A stretch of DNA of 64,000 bases from Dysidea avara (Eukaryota > Porifera > Demospongiae > Dictyoceratida > Dysideidae), in contig NC_089276.1 in assembly GCF_963678975.1 (NCBI RefSeq), positions 7,961,098 to 8,025,097 of the forward strand, in the 5' to 3' direction. The notes beneath the pieces were generated by a model. It saw nothing but the letters and a program-made list of their open reading frames with translations, did no database searches and was not told where the DNA came from. The translations under genes and the position numbers were made by a program. The first letter of the stretch is position 1. Each line of letters begins with the position of its first letter. Shown here in pieces: positions 1 through 64,000 of the stretch.

Positions 1-46
1 TGTAATACTGGTTATACATTGGACAGTGATGGCAGGACTTGCAATG
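1..46 (+). CDS. exon: C-terminal part of an EGF-like domain
   Basis: Open from base 1 and reads CNTGYTLDSDGRTCN, the last cysteine loop of an EGF-like domain (C-x-x-G-Y/F then C). It ends at a consensus donor (G|GTAAGT) in phase 1. The rest of the domain lies outside the window. Confidence 0.75.
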
Positions 47-3000
47 GTAAGTTAATACCTTCTAATTTATGTTTTTTTTACTGCTGTAGATCCTTTTACA
101 TTGTCCTTTTATTTAGATATCAATGAATGCTTAACTCTTCCATGCATGTCGGGTTTGCTGTGTAATAACATTGATGGTAGTTTTGAATGTCTATGTCCCC
201 CTGGAACTGTAATGATGGATGATGAGTGTTCGGGTAAGCTACTAGTTTAATGAAGAAACATGACTTGTACTATGTTCTCTTAGCATGAGCTGGGCGCATG
301 TTTATATATTTGCTTTGTAAGCATTACAACACCAACTTGTTAAACCATTGAAAGATGTTTTAGAAACAGACTTCTAGAGGGAGTCTTCCAGAAACAATAG
401 CTTTATAAAAATTTATGGACAAAATTTGACTTGGCTGTACTATAACAGAACTAGTCAACAGAGTAAGTCAAGTACTCTGAAACCAAAATCAGCTTATCAC
501 TAAAGATATTACTACTGCTTCAGTGGTTGAAAAAAGTGTTACATCTCCATAACATGTATAGTAAACTATCTATAAACTGAAAATTACATTGGTTCCATGC
601 CTGTATTTGTTCTTATACATTGTTAACCATTAGTGTTCAAGTAAACAGTATAAAGTATGGAGTGGCTATTTGTATGGTAGTGCCATACCAATATATTTTT
701 TACTATTCATATGGCAATCATTCACCATAACTCTAGAATCAAATACACTAGTAAATATGGAGGTACGTTTTTGGTGAGTTCGAGGCAAGCTAGGATTAGA
801 GCAAGCAAAGAAAGCATCCAGGTGAAGCCAGCCCAACCCTAGCTCACCTCGAACTTACCGAAAATTTACTTCATACAGACAGTGAAAGACATCATTAGCA
901 AATTTAAAGTTAGCATAGGGTTAGGATCAGTCAAGCTTTGAATGCGCATCGAAGCCAGATCAAACAATTTCACACCTGAGCCAGATTGATCACAATGTGC
1001 ATTCAATCTGGCTTCATGTCAATCCACTTTGAGAAGTGAATTGGCCAGACCTAATGCGCATTAGCTCAATTAGCATAGGGGCACCAGATATATTGTGCAA
1101 AGCATGGCTATTGTGCCAAGACTAAAGCGACGGCATACCTAGTGTCATACTGGGCTCGTGGAAGTGATATGGTGACCATGAGTGAGTGTCAACGGAATAG
1201 CTTACTCTTCTGAAATTATCGTGCCCAGTACAGTCTTCTCCTGAGAACTAACCAGCTTCTTGGCACCCAACGTTTTATAAGTATGCTAACAACATTCCAC
1301 ACTGCAAATACTTTTCTGACTCCACAAGGAATACGAAAAAGGTAGTAGAATGACCGACACCATTTAAATTTTTGTTATGTAATCGGGTAATTTATTCACG
1401 TGCTATGAAAGCAAATTGAATTCAGTTGCTGCACATGTAGTGTGAAATGAATTGATGTGCGTTCGATCCATTATCAGTCTGACTGCAGCTGGATCTGCAT
1501 TCAATCCTCATTAAGTATGAAAAAAAGGCCTTAAGATCCCTGTCAAATAAAAGGAATTGAAGTTACCTCTAATTGAGGTCACCTCTCAGATTTTGCTAAA
1601 ACTTGGTGTAATTATAGTAACTAGGCCTGAGCCTGTTACACTCAAAAGTTTACCTATTATTCCTTCCAGAAGATCCTAAATTTTCTCTTATTATTCATTT
1701 GTTTATTATTGTATCTAGACTATTATTCCACAATAATGTTCATTTAGTTTCTGTAGCTAGTTGCTGAGTTTTCAAGATGCTGATAAAAGTAGTTTTGCCA
1801 GAATTAATTAATAGCCATAAAAGAAGCATTTCATCTTACGTCATTTTTCTAGCCATCTGCAGTAGTTTTCAACTATTAGTGTAAGCTATAGCTACACGCT
1901 AAGTTTGGTAGATAATGATATCAATATGTTCAAAGACTGGAAGACGATACTCTGGTGTAAGATGTACAAGTTTCAGAATTGCAGATAACCATGCAGTTAA
2001 ATCCCTGATGCCGTCTGCAGATTGTTAACATGAAGCGATCTGACTGCTCTATTAGAGTATTTATAGCTACATACTAAGTTTGGTAGATAATGTGATATCA
2101 ATGTGTTCAAAGACTTGAAGAAGATACTCTGGTGTAAGATGTACAAGTACAGATAACCATGCAGTTAAATCCCTGATACTGGCTGCAGATTGTTATAACA
2201 TGAAGCAATCTAACTGCTCTATTAGAGTATTTGAGCATTCTGTTAGAGTATATCGATCTTTAAGAGGCTTTTCAGCCAGTACTCATATAATAATATCATT
2301 CTTAGTAGCTCAACTCTTTCTTCTAGCTAATCAAGAAGAGACATGCCCCTTAATTCTGCTAATTATTCCCAAAGACGTCTGATAATTCTAAATTAAGCCT
2401 GTAGCCACTATACTTGGCATACAACTGCTATGTATGTAGGGACCTATCTATACCTATTGAATCTTTTAATTGTATCATACAGTATAGTGGTACTTTATAT
2501 TAGGGATCACGAAGAATAGTATAGCACAAAAATCGTGTACTTTTTCATAAAAGCATGAAACTTTCCACGTTAAGTAGTATACTCTCTGTGACACAAATTT
2601 TTTGATACAGTGCCATCACAGATTTGACCTTTGGTGACTTTTATGGTCATTTTAGCACAGAAATTTCATCATTTTTGTCTTTGTCACCCTGAGGCATTAA
2701 TTAACTTGCTAAAACATGATACCAATATAAAGATCTTTTTGAACGAAGCATTTTATTTGTAGTTAATAGGTGATTTTATTGCAAAGTTATGATCATTTAT
2801 ATTCACCATGAATGTTTAGATAATTTACCTCCCCATGAGTAATTTACATGCCAAGGGCAGGTAAACTCAGAGATGTTTGGAGATGATAAAAACAATCACA
2901 ACTTCAAAATGTAATTACCTATTAACTTCAAATAAAACCAAGTTGTTTCGTTCAACAAGACCTTTACTTTGGTATCATATTTTAGCATGCCAACTATTAT

Positions 3001-6000
3001 TAGCCTCAGGGAGATAAAACAGAAATGATCAAATTTCTGGGCAAAAATGGCCATAAAGGTCACCATAGGTCAAGTCTGTGATGGCACTATATCAAAAAAT
3101 ACATGTCATGAGGAATACTATTTATGTGGAAAGTTTCATGCTTTTATGATAAAAGTGAACAATTTGGCTAATTTTTGGGGCTACGCCGCTATACTAGAAC
3201 TGGACTTTTCCAGCCAAAGTATCACCCTAAAACCAGCCTCGATTTCCCTTCGTAACAGCTTGGCAGCATTGGTTAGATACAGCCAAGCCCACATATGTGA
3301 TCAGAGTTTACAAAACCAAACACCGCCAGTGGATAGCTACACTATCGTACTACTAGTTTTGACCCTCAGTACTACTCAAACTACTCAAGGCTGGTTTTAA
3401 CAGATGTCTTTTCTGGGTGGTGTAGAGATCTCAAATTGCAGTTTCTGGCTTTGTGAAGGATCTGGCTTGGCAAGAATCAATGGTTTACTGGTGGATGGCC
3501 TGATAATGTTGGCCTGATAATGTTGGCCAGATGTTGTTTTTTTCACTAAGAAACCAGCACAGCCCTGTAATCTCGTGTCTGGACTCCAATCATGATCTGC
3601 CTCCCTTTTGAAGTCTACCTCTTGCCCACCCCACCACCCCCACCTTACATCTCTTTGTGAGCACTTGTGATACTACTTCGCTTGTCCAACTATCTTAATT
3701 GGCAGGAACTCTACAGGCAGCTACAAGTACTGGAAGTGGTCTGAAAGGTAATACATTGATACCTTTTTTTGTATAAATTTCATACACGTGCTTGTTATCC
3801 TTGGTGAGTCATGCTGACTTGAATGCTTTAAAACCGTTTATCTTGAAACTTCTAATGTGCGATTTGGAACATTTTCCCAAAATTCAGTCACAAATGTCTT
3901 CAGACCAATCCCAAACCATTTCTATAGAATTTTTAAAATTTCTGTTTACTAGAATTTTATGCTGATTGATTGACTAACTAACTACATAACTGATGTCATT
4001 GCAGTACGTACAATGAATGCATCGAGGACTTGCCTTTGTCCTTCTCTGTGTTCCAATTCTTTTCCTGACAACACAAGGTGTTGATTCGCGATAGCGTGAT
4101 GCGGCTTTCCTGTGGCTGTGGTGGCTAATCACCCATATTTTTCATATTGACTGGATTGATTGTAGAGATGCTTCTCGTACTGTTCTTCATTTGTAATGCT
4201 GTGTAATGGGCGAAGCATAGCTGAAAACAAAGCATAATGGCCACCTCCATTTCCGATACATAATTGATTGTTGGTGCATGCATTCTGATGCAAAAATATT
4301 TTTATTCCTTGCAACATTCTTTCTTTTAATGCAGTATGTGCTGGTTCATTTGTCACAAGTATGTTATAAAAATGTAAACAAGCAAGTAGAAGAAAAATTT
4401 GGAATTTTAAATTGGATTAGGTGTCAAGAAAAAAAAAGTGAAACAAGGGAATAGCTAAAAAGTGGTGAAACAAGGAAGGTTGCCTATACCTGCAGATATT
4501 GTATACTAGTGGAAACATTAAATCTCTAAACTTCAGTCTTGGTCTACTTGTTACAAATAGATGTCTGATCTGCTCATGAACAATTTACCCAAGATGGTTA
4601 GTATCGAGCACTGTGTGCATTTGATTTTGAGCAGGCTTAGGGGTGGGGAAGGTGTGTAACAACATTTATACTTGCAGTGTGAACAGCTGATATTGTTGTA
4701 TAACATGTAATTGTACATAATTATAGTATGTAAGTGTGTATTTATGTACTAACATTTGTGTTCTTTTTTAGCTGATAGACCTGTTGTAGATTTAGCGGCA
4801 AAATTCACTTCATTTAATGATACCAGTGGGTCTTACAACATCACCTGGAGACCTCCACCAGCAGATCCTGGATCATATTATCAAATTTTGTATTACTCAT
4901 TCTCTTCAGCTTATACTATAGGACCATTATATAATGGCTCATCACGTATCATGTTGGACCAACGACAAAGAAATTACACTGTTCCAAATGTTCTTTACTG
5001 TACTAACTATACCATTACCATCACAATTGTTAATAGAAGGAACAATATCAGTGATGAACCTGTTCAAATTATGGATCAAACTCCCTGTGTAGGTATGTAT
5101 TATGATGCACAGTAAATGCTCATTATTAAATACAAAGTTCAAAATTTCAAGAAATCACAACCAAAATTTTGCAGTTTATAAGAGAGTTAAAACAGCAACA
5201 TTAAATCACACATGCACTTGCTCTGGAAAAGCTAATGCATATAGAAAATTGTATAACGTTCAGACCAGGGATTTGCAAAGTAGATCTGAACCTGTTCTGC
5301 CCTCCCATCTTATTGGCTAAAGATACACAAATGCACATATGGCATACGTATATTAATCATGTCTTAGTAACAAAAATGGTTACTGTTATTTTAAAAACTA
5401 ACAGCATTAGGAGCATACCCAGGGGGGTTTACCCTTTAGATTTTATACGTTACTTGAAACGTTGAGAAATTAAAACTTCAGGTTTCCAGTTTTTGGAATC
5501 TATTATAAAACAAGACATATTTTAAACTTATCACAGTTACGGTAAGTAATAATTTAGCTAAGTAATAGTATAAGTAATAGTTTGTCACATGATAGCAACA
5601 CTTGTAGCATTGATAAATTTATGAAAGGTCGAGATACCCTAATAAACCAGACAGGCAATATAAACTACTCTAATATAACTGTCACTAGTTGTAGTGGAAA
5701 CTCCTTTCTGTCTGTGGTATTAGTACTCGCAAGGTGGCTATATTTAGTAATACAAAATGTAAGAGAAAATGATGGAGGGCACAGGACCAATACCTACCTT
5801 CCAGATACTACACAACCTCTTGCACAGATTAATCCCCCTACACTTCCACAGGCTTGTACAAATGGAGCACATTAAAGAATATTAAAGCCATGAATGGATA
5901 GTGCAGTAGCATATGTGTCTATGTACAGCTGTAACTAACATATGTACTTATGGAGTTTCGGTTAATTCCAAATTTGGCATGTGCCTGCATATAAATAATG

Positions 6001-9000
6001 TGTTATATACCAGTGTGTCTTAACTATGTATACAGATATTATGATACTAATTATTTCACAGCACCTACAGCTGTTCGTGACCTCAGCGCTGTGACATCCT
6101 CTCCAGAGTCAATCTACATCAGTTGGAATCATCCTCAGTATCCCAACAGTCAATTAACACAGTATATCATATATCACAGAGCAAACCCACCCATGATCCA
6201 AATGTCACCTAACATTTTAAATGATGGTTTTATGGTTGTTGAAGTATCTGTGGACATGCTCAGTCTAAATCTGTCTGGATTAAACCCCTTCACAAATTAT
6301 TCCATTCACGTGTCAGTAAGAGGAGAAGGAGTTAATGATGCTCCTATAGAAATAGAGATAATTGCCAGAACAAACACATCTTGTAAGTCATTTTATACTT
6401 AATTGATTGTTGTGTGATCAAACATTTTATCACAAGTTAATAAACATCATTACACTTAATAGGAATCCCTTCTTAAAAACTCCATCACCAAAGATATATC
6501 ATACATGAGGATGTATTTGATACCAAATCTATAGATCTAGTGTTTTAAAATCCTTCACAGAAGAATTATAGAAGTCAACAAAATGTGATATTTTATCTGC
6601 ATACTACCAGCCTGCTGGTCTATCTGATCATAGTCAAAGACCACAGAGGCTAAATGACACAGTAAAGTGTCTTCTCTGCACCTTACAGTCTTCTTTCATC
6701 TCCAGTCCTTCTTGACATTATTCTTTCTGCAAGGAAACCATACTGAGGCATTACTTTCTCAGTCAACACTTTCCTTACAGGTGTCTATATGGATGGCACA
6801 AAATGTGCTTATGCTACTAAAGAGATTGGATAGTTTCCCTTATAACTATCAGTTTTGCTCATCTCTTAGTGATTTGTCATATGGGATAGCTTAACCCAAA
6901 ATTAAGTCATTGCAATTAACTATATGTGGGAAAATCTCTACTTTGAATTTAACAAACTATAACTACAAGCCAAACTAGGGATTCTCCTACAAACAGCTAC
7001 GGCATACCATCATGTTTCATATTTCACTACTTTTTGTCACATGGATACAGTGTGTTTAATCACATTACTATATGTACAGTATGTCTATTGATATTAACTA
7101 TGTATGGTGCCTACATGTATTTTGTACATGCAGTGCAGAGCATCCTAAATCCAGCTTACTGTATCTTATTGAGTATACTCCTTTGCAGTACCTCCTCCCA
7201 TAACACCTCCACCTACAATGTCTCCACCTCGTGCACCTACTACTACCACTATCACTGTAATACTACCACCACCTCATCAAATTGAAACTGGAGACATATA
7301 GTAAGTCAATTGTGTCTATGGCCTGGTCATGGCATTACGTATACATAGATACCAGGCTTCTTAAAAATATACTTATTATACTTAATCATTATTGTTGTAT
7401 TAGAACAGCTATAAATTTGTTACAGTAAATAGCATTGTTATTTACAGCATATACAACAGTTATAGCAAAGTGCATATTTGTTCCAGTGTATATGGAGTTA
7501 TTGTAGTTTCTGGAAATGAGATCGACAACACTCCAAGGAATATTATTACTAGAAATAATGATCAACTACCACTTCCTCATCCTGGGAGAGATGGTGTCTA
7601 TACTGCAGCAGTGTGGACCAAAATAGAAGATGTACCATTAACATTTGTTGTTGGTGATGGAGAGACCACTGTAGGTCCTAATGGAACAGAATATGTCAAC
7701 AGAAAATTATCTGCAAGTACCCTATATGGAGTGTTCCACTATGCTAGACTGCAATCTGATACTGGAAATGTGGTAAGAGTATGAGTGACCAGTGTGTACT
7801 GTAACACAGAAAACTTCAGTGATTTTGCAAAAAAAAACTTTCTTTTACCATAAGTGCAAATGTGCATCTATTTCTTACCAAAATACATACTAAACATTTT
7901 CTTTGGTAGCATATAATTTTTCATTTGCCTGAATTTTGTTTTCCATAATAATTTCTTTACAAAAATCACCTGCTAGTATTACTATGGAAATATTTAATGG
8001 ACACCAACCTTTGCTATCAGTAAGTAGGGACCCACGGAATATGCCAGAATAATTTCGGGAATAATTTATTGTAGGTGGTAACTCATATATTTTACTTGCA
8101 GTACAATGTAAAATTCTCTTGGAAACACTGCTAGCATAAAACCAGAATAAAAGATCAAGATACTCTAATAGGCATTTACCTACCCTAATAAAGCAATCAC
8201 TCAAATAAAATGTGCCTGCTCTATTAGACTCGATTTTTAAAACTAAAATGTATGCATGCTACAGTTGCAGAAGAAAACAGATTTAGCTACATTTCAGGAA
8301 TCACTCGAGGAAAAATTGGAATTATTTTGGGAATAATAGGTGACAAAACATGAATTGTTAGAAAGGCTATAATAAGGAGATTGAAAAGCATGCTCCATGG
8401 GTCCCCATTAGTAAGACTGTTGACACTAGCAGTAGTAGCTCAATTATCCAGTTGTATAGCATTTCCTTACATAATATTATACAATTCTTGGCTGTTTTGA
8501 TATTATGCCATACAAGTATTGGGGTATTGGGAAAATCATGTAGCAAGCATATGTTGTTAAAACAAACAGTAGTTGTTATAGTACAAAATGATTGAAGCAA
8601 ATCTGTTCCCCTTTTTGATGTTTCTGACTCATGGTAGTTCAGATGAAAGTAAACATACTACAAGCCCTCAGTACATCACAGTGTTCACAAACACAACATA
8701 TTCAGATGATATAATATACACACATTACAGGAGGATGGTCCACTGATAGTGGATAATGATTACCTTGCAAGGAATAGGACAGCCTCAGATGATGATGATG
8801 ACAACACAGCTGGGATAGCAGTTGGAGTCACTATTGCTGTCATTGTAGTGATAGTAATAATAATAGTTGGAGTGGTTGTATTAATATGGTACTACCGGTA
8901 AGCGTTTCGTGGTAACGCTTTAGATGATCTATTTTGTAAATATTTTTGTAGCAACCATAAAGAGAAAACATTTTACCCTGGAGAAGCTACTTACACCAAA

Positions 9001-11305
9001 GGATCTGATGATGTGATGATGAATCCTGTGTTATCACAGTCCTACAATATTACTGTCCATGATTCTCCACCATCAAATGAGGCCACAACACAAGCTACCT
9101 CTGGTAATGAGAATCAGAGTCAAGATGTTGATACTGCTGAGGAGAAAAGGGTAAATTAATATTGGCACATAAAGAATACTTGTATACACGTGCCCTATCC
9201 CAAATTGCGAACTTTGGTGACTCCTATCGTAGCACATGTACCATTGTCTAAATATTAAGAAATACATAGTTAGGATTCTTCAGTATCCTTGTAGAATTCC
9301 CATATACTTGTAGCTACCTTAATGCAGCTAGTACACAAAGGGCTGGATTTACCCACCTAAATTAACTGAATCAATTGTAGGATGATCTAAACAAATGCTT
9401 AAGCTACCCAAAACAATTGAGCAATTTTAAAAATTCACAAAAGTATGGACTTTTGTGCTGTTTAACTCACTCAATAACTCAACTTATACTTTAGATACTC
9501 ACAAGTTATGGAAAATTCAACATGTACAATATGGATTGTTTATTATTCTTAATGAAATGTAAAACAATGTTTATCTACTGTACCAAAACAATAATGTGCT
9601 TGAAATTAAATTTTACGACATCCATCCTATCACCTTGCTTGTAGGCATACATGGAGCCTTACCCATTATCAGTAGGTGTATTGCAGTCTGTATGTATGTA
9701 CAAATTTATATCCATTGCTGCAAGCAAAAATGCTTGTATCCATGCCTACTAACTGATGCAAATTATAGCCTTGTCTTGCAGCAGGCCAACTTTTTTCATA
9801 AACCACACCCATACTGCCTGTACGTACATGGAGCCACATTAATGTATTAATAAAGCATGCTGAGATTTGTAAGTATGTGCAAAGCCACACCTATTTATAG
9901 GAAACATGTTTTTCCTAGTCTCGTTCCCAGCCACCCACATTCTCAATCACATGAAGGTTGTCTGGTGACATTAAGTCCAACTTCTTGGCCCGGGAAGGGC
10001 ACAGTAATAAAGTATATACCTGAAAACTAGCTTTGCCTTAGTAGTTGTCTAAAGGTCTTCTTTGCCATTGATTGTTGTTATAAGTCAAATGTTAAGAAAG
10101 TTTTCATACATCAAGTTTTAATTGGCATTTATTAGTCACACTAGCAATTTTTATATAGGAACACTCCTTTAAGCAGCTGGAAAGTTTATTCATTTGAATG
10201 TAAGCATGAATGAGCACAACAAGCAAATTTGTAGCAATATTCCACTAGGGCCAAGAAAGTGAACCAAAGTCACCAGACGACCTTTGCGTGATTGAACGTT
10301 TGGGCAGCTGGGGAAGAGACTATTTTTTGCCATCAACACCCATTGACTGATTGCTTAAAACTTTCTGTCATAAAGCTATCAGTTTATTAATAACTTAATA
10401 AGATGGTATGTGACTTTTGGTGCACACCCGAGTTTCAAATAGTTCAGGTCATATCCAGATCAAATCTAAGCCTGACCCAGATTGCTATCCAGGTGAGTGT
10501 GTCAGCAGTAGTGACCTAGTTTCAAAACTGGTACAGAACAACTGATCTTCATTCACAAACTAATAATTTACTGCAATAATTTAATAATTTTAACAGCCAA
10601 GCCATTTTTTTTGGGTAGGAGGAAAAAGACAGTTTGGTCTCACACTTGTCTTGACACTACCCGTCTAATTGGGTAGTGTTAACCAAAGAAATGTTATACA
10701 TTTTCAAATACAGAAATAGCCACCAATCACAAGCATGCATTTTCAAACCAGACAAGGTCTAAAGTTTCTTTGGGGTCTACCATCAATTGAATTAGTCATA
10801 ATTATTGTTGTGCTACAGTAGGCTTATTGCGATGGAGCGTAAATGTACTGGGCCATGAATACTTCACACTTGTGATGTAACTTTGTGACATGTCAAGAAC
10901 AATTTTGAACTCACTGTTCCAGACCCTACTCAATGACAAAGAAAAAGAGTGGTATGGTCACACAAGACTGGTAATAGTGGTCTTGAATACATTTCTACAC
11001 CTATGCATGAAAACTACCATAATTCTATTTATTTTTGTGCAAAATTTTTCATAATAAAAATTTTTGTGTAAAAATGATTTACATGAATGACTGCTCTATT
11101 AGAGTGGTTCGATCTTGTGTAGAAATTTTGTGTAAGAAATTTTTTGCATACAAAAATTATTTACAACAAAAAAAAGAAGCAAATTATGGTATATTGTTTT
11201 TCCAAAACATTCTAATTGTTTAACATCTATGGTGAAAGTATTTTATTGGAATGTACATAAATACATGCATTGTTATAGGAGGATGAAAGCAGTGATGTTT
11301 CATGA
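1..11305 (+). CDS. EGF/FN3 single-pass receptor-like protein gene (5' end outside window)
   Basis: Spliced gene model that I assembled by matching GT-AG sites and exon phases. Exons: 1-46, 117-233, 3706-3747, 4772-5092, 6062-6382, 7189-7300, 7448-7772, 8731-8897, 8952-9150 and 11279-11305. In order the protein has an EGF-like end, a calcium-binding EGF domain, a short linker, two fibronectin type III domains, a Pro/Thr-rich linker, a juxtamembrane domain like those of receptor tyrosine phosphatases, one transmembrane helix and an acidic cytoplasmic tail of about 70 residues. EGF and FN3 exons are bounded by phase-1 introns, as is usual for shuffled extracellular modules. No kinase or phosphatase domain follows the membrane helix, so it is more likely an adhesion or co-receptor type protein than an enzyme. 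Start codon and signal peptide lie upstream of the window. Domain calls are strong; the 3706-3747 and 11279-11305 exons are the least certain. Confidence 0.8.
117..233 (+). CDS. exon: calcium-binding EGF-like domain
   Basis: A complete phase 1-1 EGF module. It begins with DINEC, the calcium-binding consensus, has six cysteines in EGF spacing and an aromatic/Gly pattern (GSFECLCPPG). It follows a pyrimidine-rich acceptor and ends at GTAAGC. The calcium site is predicted from D-I-N-E at the start; no separate beta-hydroxylation consensus could be confirmed by eye. Confidence 0.85.
750..873. repeat. small inverted-repeat (MITE-like) element
   Basis: Arms of about 45 bp that include GGTGAGTTCGAGG on the left and its near-complement CCTCGAACTTACC on the right. 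No coding capacity. Target duplication not resolved. Confidence 0.55.
1887..2232. repeat. 175-bp tandem duplication carrying the dispersed CTCTAATAGAGCAGT motif
   Basis: Two copies offset by 175 bp share long stretches, for example CTAAGTTTGGTAGATAATG and the segment ending GACTGCTCTATTAGAGTAT. Each copy ends in the dispersed motif seen in many MITEs of this window. Confidence 0.75.
2541..3155. mobile_element. long foldback element, arms about 280 bp
   Basis: The left part (TTTTTCATAAAAGCATGAAA...) is repeated in reverse complement at the right end (...TTTCATGCTTTTATGATAAA), and the match continues through most of the element. Further matching points include the pair around 2610/3080 and the pair around 2700/3000. 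Noncoding; probably a foldback or MITE insertion in the intron. The 117-residue ORF at 3047-3400 overlaps an arm and is treated as spurious. Confidence 0.8.
3706..3747 (+). CDS. short linker exon of the EGF/FN3 gene
   Basis: A 42-bp phase 1-1 segment after GGCAG and before GTAATA. It reads about 14 small or polar residues (GTLQAATSTGSGLK with the borrowed base). Fits as a linker between EGF and FN3. It is short, so it needs transcript support. Confidence 0.5.
4120..4365 (-). repeat. coding-like dispersed repeat fragment
   Basis: The minus strand is open for 75 codons and ends in HLYNQSSQYEKYG. Similar nucleotide sequence occurs at about 62,575-62,790 and 63,800-64,000, where one frame ends in CNQSNHYEKYR. 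I do not recognise the family. Three related copies in one window argue for a decayed transposon ORF, not an exon of the surrounding gene. Confidence 0.5.
4772..5092 (+). CDS. exon: fibronectin type III domain 1
   Basis: Phase 1-1 exon of 321 bp, one complete FN3 domain. The B-strand Trp is in YNITWRPPPADPG, the C-strand Tyr in YYQILYYS, and the tyrosine-corner region is NYTITITIVN before the closing TPCV. Several N-x-S/T sequons suggest an extracellular, glycosylated position. Acceptor TTTTTTAG and donor GTATGT are good. Confidence 0.85.
5093..6061 (+). other. intron
   Basis: Intron between the FN3 exons. Short ORFs on both strands were examined; none shows a domain or matching splice phase. 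Nothing further recognised. Confidence 0.6.
6062..6382 (+). CDS. exon: fibronectin type III domain 2
   Basis: Phase 1-1 exon of the same length as the first FN3 exon (321 bp). Starts APTAVRDLSAVTSSPESIYI, then SWNHPQYPNSQLTQYIIYH (B and C strands), and closes with LNPFTNYSIHVSVRGEG, the tyrosine-corner region. Equal length and phase suggest tandem duplication of one exon, although the sequences are now well diverged. Confidence 0.88.
6383..7188 (+). other. intron
   Basis: AT-rich intron. A 75-codon ORF at 6667-6894 has no recognisable domain and no suitable splice sites. Nothing else seen. Confidence 0.55.
7189..7300 (+). CDS. exon: Pro/Thr-rich extracellular linker
   Basis: Follows CTTTGCAG and ends at ATATA|GTAAGT. 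Reads PPPITPPPTMSPPRAPTTTT then ITVILPPPHQIETGDIY. Low-complexity stalk, probably O-glycosylated. Ends in phase 2, which matches the next exon. Confidence 0.75.
7448..7772 (+). CDS. exon: receptor-phosphatase-like juxtamembrane domain
   Basis: Joins in frame to the preceding exon. Contains YGVIVVSG, GRDGVYTAAVW, PLTFVVGDGETT and STLYGVFHYARLQSDTGNV. From memory, receptor-type tyrosine phosphatases have the same order (a Y-x-V-V-V strand, Y-x-A-A, F-x-V-G-D-G, then Y-x-V-F-x-R-A) in the FN3-like region next to the membrane. A second in-frame acceptor 39 bp downstream (at 7487) could be used instead. Donor GTAAGA, phase 0. Confidence 0.8.
7773..8730 (+). other. intron with a MITE
   Basis: Contains a hAT-like MITE head near 8026 with the dispersed CTCTAATA motif around 8160. 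Minus-strand ORFs at 7890-8204 and 8367-8600 show no domain and are not accepted as genes. Confidence 0.55.
8026..8340. mobile_element. degraded hAT-like MITE
   Basis: Starts TAGGGACCCACGGAATATGC, close to the terminal repeat of the better-preserved MITE at 52,868. The interior has AATAATTTCGGGAATAATT and a weak inverted match near 8310-8340, with the dispersed motif in both orientations (8155-8170 and 8205-8230). The right end is not well defined. Confidence 0.45.
8731..8897 (+). CDS. exon: acidic stalk and transmembrane helix
   Basis: Reads EDGPLIVDNDYLARN, then SDDDDDNTAG, then about 28 hydrophobic residues (from IAVGVTIAVIVVIVIIIVG to VVVLIW) followed by YYR. An acidic segment outside, a helix rich in Val and Ile, and Tyr-Tyr-Arg as stop-transfer give a type I membrane topology. 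Donor CG|GTAAGC, phase 2. Confidence 0.88.
8952..9159 (+). CDS. exon: cytoplasmic tail
   Basis: Continues with RNHKEKTFYPGEATYTKG, then a Ser/Asn/Asp-rich stretch with two tyrosines in TYTKG and SYNITV, ending DVDTAEEKR. After EKR there is a donor-like GTAAAT. Splicing there to 11279 adds EDESSDVS. Reading through gives VN and a TAA at 9157-9159. Both ends are plausible alternatives. No enzymatic domain. Confidence 0.78.
9916..10322. mobile_element. MITE with long inverted repeats
   Basis: Left end TAGTCTCGTTCCCAGCCACC; right end GGCAGCTGGGGAAGAGACTA. The arms match for about 85 bp, with paired features such as TCTGGTGACATTAAG against CAAAGTCACCAGACG. No coding potential. Sits in the final intron of the receptor gene. 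Confidence 0.7.
10323..11278 (+). other. intron remainder
   Basis: Includes a short hairpin CACTACCC...GGGTAGTG around 10,656-10,679 and one copy of the dispersed motif (GACTGCTCTATTAGAGTGG) near 11,090. Nothing else identified. Confidence 0.5.
11279..11305 (+). CDS. possible last exon (EDESSDVS, stop)
   Basis: After TTGTTATAG comes a phase-0 segment of eight acidic or Ser codons and a TGA. It continues the acidic character of the preceding exon. AATAAA-type signal around 11,382 (TTAATAAATT) would serve as polyadenylation signal. Short, so only moderately supported. Confidence 0.5.
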   Translation, partial: EDESSDVS

Positions 11306-11432
11306 TGTAGGAACTGTCAATATGTACAGTATTACAACACTAGTGTGTTGAACATGCATTTTAGGATTACATATGTTTTCTTAATAAATTGCTAGGCAAT
11401 TTTGTAAAATTTATAAGCACTCACTGTATATA

Positions 11433-13540
11433 ATTGTACTGGATTCTGTAATTGCATTGGAATTAGTTATAAAAACACATAACATTGTATCGTGTTTATA
11501 GTAGTTATGCCACCAGCATTCCAGTGTAAGTAGTTTAATCATACCACATAATAATTCTGATTTCAGTAGTTAATCGATGAAGTTGTGTGTGTCCCAGGAA
11601 TGAGTACAATGCAAACTGTCCGATCTTCAAAAGCTAGGGTAAGAAAAGTCAATAATGAAATCAAAGGTGGCTGCCATAAAATGACTGCAATGATGCAATG
11701 ATGTTGACTTGCAATGATGTGACTGATGTTGACTGCAATGGCTGCAATGATGTTGACTTTGTTCCAATATACAAAGTCATTATTAAAACTTTGTTATCAT
11801 TAAATCATTGCAGCCATTTCATGGCTGAAGCCATTAATTAAAATTTATTATCACTAACATCATTGCAACCATTTTATGGCCGAAGCCATTATCATTTAGT
11901 ATGTAGAATGTCTGGAAACTATCAATACTTATCCTTGCAAGCAAACATGCAATAAGACTATACCGGTATGGCTACAAAGTACGTAGGCTTGCCCCTTAAA
12001 TGCTATGCATTCACCTTGTTACCTGATAATTTGTTGCGGTTACCTCTTGTTTTATCATGTGCAGTTGTGAAATCAAAGATTGTGGCCATGAAATGGCTGC
12101 AATGATGTCTCAACTGCAACCATAGCAGGAGCCAATATATCTTATTTGATTTGAGGATTAGGCAAAACTGAAATTACTATGTGACAGATTATATACTGTA
12201 TCATATACAGTGCATAGGTATTAGCAGCAGGTATTAGCACTAAGCATGCAGTAGTGGGCTAATGGTAGCCAAATAACTATTGTACTTAGGTAAGTTATTG
12301 GTTGTAATATTTTGTCTACATATTAATAACTTTATCCCTTATAAGGGAGATGAATCAACATATGGTACATTTAAGCAAGCAAGCAATGTGAACCTCTGAA
12401 GTTGATAAAATGGTGTATGCACAGATGATATGTAATAGTTATAATACACTCACGGTGTTTATAACTGAATTGTAAATACAATTCACAAGGGCTACAAGAA
12501 TTGAAACTTTACTAGTTTACCTATCTATATAGGGGAACACATTATTGAGGTGTCATGTTGGCAACATCAACAATGAAGTAGGTAGCTACTTGGAAGACAA
12601 CTGCAGATTCCAATTTTAGAAATGGTATATAGCTGTGTCTATATAATATCTTGTGAAATATATATCACTCCATCAGCATGGTATACACTGCTCCAGATTC
12701 CACTGAAGTGTAGCTATGACAAGGATCTCTTGCTACAAGTGCATGCCTACATTTGCCTTGATCCATGTTAATGCAATTTGCCTGGTCAACTATCACTGCT
12801 GACATTAGTTTCAAACATCTTCTGTGAGTAGTGTACATTGTTTAGGCTAATGGTCACAACAAACTATCAACAACTGTGCACCAGCTTTTGACACTAGCCT
12901 TCAGCAGTACGAGTATTGCAGCTGAAGAGGCCTAACAGCAAGCCATTACAGCAGATTTCCAATTATGACAAAAACATTAACTCAATAATCAGCTACCGAT
13001 TACGTAACCTGATAATTGTCCAACACATATGGAACCACAACTAATTAACTGTATATTTTAAGATTCTATTAATGAGCATGGTCTCAAACAATTAGTTAAC
13101 ATTCCCAGGGGCAGATCCAGAGGGGTGCACCTTGGCCAGGCTATAGTAATACAGCTGGGGGGCACACTGGGCCTATGGTGTACACTAGATACTATAAAGC
13201 TACTACATTCCAACCTATAATATATGTTTTGAAACTTACTGCTAAGGAAATAGCAACAGTTTTAACAGTGATCTATACCTGATCCCCAAGAGACTGGCTA
13301 ACAGCTAATGTAATTCCCATATTTTAAGAAAGGGGATTGCAGTGATCCAAACCCATTCCTTAACATCAGTGTGTTGCAAGTTACTTGAACACATATTGTA
13401 TCACATTTCAAAGCATTTAGAAGATAATCATGTCATATTCTGATTAGTCAATGGTTTGGCTCCCAACCTGGCCACTCAACTTATCTCTGTTGTTGAAGAT
13501 ATTCAGAGGACAGGAGTCCCAAGTTGATGTATATATATCA
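11433..13540 (+). repeat. dispersed repeat copy A
   Basis: Long segments recur in the same order at 21,021-21,153 and 25,310-27,417. Shared landmarks: TTATGCCACCAGCATTCCAG, the AATGGCTGCAATGATG-type blocks, AGGGAGATGAATCAACATA against AGGAAGATGAACCAACATA, and ATGAGCATGGTCTCAAACAA. The 3' part (from about 13,190) is a LINE reverse-transcriptase fragment. Noncoding overall. Confidence 0.8.
13200..13520 (+). pseudogene. decayed LINE reverse-transcriptase fragment (within repeat A)
   Basis: Interrupted plus-strand frames resemble the fingers region of non-LTR reverse transcriptases: ANVIPI, then KKGDCSDPN, then LTSVCCKLLEHILYH. Stops and frameshifts throughout. The same fragment, shorter, ends repeat B near 27,417. 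Confidence 0.7.
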
Positions 13541-13582
13541 GGGGGAGGGGGGGGGGGGGGCTGAAGCCCCCCTTTCATATTT
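13537..13582. repeat. poly-G tract in a short hairpin
   Basis: CAGGGGGA followed by a run of more than 12 G, then GCTGAAGCCCCCC. The C run can pair with the G run. Possible G-quadruplex or hairpin, and length may be unstable. Confidence 0.6.
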
Positions 13583-14037
13583 AGGCTTTACTTGATCAAT
13601 ATGCTGAGTATTATAATGAAATTTTGTCTTAGCATAATTATATGATCACTATAATACAAAACCACCTTATAAACATCTTTCCAAGGTATTATCAGTGGAT
13701 TTAGGCTAAAGTTTATGCAACAAGGACCCGGATCAGCATTGGAGGTGTACAAGATCGAGATACTCTAATTAGCGATTTCCAACCTACCAATTTTTCACAC
13801 ATATTTTTGCTACTTAAATTATATTTTTGCTACTTAAATTATACACCTTCAATAAACGTTTCACAAGCTGCCGTTCCAGTAAATGGTAGCCAATGCTTCG
13901 TACTTTGTATTGCACTTTACTGGATTAAAATCCATGCAGTATTTATTGAAATACAGCAAATCAAAGTTTGAGAAATAAAAAATCCCCATAGGAAGCCCAT
14001 ACAAATAATTGCGTACGTAATTCTAATGCACCTATCA

Positions 14038-14345
14038 ATGTTAAGCCCCACCCCCCAGTACGGGGAGGGTGGGGATTTGATCAAATGGAAAGTCAAATTC
14101 CCCTGCCTGGGGGTGAATTATCAGGCCAAATCCCCACATAGTCCCACCCTATGAGGTGGGGATAGGAAGGGGATTTGACAACCAATGTATGTGTTGTAAG
14201 AACAGAAGCCACAGTGATAAAGGTACACGAGGTGCTGCAGTTTTACCACGTGTTCTCTCGCGCTTTCACGTATAAAACTACTGTAAAGGATCTATGCTAC
14301 TATAGAGCGCTTGTTCAAATTCCCCACCCCAGGGGGCAAAATTTA
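14038..14345. mobile_element. MITE with CCCCACCCC-type inverted ends
   Basis: Left end TAAGCCCCACCCCCCAGTAC; right end CCCCACCCCAGGGGGCAAAA. An internal inverted copy (GGGGATTTGATC / CAAATTCCCC) is present. Unusually GC-rich for the region. The 77-codon ORF inside is not believed to be a gene. Confidence 0.55.
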
Positions 14346-14639
14346 TTTATATTATATTTATATATTTCATTGCTTTACAGATACATAGCAAAATTACAAG
14401 GATGGTAGGTACAATAATAAGACAGTATGATTGGAAAGGTGATCTGAAGGACAAATGACAATCAATGCCAGATGCCTATAAAACTATCTACTTATACTTA
14501 ACTTAATTACCAAAAGCCTATGAAACTAGTTATTACAATAAATGATAATTACAATGGTTGGGGAGCTTAGCACAATTACAACAAGGACATGCGAAATGGA
14601 AAGTACATTTATTATTTGAATTAAAATTACTTAAAAAAT

Positions 14640-15640
14640 GTTCCCATAAATAGCTCTTTAACTGTTAATTAATTGTGTTGAAGGAAAGGGTAAGGTCATT
14701 ACTGGCAGAGAATTCCATAATCTGGGAAGTCTATAAAAATAAGAATTGGCACATATTGAATTACTTAAAATCTTGTGATGTAGTTTGATATTTGATGATC
14801 TGGTAATAGAATTATTGGAGGTTACATAATTAGAGATGTTAAAACTAGGAGTAAGATACTTTAATGATCTGATGAAAAATAGAATGTCTAGTAATTCAAA
14901 TGTGTACATTAAGGGTAATAGTTTGAGATCCATAAGTCTTTCCTTGTAATCCAAAGTAAAATCGTTTAAAATAAATTTGGTGGCACGTCGCTGAATTCTT
15001 TCCAACATCGAAATATCCTTAATGAGATTGGGCCGCCACAAAGAAGAGCAATACAATAAGGTTGATCTGACTAAGGTTAGATAAAGAGTTCTTTTGGGTT
15101 GGATTGATATAGTGTTTTTGAATGTTCGCCGTATCAGACCAATTGATTTATAAGCCTTAGCTGTAATGGCTTCGTAATGGGATTGCCAAGTTAAGTTTGT
15201 TGTAAATATGATGCCAAAATCTTTGTATTGAGGTACTTTAGATAGTTCAAAATTATCAAGATTGTAAACAGTGATAGCTGAAGTTGATGATGGTAAACAC
15301 TGTAGGACAACACATTTGTTAACTTTGAAAGAAAGAAGGTTCTCTGTACTCCACTTATATAATAGGTTCAAGTCATGTTGGAGATGAGTGGAGTCCATAT
15401 GAGTTCTTATAGGTAGATAACACTTGAGGTCATCGGCAAACTTGAATATAGCTAGTTGAATGTACTACGACATGAGATAAGTCATTTATATAGATTAAAA
15501 ATAGTAACGGTCCTAGTATACTGCCCTGTGGAACACCAGACTTAACAGTCGACCTTCTATTGACTGGATAATGTGCAAATATTGCAGGACCCACTTGATG
15601 AGTATGCTCAAGGTGACAATGACGTACGCACAACTTTTTA
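14640..15640 (-). pseudogene. 5'-truncated LINE (non-LTR retrotransposon) reverse transcriptase
   Basis: The minus strand carries the C-terminal half of a Jockey/CR1/L2-type reverse transcriptase in two frames. 15,633-15,430 has the palm motif SGVPQGSILGPLLFLIYIND. After a one-base frameshift near 15,445 the second frame (to 14,658) begins FADDLKCY, the catalytic F-A-D-D box, and continues through the thumb (NLTWQSHYEAITAKAYKSIG, LYLTLVRSTLLYCSSLW, LERIQRRATKFIL) to RLPRLWNSLP near the end. Everything 5' of the palm is missing, as is usual for LINE copies. Dead copy. Confidence 0.9.
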
Positions 15641-16073
15641 TAAAGACTGCAGTAATGATTACATAAATGACAGCATTGTGTGCGAATTAATGTAGTGCTT
15701 ACCTGTCATAAGATACAGTTATCTTTGTCTTGCAGTTCATAGCAAAAGTGCGATGGTAACCATTTCGCTTTAAATCGTCCAATGCCGTATGAAACTGTTG
15801 AAAAGTGTCGAATTGGGTGCCAACTTCCATTACAAGTTCTCAGTACAGCTCTGAAAAGTGTCCGATTGGGCGCCAACCACCATGACACGTGCGGAGCACT
15901 GCTGAAAAGTGTCAAATTGGGCGCCATGATACGTGAAAATCGACACGTGTTGAGTCTGCGACCAGCATGGTTTAATCACGTGACAGGCGCAGGCCCATCA
16001 GCAGATGATTATATGAGGCACCGGTGGAAATAAGATGTACGTGGCTCTAAGAATAACCGGTACACCGGTGGAC
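15641..16073. repeat. intergenic DNA with degenerate tandem repeat
   Basis: Three degenerate copies of a unit of about 50 bp (CTGAAAAGTGTC...TTGGGCGCCA) start near 15,797, 15,852 and 15,902. A near-palindrome ACCGGTACACCGGT lies at 16,056-16,069. More GC-rich than its surroundings; short ORFs in it are repeat-derived. Confidence 0.6.
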
Positions 16074-16078
16074 ATAGA

Positions 16079-16220
16079 TGTGATAGCTCGGTTGATAATT
16101 AACATCACGCGATACCTTAGAATAATGTACTACAACATTCATACATTATTGGCCTAAATCATATAGTCTAATTAACTACATACTACTGTCCCATATGTCT
16201 ATAGTCAACTATTTCCTACA
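16079..16220 (-). repeat. 3' LTR of the Gypsy element
   Basis: 142 bp, beginning TGTGATAGCTCGG and ending TTTCCTACA in plus orientation. Preceded by target duplication ATAGA. On the element's own strand it follows the polypurine tract at 16,221-16,234. Confidence 0.96.
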
Positions 16221-16256
16221 CCTCCCCACCAAGCTTTTCACGAGATGTGAAAAAGC

Positions 16257-19200
16257 TTAATAATGGCCCTGCCAGGTGGGGTCTTCAATAAGTCTCTGTG
16301 GCCTCCTCCTGACTCTGCTAGAACGTCGTGGCAATGACAAGTCCATTGGCAAGGATTGTTGTTCTTGTGATTGAACGACTGGTGCTGGTTGTGGTAGTGA
16401 TGACAATGGTACTCTGCGTCGGATGAATCTTCGATTTCTGATGAGGGTCTTTCCTGATGATGTCTTAATCGTGTACTGGCGATATGGTCCAATTGCAATG
16501 ACTTCTCCATATACGTCCCATAATTTTGTTCTAGGATTTTGCAGAGCTACTTGGGACTGTAACCGTATGTCTGGTAGTGGGCAAGTATTGCGGTTGTAAT
16601 AATTTGTGGCCTGTTGCCGGACTTTTCCTGCCTTGGCTCTAGCCTGATCTTGTTGTAATTGTGTTATCGGAGTAAATGAACTGGTGTGGGCAGGTAGAGT
16701 GTCCTGTATCGGGCGTCCGAACAACTTGTGTGCAGGTGACAGCCCGTCTTTCACGGAAGGTGTGTTTCGATACTGTAGCAAAGCTCTGCAAAGCTTGTCA
16801 CCATCTAAATATCTACCGTTCCAAGCTGCATGGATGATTTTCTTCATGGATTTAACAGTGGCTTCTGCTTTGCCATTACTTTGTGGGTAGTGTGGGGATG
16901 ACATCTGGTGTTGAAACTTCCATTGCGTAGCAAATTGACGAAACTGATTGGAAGAGAATTGTGGTCCTCCATCTGACCAAAATGTATCTGGGACTGCTGT
17001 GCATGCAAATAACTCTCTGAGTACAGTGATCAAGTTAGTGGCATTTGCCGATTTACCCATGGGAACTACAGTGGGCCAATCTGTGTAGCAGTCCACAATA
17101 ACAAGGTAACATTGGCCCCCGTGATAACAAAAATCAGCTGCTAATTCTTTGAAAGGACGGGGTGGGAGTGGCTTTGCAATCATTGGCTCTCTGGTGTTTG
17201 ATGGCCTATGAACTTGACATTGTGTACATTGTGAGACTATGTTGTCTATGTCATTATCCAGGCCTGGCCAGTAAACTGTGAGCCGTGCGCGTTGCTTGGT
17301 GCGCACCACACCTTGGTGTGATTCATGCAGTTGGTTGAGGATTCTCCGACGCATCTGGGAAGGGATCAGCAGGCGACAACCATATACAATTAAGTCATCA
17401 TCAATAGTGAGGTGATGCCGCAGCTGCCAGTAACGTTTACAAGACTCTGGCAAGTCTCCTCTGTGGTTTGGAAATCCCTGCATGATGATGCCTTTCAACT
17501 GCTGGTATTCTTCATCCTGCCTTGCCTGCTGTCGCAGGTCTTGGAGCCGTACACTCTCTTCTGTACTGCCTGACTGTCGGACTCTCATCTCGGAAATAGA
17601 AACAGTTGGGGTATGGTCCTCCTCACATTCTGCGATTGCATCATCTTGTGTTGGTTCCTTGATCGGGTAGTGTGACAGTGCATCAGGTGCTGCATTCGTA
17701 CTACCCTTGCACCAAACTGCTGTGAAATTATAAGCCATCAGTTTGGCCCTCAGGCGTTGCAATCTAGGGTTATCAATTTCGTCTAGTCGGTGGTTGTTAA
17801 GAATGGGCACCAATGGGCTATGATCTGTGAAGACTTGAAAATTCTGCAGGCCACGTAAAAACATGTTACACTTCATGACTGCCCATGCAACAGCCAACAG
17901 CTCTAGTTCTATGACAGCATATCTGGACTCTGCTGGTGTGAGAAAACGAGAGCCTGCCTGTACCATGGACCATTGCTCTGTACCTACCTGGTGCTGTTGT
18001 AAGATGAAGCCTACCCCATGTCTACTAGCATCTGTGCATAGTCTTGTTGGTTTGTCTAGACTGAAGTATGCTAATGTGGGGACTTCTGTAAGGTGCTCTT
18101 TCGCCTTAGTAAATGCTTGCTCATGTTCAGCAGACCATAAAAAGTCGTTTTTTGTGCTTAATAGAGGGCGCAATGGTACTAGCAGTTTAGAAATTGTGTC
18201 TGTACTCGATGAAAGTTGATTAACAAGGCCAAAGAAAGAGCGAAGGTCAGAGCGGCTGGAGGGAACAGGAAAGGAAGTTATGGCATCAGTGATGGATGAG
18301 TCAATGCGGTAACCCTCAGTGGACAAGTTGAAGCCTGCAAAAGTGATTGTTGTCTGGCAGAATGTGCATTTATCACGGTTGAGCGATATTTGGCGGTCTT
18401 GGCAACGTTGCAGAAACTGTTTGACATGTGTGATATGACTTTCCTTGTCCTTATCAAATATTACCACATCATCCACCACTCTGCGAAATGCTGATAGGCC
18501 TTCAAACGCCTCTGCCATGCGACGGTTGTAATGTTCTGCTATGGATGATAGCCCATACGGCGCTCTTAAGTACTTATACCTCCCAAATGGAGTAATGAAG
18601 GTGGTGTACAACTGGCTCTCCTCATCAAGTGGACATTGGTGGTACCCCTTAGCTGCATCAATCACCGTAAAGTACTTTGCTTCACTGGCAGAGATGTCTG
18701 CTACCGCCTCTGCAGGAGTTGGAGACTGGTATCGCTCTCGTTTGACGTATCGGTTAAGACGGGAAAGGTCAACGCACATTCGGATCCTATCCGACCCTTT
18801 CTTAGGGGTTACTACTATAGGGGAGCACCACTCTGTCACTTCAGTGACTGGGGCAATGATGCCCTGTTCTTGCAATAAATCAAGCTCTGCTTGTAACTTG
18901 TCCATGTAGGCAAATGGGATTGACCTTGGCGTCTTTACACAAAATGGCACAGGATCTTCCATCAGGGTAATATGGAACTTCTCTCCCTCCATCACACGGA
19001 TCTGGCCATCGAACACTGCTGGATGTTGAGCCACTAGGGTTTGGGCTACTGACTGGTTCTCAGTTTGCTGGATCAGCGTACATGCAGGTGTCACTTTCTG
19101 AGGATCTCCTTGCAGTAGCTGGACTGCTGGTTGTGGGTAGTATGGCGGAAGTATTCCTAAGCCTTTGGCAGCTTTCCATAAAATCAGTGCACCTGTTACT

Positions 19201-20417
19201 CCAGGATATATGTGTAATTCATCTTTGTACTTCAATGCACCCAGCTGGATAGTAATTGGTATCTTACCTAGTGGTACCATGCTGGAACCGTTCACCGTTC
19301 TTGGACTGATGTGTGATGGAAGTATGTTGTCTATGTGACGGCCTAGTGTTTGAAGCATCTCCTGCCCTGCAGCTGAAATGTCTGCTCCTGAATCTGGGAG
19401 TACGTCAATGTAGTGGGAACCAGCAGGTGATGAAACACGGACAGTAATGGTTGGCGCTGGCTCTGTGGCAGTGTCATCCACTTTGTAAAGCTGCAAGTGG
19501 TTAGCCTGGCTGTGATGCTGAGACTGCACTCGGATGGCATTTGCACTCGGTTGGAGTTGAGGAACAGCCAGCTCCTGTGTGGTGCCACGGTACTGGTAAG
19601 ATGGTAATGCCTGTGGTCGTGGCGGCTGTAAAGTTTTTCCAGGGTGCTGTCGAACACCCCTGCTCCGACACACTTTGGCGAAGTGGCCAACCTTATGGCA
19701 GGACATGCACACTTGGCTGTAGGCAGGGCACTGTTGGCGTCCACCTTTGTGCATATTAGATCCACATCCTGAGCACATCTGTGTTGGTTGTTGGCTACGT
19801 TGGTGTAATGCTGCCACCATCCCCAGGTCCGGCACGTGTATGTCTGAACGATGTTTCTTTGCAGCCTCACGACTACGGCCCATACTTATTGTTTTGGCTA
19901 GGGTGAGGTTGTTCTCTTGCAATAAATCCTCTATCGTATCGCCATCACTGGCACCTTCGATGACTTGGTCACGAATGTTCTTCTCCGTACAGGCATCAGA
20001 GCAAAATTTGCATGTCTTCGCCAGTTCACGTAGTGCAATAAGAAAGTCATCAAATGATTCTCCAGGTTGTTGCACCCTTCGACGGAAATTGCGGCGCTCG
20101 ACGGTTTCATTTAAGTGACCATCGACGTAGCGCTGAAGCGCCTCAATAATGGTCGTTACGTCATTCCTTTGCTCGGTTGTAAGGCCTAAGTTCTGAACTA
20201 TTGACAAAGTTTCTCGTGAAAAACACAAACTTAATGCTTCTACCTGCTTTGATGCCTCCTGTTGAGCCAGTCCGGATAGGCTGCAGTAGGATCTCCATTG
20301 TAGTCGCCATGTGGTGAAGTCAGTCCCTCTGTCTATTTGCAGATCTAGCTTGGGTAGATCATTCAATCTGAATGTGTAGGAGGGCCCTGGGGCAGCTTCT
20401 AAAGGTGGCGTCGACAT
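16257..20417 (-). CDS. Gypsy Gag-Pol polyprotein (1386 residues)
   Basis: Single uninterrupted frame. The first 200 residues are Gag-like, followed by two CCHC-type zinc knuckles (about 215-250: CSGCG..., then CMSCHKVGHFAKVC). The aspartic protease has DSGAD at about 342. Reverse transcriptase spans about 500-690 with FTVIDAAKGYHQ and the active site VVDDVVIF at about 647; V-V-D-D replaces the more common Y-x-D-D. RNase H has CTDASRHGVGF at about 794. Integrase shows an HHCC finger (H near 1034, C-x-x-C at 1064-1067) and a D-D-E triad near 1095, 1149 and 1185. No chromodomain is seen; the C-terminus is basic and Pro-rich. Gag and Pol are fused without a frameshift or stop between them. Mobilises its own RNA copy through cDNA integration. 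Confidence 0.96.
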   Translation of the reverse strand: MSTPPLEAAPGPSYTFRLNDLPKLDLQIDRGTDFTTWRLQWRSYCSLSGLAQQEASKQVEALSLCFSRETLSIVQNLGLTTEQRNDVTTIIEALQRYVDGHLNETVERRNFRRRVQQPGESFDDFLIALRELAKTCKFCSDACTEKNIRDQVIEGASDGDTIEDLLQENNLTLAKTISMGRSREAAKKHRSDIHVPDLGMVAALHQRSQQPTQMCSGCGSNMHKGGRQQCPAYSQVCMSCHKVGHFAKVCRSRGVRQHPGKTLQPPRPQALPSYQYRGTTQELAVPQLQPSANAIRVQSQHHSQANHLQLYKVDDTATEPAPTITVRVSSPAGSHYIDVLPDSGADISAAGQEMLQTLGRHIDNILPSHISPRTVNGSSMVPLGKIPITIQLGALKYKDELHIYPGVTGALILWKAAKGLGILPPYYPQPAVQLLQGDPQKVTPACTLIQQTENQSVAQTLVAQHPAVFDGQIRVMEGEKFHITLMEDPVPFCVKTPRSIPFAYMDKLQAELDLLQEQGIIAPVTEVTEWCSPIVVTPKKGSDRIRMCVDLSRLNRYVKRERYQSPTPAEAVADISASEAKYFTVIDAAKGYHQCPLDEESQLYTTFITPFGRYKYLRAPYGLSSIAEHYNRRMAEAFEGLSAFRRVVDDVVIFDKDKESHITHVKQFLQRCQDRQISLNRDKCTFCQTTITFAGFNLSTEGYRIDSSITDAITSFPVPSSRSDLRSFFGLVNQLSSSTDTISKLLVPLRPLLSTKNDFLWSAEHEQAFTKAKEHLTEVPTLAYFSLDKPTRLCTDASRHGVGFILQQHQVGTEQWSMVQAGSRFLTPAESRYAVIELELLAVAWAVMKCNMFLRGLQNFQVFTDHSPLVPILNNHRLDEIDNPRLQRLRAKLMAYNFTAVWCKGSTNAAPDALSHYPIKEPTQDDAIAECEEDHTPTVSISEMRVRQSGSTEESVRLQDLRQQARQDEEYQQLKGIIMQGFPNHRGDLPESCKRYWQLRHHLTIDDDLIVYGCRLLIPSQMRRRILNQLHESHQGVVRTKQRARLTVYWPGLDNDIDNIVSQCTQCQVHRPSNTREPMIAKPLPPRPFKELAADFCYHGGQCYLVIVDCYTDWPTVVPMGKSANATNLITVLRELFACTAVPDTFWSDGGPQFSSNQFRQFATQWKFQHQMSSPHYPQSNGKAEATVKSMKKIIHAAWNGRYLDGDKLCRALLQYRNTPSVKDGLSPAHKLFGRPIQDTLPAHTSSFTPITQLQQDQARAKAGKVRQQATNYYNRNTCPLPDIRLQSQVALQNPRTKLWDVYGEVIAIGPYRQYTIKTSSGKTLIRNRRFIRRRVPLSSLPQPAPVVQSQEQQSLPMDLSLPRRSSRVRRRPQRLIEDPTWQGHY

Positions 20418-20575
20418 CGGGTCCTCCTACACCTAGGAGAAAAACAATGGCGGAAACAGATGTAACTTCGTACTACACAGGTACCTGCACGGGTGCCTCT
20501 AACCGGCACCAGGGAATCAAGACTGTGGTTACAAACAGGATCGGGCTTATGTAGCTGTCCCTTCGACAGGTTTCT

Positions 20576-20593
20576 TGGCTACTCGCAGCGCCA
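20576..20593 (-). other. tRNA primer-binding site of the Gypsy element
   Basis: Immediately inside the 5' LTR, the minus strand reads TGGCGCTGCGAGTAGCC. TGG matches the CCA end of a tRNA primer. I did not assign the tRNA. Confidence 0.8.
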
Positions 20594-20735
20594 TGTGATA
20601 ACTCGGTTGATAATTAACATCACGCGATACCTTAGAATAATGTACTACAACATTCATACATTATTGGCCTAAATCATATAGTCTAGTTAACTACATACTA
20701 CTGTCCCATATGTCTATTGTCAACTATTTCCTACA
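20594..20735 (-). repeat. 5' LTR of the Gypsy element
   Basis: 142 bp, differs from the other LTR at three sites (including GATAACTCGG against GATAGCTCGG). Followed by target duplication ATAGA. Contains the element's promoter by family rule. Confidence 0.96.
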
Positions 20736-20740
20736 ATAGA

Positions 20741-21020
20741 CACTCCGAAAAAAAAAAAGAAACTTCCCCTTTGATGTCGGCAACCTCGATCACGAAACAA
20801 TAGGCATGGATTTGCTTCACTGCTTGTGTGGTAGTTACTAGTGACACGATGAGTTCAACTCCAGAGTTTCAGAGGGATAGCGCAAGTGACGGGTGGATTA
20901 CAGGAAGGCCGAATTTGACAACGTTCGTTCTCGTAAAATCCTCACGTAGTGGTCGCGTCATTTATTGTCTGCGGCGCGCGTTTCTGCTTTACTGGCCGCG
21001 CGACACACCACCGTGAGTCT
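20741..21020. other. GC-rich flank ending in the terminal sequence shared with L and R
   Basis: CpG-richer than its surroundings. 20,990-21,018 (GGCCGCGCGACACACCACC followed by GTGAGTCTTGA) matches, in opposite orientation, the terminus of element L at 21,160-21,185 and the terminus of R near 47,455. It may be the end of another member of the same element family. No gene accepted. Confidence 0.5.
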
Positions 21021-21153
21021 TGATTGTAATGGATCTGCAATTGTTTGGATTTAGTTATAAGAACAGCTAACAGTGCATCGTGTTTGTATAGATTATATAG
21101 TGGTTATGCCACCAGCATTCCAGTGTAAAGGTAAATATTTTTAATCATACCAC
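21021..21153 (+). repeat. 5' segment of dispersed repeat copy B
   Basis: Matches 11,433-11,553 of copy A through ...GCCACCAGCATTCCAGTGTAA and TAATCATACCACAT. Both copies contain ATGCCACCAGCATTCCAGT followed by a GTAAG-type donor, which could be the first exon of a lost transposon gene. Copy B is then interrupted by element L. Confidence 0.7.
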
Positions 21154-22007
21154 ATCAAGACACACGGTAGTGTGTCGTGCGGCCCAAGAAGCCGGCGCGC
21201 AACCCCGTGAGTATATTGACAGGAAGAAAGAAAACGCAATTTTCGCACCTCCGTAGCTCTGTGCTGCCTTGATGAAACAAGACAAATTTTGCTGTGTAGA
21301 TTCCCTCCACCTTCAGCACTCCACATTCCAAATTTGAGAGAAATCGCTTCAGGCATTCCTGAGATATGCGACTTCAAAAACTGGCTTAGTTTCTTCGTTT
21401 TTCTTCTTCTTATTTTTCTTCCTCTTTTCGCACACTTACAAAAACTGCTATAAAACGCGAACGCGTTATCCGATTGCCTTGAAATTTGGCACACAGAAGG
21501 GGGGGTATAAAGGCGCATTTCGGTACCAACTTTGGCTGTAATACCATAAACAGGCAAAGAGTTATGAGCGATTATGCACGAAAAATAACACCAATATGTT
21601 GTCACACCTACAGGGTAAACCGCGTATGGGAAGAAGCTGAAAATCGGTGGGTGAATAGGTTAACTATTGAACCTCAAACCTTTTGTGGTTTGAAAGAAAT
21701 CGAGCTAAAAACCAGGAAGATACAGCGAAAAAATCAACAGTGTGTAACAATTACGCAATCGAGATTAGCTAATTTTTATTTTTTAATTTTATTATTATTA
21801 TTATTATTATGCTTGCCACGCCTACCAGATAAACCACTTGGGGTAATGCTTTGAAAATCGCTGTACAGATGGAGTTATCATCTTAGAAAGGCTCTTCAAT
21901 GATGTAGAAAAATCAGACTTAAAGCCACGGAGTTATAACACGAAATCCAACTTGGTGTAGCAAGTGCGAGATCGAGATACTCTAATAGAGCAGTCATCCT
22001 AATAGAG

Positions 22008-24855
22008 CAGTCACCCTGAACAGAATTCAAGAGATCAGTTAGAAATAAGTAACCTGTATAGAGATCAGCTACAAACAAATCACCCTGTAGAGAGTTCAGC
22101 TACAAACAATTCACCCTGTTCAGACATCAGTTAGAAGAAGTTTTCTTGTAGAGAGTTCAGTTACAAACAAATCACCGTGTTGAAAGATCAGCTAGAAGAT
22201 GTCACCTTGTAGATAGTTCAGTTACAAAGAAACCACCATGTAGAGAATTCAGCTACAAACTAGTGACCCTGTAGATACATCAGCTAGAAGAAGTTACCTT
22301 GTAGAGAGTTCAGCTACAAAGAAACCATTCTGTAAAGAGCTCAGCTGCAAACAAATCACCTATACAGAATTCAGCTACAAACAAATCACCCTGTAGAGAG
22401 ATCAGCTAGAAGAAGTTACCTTGTAGATAGTTCAGCTACAAACAAATCATCCTGTAGAGAGATCAGCTAGAAGAAGTTACCTTGTAGATAGTTCAGCTAC
22501 AAACAATTCACCCTGTACAGAGCTCAGTTAAAAGAGGTTTCCTTGTAGAAAGTTCAGCTACAAACAAATCACCCTGTAGAGAGATCAGCTAGAAGAAGTT
22601 ACCTTGTAGATAGTTCAGTTACAAACAAATCATCCTGTAGAGAGATCAGCTAGAAGAAGTTACCTTGTAGATAGTTCAGCTACAAACAATTCACCCTGTA
22701 CAGAGCTCAGTTAAAAGAGGTTTCCTTGTAGAAAGTTCAGCTACAAACAAATCACCCTGTAGAGAGATAAGTAAGAAGAAGTTACCTTGTAGATCGTTCA
22801 GCTACAAACAATTCACCCTGTAAAGAGATCAGCTAGAAGAAGTTACCTTGTAAAGAGGTCAGCTACAAAGAAACCATCATGTAGAGAATTCAGCTGCAAA
22901 CAAATCATGTACAGAGAGTTCAGCTACAAATAAATCTCCCTGTAGAGAGATCAGCTAGAAGAAGTTTCCTTGTAGAGAGTTCTGCTACAAACAAATCACC
23001 CTGTAGAAAGATCAGCTAGAAGAAATCACCTTGTAGAGAGTTCAGCTTCAAAGAAACAATCATGTTAGAGTTCAGGTACAAACAAATTGTCCTGTAGAGA
23101 GATCAGCTAGAAGAAGTTACCTTGTATAGAGTTCAGCTACAAAGAAACCATCATGTAGAGAGTTCAGGTACAAACAAATCACCCTGTAGAAAGATCAGCT
23201 ATAGAAGAAATCACCTTGTAGAGAGTTCAGCTACAAAGAAACCATCATGTAGAGAGTTCAGCTGCAAACAAATCACCTGTAGAGAGTTAAGCTACAAACA
23301 AATCTCCCCGTAGAGAGATCAGCTAAAAGAAGTCACCTTGCAGGGAGTTCAGTTACAAAGAAATAAACCATGTAGAGAGTTCAACTGCAAACAAATCACC
23401 TGTAGAGAGTTCAGCTAGAAACAAGTCACCCTGTAGAGAGATCAGCTAAAAACAAGTCACCCTGTAGAGAGTTCAGCTAGAAGAAGTCACATTGTAGAAA
23501 GTTCAGCTACAAAGAAACTACCACGTAGAGAGTTCAGCTGCAAACAAATCATCCTGTAGAGAGTTCAGCTAGAAGAAGTCACCTTTTAGAGAGTTCAGCT
23601 ACAAAGCAACCACCATGTAAAGAGTTCAGCTGCAAAAAACTCAATCACCTTGTAGAAAGATCGGCTAGAAGAAGTTACCTTGTAGAGAGTTCAGCTACAA
23701 AGAAACCACCATGTAGAGAGTTCAGCTGCAAACAAATCACCTGTAGAGAGTTCAGCTAGAAACAAGTCACCCTGTAGAGAGTTCAGCTAGAAGAAGTCAC
23801 ATTGTAGAGAGTTCAGCTACAATGAAACTTCCATGTAGAGAGTTCAGCTGCAAACAAATCACCCTGTAGAGAACTCAGCTACAAACAAATATGCAGTGTA
23901 AAAAGATCAGCTAGAATAAGTTACCTTGTAGAGAGTTCAGCTACAACGAAACCACCATGTAGAGAGTTCAGCTACAAACAAATCACCTGTAGAGAGTTCA
24001 GCTACAAACAAGTCACCCTGTAGAGAGATCAGCTAGAGACAAGTCACCTTGTAGAGAGTTCAGCTAGAAGAAGTCACATTGTAGAGAGTTCAGCTACAAA
24101 GAAACCACCTGTAGAGAGTTCAGCTACAAACAAATCACTCTGTAGAGAGATCAGCTAGAAGAAGTTACCTTGTAGGGATTTCAGCTACAAACAAATCACC
24201 CTGTAGAGAGTTCAGCTACAAAGAAACCATTCTGTAAAGAGCTCAGCTGCAAACAAATCACTTGTACAGAATTCAGCTACAAACAAATCACCCTGTAGAG
24301 AGATCAGCAAGAAGAAATTACCTTGTAGATAGTTCAGTTACAAACAAATCACCCTGTAGAAAGATCAGTTAGAAGAAGTTACCTTGGAGAAGGTTCAGCT
24401 ACAAAGAAACCATTTTGTAAAGAGCTCAGCTGCAAACAAATCACCTGTACAGAATTCAGCTACGAACAAATCTCCCTGTAGAGAGATCAGCTAGAAGAAA
24501 TTACCTTGTACAGAGTTCAGCTACAAAGAAACCACCATGTAGAGAGTTCAGCTGCAAAGAAATCACCCTGTAGAAAATTCTGCCAGAAACAAATTGCCCT
24601 GTAGAAAGATCAGTTAGAAGAAGTTACCTTTTAGAGAGTTCAGCTACAAAGAAACCATTCTGTAAAGAGCTCAGCTGCAAACAAATCACCTATACAGAAT
24701 TCAGCTACAAACACATCACCCTGTAGAGAGATCAGCTAGAAGAAGTTACCTTGTAGATCGTTCAGCTGCAAACAATTCACCCTGTAGAGAGAGCAATTAG
24801 AAGAAGTCACCTTGTAGAGTGTCCAGTTACAAAGAAACCACCATGGAGATTTCTG
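22008..24855 (+). repeat. 31-bp satellite array in element L (about 90 monomers)
   Basis: Head-to-tail monomers of 29-31 bp of the form GTTCAGCTACAAACAAATC + ACCCTGTAGAGA. Variants alternate: GATCAGCTAGAAGAAGTTAC, GTTCAGCTACAAAGAAACC and GTTCAGCTGCAAACAAATC. Monomer types recur in ordered groups (for example near 22,440-22,760), indicating higher-order repeats. TGTAG and CTACA within neighbouring monomers can pair as short stems. No unique spacers, so not a CRISPR array. Confidence 0.92.
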
Positions 24856-24868
24856 TAATCAATATATG

Positions 24869-25103
24869 TGACCGGATTTGCGAAAAGGGGTCTTCCACAC
24901 ACATCCAATTCCGTAAACGTTGGAGACCATAACTCAGTATTCAAGTAACATATTAACCTGAAAATTTCACCATGTATTCAGCTATAGTGGTGCTCACCAC
25001 TGCCCAAATATCAAGGCAATAGCTCATTCCAATCCGAAGTTATCAATTGTCAAAGTTGGCAAATTGGATGTGTATGGAAGACCCCTTTTCGCAAATGCGG
25101 TCA
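24869..25103. mobile_element. MITE 'GGGGTCTTCC' copy 1 (complete)
   Basis: Terminal inverted repeats of about 40 bp: left TGACCGGATTTGCGAAAAGG, right CCTTTTCGCAAATGCGGTCA with GGAAGACC inside. About 235 bp, noncoding. Other copies: 26,565-26,790 (left end lost), 34,784-35,324 (with an insertion) and 43,088-43,190 (half). Confidence 0.85.
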
Positions 25104-25309
25104 AATATGTATTATACAGTATATATAATTTGTACATTTTCTGATAGAATATTTAAAGTACATCTACTTCATCTTTTCTTCTTCCTGTAGTAAAGAAAAA
25201 TACGTAGGTTAAAAAAGTCCCAAAGCTGGTATACAAATACAAAAAGAAATGAAATCTAATCCAAAACAGCCAAGCTGTAAAAAAAGTGTGCGGCCCTCAG
25301 AAAGGCTAT

Positions 25310-27417
25310 GGTGAAAAAAGATGTGAAATCCAAGGTGGCGGCCACGAAATGGCTGCAATGATGTTAATTTTATTAATGCACAAAGCCAATATTAAAAGTA
25401 ATTTTGCTATCATTAAATCATTGCAGCCATTAATTAAAATCTATCATCACTAACATCATTGTAGCCATTTCATGGCCGAAGCCATTATTAAAATTTATTA
25501 CATTAAATTTGTACATTGTAGAATGTCTATAAACTGTCAGTACTGAATAACTCATCACTATCCTAGTAAGCAAACATGCAGCAAGACAGGCTGTAAAATA
25601 GGCTCATCTATTTACCTGATAATATATATATTGCAGTAACCTCCTGTTTTATCATGCACAGTTGTGAGATCAAAGGTGGTAGCCATGAAATGGCTGCAAT
25701 GATGTCTCAACTGCAAATAGTTTGTAACCATAACAGGAGCCATATTATTTGATTTGAGGGTTAGGCATAAATCTTGCCAGCATTCATCATATGTGTGTTA
25801 CCTGCTGTTTTTTGTATCACTGTGTAGTTTGTATTGTTTTTCAGTTGTTTGTTGTATTTTTGTAGTTCTTTTTGTGGCTGACACCTTGTACAGGCTTTGC
25901 CTTTTGTGTATGCCTTCCATTGTGGTAAATTGAGATAATAATAACTGAAATTACTATGTAACAGATTATATCATGTACAGTACATAGGTATTAGTAGAAG
26001 GTAATAGCACTAAGCATGCAATAGTGGGCTTAATGATAGCCAAATAACTATTGTGCTTATAGGTGGGTTATTGGTTGTAATATTTTGTCTACATGTATAG
26101 CCTTGCCTTATAAGGAAGATGAACCAACATACGGTACATTTAAGCAAACAAGCAATGTGAACCTCTGAAGTTGAAAGAATAATGTACATACAGTCCCCCC
26201 ACAGATGATACGTAATAGTTATAATACACTCATGATGTTATAACTGATATGTAAACACAATGTACGAGGGCTTCAAGAATTGGAACTTACTACTGGCTTA
26301 CTTATTTAAACAGGGGCACTCATTATTGAGGTGTCACATAGGCAACATCAGCATGCAATGAAGTAGCTAGCTACTTAAAAAACAACTGCAGATTTGAATG
26401 TCTTATATATAGTGAAATAGATATCACTCCATTAGCATAGTATACACTGCTCCAGATCCCACTATAAAGTGTAGCTATCACAAATGTCTTTTGTTACAAG
26501 TACTTCCTGCATACACTTACCTTGATCCATGTTAATGCAATTTTCCTGGTCAACTCTCACTGCTGACGAAAAGGGGTCTTCCACACACATCCAATTCTGT
26601 AAACTTGGGAGACCATAACTTAGCGTGTAAGTAACACATTAGCCTGAAAATTTCACCACATATTCAACTATGTTGGTGCTCACTTCTGACCACATTTCAA
26701 TGCAATAGCTCTTTCCAATCTGAAGTTATGAATTGTCAAAGTTGGCAAATGGGATGTGTGTGGAAGACCCTTTTCACAAATCCGGTCACATATAATTTCA
26801 AACATCTGTGAGTAGTGCACATTATTTAGCTCAAACGCTAACATATGTTTAAAGCTTATATTACACTAACAAACGTCCCTAACATGTGACACTGCTAATT
26901 AGACAAATGGGTTACAGCTCCAACTGTCACTGTTTAGGGTTTGGCTTATGGTCACAACAATCTATCAGCAACTATGCCACAGCCTTTGACACTAGCTTTC
27001 AGCAGTAGCTGAACAGACCTAGCCACAAGCCATTACAGCTGATTTCCAAATTATGACAAATAATCAGCTACTGATTACCTAACCTGATAATTGTCCAATA
27101 TATGGAACCACAACAAATCAACTATATATTTTTACGTTCTATTAATGAGCATGGTCTCAAACAATTAGTTACCATTCCCAGGGGTGGATCCTGGGTTTGA
27201 CAAGGGGGGGACACACTGAGCCCTATGGCACGTGTACAAAGTACTAGATACTAAAAGCTACTGGTCCTGATAATATTATACACAACCTATGTTTTGAAAC
27301 TTTAATTTGTGCTGAGGAAATAGCAACAGTTTTAACAGTGATCTACTATACACCCAATCAGGTCACAATACAAGAGACTAGCCAACAGCTAATGTTATTC
27401 CCATATTTAAGAAGTTA
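25310..27417 (+). repeat. dispersed repeat copy B (3' segment)
   Basis: Collinear with copy A from its AATGGCTGCAATGATG block to the LINE fragment at its end. Differs by a 226-bp MITE insertion (26,565-26,790) absent from A. The final part (27,260-27,417) reads GPDNI-type LINE RT sequence. Confidence 0.8.
26565..26790. mobile_element. MITE 'GGGGTCTTCC' copy 2, inserted in repeat B
   Basis: GAAAAGGGGTCTTCC at the left and GGAAGACCCTTTTCACAAATCCGGTCA at the right end (given here in part: AAGACCCTTTTCACAAATC). Copy A lacks it: A reads CACTGCTGACATTAGTTTC directly across the site. The left terminal dozen bases are missing. Confidence 0.85.
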
Positions 27418-27555
27418 TACAATGACAACTAGCATCTGTAGCACTATCCCATGCATGGGCACACTTGTCTGCTAAAACATATTTTACAAATGAAATGCAC
27501 ATGGTCTTGTGTATATGCCATTCTTTAGGCTCATAGCAGCTAGCTAGCTGAACAC

Positions 27556-27687
27556 TGTCACGAACGAGCTCGAAAATGAACAACTTGAATAACGATTTAC
27601 TGACTGAACTAACAAATTTACACATGTGCACTATATTAATACTGATAGAGAAGTCCTACAAGAACGAATTCCTACAAGTACATGACA
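27556..27687 (-). repeat. 3' LTR of the BEL element
   Basis: 132 bp, TGTCACGAACGAG to AGTACATGACA. Differs from the other LTR at three transitions. Confidence 0.95.
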
Positions 27688-27789
27688 CTCCCGGGGGTTG
27701 ATTACCCCACAGGTAATCAAAAGAAAACCTAACCTACTACAGTAAAATTCAAAAATGAAAAAATCCTACAAAAAATGTCAAAGTTTAAA

Positions 27790-28479
27790 TCAGTTGTGGG
27801 CTTCTTGTTGCACCTCCAATGGTATCAATAGTTGAATTGGTCGACGTAATATAACTGGCTTCTTGTCTGAGCTTAATACCCATATTTTAGCAGCTCGAAC
27901 ATGACCATCTCTTCCTGGTAATAGCTCTACAACTCTTGCTAGCTTCCAAAAGCACCTGGATGTATGCTCATCCTTCAGGATTACAATATCTCCAACACTT
28001 ACTACTTGGTTGTCATGTGTATGTCTTGCCCTCACAGTAGCCATCTCTCTAATACTAAGTAAATAGTCTCTTATCCACTGATGCGTAAATTTAGATAACA
28101 ACCTAAACTGATACTTTGCTTTCCGGGTCAAGGACTTGCTTGTGCTTGTATCTTCAAAGTGTCTAACACTTGGTACATTAGAGGATCGGTATCCATATAT
28201 CAAATCAGATGGAGTAAGACAACGGGAAATGCCTTCAATATCATCATATATGTAAGTCAGTGGTCTATTGTTGAGGGTGGCTTCTATCTCGACTGTGACT
28301 GTCCGTAATTCCTCAAAGGTTAGGGTAGTGCGACCGATTGTTTTCCTCAAGCACCTCTTCACACTTTGCACTAACCTTTCCCAATAACCTCCCCACCATG
28401 GAGCTTTCTCTACAATAAATTCCCACTGAATCTGTTGGTTGGCTAATTGTTGGTGTACTGTCTTGGACTGTTGAATCTT
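27790..28479 (-). pseudogene. BEL integrase C-terminal part
   Basis: After an in-frame TGA (28,477-28,479) the same frame continues past the W-W-G-G-Y-W-E-R-L-V segment into VKRCLRKTIGRTTLTFEELR, EIEATLNNRPLTY and LTPSDLIYG, all typical of BEL integrase downstream of the catalytic core. It ends with a C-terminal domain (VGDIVILKDEHTSRCFWKLA, then RVVELLPGRDGHVRAAKIW). The Met at 28,371 is not a real start. Confidence 0.9.
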
Positions 28480-29625
28480 TCACACTTCAGCTGAGGCACT
28501 CTTGAACGTTTTAGCATTATCAGACATAATGGTGGAGGGCAATCCTCGGCGACTTACAAAGCGTCTAAATGCTTGTAGAAATGATTGAGCTGACAAAGTC
28601 TCCGTTAATTCTAAATGAATTGCCCTAGTGGAAGCACATGTAAATAAGCAGATGTAGGTTTTAACACGGTCTGTTTGCTGTGAATCAGTACTAAGTGATT
28701 TCACATACAGTGGCCCTGCAAAATTAATCCCAGTGTTTGCAAATGGAGGTCCTTCACTAACTCTTTCTTCTGGTAAATCAGGTGGTAATGGGGCAGGATA
28801 TGGCTTCCCTTCAAATTTTCTACACACAACACAAATTCGTAGAACCCTTTTGACTGCTTCTCTACCCCTCAAAATCCAATGAGTTTCTCTTACAGCTGCT
28901 AGGGTTTCGCGGATTCCGTTATGGTGAACTAATTGGTGACGATTTTGTATTAGCAATGTAGTAAAGAGGTGTTTGGCTGGTAATAGAATGGGATTCTTTG
29001 ACGACACTGGCAGTGTGGATTGATTAATTCTTCCCTCACACCTAATGATCTTATCTCTGTCCATAAACAACACTAAGTGCTTCATAATGACCTTGTCTTC
29101 CCCATTATGTAACCTTTGCCACTCTGTTGAAAATGAATTAGATTGAATTGTCTGGGTCCACTTGTGATCCGCTGAACTGATGTCCTCTGCAGTAATGACT
29201 GATTTCTGTACATTGGGATCTTTCTTAAGGAGAGCTATGAACTTCAGGATAATGCTTGTAACATGCAACAACTTGATTCTGGATCTAAAATTCTCAACAT
29301 TCATACATTTCTCTAGGTTTACAACTTCACCTGTATCACACCTGGTTTGAGATGCCAATGAATGAACAATGATAGAGGAGTTTTTGACAAGCTCCTTGTT
29401 GGCATCTTCTGTATCAAAAGTGGTTGGTAAATCTGGCCAAGAACTTAGTTCATCCTTCAAAAATGCTGGTCCATGCCACCATAGTTGATTATTAACAAGA
29501 TCACCTGCATTCACTGATCGAGATGGGAGGTCGGCTGGGTTACTTGTACCTGGACAGTGTCTCCAGAAATCTCTGTCAGAAATGCACCTTATTTCATCAA
29601 CTCGATGTTGTACATACTGTTTCCA
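28480..29625 (-). pseudogene. BEL RNase H end and integrase core
   Basis: Continues in frame after the TGA at 29,626. It contains FWRHCPGTSNPADLPSR, the integrase zinc finger (HHNGIRETLAAVRE...CVVCRKFEGKPYP) and the core. The first catalytic aspartate position reads TGINFAGPLY, where BEL elements normally have D (family knowledge), so Asp is replaced by Asn. The second aspartate is kept in IMSDNAKTF. The frame then hits the second TGA. Confidence 0.9.
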
Positions 29626-29628
29626 GTG

Positions 29629-31497
29629 TCATTCATTCTTGATCCAGCACAATGTTGTAAAGGAATCTACCCAGTAGTATGACTGAGATATGGTGGTTGT
29701 TGATTCTAAGGAAGCTTGCACAGAACTGAGTAATCTAGCCAATATTGTGGCTCCCAGAAGCTCTAAACGAGGTATCGACTGTTTCTTAATTGGAGCAACT
29801 CGAGTCTTAGCAGCAATGAGTTGTGTATTCACAGTATTTCCATCACGATAAACAGTTCTCAAGTACACTGCTGCAGCATAGGCCTTCTCTGAGGCATCAC
29901 TAAAGCCATGTAATTCATGCCTTAAGACCTCTTGGGTAGGGTTGAAATAACATCTTGGAACCTTTACATGGCTAAGCTCTTCAAATTCATGAGTAAGACA
30001 CTTCCACTTACGAAGAGCCTCCCCTTCTAGGGTCTCATCCCAATCCTTCTTAAAAGAACAAAGCTTCTGAAATAAGATCTTAGCACGAATTGAAAATGGA
30101 CTAAGAAGCCCTAGGGGGTCAAAAACCTTAGCTGAAACTTTAAGCAATGATCTCTTAGTTGGGGGCAAGGTAGACACATACTTAATCAACTCGGAGAACT
30201 CGAAAAAGAAATAATCATTTTGTTTATCCCAATTGATCCCCAGAACCTTCACAATACTATCCTGGGTGCTGGTTGTCCCAGATGAAATTCTCTGAGCTAA
30301 AGCATCATTATTGGTTGACCACTTCCTTAAGTTGAAGCCTCCAGCTTTCATAATTTCTGTAGCACCCTGATAAACATTGAAACCCTCTTCTATGTCTTGA
30401 GCCCCTCCCAAAAAATCATCAACGTACAATGATTCTGACAACAATTTTGCTACGTTAGGACTCACCATCTGCTGAGAAGCTAAGTGGTGTTGCAGAACTC
30501 CATTCAAGATTGCTGGACTTGGTGTCAGCCCAAACACAAGACGACAAAATCTATATTGTGTGATTTGGGGCTTGTCACTTAGAATATCATCCCACCAGAG
30601 AAACCTAAGCATGTCTCTGTCCTCTAAAGTGATGAGTATTTGGTGAAAAGCCTTCTCAATATCTGCAGTTATCCCGATAGGGTAACTTCTGAATTTCACA
30701 AGCACAGAAAAGATGTGTGGGGTCAAGTTAGGCCCCTTTTCCAAACAATCATTTAACGAGTACTTGAACTGCTCAGACTTTGCTGATCCATCAAAAACTA
30801 TTTGTAGTTTAGTTGTGTCCTTGTCTGCTCTGACTACACCATGATGAGGTAGGAAGTGAGCTTCTTTCTTGTCCAGTTCACCGACGGGTACTCTCTCAAT
30901 GATCTGAGTTTCAACCTGCGTCTTAAATGTTTCATCATACTGGTGGAGTAACACTGGATTGTGCTTCATGCGTGATTTCAGGTGCTGTAGTCGAGAGACA
31001 CACAGGTTATAATTCGAAAATATCGGCTTACATGTTTTCCAAGGTAGCCCAACCTTGTACCTCTTCTGTACCCAGTCAAACTTGATATCAGGTGGGAATG
31101 GACCTTTCACTGATGGGCCTGCAATCTCGTCATTGACTATTCCAATTGATTCTGTCTCCCAGAATTGCTTCAGACTGTTTGTCAGAAGGTCATCACTATC
31201 AAGACTTGTGACATCAGCACTTGAACCTTCAATTATTAAATCAGTGATGACATCATTGCTTCCTATGCCATTAATTGGTGCAGAGATCAACCAGCCAAAT
31301 TTACTGTTAACAGCAACTGGACCCTTTTCTCCACGAATAATCTCATTTGTTACAAATTCCCAATAGTAATCAGAACCAATCAAAACGTCAATAGTGTCTC
31401 CACTGTGGTCATGGTTTCTTTCAGAAGCGATCAAACAATCTGCTAGCTCCAACCCTTGAAGGTGGGTGTAACGATCAATGTCAACACGGACCGACAT
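29629..31497 (-). pseudogene. BEL reverse transcriptase and RNase H
   Basis: 622-codon frame. Starts in the protease-RT linker (LELADCLIASERNHDHSG, IDVLIGSDYYWEF). RT palm motifs are ADIEKAFHQI at about 278 and the catalytic YVDDFLGG at about 358. The BEL-type tether KVLGINWD follows. RNase H has GFSDASEKAYAAAVYLR at about 550 and ends in YYWVDSFTTLCWIKNE before the TGA. The Met shown is not the native start; the upstream protease lies in another frame. Confidence 0.92.
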
Positions 31498-31520
31498 TGG
31501 GGAACAAATTGTAGGGAAAA

Positions 31521-32642
31521 CTAGTGTTGTAACGGATATGTCCCCATCTCTAGAACTCTGTAATGTGACATTGACAGCTTCACAATCTTTCTTCTTGAAA
31601 ATACTGTCTCCAAATGTGTTATAAAGTTCAAGGTTTCTCGCTTGATAGGCTTCAACCCAAGTTTGGCCTTCAACTGATGACTGATGTAAGATCTCTGACT
31701 CCCATTGTCAAAGAGTATTCTTACTGGCAATAATTCTGAGTCTGATGAATACGCAAATGTTCTTGCAGTCTGCAATAGAACTCTTCCTCGTGTTCTTGCT
31801 GTTGAAGACTGTGTGGTTTCTATATCTGTAGGAGGAGGGACAGGCTCTTCTCTAAGAGTTGGTGCAGAACAGATAGACTGGTGGTGATGTCGATTACATT
31901 TATGGCATCGTCTGACACTTGAGCATTGACTAACATGATGACCTGTTCCCAGGCACAAGAAACATCGACCTTCCCTCGTCAAGATTTCTCTACGAGCTTC
32001 AGGTGTAGAAAACTTCACACAAGATGCAGAATAATGTTTCTCCTTGCAGTATGCACATCGGATTCGCCTTGAAGTATGATCTCCTGCCATTAGTGCTGCA
32101 GCAGTGGGAGGGAAAGCTTTCTTGCCTGAGTTTGTTGTCTTCTCATTCACCCTTACAGTGTCGCTGAGTTCTCTAGCTACAACCTCTTGCTTTATTACTC
32201 TTAAAAGTTCCTCAACCTCCCAAACATCTCCAGTTGTGACCCTGGCTATCTGCAGACGAACCTCTAGAGGCAATTTGGACATTATAACTGGGATTAGAAA
32301 GCTTCCATACTGTTCTGACTTTATCCCAAGTGATTCCAAACCACGAATGTTGACACTGATTCTATCATATATCAATCTAAGTTGGGAAGCCTTATCACCA
32401 TTGCACTCAGGAAGCTTTATGAATTCATCCATGTGGGCAGCAATGATCTGATGTGGTTTCCCAAACCTGTCTTTTAAGATATCTATGGCAGCTGGATAAT
32501 TGGCTTCTGATAATGCCAAGCCCTGAATAGATCGTGCAGCTGGACCTTCTAACAGTGTATGCAGGTAATTGAATTTGTCCACTGCAGACAAAGAAGGGTT
32601 CTTATTAATAGCACTGTCAAAACTGTCCCAGAATGATCTAAA
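31521..32642 (-). pseudogene. BEL gag C-terminal part and protease
   Basis: Gag core (FWDSFDSAINKNPSLSAVDK, LPLEVRLQIARVTT), three Cys/His knuckles (CAYCKEKHYSASC, CFLCLGTGHHVSQC, CHKCNRHHHQSIC) and the aspartic protease motif ILFDNGSQRSYIS. A single-base frameshift near 31,645, after the protease motif, puts the rest into the neighbouring frame. The first codons come from the MITE edge. Confidence 0.9.
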
Positions 32643-32979
32643 CACTGTGAAAAAGGTGGGATATAATATGGTATTTCCAGTGGCTTATTGAATACAAATA
32701 AGCCTTAATATAAATCCTGTATTATACTCATGTTATACTTTAATATAATGCATACTATACTATTACATATATGGTTTCAGTTTATTTACCACAATACTTG
32801 AGATAGCTTATATCTGTTATAATGCCCACACTATACTATCACATATATGGTTTCAGTATGTTTAACACATTAACTAAAGTCTTATGTGGGATTGTTAGTA
32901 TAATACAGGTTATACCAAGCTTTTTTGTATTCAATAAGCCACTGGAAATACCATCTTATATCCCTCTTTTTTCACAGTG
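32643..32979. mobile_element. CACTA-like MITE inserted in the BEL gag
   Basis: 337 bp with imperfect inverted repeats of about 50 bp (CACTGTGAAAAAGG...TTTTTTCACAGTG, with GGTATTTCCAGTGGCTTATT and its complement inside). It is flanked by a 3-bp duplication AAA (32,640-32,642 and 32,980-32,982). The gag reading frame on both sides resumes at the same codon when insert and duplication are discounted. CACTG ends and a 3-bp duplication fit the EnSpm/CACTA group. An internal direct repeat (ATATATGGTTTCAGT) occurs twice. Confidence 0.92.
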
Positions 32980-33546
32980 AAACCTTTTCACATCACCATT
33001 AAACTTAGGTATGACCAACTTTGGCAATTTGGGCATGGGTTTGGACTGTCTGATTGGAGGTGAACTAGTTACAGTTGTCACTGAGTCTGTTGTCATGGTT
33101 TCTGTAGTGGTGGGGGTTGTAGTCACAGTGTCTAATCGACCATCTGTTTCTTGCTGTTGACCTGGTAATGATTCAGGTTTGTCACCTTCTGGTAGTGATT
33201 GAGGTGAAGCTACCACAGGATTGGTAACGTTTGCCTTATTACAAAATTCTGTTATTTCTTTTCTGGCCTCACCAATTTTATCACTGAGTTCAGCAGCACA
33301 AACTATATCATCCTCTATCTCTCCAACTGGGCAAGCATCCACTATTTTGTCATCTAGTTCTTGCAATATGACCATTTTGCCTGCTAGGTGTTCATGAAGT
33401 GTTTTAAGCCGTGACAGTCCTTTAGCAGAAACTTCCTGCTCCATCAGAGAAGATGCTTCATTGAGAAATCTGCTAACCACACTTCGTTGGTCTCCTCTTC
33501 GAGCTTTCAGTTTGTCTAGTAACTCACTGTCTGACATTATGTTCAA
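32980..33546 (-). pseudogene. BEL gag N-terminal part
   Basis: Begins MNIMSDSELLDKLKARRGD with a predicted helical and charged segment, then Gln/Thr-rich linker and PKLPKLVIPKFNGDVKRF, the segment that in BEL elements leads into the gag core. It runs into the MITE at 32,979. Confidence 0.88.
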
Positions 33547-33732
33547 TATTTCAACAAATTTACAAACTACACTATATAGTCCAAAATGATTTGCCAGAAG
33601 TCTATGTATCTAGATGTAAAATGAAAATAACTGAGAAAAACAGTTCTTATACAATACGAATTCTTCACCTTTACAGGTGCCTATTCACACCCGGCACCAA
33701 GGAATTCAGGTCAGTCTTCAGGCTCAGGCTGT

Positions 33733-33752
33733 GAGCCCCATGTTGGGTGCCA
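33733..33752 (-). other. tRNA primer-binding site of the BEL element
   Basis: Directly inside the right LTR the minus strand reads TGGCACCCAACATGGGGC, a typical BEL/Pao primer site beginning TGG. tRNA not assigned. Confidence 0.8.
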
Positions 33753-33884
33753 TGTCACGAACGAGCTCGAAAATGAACAACTTGAATAACGATTTACTGA
33801 CTGAACTAACAAATTTACACATATGCACTATATTAATACTAATAGAGAAGCCCTACAAGAACGAATTCCTACAAGTACATGACA
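33753..33884 (-). repeat. 5' LTR of the BEL element
   Basis: 132 bp, same ends as its partner. Three single-base differences. Confidence 0.95.
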
Positions 33885-34049
33885 AACATTCCTGATCAAT
33901 GCAGTCCACTATTATTCAGATATTTGTGCTGCATAAAACTCAATCCTGAAACATGGAACAGCTTCAGCTTTGCCAGACCCCCTACTCCCTATACCTACTA
34001 CAGTAATCAGTGCACCCCCTTTCCAAACCCTGGATTCACCCCTGACTCC

Positions 34050-34750
34050 CTTTATCTTATAAATGTTTCTCAACATCTTATCTGGGTGTCACATTTGATT
34101 CAGGTGTATTATGTATTTCACTCCTCACATAGAGAATATTGATCTAAGGGCACAAGAATGTTAGATGGAATCTTTACAATTATGTAATAAACACCAAGTG
34201 TATGGCTTTTATCACCATGGTCCACCCTACCTTAGAATATGCATCATCAGTATGAGATCCCACTATAGAAATGGTATATACAAAGGCGAGGTGCTCAATG
34301 GGTGACATCCAACTACAATTGGAATAGTATCTATGCTTGAAGACCTTTAGTGATCCACCTTATCACATCGATCGACACACAATTTCAAGACTAAAATTTT
34401 CTATAACTCTATAAAATTAATGATGACTTGGCCTTGAAGACTCCTCCATATTTAACCACCACCTCTTATCCCATCATCCACTTCACTTCATCACTCCTTC
34501 AGTAAGAACTAATTCCATACAAATACAATAGCAACTTTTTCCCAAAGAACAATAAATGACTGGAATGACCTACCCATTGAAGCAATCAAATCTCCCAGTG
34601 TTGAACAGTTTTGAGCCTAAATTATGTGTTTGATTTATTGTTGTATACGTAACTATTGATTTTTGTAGGGCTGGTCCCCCATATATCAGTAACCCTGTCT
34701 GTCCAGCAATAATAATAATAAAATAAAAACAAATAAAAATATGACAATTC
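34050..34750 (+). pseudogene. LINE reverse-transcriptase C-terminal fragment with microsatellite tail
   Basis: Interrupted plus-strand frames read YLGVTFDSGV, then VHPTLEYASS, QWVTSNYNWN and WNDLPIEAIKSPSVEQF, the usual order at the end of Jockey/L2-type reverse transcriptases. Followed by an (AATA)n-type tail near 34,708-34,740. Several stops. Probably the far end of the LINE whose upstream fragment closes repeat B. Confidence 0.75.
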
Positions 34751-34783
34751 TGTATAACCTCGGAAATAACCCAATTGTGACAG

Positions 34784-35324
34784 GATTTGCTTGAAGTGGT
34801 CTTCCATACACATCCAATTCAGGGGCATAGGAAGCATGGGTGCATGGGTACTTGGACACCCATAAATATTTCCAGTGGTGTAACTAACGGGTGTCAGCAC
34901 ACTGTACTATATTACTGAAACGATCAAGATACTCTAATAAAGCAGTCACAGTATTCATTCAGAGAAATTGTGCAGTCAACTATGTAGTTATCAATATTGA
35001 TTTTGATTATCAGCAATAGAATATGCAGCCATTGCTATCAGCTCGAGACTTTTTTTTTTTTTTGGTCTTCAGCTTTACCACTGCAGGCACCCATAAGTTA
35101 AATATTTTCCTACGCCTCTGCAATTCTATAGACTTAAAAGACCACAACTTGGTGATCAATAAGCAATTTAACCCAAACTTTTCTCCATTTATTAAGCTAT
35201 GTTGGTACCCGCTACTGACCAAATGTGAAGTCAATAGTGTTTTCTAATCTGAGGTTATGAATTGTCAAGGATTATAAATTAGATGTGTGTGGAAGACCCT
35301 TTTTCACAAATCCAGTCACAATAT
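34784..35324. mobile_element. MITE 'GGGGTCTTCC' copy 3, split by another MITE
   Basis: Outer ends TGACAGGATTTGC...GGTCTTCC and GGAAGACC...TTCACAAATCCAGTCA match copy 1. Its body is interrupted at CAATT by the 301-bp element at 34,820-35,120. Confidence 0.82.
34820..35120. mobile_element. MITE inserted inside a MITE (TSD CAATT)
   Basis: Ends CAGGGGCATAGGAA and TTCCTACGCCTCTG are inverted repeats. 5-bp direct duplication CAATT lies at 34,815-34,819 and 35,121-35,125. Copies 1 and 2 of the host MITE read through this site. Contains the dispersed CTCTAATAAAGCAGTCA motif near 34,930 and a poly-T run at about 35,050. Confidence 0.85.
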
Positions 35325-35329
35325 TAAGC

Positions 35330-37050
35330 ATTTGCTGTGAACCAGACAGACTAAAGCAACAGCTTCCTCGATCAACTATGCACATACATGCAGAGCTAAG
35401 CTCAACTTATAATCTGCAAAACTCCAAAACTCTTAATGTGCAACTCATACACATTCCATGGATCCTCCACCCCATATGACCAAGCTCAAATGGAACATCC
35501 AAAAGCATTTTTACAAAGTCCAATTATGCATTGTCTACATTTGCTCTTTTTGTTTGACCTCTAGCTGGATGCACTGTTATCTCTGTTGAAGGGGTACAGC
35601 CTATAATGCCAGTATGGTATATTATTCTTTACCCAAACATCATTTAGTGTCCAGCTTAAATTTAACCAAAGCTATGTGGCCACACATCTGTTCATGCTTA
35701 GTTGAGTCTTTTTTTATAAGGCAGGTTCTTTGGTATAATATAGTAATTCAACAGTGCATGCAGAGGTCAAGATGAAAAATTTCATAGTCTTTTTCAAAAC
35801 CCTTTGGATCTTCTATTGTTTTATAAAGAGTATAATATAACAACTTTAATTTTTAACATATCTCAAATTCAGCTGGACTAACTGCTTGTGGATGTGTTTT
35901 CAGCTGGTGAAGCCTGACTTGCAGTAAAATGATTAATTTGGCTCTTAACCTGTCCCTTCTGTGGCTTATAGCAGCAGCTGCTAGTGCAAATATTGACAAG
36001 AACTATATTTAGGTGGAAACAGAAACCGGAAAGGATGAAACTTTCATAAAATACTTAAATTATGCTAGAGTATAAAAGCTTGCCTAGTGGCTACCCCATA
36101 AAGACCACCTTGTTATAAAGAATGCCACTGTACAAAGACCACACTGTAACTAGGTCCAAAAGATTCTTAATGACCTCATATATGACCACCTTGTTACAAG
36201 ATCATCTTTATACAAGACCACCTTTTTGCAAAGACCACATGTACTGTAAATAACGAGTCTGTCGAGTATAGTTAGGTCCCAGACACATAATTCTTATTAA
36301 CAAAAACCACCCAATTATATAGTCTGGCGCGGCCGCCCCTTTGATTAGAATTAAGGAATTAGAATTAATTTGATTCTAATCGAAGGGGCGGCTGTGTCAG
36401 ACTACCCATTATAGAGGCCAGATCCCAAGGTGTACTTCATGATCTTATATAGTGACTATGTCAAATATATTAATTTTGTAGATTCCAGAAAATTAATGGT
36501 CCACTTTATGACTCCATGCTAAGGCAATGCCAATTGGTTATGTTTCTGGTACTTTGAAAATCAATTTTAGATGTGGGTGGGTGGAATTCAGCAACAAAGC
36601 ATCAATGAATTGACTACTCAATTTATGATTTAGCTACTGGGCTGTTTTATTTTGATCGTAATATCGATATGTACCACTCAATGTACCATGCATATTTCTT
36701 GCAGGTTTTCATTGATAGAATTAAAATGCGACACTAAACTTGTTGCAGTGCCCAAAATGTAGCTAATTCTAAAAATCTGGCTTTTCCAAAAAGCTGATAG
36801 CAGGCATTTTCCCATGTATTTCTGAAATTTCGCATTCTTAAAAAAGGATGCTGAATGTCATCTCTCCCATGTTTTGGTCCACACCGTATCAAAGAAAAAT
36901 GCAGTTTCATAAGATGACCCTAGCATTTTTTTGGAGCCAATTGCAACCTGTAATGAGGTGATCATCATAAGAAAGTAGCCACCATAGTGCAATGGTCCCA
37001 GCAATGGTCTTGTTAATGAGGTCATTTATGTCCCACTTGTACATCTGTAT
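35330..37050. other. intergenic DNA with a decayed GACCAC repeat and a short foldback
   Basis: No gene found. 36,010-36,290 has repeated GACCACCTTGTTA-like blocks, related in reverse to 57,900-58,020. A short GC-rich foldback lies at 36,321-36,403. Confidence 0.55.
36321..36403. repeat. short foldback AGTCTG...CAGACT
   Basis: Arms AGTCTGGCGCGGCCGCCCCTT and AAGGGGCGGCTGTGTCAGACT, each 21 bp (inner part CGCCCCTT/AAGGGGCG), with an AT-rich centre. A relative lies at 58,048-58,096. Confidence 0.65.
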
Positions 37051-37059
37051 CATCCTCAC

Positions 37060-39980
37060 AAGCTACTACAACTAATTTGCCACCGTCTGCTTCATTCTAT
37101 CCTACAGATCCATGTGTTGAATTTCAGTGGGGAGAGATTGATGGTACTACTGTTGTTGAGTCTATTAATGATGCTTATGAAGAAGTTATTCACTGGAAAC
37201 GTAATGGTTTTTTTTTTTAGTTCCATCTGGTAGGATAGGTAAAGAATTTGTACTGGAGCTTGCTAGGCTATATCAAGCCTATGCCGATAACACAACTCTT
37301 CACTCTATTGCTCTCACAGCCTGTTTTATTTTTCAGGGGCTACTTCTCCAAAAACCTCATGCCAAGAGTAAAACCAAAGATCATACCACATGTTTGGAAC
37401 GTCGTCTTGCTTTGTGGCATGCTGGTGATTTTTCAGCCCTAATCAAGGAAGGAAAATGCATTCAGGATCATCTTCAATCTGCTATTCACAAGACTGGTCA
37501 CAGTAATGTGGCTCGTGATTTTGATCGTCTAATGTCAATGGGCAAGATTTCTGCTGCAGTTGAACTCCTTTCTGCAGATGCTAGAGGTGGTGTCTTGTCA
37601 TTGGACTCTCAGATACCATGTGGTTTGGATGAAGCTGGTTATCCTTTAACTCAGTCAGTGAAGGACATCCTTATTGACAAGCATCCCCCTGCAAGAATGG
37701 CAGTTCCCGAATCCCTTTTATCCTCTGATAATGCTAATGCACCATCCTATGATCCTATTTTATTTGACCGTTTAACTGGAGATCTAATTAAATTGGCAGC
37801 TTTTCATACCCAAGGTGCTGCTGGTCCATCTGGTGTGGATGCATACTCCTGGGGTAGGCTGTGCTCATCCTTTGGACGTGCTTCAGTAAGCTTATGTAAC
37901 TCTCTAGCTGCTGTGGCACGACGTTTGTGTACACAGGAGGTTGATCCCAAAGAACTTATGGCTTTTGTTGCCTGTCGGCTTATTCCACTTGACAAGAAAC
38001 CAGGAGTACGACCAATTGAGATTGGTGATGTTTCAAGGAGAATTATTGCTAAAGCTATTCTCTATGTTATTCGTACTGACATTCAGTTGGCTGCCGGTGC
38101 ATTACAGACTTGTGCTGGCCATAATGCAGGGGCAGAAGCTGCCATCCATGCAATGAGAGAAATATTCGCACATGAGAATACTGATGCTGTTTTACTGGTT
38201 GATGCCAGTAATGCCTTCAACCAGGTTAATCGCCAAAGTGCTCTGCATAACATTTAAATTCTGTGTCCATCTTTTGCAACTATTCTTAAGAACACCTATG
38301 GGGTGCCTATTAGACTATTCATTACTGGAGAGGGAGAGATAGCTTCGACAGAAGGCACAACACAAGGTGATCCTCTTGCTATGGCCATGTATGCTCTGGC
38401 CGTTACCCCCTTAATACGTTCTCTTCGTCAGTCTCAGCCGGATGTTTCACAGGTGTGGTATGCTGATGATGCCACTGCGGGTGGACAACTTGCTTCTTTA
38501 TTGCATTGGTGGAAACATCTTTTGACTTATGGCCCTATGTATGGCTACTTTCCAAATGCTGCTAAAACATGCCTCATAGTGAAGCCAGATCAACTCAATT
38601 TTGCTCAAACACTGTTTAATGGCACTAATATACAGATTTCTTGCGAGGGTCAACGTCACTTGGGTGCTGCTATTGGAACTAGATCATTTACAGAAAGCTA
38701 TGTCTCTAACAAAGTAAAAATGTGGTCTGAGGAGATTTTATCTTTATCAAACATTGCTGAAACTCATCCTCATAGTGCGTACAGTGCTTTTACCCACAGT
38801 ATCAAGCATCGCTGGAATTATATAATGCGTACCATCGAATCAGTGGGTGCATTCTTTCAACCACTTGAAGAAGCTATTCACCAACACTTTCTTCCTGCTT
38901 TAACAGGTCGAATGCCCAGTTCTGAGGTGGAGAGGGAACTACTTTCACTCCCTTGTCACTTTGGTGGACTGAACATTACCAACCCCACCTACTGTAGTGA
39001 TTCCCAGTTTTCATCATCTAGGCTGCTGAGTGCTAGTTTAGTTGCTATGATACAACAGCAAACTGAGAACTTTCATATCCCTTGCCTTCAACAGGCTCGC
39101 TCTACCATCCGTCAGTCCAGACAACAAATAATGACTTCTAGCTTAGCCAATATCAAGTCTCGTGTAGATCCTCCGCTTCAACAAACCATTGAATTAATCA
39201 GTGTTAAATGCTCTTCACTTTGGTTAACTGCTCTTCCACTTCAAGAGCAGAGGTTTCATTTGAACAAACAAGAATTTAGAGATGCACTGTGTCTGAGGTA
39301 TGGCTGGCAACTAGCAAATATTCCAAGTCACTGTGTTTGCGGAACTTCATTTAGTGTTGATCATGCCATGATTTGTCGACATGGTGGCTTGACTTTCATC
39401 CGCCATAATGAACTTTGAGACTTAACAGCAGAATGGTTACAAGAAGTGTGTCATGATGTTACTGTTGAACCTCCATTACTGCCACTTAATGGGGAACTAA
39501 TTACACCATCTTCAGCTAACTGCAGTAATACCGCAAGAGCTGACATCCATGCAAGGGGCTTCTGGGGCAGACGACAAGGTGCATTGTTTGACGTCAGGGT
39601 TTTCCATCCCAACGCACCAAGTTATCGTCAGACCCGGGTTGCTTCCCTTTTTCGTCGACATGAGCTCGAGAAGAAGCGAGAATATGGGGATCGTATACGC
39701 AATGTTGACTGTGGACCTTTCACCCCCGCTAGTTTTTTCAACTTTTGGTGGTTTGGGCAAGGAGGCTACTGTTTTCTACAACCGTTTGGCAGATCTTTTA
39801 TCACAGAAGCACAATACGTCTTACAACCAGACACTCTCCTGGATGCGCTGTGCTTTATCATTTTCCCTATTACGTTCCGCTGTACTGGCCATCCGTGGGA
39901 GCAGAAAGCTGCAGTCAACCGAGCTCCCCACTGTTTCCACTGAGCTGCGCCTAGTGGAGAGCCGTATTCTTACTGATTAG
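37060..39980 (+). pseudogene. decayed reverse-transcriptase element ORF
   Basis: One long plus-strand coding region with four breaks: a frameshift at a T run near 37,205; TAA at 38,255-38,257; TGA at 39,416-39,418; a frameshift near 39,720. N-terminal part FQWGEIDGTTVVESINDAYE, VPSGRIGKEFVLELARLYQA and CLERRLALWHAGD. RT palm motifs: VDASNAFNQVN (box A), TTQGDPLAMAMYALA (box B) and WYADDATAGG (box C, Y-A-D-D). The C-terminal part has a Cys/His segment (HCVCGTSFSVDHAMICRHGG) and ARADIHARGFWGRRQ...ALFDVRVFHPNA, possibly a PD-(D/E)XK-type nuclease (inference). I recall this RT family as common in sponge and cnidarian genomes but cannot name its clade. Confidence 0.88.
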
Positions 39981-39985
39981 AACAA

Positions 39986-39994
39986 TTGTTTTTA
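39986..39994. repeat. 9-bp target duplication, left copy
   Basis: TTGTTTTTA, identical to 57,824-57,832. Lies 6 bp after the stop of the RT pseudogene. Confidence 0.85.
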
Positions 39995-40330
39995 CGTAGT
40001 GGCTATTCGTCCGGTTCCGGACGCCGACTTTACCAGGCTATTCGTCCGGCTCTGTTCACGTGATCCGGTTTTAATATAATACGGCTTTAGTATACCTGAA
40101 CTACAGTATCCTGAACTTAATGTGTTGATGGAATCAGATGAGTCCTGTTTTACAGTTGGCGATAGGTTCGCAACTTTTTCTGAATTAGAACAAAAAATTC
40201 ACAGATACGAGAAGGGGACTGGTTTGTGCAATTCTGAGAGATAGCTAAATAGAACAACCGAGAGAGAAACCCACAAGAATTTCAAGGAAGAGATAGTATA
40301 TTCAGACTGTTTTAGCTGAATTCACGGAGG
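39995..40330. repeat. left terminal inverted repeat of the 17.8-kb element
   Basis: Tip CGTAGTGGCTATTCGTCCGG. Pairs with 57,510-57,823. It includes the beginning of the transposase-like reading frame, so coding sequence lies inside the terminal repeat. Confidence 0.85.
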
Positions 40331-40375
40331 AAAAACATTTAAAAGTAAATCTGAAGGAAAGAGACCCAATCAGTG
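40128..40375 (+). pseudogene. transposase N-terminal remnant (FAR1/FLYWCH-like)
   Basis: ATG at 40,128 opens MESDESCFTVGDRFATFSEL, then QKIHRYEKG, to a TAG at 40,242. Further decayed sequence reads IHGGKTFKSKSEGKR before a GTAAGC donor at 40,376. I recall the pattern G-D-x-F-x-(T/S)-F-x-E-L-E-x-K-I...Y-E, then C-I-H-G-G-K-x-F-K, as the DNA-binding start of SWIM-zinc-finger MULE transposases in invertebrates. Two stops make it nonfunctional. The DDE and SWIM parts that should follow are absent, apparently through internal deletion. Confidence 0.6.
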
Positions 40376-40761
40376 GTAAGCTTGATGTGGTTGCTGGCCT
40401 AGCCTACATGCTTTTGCGTGTGTGTTTCTGTATGTGTGTGTGTGTGTGACATGTGTGCGCGCGTGCGTGGAGTGAGTGAGTGAGTATAACTCTGTTCTGC
40501 CATGACCACGTCATAGGGCTGCATGATGACCCGGCACCTCTTGGTGGCTTGACTAGCTAACACCAGTATCCCTGTCCCTGCTGCAGTGCAGGCAGGGTCA
40601 GGGATTGCAATTTACAACAGCTTTATCACAGATATTATACTAACCTTGGGTCAGTATATCTATGGCTTTATGTCTTATGAGAGGAAGGATTTATTTCTTG
40701 ACCCCCACATGTTTCTAGAGCTTATACCACCATGTATTATGTGTATATGCATCCACTGCAG

Positions 40762-41308
40762 ACGTTGAGTTGTCTGATATAAGATTGCCTGGTAGAGTAC
40801 TAAAACGAGGGATGCCTAAAAGTTCAGACTTAACAGTTATTGGCTTACCAAAGAAAATGAAGTTAGCAGAAGGACCTTTTGCTTTTCTTAGACAGCATCC
40901 CAAGTATCAAGAAAGAGGTATATTTATTATCTGTTTGATTACATTACTATAGCAATGCACTACTCTTCAGGAAATGTTGAAATGGTTTGTTTCTGTTCCT
41001 GATGCTAACACGGCTATGAATGATGGTGTCGTACTGGATGTAGCATCAGTACATGCAAGGCATGAGAAGATACCAAATGATATGCCTGCATAGACGAGAA
41101 TGTTAATTGTTCCGAATCAGAAAACATTTCACTGATGGTGGATGGGCTCAACTGTGTCAGGTCATGGAGAAGAAGAAGTTTAACCCCAGCTACCAAGTGT
41201 GTGAAAGGGAGTTATTGGAATGCACAGCTATATGCTGTGATTGTCATATATCTCATGTTGGATTGAAGTCTACACCAAAGCGAAAAGAATGGTTTTTCCA
41301 CTTGTGCT
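40762..41308 (+). pseudogene. MULE-associated linker and PHD-like finger remnant
   Basis: Exon-like 40,762-40,917 (after CTGCAG, before GTATAT) reads RLPGRVLKRGMPKSSDLTVI then GLPKK. The next exon-like segment from 40,971 reads EMLKWFVSVPDANTA and reaches a TAG. From 41,110 the frame reads RIRKHFTDGGWAQLCQVMEK and then a Cys/His cluster (C-x-x-C-H-I-S-H ... W-F-F-H-L-C), resembling a degraded PHD finger. The order, linker then finger then Ulp1, matches MULE/Ulp1 genes as I remember them. Confidence 0.55.
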
Positions 41309-41462
41309 AAATGAGTCACAGTAATGAAACAAAGTCACACAGTGAAAATACTACACCACAAGTAATCCCTAAAACACAATGCTTTACATGTCACATTTCC
41401 GCCTGGAACATTTGCAAATAGATCACGTGAAAGAAGAGCAAAGGAGAGATTAAAAAACACAG

Positions 41463-42260
41463 GTGCTGAGCACCACAAGTTCAGATGAAGAGTATGAGGA
41501 ACCAGATAGAACTGTCATTGAAATTGCTGCAGGAGTAAAGGTTTATGAATCTGATTTAAAAATTCTACAGAATCAAATGGATTGGCTTAATGCAAGACTA
41601 ATGAATGCTGGGCAAACTTTGCTGAAGAGAAAGTTTCAAAACGTATCAGGATTACAGCGAAGCCAAACATGTATGTTTGATAATAAGAGTGGTGAATTTG
41701 TACTGGTACTAAATTGCTATGAATCCTATTGGATTCTTGTGTCAAAAAGAACTGTAAAATTACACTAGTTAACATTAATGGCAGCAGTTGTATGGGAGTG
41801 TTCCAATCACACCTGGAAAGTACTTGTCCCTAACGTTTCTGGGTGTCCAGGTGGTTCTGACTGTGGATTGTTTGTTCTTGCATTTGCTTATACTTTATGT
41901 GCTGGAGCAGTTCCAGAGAAAATGACATATAATCAAAGTGAGCTTATGTCACACTTTTTATGTTGTTTGACAAGGAAGAGCTCCTGCAAAACCATTACTA
42001 AAAAAACCTGCACTTGTCGACTGCCTGACATTTGGGATGGTATGGTAAAATATCATCCATGCTTAGAACGTTTTCACCAGCCATGCATTCAAGCAGATAA
42101 GACATTCTACCCTCCAAGTGGTACTGTTCTGCATGTATTAAGGAACAAATTGAGGAACCAGGCCAATTGTGTGCTTATATATTGTTGTGAGTTACGTACA
42201 TTTGTTATATTGTTTGTATGTAATCTATATTACAGTGGGGGCTGGTTATTTATCTAAAGT
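41463..42260 (+). pseudogene. Ulp1/SENP-like cysteine protease (C48) remnant
   Basis: Two plus-strand frames. 41,463-41,768 has VKVYESDLKILQNQMDWLNA and FQNVSGLQ, the substrate-side start of a Ulp1 domain (the W-L-N-x segment). 41,778-42,257 has NVSGCPGGSDCGLFVLAFAY, the catalytic cysteine motif (G-S-D-C-G). It is followed by a C-x-C-R-x-P...C-L-E-R-F-H-Q-P-C cluster, like a PHD finger. Ulp1 proteases remove SUMO; copies inside MULE and KDZ transposons are well known, their role is not. A stop between the two frames (41,766-41,768) breaks it. Confidence 0.75.
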
Positions 42261-42600
42261 TATGATTATTCATGTTGACTGCAGAATTCTCATAATAATG
42301 CATTCATTAATATTTTCCCTGCCTCCACATAAAAGGAAAAATAAGTGGTCTGGCTACATGAGACTAGCAGGCTGTATGGAGTTAAGGTGGCCATCCATTT
42401 TCAGATCTGACAACTTTAATGTGGTCAGATTGAACAGCCAGCCAGAATTGGTAAGGGATGGTCATAAAATAATCTAATTTGATTGATGATGTAATTAAAG
42501 TTGCAAAATAAGTGTATATATCTATCTAAGATTTTTTTATTTACAACTTTTCTTAATTTTGCTGTGCATACAGTAGCTACAAACATCAGTAAAATATATA

Positions 42601-42919
42601 TCTAATCCAAAACAGCCAAGCTGTAAAAAAAGTGTGCGGCCCTCAGAAAGGCTATGGTGAAAAAAGATGTGAAATCCAAGGTGGCGGCCAAGAAATGGCT
42701 GTGATGGTAGGTTAATGGTAAAAATTTTAATAATGACAATTCAGGTAAATTTTGTGAAGCGGCACAAAAATTCACCTGAATTGTCGTTATTAAAATTTTT
42801 ACCATTAACCTACCATCACAGCCATTTCTTGGCCGCCACCTTGGATTTCACATCTTTTTTCACCATAGCCTTTCTGAGGGCCGCACACTTTTTTTACAGC
42901 TTGGCTGTTTTGGATTAGA
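42601..42919. repeat. 319-bp near-perfect palindrome
   Basis: Begins TCTAATCCAAAACAGCC and ends GGCTGTTTTGGATTAGA. Arms of about 147 bp differ at a single position by eye (AATAATGAC against AATAACGAC), with a loop of about 25 bp. Each arm yields the same 60-odd-codon reading frame on opposite strands, which is only a consequence of the symmetry. Half of one arm is also present at the tail of element L (25,256-25,360). Confidence 0.93.
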
Positions 42920-43192
42920 TTTCATTTCTTTTTGTATTTGTATACCCCAAAGCCGGCCTATGGCCAGCTTTGGGACTATTTTAACCTATGTTTTTTTTCT
43001 TTACTACAGGAAGAAGAAAAGATGAAGTAGATGTACTTTAAATATTTTATCAGTAAATGTACAAATTATATATATATAATACATATGTGATCGGATTTGC
43101 AAAAAGGGGTCTTCCACACACATCCAATTTGCCAACTTTGACAATTGATAACTTCAGATTGCAAAGAGCTATTGCCTTGAAATTTGGGCAGT

Positions 43193-46100
43193 GGTGATTT
43201 CTTTGCAGCTGAACTCTCTACATGATGGTTTCTTTGTAGTTGAACTCTCTACAAGGTAATTTCTTCTAGCTGATCTCTCTACAGGGAGATTTGTTTGTAG
43301 CTGAACTATCTACAAGGTAACTTCTTCTAGCTGATCTCTCTACAGGGTGATTTGTTCATAGCTGAATTCTGTACAGGTGATTTGTTTGCAGCTGAGCTCT
43401 TTACAAAATGGTTTCTTTGTAGCTGAACTCTCTACAAAGTAACTTCTTCTAACTGATCTTTCTACAGGGTGATTTGTTTGTAGCTGAACTATCTACAAGG
43501 TAATTTCTTCTAGCTGATCTCTCTACAGGGTGATTTGTTTGTAGCTGAATTCTTTACAGGTGATTTGTTTGCAGCTGAGCTCTTTACAGAATGGTTTCTT
43601 TGTAGCTGAACTCTCTACAAAGCAACTTCTTCTAACTGATCTTTCTACAGGGTGATTTGTTTGTAGCTGAACTATCTACAAGGCAACTTCTTCTAGCTGA
43701 TCTCTCTACAGGGAGATTTGTTTGTAGCTGAACTCTCTACAGGTGATTTGTTTGTAGCTGAATTCTGTACTGGTGATTTGTTTGCAGCTGAGCTCTTTAC
43801 AGAACGGTTTCTTTGTAGCTGAACTCTCTTAAAGGTAACTTCTTCTAACTGATCTTTCTACAGGGCAATTTGTTTCTGGCAGAATTTTCTACAGGGTGAT
43901 TTCTTTGCAGCTGAACTCTCTACATGATGGTTTCTTTGTAGCTGAACTCTCTACAAGGTAATTTCTTCTAGCTGATCTCTCTACAGGGTGATTTGTTTGT
44001 AGCTTAATTCTTTACAGGTGATTTGTTTGCAGCTGAGCTCTTTACAGAATGGTTTCTTTGTAGCTGAACTCTCTACAAGGTAATTTCTTCTAGTTGATCT
44101 CTCTACAGGGAGATTTGTTTGTAGCTGAACTATCTACAAGGTAACTTCTTATAGCTGATCTCTCTACAGGGAGATTTGTTTGTAGCTGAATTCTGTACAG
44201 GTGATTTGTTTGCAGCTGAGCTCTTTACAGAATGGTTTCTTTGTAGCTGAACTCTCTACAAGGTAACTTTTCTAGCTGATGTCTCTACAAGGTAGTTAGT
44301 TTGTAGCTGAACTCTCTACATGGTGGTTTCTTTGTAACTGAACTTTCTACAACGTGACTTCTTCTAGCTGATCTTTCAATAGGGTGATTTGTTTGTAGCT
44401 TCACTCTCTACAAGGTAACTTCTTCTAGCTGATCTCTCTACAGGGAGATTTGTTTGTAGCTGAACTTTCTAAATGATGGTTTCTTTGTAGCTGAACTCTC
44501 TACAAGTTAACTTCTTCTAGCTGATCTCTCTGCAGGGTGATTTGTTTGTAGCTGAATTCTGTACAGGTGATTTGTTTGCAGCTGAGCTCTTTACAGAATG
44601 GTTTCTTTGTAGCTGAACTCTCTACAAGGTAACTTCTTCTAACTGATCTTTCTACGGAGCAATTTGTTTCTGGCAGAATTTTCTACAGGGTGATTTCTTT
44701 GCAGCTGAACTCTCTACATGGTGGTTTCTTTGTAGCTGAACTCTCTACAAGGTAATTTCTTCTAGCTGATCTCTCTACAGGGAGATTTGTTTGTAGCTGA
44801 ACTATCTACAAGGTAACTTCTTCTAGCTGATCTCTCTACAGGGTGATTTGTTCGTAGCTGAATTCTGTACAGGTGATTTGTTTGCAGCTGAGCTCATTAC
44901 AAAATGGTTTCTTTGTAGCTGAACTCTCTACAAGGTAACTTCTTCTAACTGATCTTTCTACAGGGCAATTTGTTCGTGGCAGAATTTTATACAGGGTGAT
45001 TTCTTTGCAGCTGAACTCTCTACATGGTGGTTTCTTTGTAGCTAAACGATCTACAAGGTAACTTCTTCTAGCTGATCTCTCTACAGGGAAATTTGTTTGT
45101 AGCTGAACTCTCTACAGGTGATTTGTTTGAAGCTGAACTCTCTAAATGATGGTTTCTTTGTAGCTGAACTCTCTACAAGTTAACTTCTTCTAGCTGATCT
45201 CTCTACATGGTGATTTGTTTGTAGCTGAATTCTGTATAGGTGATTTGTTTGCAGCTGAGCTCTTTAAATAATGGTTTCTTTGTAGCTGAACTCTCTCAAG
45301 GTAACTTCTTCTAGCTGATGTCTTTACAGGGTCACTAGTTTGTAGCTGAATTCTCTACATGGTGGTTTCTTTGTAACTGAACTCTCTACAAGGTAACTTT
45401 TTCTAGCTCATCTTTCTATAGGGTGATTTATTTGTAGCTGAATTCTGTACAGGTGGTTTGTTTGCAGCTGAGCTCTTTAAAGAATGGTTTCTTTGTAGCT
45501 GAACTCTCTACAAGGTAACTTCTTCTAGCTGATGTCTCTACAAGGTCACTAGTTTGTAGCTGATCTCTCTACATGGTGGTTTTTTTGTAACTGAACTCTC
45601 TCTACAAGGTGACCTCTTCTAGCTGATCTTTCTACAGGGTGATTTGTTTGAAGCTGAACTCTCTACAAGGTAACTTCTTCTAGTTGATCTCTCTACAGGG
45701 AGATTTGTTTGTAGCTGAACTCTCTACATGATGATTTCTTTGTAGCTGAACTCTCTCAAGGTAACTTCTTCTAGCTGATGTCTTTACAGGGTCACTAGTT
45801 TGTAGCTGAATTCTCTACATGGTAGTTTCTTTGTAGCTGAACTCTCTACAAGGTAACTTTTTCTAGCTCATCTTTCTACAGGGTGATTTATTTGTAGCTG
45901 AATTCTGTACAGGTGGTTTGTTTGCAGCTGAGCTCTTTAAAGAATGATTTCTTTGTAGCTGAACTCTCTACAAGGTAACTTCTTCTAGCTGATGTCTCTA
46001 CAAGGTCACTAGTTTGTAGCTGAGCTCTCTACATGGTGGTTTTTTGTAACTGAACTCTCTACAAGGTGACCTCTTAGCTGATCTTTCTACAGGGTGATTT

Positions 46101-46330
46101 GTTTGAAGCTGAACTCTCTACAAGGTAACTTCTTCTAGCTGATCTCTCTACAAGGAGATTTGTTTGTAGCTGAACTCTCTACATGATGGTTTCTTTGTAG
46201 CTGAACTCTCTGCAAGGTAACTTCTTCTATTGATATCTCCACAGGGCGATTTGTTTGTAGCTGAACTCTCTACATGGTGGTTTCTTTGTAGCTGAACTCT
46301 ACAAGGTGATTTTTTCTAGCTGAACTATCT
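43193..46330 (-). repeat. 31-bp satellite array in element R (about 100 monomers)
   Basis: Same monomers as in L, in reverse (GATTTGTTTGTAGCTGAAC then TCTCTACAGGGT). A rarer variant containing TTTCTGGCAGAATTTTCTAC recurs near 43,862, 44,660 and 44,965, and also once in L near 24,580, marking a higher-order repeat shared by the two arrays. A further short stretch lies at 46,545-46,640 beyond a LINE fragment. Confidence 0.92.
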
Positions 46331-46334
46331 CTTT

Positions 46335-46545
46335 CCATGATTATTGTTATGATTATTATTATTACTGAGCAGTCAGCCCTGCTGGTGTGCTCAGATTTGC
46401 CCGAATACATGTAACACAATTACAATAATGATTGTAGTCCAGTTCTAAAAATGTCAGCATCTGCAACTTCAACAAGATCTACTGGTAAGGAGTTCCAATC
46501 ATTAATTGTTCTTGAAAAATAACTATTTTTTTCATAGTTGCATGA
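46335..46545 (-). pseudogene. LINE 3' tail inserted in the satellite of element R
   Basis: Minus strand reads RTINDWNSLPVDLVEVADAD and then IFRTGLQSLL, the C-terminus of an L2-type LINE ORF, with an (ATAATA)n-like end at 46,340-46,370. Satellite monomers continue on both sides, so this is a recent 5'-truncated insertion. Confidence 0.75.
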
Positions 46546-47499
46546 GCTCCCTACAAGGTAACTTCTTCTAGCTGATCTCTCTACAGGGTGACTTGTGTGT
46601 AGCTGGTCTCTATACAGGTTTCTTATTTCTAGCTGATCTCTTGAATTCTCTTCAGGGTGACTGCTCTATTAGGATGACTGCTCTATTAGAGTATCTCGAT
46701 CTCGCACTTGCTGCACCAAGTTGGATTTCGTGTTATAACTCCGTGGCTTTAAGTTTGATTCTTCTACACCATTGATGAGCCTTTCTAAGATGATTACTCC
46801 ATCTGTACAACGATTTTCAAAGCATTACCCCTAGTGGTTTATCTGGTAGGCGTGACAAGCAGTCGTTTTTTTATTAGCTGATCTCGATTGCGTAATTGTT
46901 ACACACTGTTGGTTTTTTCGTTGTATCTTCCTGGTTTTTAGCTCGATTTCTTTCAAACCACAAAAGGTTTGAGGTTCAATAGTTAACCTATTCACCCACC
47001 GATTTTCAGCTTCTTCCCATACGCGATTTACCCTGTAGGCGTGACAACATATTGGTGTTATTTTTCGTGAATAATCGCTCATACCTCTTTGCCTGTTTAT
47101 CGTATTCCAGCCAAAGTTGGTACCGAGATGCGCCTTTATATCCCCCTTCTGTGTGCCAAATTGCAAGGCAATCGGATATGGCGTTCGAGTTTTATAGCAG
47201 TTTTTGTAAGTGTGCGACAAGAAGAAGAAAAAGAAGAAAAAAACGAAGAAACTGAGCCAATTTTTGAAGTCGCATATCTCGAAAACGCGCTAAGCGATTT
47301 CTCTCAAATTTGGAATGTGGAGTGCTGCAGTTGGAGGGCATGTCCACAGAAAAAATCGTCTTGTTTCATCAAGGAAGCACAGAGCTACGGAGGTGCGAAA
47401 ATTGCGTTTTCTTCCTGTCAATATACTCACGGGTGTTACGCGCCGGCTTCTTGGGCCGCACGACACACTACCGTGTGTCTTTATATATATATTATGATG

Positions 47500-48140
47500 G
47501 TTGTAAAATTAAAAATACAGTCATGACATAGATGTGGGAAATAATAACATAGATGGCTTGCTGTAGTCAATCCATATCAGAAAACTTTTATTGCTAAAGT
47601 GTGCGAGGTTACTGAACCCAGCTATTGGGAAGATAACCATACTTGCCATAGTGGGACTGGCATTGGCTACCTAAGTAATACAGCTTCTCAAAACACATTA
47701 CAATTTATTAATGTCTGGATGACATGTAACAGCACACAGTAGATTTATACAGTATCAATAAATGTTGGTCATATAAGCACATGCACAACTGATCACAATT
47801 TTTTCAGTGAGTGTGTGTATTCCTTAATCCTTCAATATGGCCTGTCTCTGCAATCATAGGCTGTTGGGGTAGTCTTTTTAACTTTCAAAGCAATGTATTA
47901 TTTTAATGCTTTCTTCTTGTTCTCATCATCCAGGTGACGTTGTTGAGGAAGACGAGCAAATTCACCTGTAGTATATAGCACATTGTACAGTTAATTTAGG
48001 GTAGCATGGACATTAATTTTAAGTATATGTATAGCAACTTCTTTGTCACAAAAAATTGAAATTTTAAATTATTTTGCATAACCTGTACATCCAAATCATA
48101 CACACAATTAAGTAGCTATACCCATTAAAAATTATACATT
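47500..48140. other. noncoding interior of the 17.8-kb element
   Basis: No gene, repeat family or RNA recognised. Confidence 0.5.
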
Positions 48141-48149
48141 ATATTACTA

Positions 48150-48560
48150 TAGTGTCTGTCCAGCAGATTCCAGGGGAGTTGGAGTCAATCACTGATTGGG
48201 ATAAAGAATTCCAATCATTAATCACTCTAACTGAAAAGAAAGATGATCTTGACAAGCAATTTGTATGTGCATGGCTTGAATAATTTCATGTTGTGCCTTC
48301 TTCTTCTTCTTGTGATTGTGGAGAATGACAAAAAGCTCTCTGTATTAATTTTGTTATAGAAATTGTTGATCATTTGGTACAAAAATAGCAGATCTCCTCT
48401 GAGCCTTCAGTACTGTAAAGATGGTAAATTTAAATAGTGCAATTGATCATATTAAGACAAATCACAACAGGTGGTAATCATTCTAGTGGCTCTTCATTGT
48501 ATAGCTTCTATCTTATGTTTATATCCATGATGTAATATGGCCCCCAAATTGCATTTTTAT
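48150..48560 (-). pseudogene. decayed LINE C-terminal fragment
   Basis: Minus-strand pieces HHGYKHKIEAIQ, RATRMIT, and further on FFSVRVINDWNSLSQSVIDS, in the order seen at the end of non-LTR reverse transcriptases. Frames are interrupted. Confidence 0.65.
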
Positions 48561-48563
48561 ACT

Positions 48564-48924
48564 TAGGGGTGTGGTAATTATGCCGGAATAATTTTCAGTA
48601 TAATGCCAGAAATCATTATTCTAGCATTATGCTAGCATTTTGGAATTATTAAAGATTTCATGAATGAACGATCGATGTATTCTAATAGAACAGTAACCAG
48701 ATCGAGATACTCTAATAGAACAGTCATCAGATTGAGATACTCTAATAGAATATTCACCTATATAATATTATACTCTATAATTAACCATAGAATTTTTAAT
48801 AAACAGTCAATTCTACATTTCTATTTTAATTTATTGGAATAATTTTGAGAATAATGCAAGCTTTTCCCAGGAAATTCTGAGTAGAATAATGTAATGAATC
48901 ATGAGCATAATTACCTCAGCCCTA
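48564..48924. mobile_element. hAT-like MITE carrying three copies of the dispersed motif
   Basis: Ends TAGGGGTGTGGTAATTATGC and GCATAATTACCTCAGCCCTA. Flanking 8-mers TTTATACT and GTTATACT agree at seven positions. 361 bp. Interior has three copies of (GAT)-ACTCTAATAGAACAGTCA-like sequence at 48,675-48,755. Confidence 0.8.
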
Positions 48925-49604
48925 GTTATACTCAAGCAGTAGACAGACTAGAGATTTGGCATATCATCCAAGTCCATACATTCAAATACTTTAGAAATAA
49001 GACCTAAATTACAATTAGCCTTCTTTGCAGTATAATCTGTGTGAATGTAGAACTTTAGTTTAGAATCCATGTAAATTACCACTGATACAAAATAGTGCTA
49101 AAAGAACCAATGGGCCGTATTAAAATATACAAAACACTATCCTATAGTCATCTCAGTGCCAGCTTTTCACAAGTTATACATAACTGCATGATCACTTTTG
49201 CACATAAGAAATTGGTACATGTCTATAACTATGTAAACATATTCAATTAATCAGCAAATATTGTACCTTCTTTAGTTCATGGCTGTGATCAGTGTTAATA
49301 AAAGTTACAAAAAGCTCTGAAGCACCGTTTCACTTTAGTCAATGATTTTAGCTTAGGTTCCCTGGCTCGTGATAAACACCTCATACAGGCTTTTCCTCTA
49401 GTGTTCACCCTCCAGTGCTTAACTGGTAAAGCAGATTAAAAACAAAAAACGGAGTTTAATTTTTTCAACTAAAACACCTTTCCTATTCACAAAACACACA
49501 TATAATATAATTCACACAAATTGTCAAAATTATGTCTAATGCCAGGTTCTTCCCTATAGAGAAACCAGCATGTGCCATATTTTAAGTTTCTAGCTACAGC
49601 TTAT

Positions 49605-49960
49605 TTATTTATTAGCAAAACCCTTAGGGGTAACACGCTAATGTACAAGCACAGTAATAATCATTATGTAAATAAGTACAACCTAAATATTTTTATGTCA
49701 ACTTCATGTAGATCAGGGTAGGGTAGAGAATTCCGTTCAATAGTCGTCTTGGGGGGAAAAGAGTTACAGTAACTTTCTGTGCTGGGTTGGTAGTGAGAGA
49801 ATTTTAGGTGATGATTAGCTCTAGTGTTTGTAAAAGATGGTGACAGCAGGTAGTTGTACAGCTAGTTACAATGGAATAATACTCTCTCAGTCCTGTTCAA
49901 CTGGTGCACTACACTGTGCAAAAAGTTTGATATACTCAGGTGCACACTAGTAGGCATAAC
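49605..49960 (-). pseudogene. LINE C-terminal fragment
   Basis: The minus strand reads SFTNTRANHHLKFSHYQPST, ESYCNSFPPKTTIERNSLP and a terminal VDIKIF, clearly the last 80 or so residues of a non-LTR reverse transcriptase, ending near (TAAA)n at 49,600-49,610. 5'-truncated. Confidence 0.75.
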
Positions 49961-50594
49961 TCAATTATACATTCAATTTACACAGGTATGTATGAATATG
50001 ATATACTATAATTGTATATCCTGTGTATTACAAATTGGCTGCTATACACTGGTGTGTATACATCATGTGTACATATGTAATAGATATACACAATGTAGTA
50101 TAGCTTACCACAGCTTGTTGGCATGGCTACGTGGGCACAGTACATACAGCTAACTTATTATTAAATTCTTATGTATTCTGTGCTATTTTTAAAGAATTTA
50201 TGTATAAAAATGTAATTCAATAAACTGTAACACACACAACAACAGCTCCATTGTCATCCCAAGTGGCATTAATCTAAGCTTGCCTTTATGTAGAATTACA
50301 TTTGTATAGAAAAAAAACATTAAGATGTTCTCTGTCATGGTGGCTTTTCTTCATCTACACCAGGCCTGACCCAGTTGGTGGTTGCTGTACATCAATTCAA
50401 GCCATACATGTAGTACTATTTTCACCAGGCTGCATCTGCCAAGACATAGTTATTTTAAAGAGCACATAGGCTACAATTACCAGTATAAAATTTATGGTAC
50501 AACTTTATAACTGACTGAAAGAAACTGCAAAAGAACAGTTGTAAAGTTGTAAATGCTCAGAACAGTTGTAAAGTTGTGAATGCTCAGACATACA

Positions 50595-51125
50595 GTACTT
50601 ACCAGTTGTATGTCATACAGCTTCAGTTCTCTTCGCTGACTGAATCTGCAAAGGATATCAGTTGTTAGTGAACAAATGCTAGTGAAAACTTACCAGCTGT
50701 CCATCGTACACATGGGTACTCTCTGTTGAGTGAATCTGCCAAGGATATCGGTCATTATTATACAAAGGCCGTGGTCATACTTAGCAGTTGTCTGCCGTAA
50801 ACTTGGGTACTCCTTGATGGCTGAATGATATTGATTGTTAGTGCACAAAAGGCTATTGCAAGTTGTCCATCATACAAAGACCATGGTCATTATTGTCCAT
50901 TGAATAACTTGAGTATACTTTGCTGACTGAATCTGTCAAGAATATAAGCTGTTATTAGTATGCAAAGGCCATGATCATACTTACCGATTGTCTGTCATTA
51001 TAACTTCAGTACTCTTTGCTGACCGAATCTGCCAAGGATATCGGTTGTTAGTGCACAAAGGTCATCGTACAACTTGAGTACTCCCTACTGAGTGAATCTG
51101 GCACACTTTACTGGTTGAATCTATC
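50595..51125 (-). repeat. tandem array of exon-like units with splice signals
   Basis: Six units with a period of about 91-106 bp. On the minus strand each has an acceptor (TTTGCAG, TTGGCAG, TTGACAG), then a 42-44-bp body starting ATTCAGTCAGC or ATTCACTCAAC, and, in units 1, 2 and 5, a GTAAGT donor. Bodies: 50,603-50,645; 50,694-50,735; 50,785-50,826 (both sites mutated); about 50,891-50,932; 50,985-51,028; about 51,062-51,097. One frame is open in units 1 and 2 (FSQRRELKLYDIQL; FTQQRVPMCTMDS) but closed in others, so a noncoding transcript is at least as likely as a protein. Confidence 0.6.
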
Positions 51126-51159
51126 ATACCAAGAATATCAGTAGTAAGTGCACACAGGC

Positions 51160-52480
51160 TATAGGTTATGAGGGACAAAACTGTGCAAAACTGTGTAAAA
51201 CATGACTTTAAATTCACAAAATCTAGAGAGCATCATTATACATTACTTCACTAAGGTAATCACTCAATGATTTCATCAATATAAAATTATATAGAAAACT
51301 GTCAATATTCACAAATTTGCAAGAATTTCATCCCTCAAAAATTTCTAGCATTTGTTGTCATTTCATCGATGCTTTTTTAATTATACAGTATTTAGGCATA
51401 CTTAACAGTTGCTGGTGGAACATGACTGTTGGCGTACATAACATCTATGCTTTTGGGTAATGTCGTACACCACATTTATACCGCTGCAGTACCGGGAACA
51501 TTGGCTTCATCGTCATATCATACACAAAGTATTAGGAGGATCTGTATACTTGAAAATTATTATTAAGTCCTATATAAGGTAGGTAGTCAATTTAACTTTT
51601 AAGAACAGTATGTAAGCCACAGTGGTAACTAGCAACATGCATACATACATTTGGCCAAGACTGTGATATTAATATAGTCACCTGTAGTAACACTATAGTC
51701 ACATGGCTACTTGTTCTTCCTTAATAAATTTTGTTACAAAGGCCAGCTACCCAAACGTTTGATAGCACACACTGAAAGAACAAGTAGGCCTTACATAATA
51801 TATATTTAGTACGGACTATTCAGGCGTAGAGAAACGTGTAAAACCACTGGAAGCGAGCATATGCTCACCTCTTTGATATGATTGGTTATAGTACCTATCT
51901 CTAATGAAAATTTTAATGAGCTGGACACATGCAAGTGCTGTTGTTTTCCATGAGTAATAGTGCACCGCAGTGCTGATTCACTGGGTAGGCGCGACCACAT
52001 GTCTGCACATCCCAGACCAAACTCGTTACTATGGAATTTTCTATTTAGCCAAATTTTCTGCTGACGCCTTCATAACTATGTTTAGCACTATGGGTATGAT
52101 TTCAGTTAAGTCATACAAGAGACCAAAAAGTAAGCTGCATACTTTCGTATAGTGTGATGGAGACTTTAGTCTATAATAAAAATGATTCATTGTAGATTGG
52201 TCACTTACTACGCACAGTGTAGAATTATTCACAGATTCTTTAACTATATGTATGTGATTACACCCAACATTCTTTGTTTGTGTACAGTCATGAACATCCA
52301 TTGTAATGCCAGTTTACAGCAATGATTGCCATTTTACCAGACCACCACTGGAACGTGAAGCATGACAAAGTGAAACTTGACAATCTATGAGGTACATACA
52401 GGCTGCTGTTGCTTCCTCCAAGAAAATTTCGTAGATCCTCTGAGGATGGATTATAGAGGAATTTCAGTAATTTATCATAA
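51160..52480. other. noncoding interior of the 17.8-kb element
   Basis: Short ORFs near 51,806-52,301 on both strands show no domain. Nothing recognised. Confidence 0.5.
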
Positions 52481-52592
52481 TTGTCTCAAATTATGGCTGA
52501 TCTCATATCACTCACTGGTCTGGTTTCATTTAGCCACCAGAGTATAACCAGAAAATGCCAATTCAAGTATTTTAGTCATCATAGTGTAAAAA

Positions 52593-52867
<275 letters not shown>

Positions 52868-53325
52868 TAGGGACCTGCCGATTATGTTAGCATAATTTTG
52901 AGCATAATAGGTACCTAAAAGCATTGAGCATAATGCCAGCATAATAGGTTAAATATTTGTACGATAGTGTAAACTCTTGCTGGGAAAATGACAATTGCAA
53001 AATAAGATGGATATACTCTAATAGAGCAGTCAGTAACTCTAATAGAACAATCATCAAACTGACTGTTCTATTAGAGTATATCGATCTTGTCTCTTACATG
53101 CAGGCATGCAGCAAGAATTTATTATTTGTGTTCCAGCCACTCATTTTTTTCTTTCTATATAGTGTTAAACTAGTAGCAAAGCATATGAACTAAGGCATGA
53201 ACATTGAGCATAATCGAGCATAATAGGTAAATATTGAGCATTAATTTAAGCATAATAGGTGAATTTTTTGAGCAGTGCAGCATAGCATAATAGGTAAAAT
53301 TATCAGCATAATCGGCAGGTCCCTA
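52868..53325. mobile_element. hAT-like MITE inserted in the minisatellite
   Basis: 458 bp, ends TAGGGACCTGCCGATTATG and CATAATCGGCAGGTCCCTA (19-bp inverted repeats). Perfect 8-bp duplication TTTATTAT at 52,860-52,867 and 53,326-53,333. It contains repeated GAGCATAAT blocks and an inner inverted pair of the dispersed motif (CTCTAATAGAGCAGTCAGT / ACTGACTGTTCTATTAGAG). Confidence 0.92.
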
Positions 53326-53744
53326 TTTATTATGCATATGTGTGTGTGCATGTGTAATGTACTGTAGCCTACCTATACACACATGTAGGCTCACTTATCT
53401 CGTTCATAAAAAGGATAAGCTTGATCACTGATGTAAGTTCCAGGGGAGACCACAGTTTTCTCCTGCAGTGTAGCCTTCTCCATCACATCGTGTAGGTACT
53501 GTAGAAACAGGAGTACACACCATAAAACTTTCAGTAGCCACCCACACTATGAATAGGAATACATATATACATGGAATCCTTGCAGTACACTAATCCCTAT
53601 AAACACTGTAATCAACTAGGATGACCTTCACACATACCTGTACAAACATATGACACTCAGTTACTGTAGTAGCCCTACGTGAAATTTAAAAAAATCGATG
53701 CACTAAAATTTTCTCCAATTTCCTTCTTCTATAGCTCATTTAAA

Positions 53745-53826
53745 TTGCCATGCACTACTTTTCCAACAAAATCTGAGGTATCTATTTGCCATGCACTACT
53801 TTTCCAACAAAATCTGAGGTATCTAT
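53745..53826. repeat. 41-bp perfect tandem duplication
   Basis: TTGCCATGCACTACTTTTCC and the following 21 bp occur twice in a row with period 41. Confidence 0.9.
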
Positions 53827-54094
53827 TATGTGTCATGAGATATGTCTTTTATTGCATTTTGCAATACAAAATTTGTTACACCAGGTTGGTTGGGTCATTG
53901 TGGTGCCAAAATTTCCATGAATTAGATCATTGTGCTCATAGAGGGTTGCTCTACACATATCACACCTGAAAAGTTACCAGACACAAAGTAGGCTGTACAC
54001 AATAATTAATTTTACAGAAACATATTGCACATACTTCTTAGCTGTCATTTTAGCCATGAGCAAACAGTTTGTACAATGATTGTTTTACAGTATA

Positions 54095-54552
54095 CAGTCA
54101 AACCTCTCTAATGCGACGCTCAATGGGAGCCATAGATTTTGCTGAATAAAGGAGGTTGTTGGATTATCAAGTCACCTCTGTAATCCGACATTATACAATA
54201 TGTCAGATTATGCAGTAAATAACAGGTAAAACAGATCACACAATGTTTTAAACATGAATTAATTTTAGAATTTGTAAGTATTACAGCTTTTTTCTATTAC
54301 TGTCAACCAATTAAATACTTTGGTTGCTTAAAAATTATTTTCTGTGATTATTCTAATGCCGCTATTATTCTCTGTCAGATTACAAAGGTCAAAAACAATG
54401 CATTTCCAAGTCTAGAGAATCGCAGTTTGTGTCGGATTATGGGGTACAGAGTTGTCAGATTACAGAGGTTGTTTTCTATACAAAAATGTTGGTAAATGAC
54501 ATTTCAGTCGGATTCTGGATTATGCAGGTGTTGGATTAGAGAGGTTCGACTG
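54095..54552. mobile_element. pogo/Tigger-like MITE
   Basis: Ends CAGTCAAACCTCTCTAATGC and GGATTAGAGAGGTTCGACTG, the common end type of pogo-group elements. TA precedes the left end; the right side reads AATA. Several internal copies of GGATTA/TAATCC. No transposase. Confidence 0.75.
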
Positions 54553-55084
54553 AATATACAATTACTGTTTTACAGAGGACACCTGCATAACCTGGACACT
54601 TAGTTGAGGCCCCAAAGTACCAGCTTTTACATGTAAACTGACCTGGAAAATCAGGACATCTTAATAATCAGGACATTTTTGGTTGATCCCAAGGTGTCTT
54701 TAATACACAGGTTCCACTGTAATGAATTTATATTTCATTTTGAATATCAGGACACCCTCCTATCTCACATAGCTAGACCAACTTTTTCAGGGGAAGTTCC
54801 ACTGCTTGGTGCAAATTGGCAAAGCCATTATCTTCTTACTGTTTAGGTTCTGAGACTATTATACTTTAAAATGTGGCACAGTGTTTGCTTGAACACAACA
54901 GGATACAAAACAAGCATGTTGCTCAATAGCAAAAGGCTTAGTCAGTCTGGCTATGCGAGATTTGTTGGACTCCTGAACATACATACAAACTAAATCATCT
55001 GTACATAATACTTGATACATCACTCTTAACCTACACTTCGGATGGTGGTGGTCTATCAAAGCGTCGTACCAATGATGGTGACCG

Positions 55085-55180
55085 GCTATACAATATGACA
55101 CAGTGGGAGATACAAAATGACACAGCGAGACATACAATATTATGACACAGTGAGACACATAATATGACACAGTGGGACTA
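55085..55180. repeat. 23-bp minisatellite (TATGACACAGTGGGAG...)
   Basis: Four degenerate copies of a unit containing TGACACAG(T/C)G(G/A)GA. Explains the repetitive 131-codon minus-strand ORF over it, which I do not accept as a gene. Confidence 0.75.
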
Positions 55181-55399
55181 ACACGTGCAAAAGCAGTGAT
55201 GTCATGCTTAGAGGTGTGTCCAGAATGAGTGCGACTATTCAAACTGGACCACACCCATTTTTCTCCCTACAAAGATAAAGTGGTCTAGCCAGGTGAGACT
55301 AGTACATAAAGTATAACATGCTTAAGTAATCTGTAAAGGACAATACAAACATATCATAGATCCTTTACACTCTAAGGATCTATGAACATATCCACTCAC

Positions 55400-55545
55400 C
55401 AAGAGGAATGTAGTAGTGAAGTAGTATTCACAGCGGAATCAACACTAATAACTAACTAGTTACTGTCTGTCCAGTTTGCCACATAACTGTAGGAATTTGC
55501 GCGGTGGTCTAGGACGATGAGCTCTTCCAGAGTATCAAATCACGT
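55400..55545 (-). ncRNA. possible first exon of a minus-strand transcript
   Basis: On the minus strand, sequence from the CACGTG-containing region ends at CTTG|GTGAGTGG. It lies head-to-head with the plus-strand exons from about 55,560 and could lead to the exon-like array at 50.6-51.1 kb. No long ORF. Weak evidence. Confidence 0.3.
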
Positions 55546-55559
55546 GATTCGTAAGTGTT

Positions 55560-56700
55560 CGAATTTATAAGCAACACTAGTTTTACAACCGGATGCGGTT
55601 AGACCTCTTTTGCCGAGAGCTCAGACTAGCAGTGTGTGAAGTCTAGCGCAGTTCTTTTCATCCGAGTTTTTATCGATGATACTTTGTTTCATTGCGCACT
55701 GTTCTGTCGGGTCGGAGGCACTTTTATGTGAGCACCGCCTCCAGAGGTGAGTCAGTGTAGCTATTAATGTTCACTTCTTATTGCCGTGGTGTACTAAATA
55801 TTAATCTTTTAGGTGTTAGCTAGACGCGCGTAGTTGTATCGCTCTCAAGACTAGGTCAAGGCGTCGTGCTCCACTAGTATCACGGTAAGCGTACATGAAT
55901 TGTGCGTGTGGTTCATTAAAGTTTCTGTTTATGTAGTTTTGTCTTTAGGTACAAAAGCACATTTAAAAGGTTTGTTAGTTTACTTGTTGTCTATACTGTT
56001 TTACGGGCTGATGATTCAATGCAGGTATTGTATGGAAGTTGCTTTGGCGGCATAGTTTGCTGCATCATGCACTGACATAATAATAGCTTGGTAAGCAGTA
56101 GTGCTTCTTTCTTGCCAGCTTTAATTTTTCTTTTCAATGATAGTGGCAATGGAACTGCTGCTGCTTATTATGATTGCACAGCATTTCAATAGTTACAGGT
56201 ATGTCTGTTGTCGTATTACTGACTAACTATTTTAAAGTATTCATTTTGTAGGGCTGAATTGTAGAATCACATGCTACTGATACTTCATTGTGTAGATGCC
56301 AGGCACATGATCATGATTGAGTTAACTGTGTTTATGCAGTGAACAGGTATAATAGCTTTTCATAGTTGTCTATTGGAGAATACACCTTTTCTATTGTAGA
56401 ACAGTGTGTGGAGTTTAGGAGATGTGAACTAGGAAGAAGAATTATGTCCACACATGTACATCTGGTGAATTTATCAGCTTCGTTTCATTGGTAAGGCCAC
56501 AAAAGAGCATTTGAATCATTGTTAAGTGATTTCTTTTGTCTGTAGACGTCGTTTGATGATGAGACCTATATAGAAGAAGAATGATGTACCTGCTACTTTT
56601 ATCAAAGTGAACACTACTGGACACATTTCATGTTGTTTACTCAATGTTGTACAATTTTAAATTTTTTAATATGAAACCTCTAATCTTATAATAGTAAAGA
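55560..56700 (+). ncRNA. possible multi-exon noncoding transcript inside the transposon
   Basis: A chain of segments bounded by good splice signals: about 55,560-55,746 (GTGAGT), 55,813-55,884 (GTAAGC), 56,144-56,198 (GTATGT), 56,252-56,346 (GTATAA), 56,400-56,490 (GTAAGG), and from 56,546 on. The first segment is GC-richer than its surroundings. No reading frame runs across the junctions: joining exon 1 to exon 2 gives an early stop, and exon 5 to exon 6 gives TGA. Either a noncoding RNA, a 5' leader, or chance. Confidence 0.35.
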
Positions 56701-56744
56701 TATTCACATCAGATATACTACATTGAGTTACACCACAATTATAC

Positions 56745-57000
56745 ATTGGTGAGTATATCAAATATGTATTTCTTACATATGCACATATTATACTTATGTA
56801 AACAGAGGTTATACACGTGGTTAACCAGTAGTGTATAAGTCAATTATACTCATATATTATACATAGTAGTGTAAATGGTATCTATACACAGGTACAACCA
56901 TGGTGTATAACAGATGTGCCACACATGTGTATCCTTGGTGTATATCATAATAATACATCAGTTATACACCTATGTATTTCAAATGTTTTGCATGGTGCTA
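56745..57000. repeat. TATACAC-rich repeat, related to 49,912-50,110
   Basis: Both stretches have GCAAAA, then TTGATATAC/TTGAAATAC, then GGTGTATA-type blocks in opposite orientation. Looks like a diverged MITE family with no clear ends. Confidence 0.4.
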
Positions 57001-57509
57001 TCAATTATTAGTTGGACACAGTAAGCGCTACACACTAGAATATCAATCTCCACTTCCAATCAAGGGGATGCTATAGTAACCAATCCACAAGCTTTGAATT
57101 TAGGCCTAGTAGCTAATTAGAGAACCTCTAGGAAGGTGGATGGCTGCATGTGGATGATAGCTGGGAACTACGGAAGCAGATGCTTCTCCTCGTGAGAGGT
57201 GTGCATAAAGCAACTCAACTTTGAGGAATAAAGCAACTCAACTTTGAGGAAAGGGAGGCCTATGATGTCTGGTCTCAATTACTAAAACAGGGATATGGGG
57301 TGGTGCCATTAGACATGATGAAGTGGTGTGTTACTAGCCCATGATGACGTGGACGTAGCAGTATGGAGCCATACATACAGGCTCCTTGGTATACATACAT
57401 ACATATACAGGCTCCTTGAGCCTTCTTCACCTGTAACACAAATACTAAATACTAATACACACCCACACACAGAGAGGCAGCAATCACATATCAACTGAGC
57501 TTACTGCTG

Positions 57510-57823
57510 ATTAATTGGGTATCACTTCTCTGAATGCAGCTAAACACTTGTGGGTTAGCTACTCTCTTTCTAGCAGCTTCAATCTCGCACAAACCCGGCC
57601 TTCTCTTATCTGTTAATTTTTTCTTCTAATTAGGAAAAATCGCGAACCTATCGTCAACAGGACACATAGTCATAGGATTCCATCTACATCTTCCCACCAG
57701 ATCGCACACAAGTTCAGGATAGCTCAAGTATACTAACGCCGTATTATGTTAAAAGAGGATCACGTGATCCGAGCCGGACGAATAGCGTAGTGAAATTGGC
57801 GTCCGGGAGCGGACGCCACTACC
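57510..57823. repeat. right terminal inverted repeat of the 17.8-kb element
   Basis: Reverse complement starts GGTAGTGGCGTCCGCTCCCG and follows the left end through the GATAGGTTCGC and GAGAAGG blocks. The transposase-like frame seen on the left is broken here. Confidence 0.85.
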
Positions 57824-57832
57824 TTGTTTTTA
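57824..57832. repeat. 9-bp target duplication, right copy
   Basis: TTGTTTTTA, identical to 39,986-39,994. Confidence 0.85.
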
Positions 57833-57890
57833 TGTGCTGTTAAAACGTGTTCATTAATAATTATATACATGGTTTCGATGTAAAAAAAAA
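57833..57890 (+). other. probable separated 3' tail of the RT element
   Basis: The sequence right of the duplication ends in a run of ten A (57,881-57,890). It would follow directly on the RT pseudogene's stop if the transposon were absent, so it fits as that element's 3' UTR and poly(A). Confidence 0.55.
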
Positions 57891-58047
57891 ATTTAGTCTG
57901 CCCTTACAATTAGCAACAATGTGGTGTTTGTACAGTGATCTTCATAACGAGATGGTCTTTCAAGAGGTGGCCACTAATTAAGCAAGGGTCTTTACTAAGG
58001 TTTGGCCATTTCCGGTTTCCATTTCTACAATCCAATCCAGAGTCTTG

Positions 58048-58096
58048 TCTAGCGTCGCCGCCTTTTAAGTTTTAACAAAGGGGCGGTGGCGCCAGA
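58048..58096. repeat. short foldback, relative of 36,321-36,403
   Basis: TCTAGCGTCGCCGCCTTTT and AAAGGGGCGGTGGCGCCAGA are inverted arms around an AT-rich centre. Confidence 0.5.
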
Positions 58097-58380
58097 ATAT
58101 ATCCAGAGCCAGCTTTTATAGTTTCCCAACATTCTCATCAGTAACTGGGTAAGGTTGAAACACGATATATCCGGATAACGCCAACTCATGCCTTGCAGTG
58201 GGTAACTCCAGTTCTGCGGTACCAGGTACGGCATCTACCGATAGCTATACGTCCTGGTACGCAAATATGTAAACATATAAATTCCTTCTTGCCCTGGATA
58301 TATAGTGTCACACAAAGTATTTATCTGACATATAGCTACAACCCAGCGGAGTGGCATAGTTACTAGCTACAGTAGCTACC

Positions 58381-58453
58381 ATGATTTTTGGCAAAGGAAC
58401 TTTTGTTGTTGTTCTCGTGTGTGGGTGGTTAATACGGCAGGGAAACAGCCAAA
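58381..58453 (+). CDS. first exon with signal peptide, rest of gene not found
   Basis: ATG at 58,381 in the context GCTACCATGA opens MIFGKGTFVVVLVCGWLI then RQGNSQ. This has a short basic start, a hydrophobic core of about 12 residues and a polar end suited to signal peptidase. It ends at A|GTAAGT in phase 1, the phase used between extracellular modules of the gene at 1-11 kb. Upstream is a TATA-like ATATATAG at 58,299. Probably the first exon of a secreted or membrane protein whose other exons lie beyond a long intron, possibly outside the window. Confidence 0.6.
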
Positions 58454-59274
58454 GTAAGTCAGGGTAGCTAGTTTTAGTGCCGGTATTAGTCGTTAGCGGC
58501 AGACAGTATCTTAACGTGCTATACCTTATTCATAAGACAAGTAAGTCAGTGATTTGTCAAGTCATGCTAATCGGAAATGCTGACTGTTTCACCTATAACA
58601 GATGGCTAGCTAATATCTATAGACCACTCACTGTGTGTGAGAGTTCTGGCTAGCTGTAGGTATCTGGCAACAGCTTATACAATCTTGTACAGCTTTACTA
58701 TGTCTAACAGTGACTGAAGTGAACCATTGGAATGACATATAATACTTGTATGGATGTAAGATTAAATTTGATATGATTGCTTTAAGGGTAAAAGAAGTCT
58801 GTACTATGCATGCATGTGGTATATAATCATCTCTCCTGTTCATAAGTGAACTTTAAATGATTTATCTTTATGAGAATAGCATAAGTGACCGATTATTGAA
58901 CAAGGTTTATACTTTACTTCATAAATAATTTTATATCCAGGAAAGTAATATCGACCTCGAATTTTCACCAGAAGGTAGCGTCTTTCTTGTAGAATACCTC
59001 ATGTAAGTTTGAGCAATAGTATCCGATTAGTATGAATGGATTCGTTCTGCATTCCATAAAATGCAAATTATCGAACACTGGTACCTATTATCGAACGCCC
59101 ATTAATTTCCTTTGATCAATTATCGAATGTTCTGCACCTTTTCTACTCTGGTGACCTCAGTGCAATCTACACACTCTTAATTATTATATCAATGTTATTT
59201 GAAGTACCATGATACTGTAACTAAAGTATAGTTTTGATACGAGCATGCACTTGTGAGTTACAACGGTGAATCGT
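58454..59274 (+). other. probable intron, no exon seen
   Basis: Includes several ATTATCGAA-type motifs (59,071-59,125) that recur near 60,738 and 61,278. No domain-bearing ORF. Confidence 0.45.
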
Positions 59275-59280
59275 TTAATA

Positions 59281-59509
59281 CAGGCCTGCCAACTCTCACG
59301 GGTTTACCGTGAGTCTCACGGTTTTACTACCCTGCTCAAGGGCAGCAGATCGAATCTCACGGTTTTTGAGAAAAGTCGAGACCTTTTTTTTTTTTTTTTT
59401 TTTTGGTCTCAGCATAGCATCTACCAGTTTTTTTTTACTACACACTGCAATACTACAATAAAGGTACAGAAATCTCAAGATTTTTTTACTTTCCAGGTTG
59501 GCAGGCCTG
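59281..59509. mobile_element. MITE with CAGGCCTGCCAAC ends
   Basis: Ends CAGGCCTGCCAAC and GTTGGCAGGCCTG. 6-bp duplication TTAATA at 59,275-59,280 and 59,510-59,515. 229 bp, with repeated CTCACGG motifs and a long T run (about 59,386-59,404). Confidence 0.85.
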
Positions 59510-59515
59510 TTAATA

Positions 59516-60530
59516 TTAAATGCATATGGTAAAAAAACCACCACATTATGAACAATAACACAGTCTTATCATCCTTGTTCACAATAACCCCTTCTGTACA
59601 AGTCTTCGTGGATACATCTTTCACTCAGGAAAATGATAAACAGTCGGCCAATTCTGCCGCCAAAGCCACACTCGAGTTGTAGTTCTTTCACGGCGATTCC
59701 TGTGTTCTTTTCCTTCATTTTCTAGTCGGTGGTGGTAAGTATCAAGACTGCTGTGATGTCCATACATAAACTCTAAAGGATGGAATGCTCATTAAGAATA
59801 GGCTACACTATTGGAATTCTCCATATAAACACCTTACGAGTATGCGGAATAATATTGTAAACTTCCAAATACATTACATGATTTTAATGTTCAACAAGTT
59901 GATGTTGTGCTACTTCTAAAAACCAGGCGCCAAGCAGCTAGCTAACTCATCTGGAATAACTATAGACAGTATATACTACTATGAATTAACCAACTATGTA
60001 TTACTACTTTACAATAGGGTAGTTTGATAATATAATTAGCTATTTCTCGTATTTCGTAATTCATGAAATATACGTAATTCGTTCAATTACGTTGCTATGC
60101 ACTGCTAAGGAAGCGTTTGTTAAATAAACCGCTTTAACCAACATATTACGCACAAAACTATCTTCTAAACTGTTTTATAGTGTTACTAACGTGTTTTTCC
60201 CACAAATTCTCTCGACAAAGCCTCAAAGCTGCTCTTCATTTTCGTTCGCGTACGTAAGGGATACGCCCCCTTTCAACTCGAAGCGATAGGCTATTCCTGG
60301 CAGTGTACGAGGCCTGCACCGTTGTTTTTCAGTTGCTAAATGCCTGAAAACCTCAAGGGGAAGGTAGTCTGAGAAAAGTCACCACACCCGTATTTCATTC
60401 CGCCGAAAAGAAACAGCAAAGTTCACCTGTGCAGAAGTTTAATACAGACTTCATTTCACTTTTACTTCTTACGTAAAAGCTGCTTTTACCGTTATTAAAC
60501 GCTTTTGCTCACGTGGGTGCGTACGGACAA
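59516..60530. other. intron or intergenic DNA
   Basis: No feature recognised apart from ordinary AT-rich DNA. Confidence 0.45.
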
Positions 60531-60532
60531 AC

Positions 60533-60582
60533 ATAGGTAGATAGGTACATAGGTAGATAGATAGGTACACACACACACACTT
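60533..60582. repeat. AGGTA/AGATA and AC microsatellite
   Basis: Alternating GGTAGATA, GGTACATA and GGTAGATAGATA units followed by (AC)n. Confidence 0.85.
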
Positions 60583-60600
60583 TTACGGAAACAATTACAG

Positions 60601-60659
60601 TAAACCAAGCGCACGCCCACAGCCGGCCTTCGGCCGGCTGTGGGCGTGCGCCTGGTTTA
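60601..60659. repeat. perfect GC-rich hairpin (28-bp arms, 3-nt loop)
   Basis: Arms TAAACCAAGCGCACGCCCAC+AGCCGGCC and their complement, with loop TTC and one mismatch. A very stable stem for an AT-rich genome; could form a cruciform or an RNA hairpin. Confidence 0.95.
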
Positions 60660-60842
60660 ATAATAGGCACCGTTCAATAATAGGTCACTTGTGCTACCAG
60701 CGCACATAGCTACACTGTAACCAGTAGCATAGGTCGCCTATTATCGAATGGGTATCACTCTTTTCACCCTATTTCATAACCCTACAGAACTTAGACAAAA
60801 AACGGTGAACCAAAAAGGCGAAAAAAGAAGTGCAGTATTGAA

Positions 60843-60912
60843 GGGGGATCGAACCCAGGATCCCAGTGTGATGGTCCAGTGTGCTACCGATTATGCTACC
60901 GCTGTTAGCTCC
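60843..60912 (-). repeat. tRNA-derived SINE head
   Basis: The minus strand carries an A-box-like TAGCATAATCGGTAGC and a B box GGTTCGATCCC at tRNA spacing, but the acceptor and anticodon stems do not pair. Hence a SINE or tRNA pseudogene, not a tRNA gene. Confidence 0.65.
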
Positions 60913-61013
60913 CTTGATTCCCTTCTTTTGTATCTTATAAATGTGACTAACGAAATAAGCTGTATATAGTAAGAAGAACCTAACCCTAAAGGTGAAGAAG
61001 AAACCAAAGCTGA

Positions 61014-61040
61014 ACTCTAACCCTAACCCTAACGCTAACA
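61014..61040. repeat. interstitial telomere-like repeat
   Basis: CTCTAACCCTAACCCTAACG, three to four degenerate CCCTAA units, with another CTAACCCTAAA at about 60,979. Confidence 0.85.
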
Positions 61041-61195
61041 CTACTAGACGCTTCCCCTAAAGTCTACTACTCGTGACAACTACTGGACGCTTCCCCTAAA
61101 GTCTACTACTCACGGCAACTACTGGACGCATCCCCTAAAGTTGACTACTCGCGGCAACTACTAGATGCGTGCCCTAAAGTCGAAGAGAGAGAGCA
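61041..61195. repeat. 39-bp minisatellite, four copies
   Basis: Units CTACTGGACGCTTCCCCTAA followed by AGTCTACTACTCNNGNCAA start at 61,041, 61,080, 61,119 and 61,158. Confidence 0.93.
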
Positions 61196-61300
61196 ACAAC
61201 TACAGTAGGAAGTCTGGATGCTTTTGAGCTTAATATTACGTAAGGGTTATGAAAGGTGGTGAAAAGAGTAAAACCCTTATCGAATGGTACGTATTATCGC

Positions 61301-62280
61301 ACTTAACACACTAGACGAGCTATTCAACGTACCAAACCAATAAATGCTAAATAAAGACTTTTTGAGTTGTATGGACCACCAATACAACAGTTTTCTTCAG
61401 TGGTTTCTATTGGTAAAGGGTTCCAGAGGCTCTAGTGGATATGCAGTGGCACAAAGTGAGCAAAATTACAATTATTTTAACAAACATTTATAACTTCTTA
61501 CCACAATAACACACATACCTTCAGTTTAGGTCATTCAATAGAGGAGTCTTTGTTCTCTCTGAGTACCAATTTTTAAGTAAATCAAACGAGCAGGCCTCAA
61601 GTTATGAGCAAAACGGTAGCACCCATAACAACCATGGTTTCAGTGTAACTTGAATAACTCGTGAACAGCATATTCAATCTCTCTAAAATTTCTGTCACAG
61701 ATTGTTATCCGGTAGTTGGATATCCCATAGAAACCTCAAAGTTACAGGGTAATTCCCTAGTATGTTATTCATTGGAATGTGCGAACTGTTTGAAAAATTG
61801 GTCATTGAGTGAAGTACGGCTGTTCGATAGTGCTTACTGGTGTTTGAGGAGTGGTAAATGATAGGCTCTACTGTTTTGACCATAACTTGTAATGTGTTGA
61901 TATGATTTACTTGCAACTTGATATTCAGAGGAACCAATGGCTGCTCTGTTGAATAGTCCAAACCGCAAGTCTGTGTGTTGTTGTGGTAAGGAATTATAAG
62001 TGATTATTTAAACATGTTCGATAAATGGCAACTGAGGATATACTGTTGGTTTCCCGAACATTACAAATTCCTTTAACCATACAATTACACTCTTTGCTTT
62101 TAAAAAAACTCTTGTATACATGCAGTTATCATCACAAAACTTTTAACAGCATTTCTCTACATAATTATGAACTAGTGGTATCAATGGGATGGTCATTGAA
62201 CAAGTTAATTAGATTGATGATGTCATTAAATTTGCAAATTGGATAATCAATGTGTATAAGATTTTATTACAACAAGTACA
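61301..62280 (+). other. intron or intergenic DNA with one weak exon candidate
   Basis: 61,930-61,985 is bounded by TATTCAG and G|GTAAGG and reads MAALLNSPNRKSVCCC from an ATG at 61,937, ending in phase 1. Without homology it stays a candidate only. Confidence 0.35.
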
Positions 62281-62293
62281 CAAAAAAATTGGT

Positions 62294-62524
62294 TAGAGTA
62301 AGGACCATAGTACATCGATAAAAAGTGCTGAAACAAGCTGGAGTAGCACACGATATTATATCACAGTAAAACAATAAGAAGTGTTATATCCCTGCTGTGC
62401 TCTTCTTATGGTATCTTGAGCACAGTAGGGATATAACACTTCTTATTGTTTTACTGTGATTTAATATTGTGCACTACTCTTGTTTCAGTACTTTTTATCG
62501 ATGTGCTATAGTCCCTACTCTAGA
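62294..62524. repeat. long foldback repeat, copy 1
   Basis: Inverted arms of about 107 bp sharing CACAGTAAAACAATAAGAAG and TGTTATATCCC / GGGATATAACA, with loop near 62,400-62,415. Outer ends TTAGAGTAAGGACC and GTCCCTACTCTAG. Confidence 0.9.
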
Positions 62525-62529
62525 TGAGA

Positions 62530-62880
62530 ATTCCATTTTTTGTGTACTTGTTTGTCAGCTTTGTTTGTAAAATAAAATTAATACAACCAGTGAATCCATG
62601 CATACCGCATCAAAAGAAAGAACTGGTGCCATGCACCCCAGCTACCAATTATTGTCTGAAAAGTGAAGTATCCGTTATGCTTCATTGTCAGCTATGTTCA
62701 ACCCATTATACAGCATTACCAATCAAGAACTTGTTCAAAAAGCGCCTCTGCAATCAAAGTAACCACTATGAAAAATACAGACGATTTCTGTTACGAAAGG
62801 AAGCCATCATGTGCTACCACCAAATCAACACCTTTCGCTGTCAGCCAAGATGAATGGGACACAAATGAGGACTCTGGTAA
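62530..62880 (+). repeat. coding-like dispersed repeat next to the foldback, copy 1
   Basis: Related to the segment at 63,760-64,000 and, in reverse, to 4120-4365. Shared blocks TCAGCTATGTTCAACCCATT and AACCACTATGAAAAATA. The family is not recognised. Confidence 0.55.
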
Positions 62881-63004
62881 GCCCATGGAGAATGCATTGT
62901 ATGGACTGCAGTATGCCAAAAGGAACCTCATGAGCTGAAGCGACGTTGAACAGTGAAAAAATCAAGCCTATAGCCTTAGCTGTTATCGAATTACGCTTGT
63001 CTGA

Positions 63005-63083
63005 AGGAACCAGACAGGCAGTCAGTCAGGCAGGCAGTCAGTCAGGCAGGCAGTCAGTCAGGCAGGCAGGCAGTCAGTCAGTA
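63005..63083. repeat. (CAGG/CAGT)n microsatellite
   Basis: About 18 tetranucleotide units alternating CAGG, CAGT. Confidence 0.95.
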
Positions 63084-63473
63084 GAAAATTTCATTTAATA
63101 ATTTTTTATTTAAAATTCCATAGCAACTTGTTGAAAGCATTTCGGGTCAATCTGTTAGCTTGTTTGGGCTTAGTTTTTTTTTTAAAGGCTTTATGGTGTG
63201 AAAACACCAAATGTCAGTTTACCTAACCAATACTGCCTCATTGTCGTTAGGGAAAATTGAGGCTGGTTATTTGGGTGATGTTTTTTCATAGGCCACGCCT
63301 ACTCCTTTGTAGTCCCTACTATAACTATTGTAGATGCAGTCTGTTTATTTACAACTTTCAGAATTTTGCTGGACTGCTGCACCTTTTAGGCACAAGCAGA
63401 GAAAATTTCAGGACAAAAGATTGTATGATGGTTTTACAACAAAAATACTGTCATAACGTAAATATAAGAACAA

Positions 63474-63764
63474 GTACATGAAAAAAATTGGAATTTTCAA
63501 CTAGAGTAGGGACCATAGCACATCAATAAAAAGTACTGAAACAAGCTGGAGTAGTGCATGATGTTAAATCACAGTAAAACAATAAGAAGTGTTATATCCC
63601 AACTGTGCTCAAGATACCATAACGGAAATGCACAGTAGGGACATAACACTTCTTATTGTTTTACTGTAATTTAACATCATGCACTACTCCAGCTTGTTTC
63701 AGTACTTTTTATCGATGTGCTATGGTCCCTACTCTAGTTGAAAATTCCAAATTTTTTTGTGCAT
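63474..63764. repeat. long foldback repeat, copy 2
   Basis: Arms of about 130 bp, longer and better preserved than copy 1: GAAAAAAATTGGAATTTTCA on the left and GAAAATTCCAAATTTTTTTG on the right, plus the shared AATAAGAAGTGTTATATCCC core. Loop near 63,605-63,625. Directly followed by the dispersed repeat. Confidence 0.92.
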
Positions 63765-64000
63765 TTGTTAACTTTTTTGTAAATAAGTTTATGACTGCTG
63801 GTGAACTCACGCATACCACATCTGAAATGGTGCTGGCTGCCCCAATTTTATTAATTATCATCTGAAAAGTGAAGTATCCATTACATTTCGCTGTCAGCTA
63901 TGTTCAACCCATTACACAGCAATACAAACATTACACAGCAATGCAAATCAAGAATTGTTTGAAAAGCACCTCCGCAATCAAAATAGCCACTATGAAAAAT
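63765..64000 (+). repeat. coding-like dispersed repeat, copy 2 (runs off the window)
   Basis: Matches 62,530-62,790 in order. Here the TTACACAGCAAT segment is duplicated in tandem (63,912-63,945). Confidence 0.6.

Follow-up and report, generated by a model that had tools for sequence, protein, structure and literature searches.

A non-autonomous Mutator-like transposon with PHD and Ulp1-like remnants, enlarged by two later insertions, in the sponge Dysidea avara

A stretch of 64,000 nucleotides from Dysidea avara (NC_089276.1, positions 7,961,098 to 8,025,097), here called the window, contains a Mutator-like transposon (MULE) whose features are given in Table 1. Its Mutator-like identity, proposed in an earlier note made from the letters alone, is borne out by its ends, its 9-bp target site duplication (TSD) and its remnant coding parts, which are homologous to those of a transposase-bearing relative in the same genome; the span then given, 39986..57832, is exactly the element plus its duplication.

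Table 1. Features of the element, in window coordinates
Feature	Position	Strand	Evidence
Left TSD copy, TTGTTTTTA	39986..39994	.	edge comparison; single copy in empty sites
Left TIR with two direct copies of TATTCGTCCGG and CACGTGATC	39995..40229	+	end alignment, genome matches
MULE N-terminal exon remnant, in-frame stops	40128..40375	+	tblastn 40239-40373, E=1.9e-6
Internal-deletion junction, probably intron remnants	40376..40763	+	DDE/SWIM part missing; L031, L032, L038 continuous
Basic tail exon remnant (RLPGRVLKRGMPKSSDLTVIGLPKK)	40764..40928	+	53% identity to relative, E=8.6e-16
First PHD-finger exon remnant	40974..41307	+	homology to relative, E=1.6e-12
Ulp1-like (C48) protease and second PHD finger remnant	41472..42104	+	homology to relative, E=9e-40
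Nested insertion 1, satellite-bearing element with 61-bp repeats	42604..47482 (precise to a few bases, inside a TA run)	.	missing in L031, L032, L033, L038, L041
Element core, right half, without coding assignment	47483..49911	+	sister alignment
Nested insertion 2, short inverted ends	49912..56993 (precise to ~10 bases)	.	missing in L031, L032, L038, L041
Element core, right part	56994..57586	+	sister alignment
Right TIR, tip with 5-bp deletion relative to sister copies	57587..57823	-	end alignment, genome matches
Right TSD copy, TTGTTTTTA	57824..57832	.	edge comparison

Both outer edges of the element carry TTGTTTTTA, the perfect 9-bp duplication that the earlier note had claimed. The note had also proposed that the two ends be aligned with each other and that the genome be searched for copies sharing both. 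BLAST returns the window ends as inverted repeats (E=3e-41, 178/239 identical, 27 gap positions) and the full ends align over 235 and 237 bases, showing identity at 185 of the 220 ungapped positions, so that the inverted ends lie at 39,995 and 57,823 as first placed and are ~235 bp long, not ~300 bp. The pairing of these ends is far above chance. At least 47 matches to the left end (39995-40245) are present among the genome matches listed, and in at least 13 places, the window included, a left-end and a right-end match point towards one another, a lower bound from scoring 40 of 123 and 40 of 73 candidates. The 9-mers flanking 15 two-ended copies, drawn from the family and its relatives, agree at all nine bases in eight copies and at eight or more in 12, compared with 0 of 210 mismatched pairings at 8/9 or better, and in most two-ended copies the duplication consists of nine AT-rich bases. 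The three without matching flanks are L031, L035 and the C8 copy of the GTAGTTG-ended family described below; L031 and L035 have both ends present, yet no duplication.

The host sequence of the insertion is the 3' end of a LINE, and of 42 genome matches to the joined flanks, 34 run continuously over the point of insertion. Seven of these unbroken sites were read and no insert was found in them; TTGTTTTTA stands exactly once in each of six, and L071, the remaining one, has a single TTGTTTTTTA, which contains an additional T. Inverted ends, a perfect TSD and unbroken flanks in other LINE copies together identify 39,995-57,823 as one transposon insertion. It is scarcely conceivable that two separate elements with similar ends have come to lie 17.8 kb apart by chance: small elements of ~540-560 bp with the same tips do occur (L048-L050), but the duplication at the outer edges and the repeated pairing of left- and right-type ends elsewhere in the genome both speak against such a coincidence, and the unbroken empty sites refute it. 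Some LINE copies break near the insertion point (C15, C8, C5); these were considered as excision footprints and rejected, being T-tract expansions instead.

The length of 17.8 kb, which the earlier note had taken as a property of the element, is not the element's own size, since sister copies exist without two stretches, of 4.9 kb and 7.1 kb, that are extra in the window copy; L031, L032 and L038 have neither, and L032 is ~5.8 kb long. The core is 98.6% identical to the closest sister, L031, over 5361 of 5869 bases, 98.2% identical to L032 over 5868 and 97.7% identical to L038 over 5867 of the same 5869. Judged from these alignments the window element is a MULE of ~5.9 kb that was enlarged to 17.8 kb by two later insertions. 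Other copies of the first of these are found at 21154-25368 (-) and in L040 and L046, and an older repeat lies inside the right half of the core, where 48076-48563 and 48925-49081 match another repeat. A giant MULE of ~17.8 kb with a large cargo is extremely improbable. The outer ends and their duplication do bracket 17.8 kb, and two further copies span 16.7 and 14.2 kb; however, the continuity of L031, L032 and L038 across both nested-insertion places refutes this reading for the window copy, and frames labelled retroelement-like by eye are found in the 14.2-kb copy (L034, 1476 aa, between its parts) as well as in the 16.7-kb copy (L039/L040).

Within the enlarged ~5.9-kb element, the MULE-type N-terminus and the PHD-like and Ulp1-like (GSDCG) stretches that had been recognised from the letters are present at 40,128-42,104, broken by frameshifts and stops. 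The N-terminal exon remnant ends in ...GKRPNQ and is followed by a GTAAGC donor-like site; in the relative the DDE (MULE) and SWIM part sits between the corresponding exons, and at the junction in the window it is missing. A 438-aa DDE/SWIM query has no match anywhere in the window, in agreement with the earlier note, which saw no DDE core. Likewise, 20 of 20 fetched family stretches, some of them incomplete elements, have neither the DDE nor the two pieces that precede it, all of which are found in 4 of 4 control stretches; the PHD-Ulp1-PHD remnant is present in 12 of the 20. With the MULE-type DDE transposase missing, the element counts as non-autonomous, its classification following from its ends and from what is left of its coding parts, and the note's view that a partner copy is needed for transposition holds. 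A profile search of the kind that the note had suggested returned no Peptidase_C48 or other Pfam hit for the window's own Ulp1 pieces; the remnants, the second PHD finger after Ulp1 included, are recognised by homology to the relative. The Cys of the window Ulp1 is kept and the presumed catalytic His has become Tyr. The site was located in 11 other stretches, of which 10 also have Tyr and one is disrupted at this position, and the Ulp1-like protease of the window family looks spoiled.

The relatives that keep a transposase are less damaged than the window copy and form a GTAGTTG-ended MULE family with six loci, five of which have MULE hits, and share PHD-Ulp1-PHD frames, ends related to those of the window and 9-bp duplications. 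The element at C3:485356-495487 has perfect 63-bp TIRs and profile hits to MULE (PF10551, 2.4e-17), the ZSWIM1-3 RNaseH-like core (PF21056, 2.3e-38), SWIM (3.4e-4) and PHD (8.8e-10), and the window's coding remnant is homologous to it piece by piece, the DDE/SWIM part being missing. Among these loci the PHD profile (PF00628) scores 8.8e-10 in L053 and 2.1e-11 in L062, and Peptidase_C48 is above the cut-off in L062 (1.3e-4), below it in L053 (0.019), L055 (0.016), L057 (0.033) and L061 (7e-4), with no listed hit for L052; the H-D-Q-C residues are visible in L053. When the relative's Ulp1-PHD stretch is compared with the PDB by phmmer, PHD fingers are found and a marginal Ulp1-like match (0.031).

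It had been supposed that the Ulp1 gene was cargo. A Pack-MULE, with an Ulp1/PHD stretch taken up from a host gene, is very unlikely and largely refuted: uptake of foreign DNA is known for MULEs (PMC6446971) and part of the right half matches another repeat, but in the transposase-bearing relative these parts are collinear and on the same strand between a single pair of inverted ends, its sister loci repeat the PHD-Ulp1-PHD frame beside an end, and Mutator transposons with Ulp1 are already in print for hydra, lancelet and plants (PMC2836005). No captured host gene fragment was recognised in the Ulp1/PHD part, which, by homology and order, belongs to the gene of the MULE itself as its downstream portion. 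Capture is possible as the origin of those stretches of the right half that have no match.

The window family and the GTAGTTG family have in common the tip CGTAGTKGCTATTCGTCCGG, a spaced pair of TATTCGTCCGG-like copies and CACGTGATC, the last lying 18 bp past the point where the second copy begins. A search with this end motif gave 54+60 matches, and none with the reversed pattern. In the 20 kb inward of the end, a listed MULE hit is present for 9 of 11 GTAGTTG ends and 4 of 7 listed GCAGTGG ends, and for 0 of 34 exact GTAGTGG ends, the window type, a count that is not exhaustive since 150 of 410 PF10551 candidates were scored. At the C1 GTAGTTG locus neither end has a listed MULE hit. A genome search with the tail peptide for a closer transposase-bearing sister gave 72 matches (91 of 91 candidates scored), the best of which outside the window family, over at least 50 residues, are 52-57% identical (shorter pieces up to 63%) and fall at GTAGTTG loci and at one place on C3, adjoined by L076 (C3:3150800-3153300), which is related to the C3 element but decayed. 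The GTAGTTG-ended family would seem the best candidate source of enzyme; as no transposase-bearing element with the window's GTAGTGG end type is found among the matches listed, and the nearest family with a transposase is just 37-54% identical in protein, this source would be a cousin and not a parent. Three end types in this genome share what may be one recognition module, made of the tip and two spaced TATTCGTCCGG copies, and two of the three have CACGTGATC. It is a tentative and rather doubtful idea that GTAGTTG elements with PHD-Ulp1-PHD, GCAGTGG elements with PHD, and transposase-less GTAGTGG elements with their ~550-bp miniatures form one cross-mobilising network, in which one PHD/Ulp1-equipped transposase serves several families of parasites, its PHD and deSUMOylase parts steering or protecting integration.

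The history of the locus, from a ~5.9-kb non-autonomous MULE without DDE/SWIM, through insertion in the LINE and two later insertions, to supply in trans, can be proposed with high confidence. An ancestral MULE, itself not found, would have encoded an N-terminus, a DDE/SWIM transposase, the tail, PHD, an Ulp1-like protease and PHD; comparison with the relative shows that the DDE/SWIM part was lost by internal deletion. The deleted form retained the long inverted ends and spread, giving the two-ended places counted above, with insertions that duplicate nine AT-rich target bases, as seen for most two-ended copies. One copy entered the LINE, as the empty sites show, and later gained the 4.9- and 7.1-kb insertions. 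Transposase would have come in trans, most likely from relatives of the GTAGTTG-ended family or from a lost sister. No sign of present-day mobility was seen, and the right tip of the window copy is damaged.

Taken alone, the window copy is an ordinary, damaged, non-autonomous insertion. It does provide a fully bounded MULE with empty sites in a 550-Mb genome that also offers candidate enzyme-source relatives keeping the PHD-Ulp1-PHD C-terminus, and the near-identical copies make this a place to test why Mutator and Ginger transposases bear SUMO-/ubiquitin-protease and PHD domains.

The 9-bp TSD falls within the 8-11 bp of MULEs, and the TIRs of ~235 bp accord with their often long inverted ends; a MULE transposase is present in the related-ended elements with homologous flanking exons. 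Phantom and other animal MULE groups likewise have 8-10-bp TSDs, inverted ends of variable length and SWIM or FLYWCH fingers, the main text on these groups containing no word that starts with Ulp (PMC6446971). Ulp1-bearing Mutator (MuDR-type) transposons are published from Hydra, lancelet and plants, in an account with a figure legend that describes an alignment of the Ulp1 and PHD domains of Ginger1 and Mutator transposases (PMC2836005); the combination of Mutator type and Ulp1 protease domain matches that description, whereas the window family has no DDE and SWIM and its Ulp1 no presumed catalytic His. The lineage is thus less novel than the earlier note had supposed. Ginger1 also has a C-terminal Ulp1, and PHD in one family (Ginger1-9_HM), but its integrase core is of Gypsy type (PMC2836005) whereas that of the window's relative is MULE/ZSWIM1-3 RNaseH-like. 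Membership of Ginger1 was rejected, the relative's core matching MULE/ZSWIM1-3 and not a Gypsy-like integrase. The best Pfam match of that RNaseH-like core is to ZSWIM1/3, which are host genes and not transposons; the window copy differs in having no such core. The window element clearly belongs to a known kind, of which it is a rather ordinary representative.

The 9-bp target duplication claimed for this element in an earlier note is confirmed, as within the window (G000:C5:7961098-8025097 of a 550.8-Mb assembly) TTGTTTTTA is present at both outer edges, at 39,986-39,994 and 57,824-57,832. The inverted ends of ~300 bp claimed there pair as described (BLAST E=3e-41; aligned over their full length, the ends are identical at 185/220 ungapped positions), but are shorter, at 235 and 237 bases. 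Genome matches number at least 47 for the left end (best 40 of 123 candidates scored) and at least 49 for the right end (best 40 of 73), and the suggested search for further copies with both ends found left-type and right-type ends facing each other in at least 13 places, the window counted, spaced 3.9 to 17.8 kb apart and with one end partial at some of them. Left and right ends also differ in sister copies, and end-to-end identity is therefore not a measure of insertion age.

The element went into a LINE, named by reading its frames, at that LINE's 3' end. The flanks fused with a single TTGTTTTTA gave 42 genome matches, 34 of which cross the junction unbroken at 88-99% identity, the others being the window's own two halves and six partial matches. 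None of the seven unbroken sites that were read holds an insert; six have exactly one TTGTTTTTA followed at once by TGTG, and in the seventh (L071) the T-tract is longer by one T. Furthermore, among 15 two-ended copies (nine of the window's GTAGTGG end type, three miniatures among them, and six with the GTAGTTG ends of relatives) the flanking 9-mers are identical in eight and 12 reach at least 8/9, with no agreement in L031, L035 and a C8 copy, and 0/210 mismatched pairings attain 8. At the GTAGTTG loci agreement is 9/9 in two, 8/9 in three and absent in one. The miniatures L048, L049 and L050 are ~540-560 bp long and align to the core only over their outer 67-75 bases; their duplications are 9/9 in L049 and L050 and 8/9 in L048.

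The size of 17.8 kb did not survive comparison with the sister copies L031 and L032, which sets two extra stretches apart and leaves a core of 5,869 bases. L032 is 98.2% alike to this core over 5,868 bases, L038 97.7% over 5,867 and L031 98.6% over 5,361, the other 17 fetched stretches being 84.6-98.4% alike over 67 to 5,498 bases. The right half of the core has at least 73 genome matches (best 40 of 1589 candidates scored), the long ones being family copies, and two of its parts recur as an older repeat at over 20 other loci, where the 361 bases separating them are mostly lacking. The first insertion is a satellite-bearing element with 61-bp tandem units, with further copies on the window's reverse strand and in L040 and L046. 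One end of the forward copy carries an inverted duplication of 121 bp, and the opposite end forms a hairpin, GACACAC..GTGTGTC, in both window copies; these ends appear to resemble those of Helitrons. Elsewhere in the window, a retrotransposon-like unit is bounded by two 143-bp direct repeats (97.9% alike), and several long frames with frame breaks belong to what we take to be a BEL/Pao-type retroelement.

Features of the window, by position
Feature	Position (strand)	Basis
Retrotransposon-like unit	16,078-20,735 (-)	
Its gag-pol-like frame, 1389 aa	16,257-20,426	named by reading
Satellite-bearing copy	21,154-25,368 (-)	
Long frames with frame breaks	27,790-33,609 (-)	
LINE frames	37,205-39,943	named by reading
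C3-piece match 1	40,239-40,373	tblastn against whole window, 1.9e-6
C3-piece match 2	40,764-40,928	tblastn against whole window, 8.6e-16
C3-piece match 3	40,974-41,307	tblastn against whole window, 1.6e-12
C3-piece match 4	41,472-42,104	tblastn against whole window, 9e-40
Satellite-bearing copy	42,600-47,484 (+)	
Extra stretch 1	42,604-47,482	comparison with L031 and L032
Core part matching older repeat	48,076-48,563	best 40 of 1589 candidates
Core part matching older repeat	48,925-49,081	best 40 of 1589 candidates
Extra stretch 2	49,912-56,993	comparison with L031 and L032

Pfam matched no family on the window pieces. Ulp1-like relatives of the window remnant account for 142 genome matches, and several of the listed MULE hits (PF10551, best 150 of 410 candidates scored) are located within ~2.5-5.2 kb of such relatives, on the same strand. 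One such relative, C3:485356-495487, is 10.1 kb long with inverted repeats identical across 63 bp, and encodes a transposase core (ZSWIM1-3 RNaseH-like 2.3e-38, MULE 2.4e-17), SWIM (3.4e-4), a basic GRPKG tail and two PHD stretches (8.8e-10). Its Peptidase_C48 match is weak (0.019, below the cut-off). The Ulp1 assignment is firmer for the relative L062, whose match is above the cut-off (1.3e-4), and is also based on H-D-Q-C residues visible by reading, the roles of which are presumably those known from the C48 family.

Four pieces of the C3 element match the window in the C3 order. For its 438-aa DDE/SWIM piece, as for the two that precede it, tblastn gave no match at E<=0.01 anywhere in the window, in keeping with the earlier remark that no DDE core is visible. 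These three pieces also match none of 20 fetched family stretches, some of them incomplete elements; the PHD-Ulp1-PHD piece matches 12 of these 20, and the DDE piece 4/4 control stretches. L031, L032 and L038 run uninterrupted across the deletion point, so the DDE/SWIM loss predates the spread. Donor-like and acceptor-like sites lie at the break, which suggests a deletion that began in one intron and ended in another.

Where the C3 family has the His of ES-H-W, the window has Tyr, as do 10 of the 11 other stretches in which this site could be located (17 searched), the eleventh, L043, being disrupted there. GSDCG could be located in 10 stretches, nine of which keep its Cys, whereas L032 has Ser. 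An uninterrupted 226-aa Ulp1-PHD frame in L052 (1812-2489, reverse strand) has Tyr at the position of the presumed catalytic His, and is possibly a pseudo-protease in a MULE.

The end pattern GTAGTKGCTATTCGTCCGG (<=1 mismatch) occurs 54 + 60 times in the genome (100 of these 114 places were listed), its reversed control 0 times. Within 20 kb inward, a MULE hit among the 150 of 410 candidates scored is present for 9/11 GTAGTTG ends, 4/7 listed GCAGTGG ends and 0/34 exact GTAGTGG ends. Six GTAGTTG loci were found, five with a listed MULE hit and the sixth (C1) with a Ulp1-PHD frame only; seven stretches from the five other than the C3 element have longest aligned pieces 96.7-99.0% alike to it. 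The tip and two TATTCGTCCGG-like copies are common to the ends compared, and CACGTGATC lies 18 bp past the start of the second copy in both GTAGTGG and GTAGTTG types, being absent at that position in the one miniature checked (L048). The tail peptide (72 genome matches) found no transposase-bearing sister closer than the GTAGTTG family. We infer that relatives of the GTAGTTG type may cross-mobilise the window family. The GCAGTGG ends belong to a second MULE family (L051 1-8701 and L063 1-4551, C5:31406800-31419950) with DDE and PHD, in which the N-terminal exon is apparently inverted at both ends and no Ulp1 frame of >=120 aa was seen in these two stretches.

Among the open-licence literature matches listed, no title or abstract opening describes a sponge MULE with Ulp1. 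Target duplications of 8-11 bp and inverted repeats of 14-500 bp are given for MULEs in PMC6446971; Ulp1 is reported in PMC2836005 for Mutator transposons from hydra, lancelet and plants, and a figure legend there describes a Ulp1/PHD alignment that takes in Mutator transposases. The window element is a real, well-bounded, non-autonomous MULE belonging to an already known kind.
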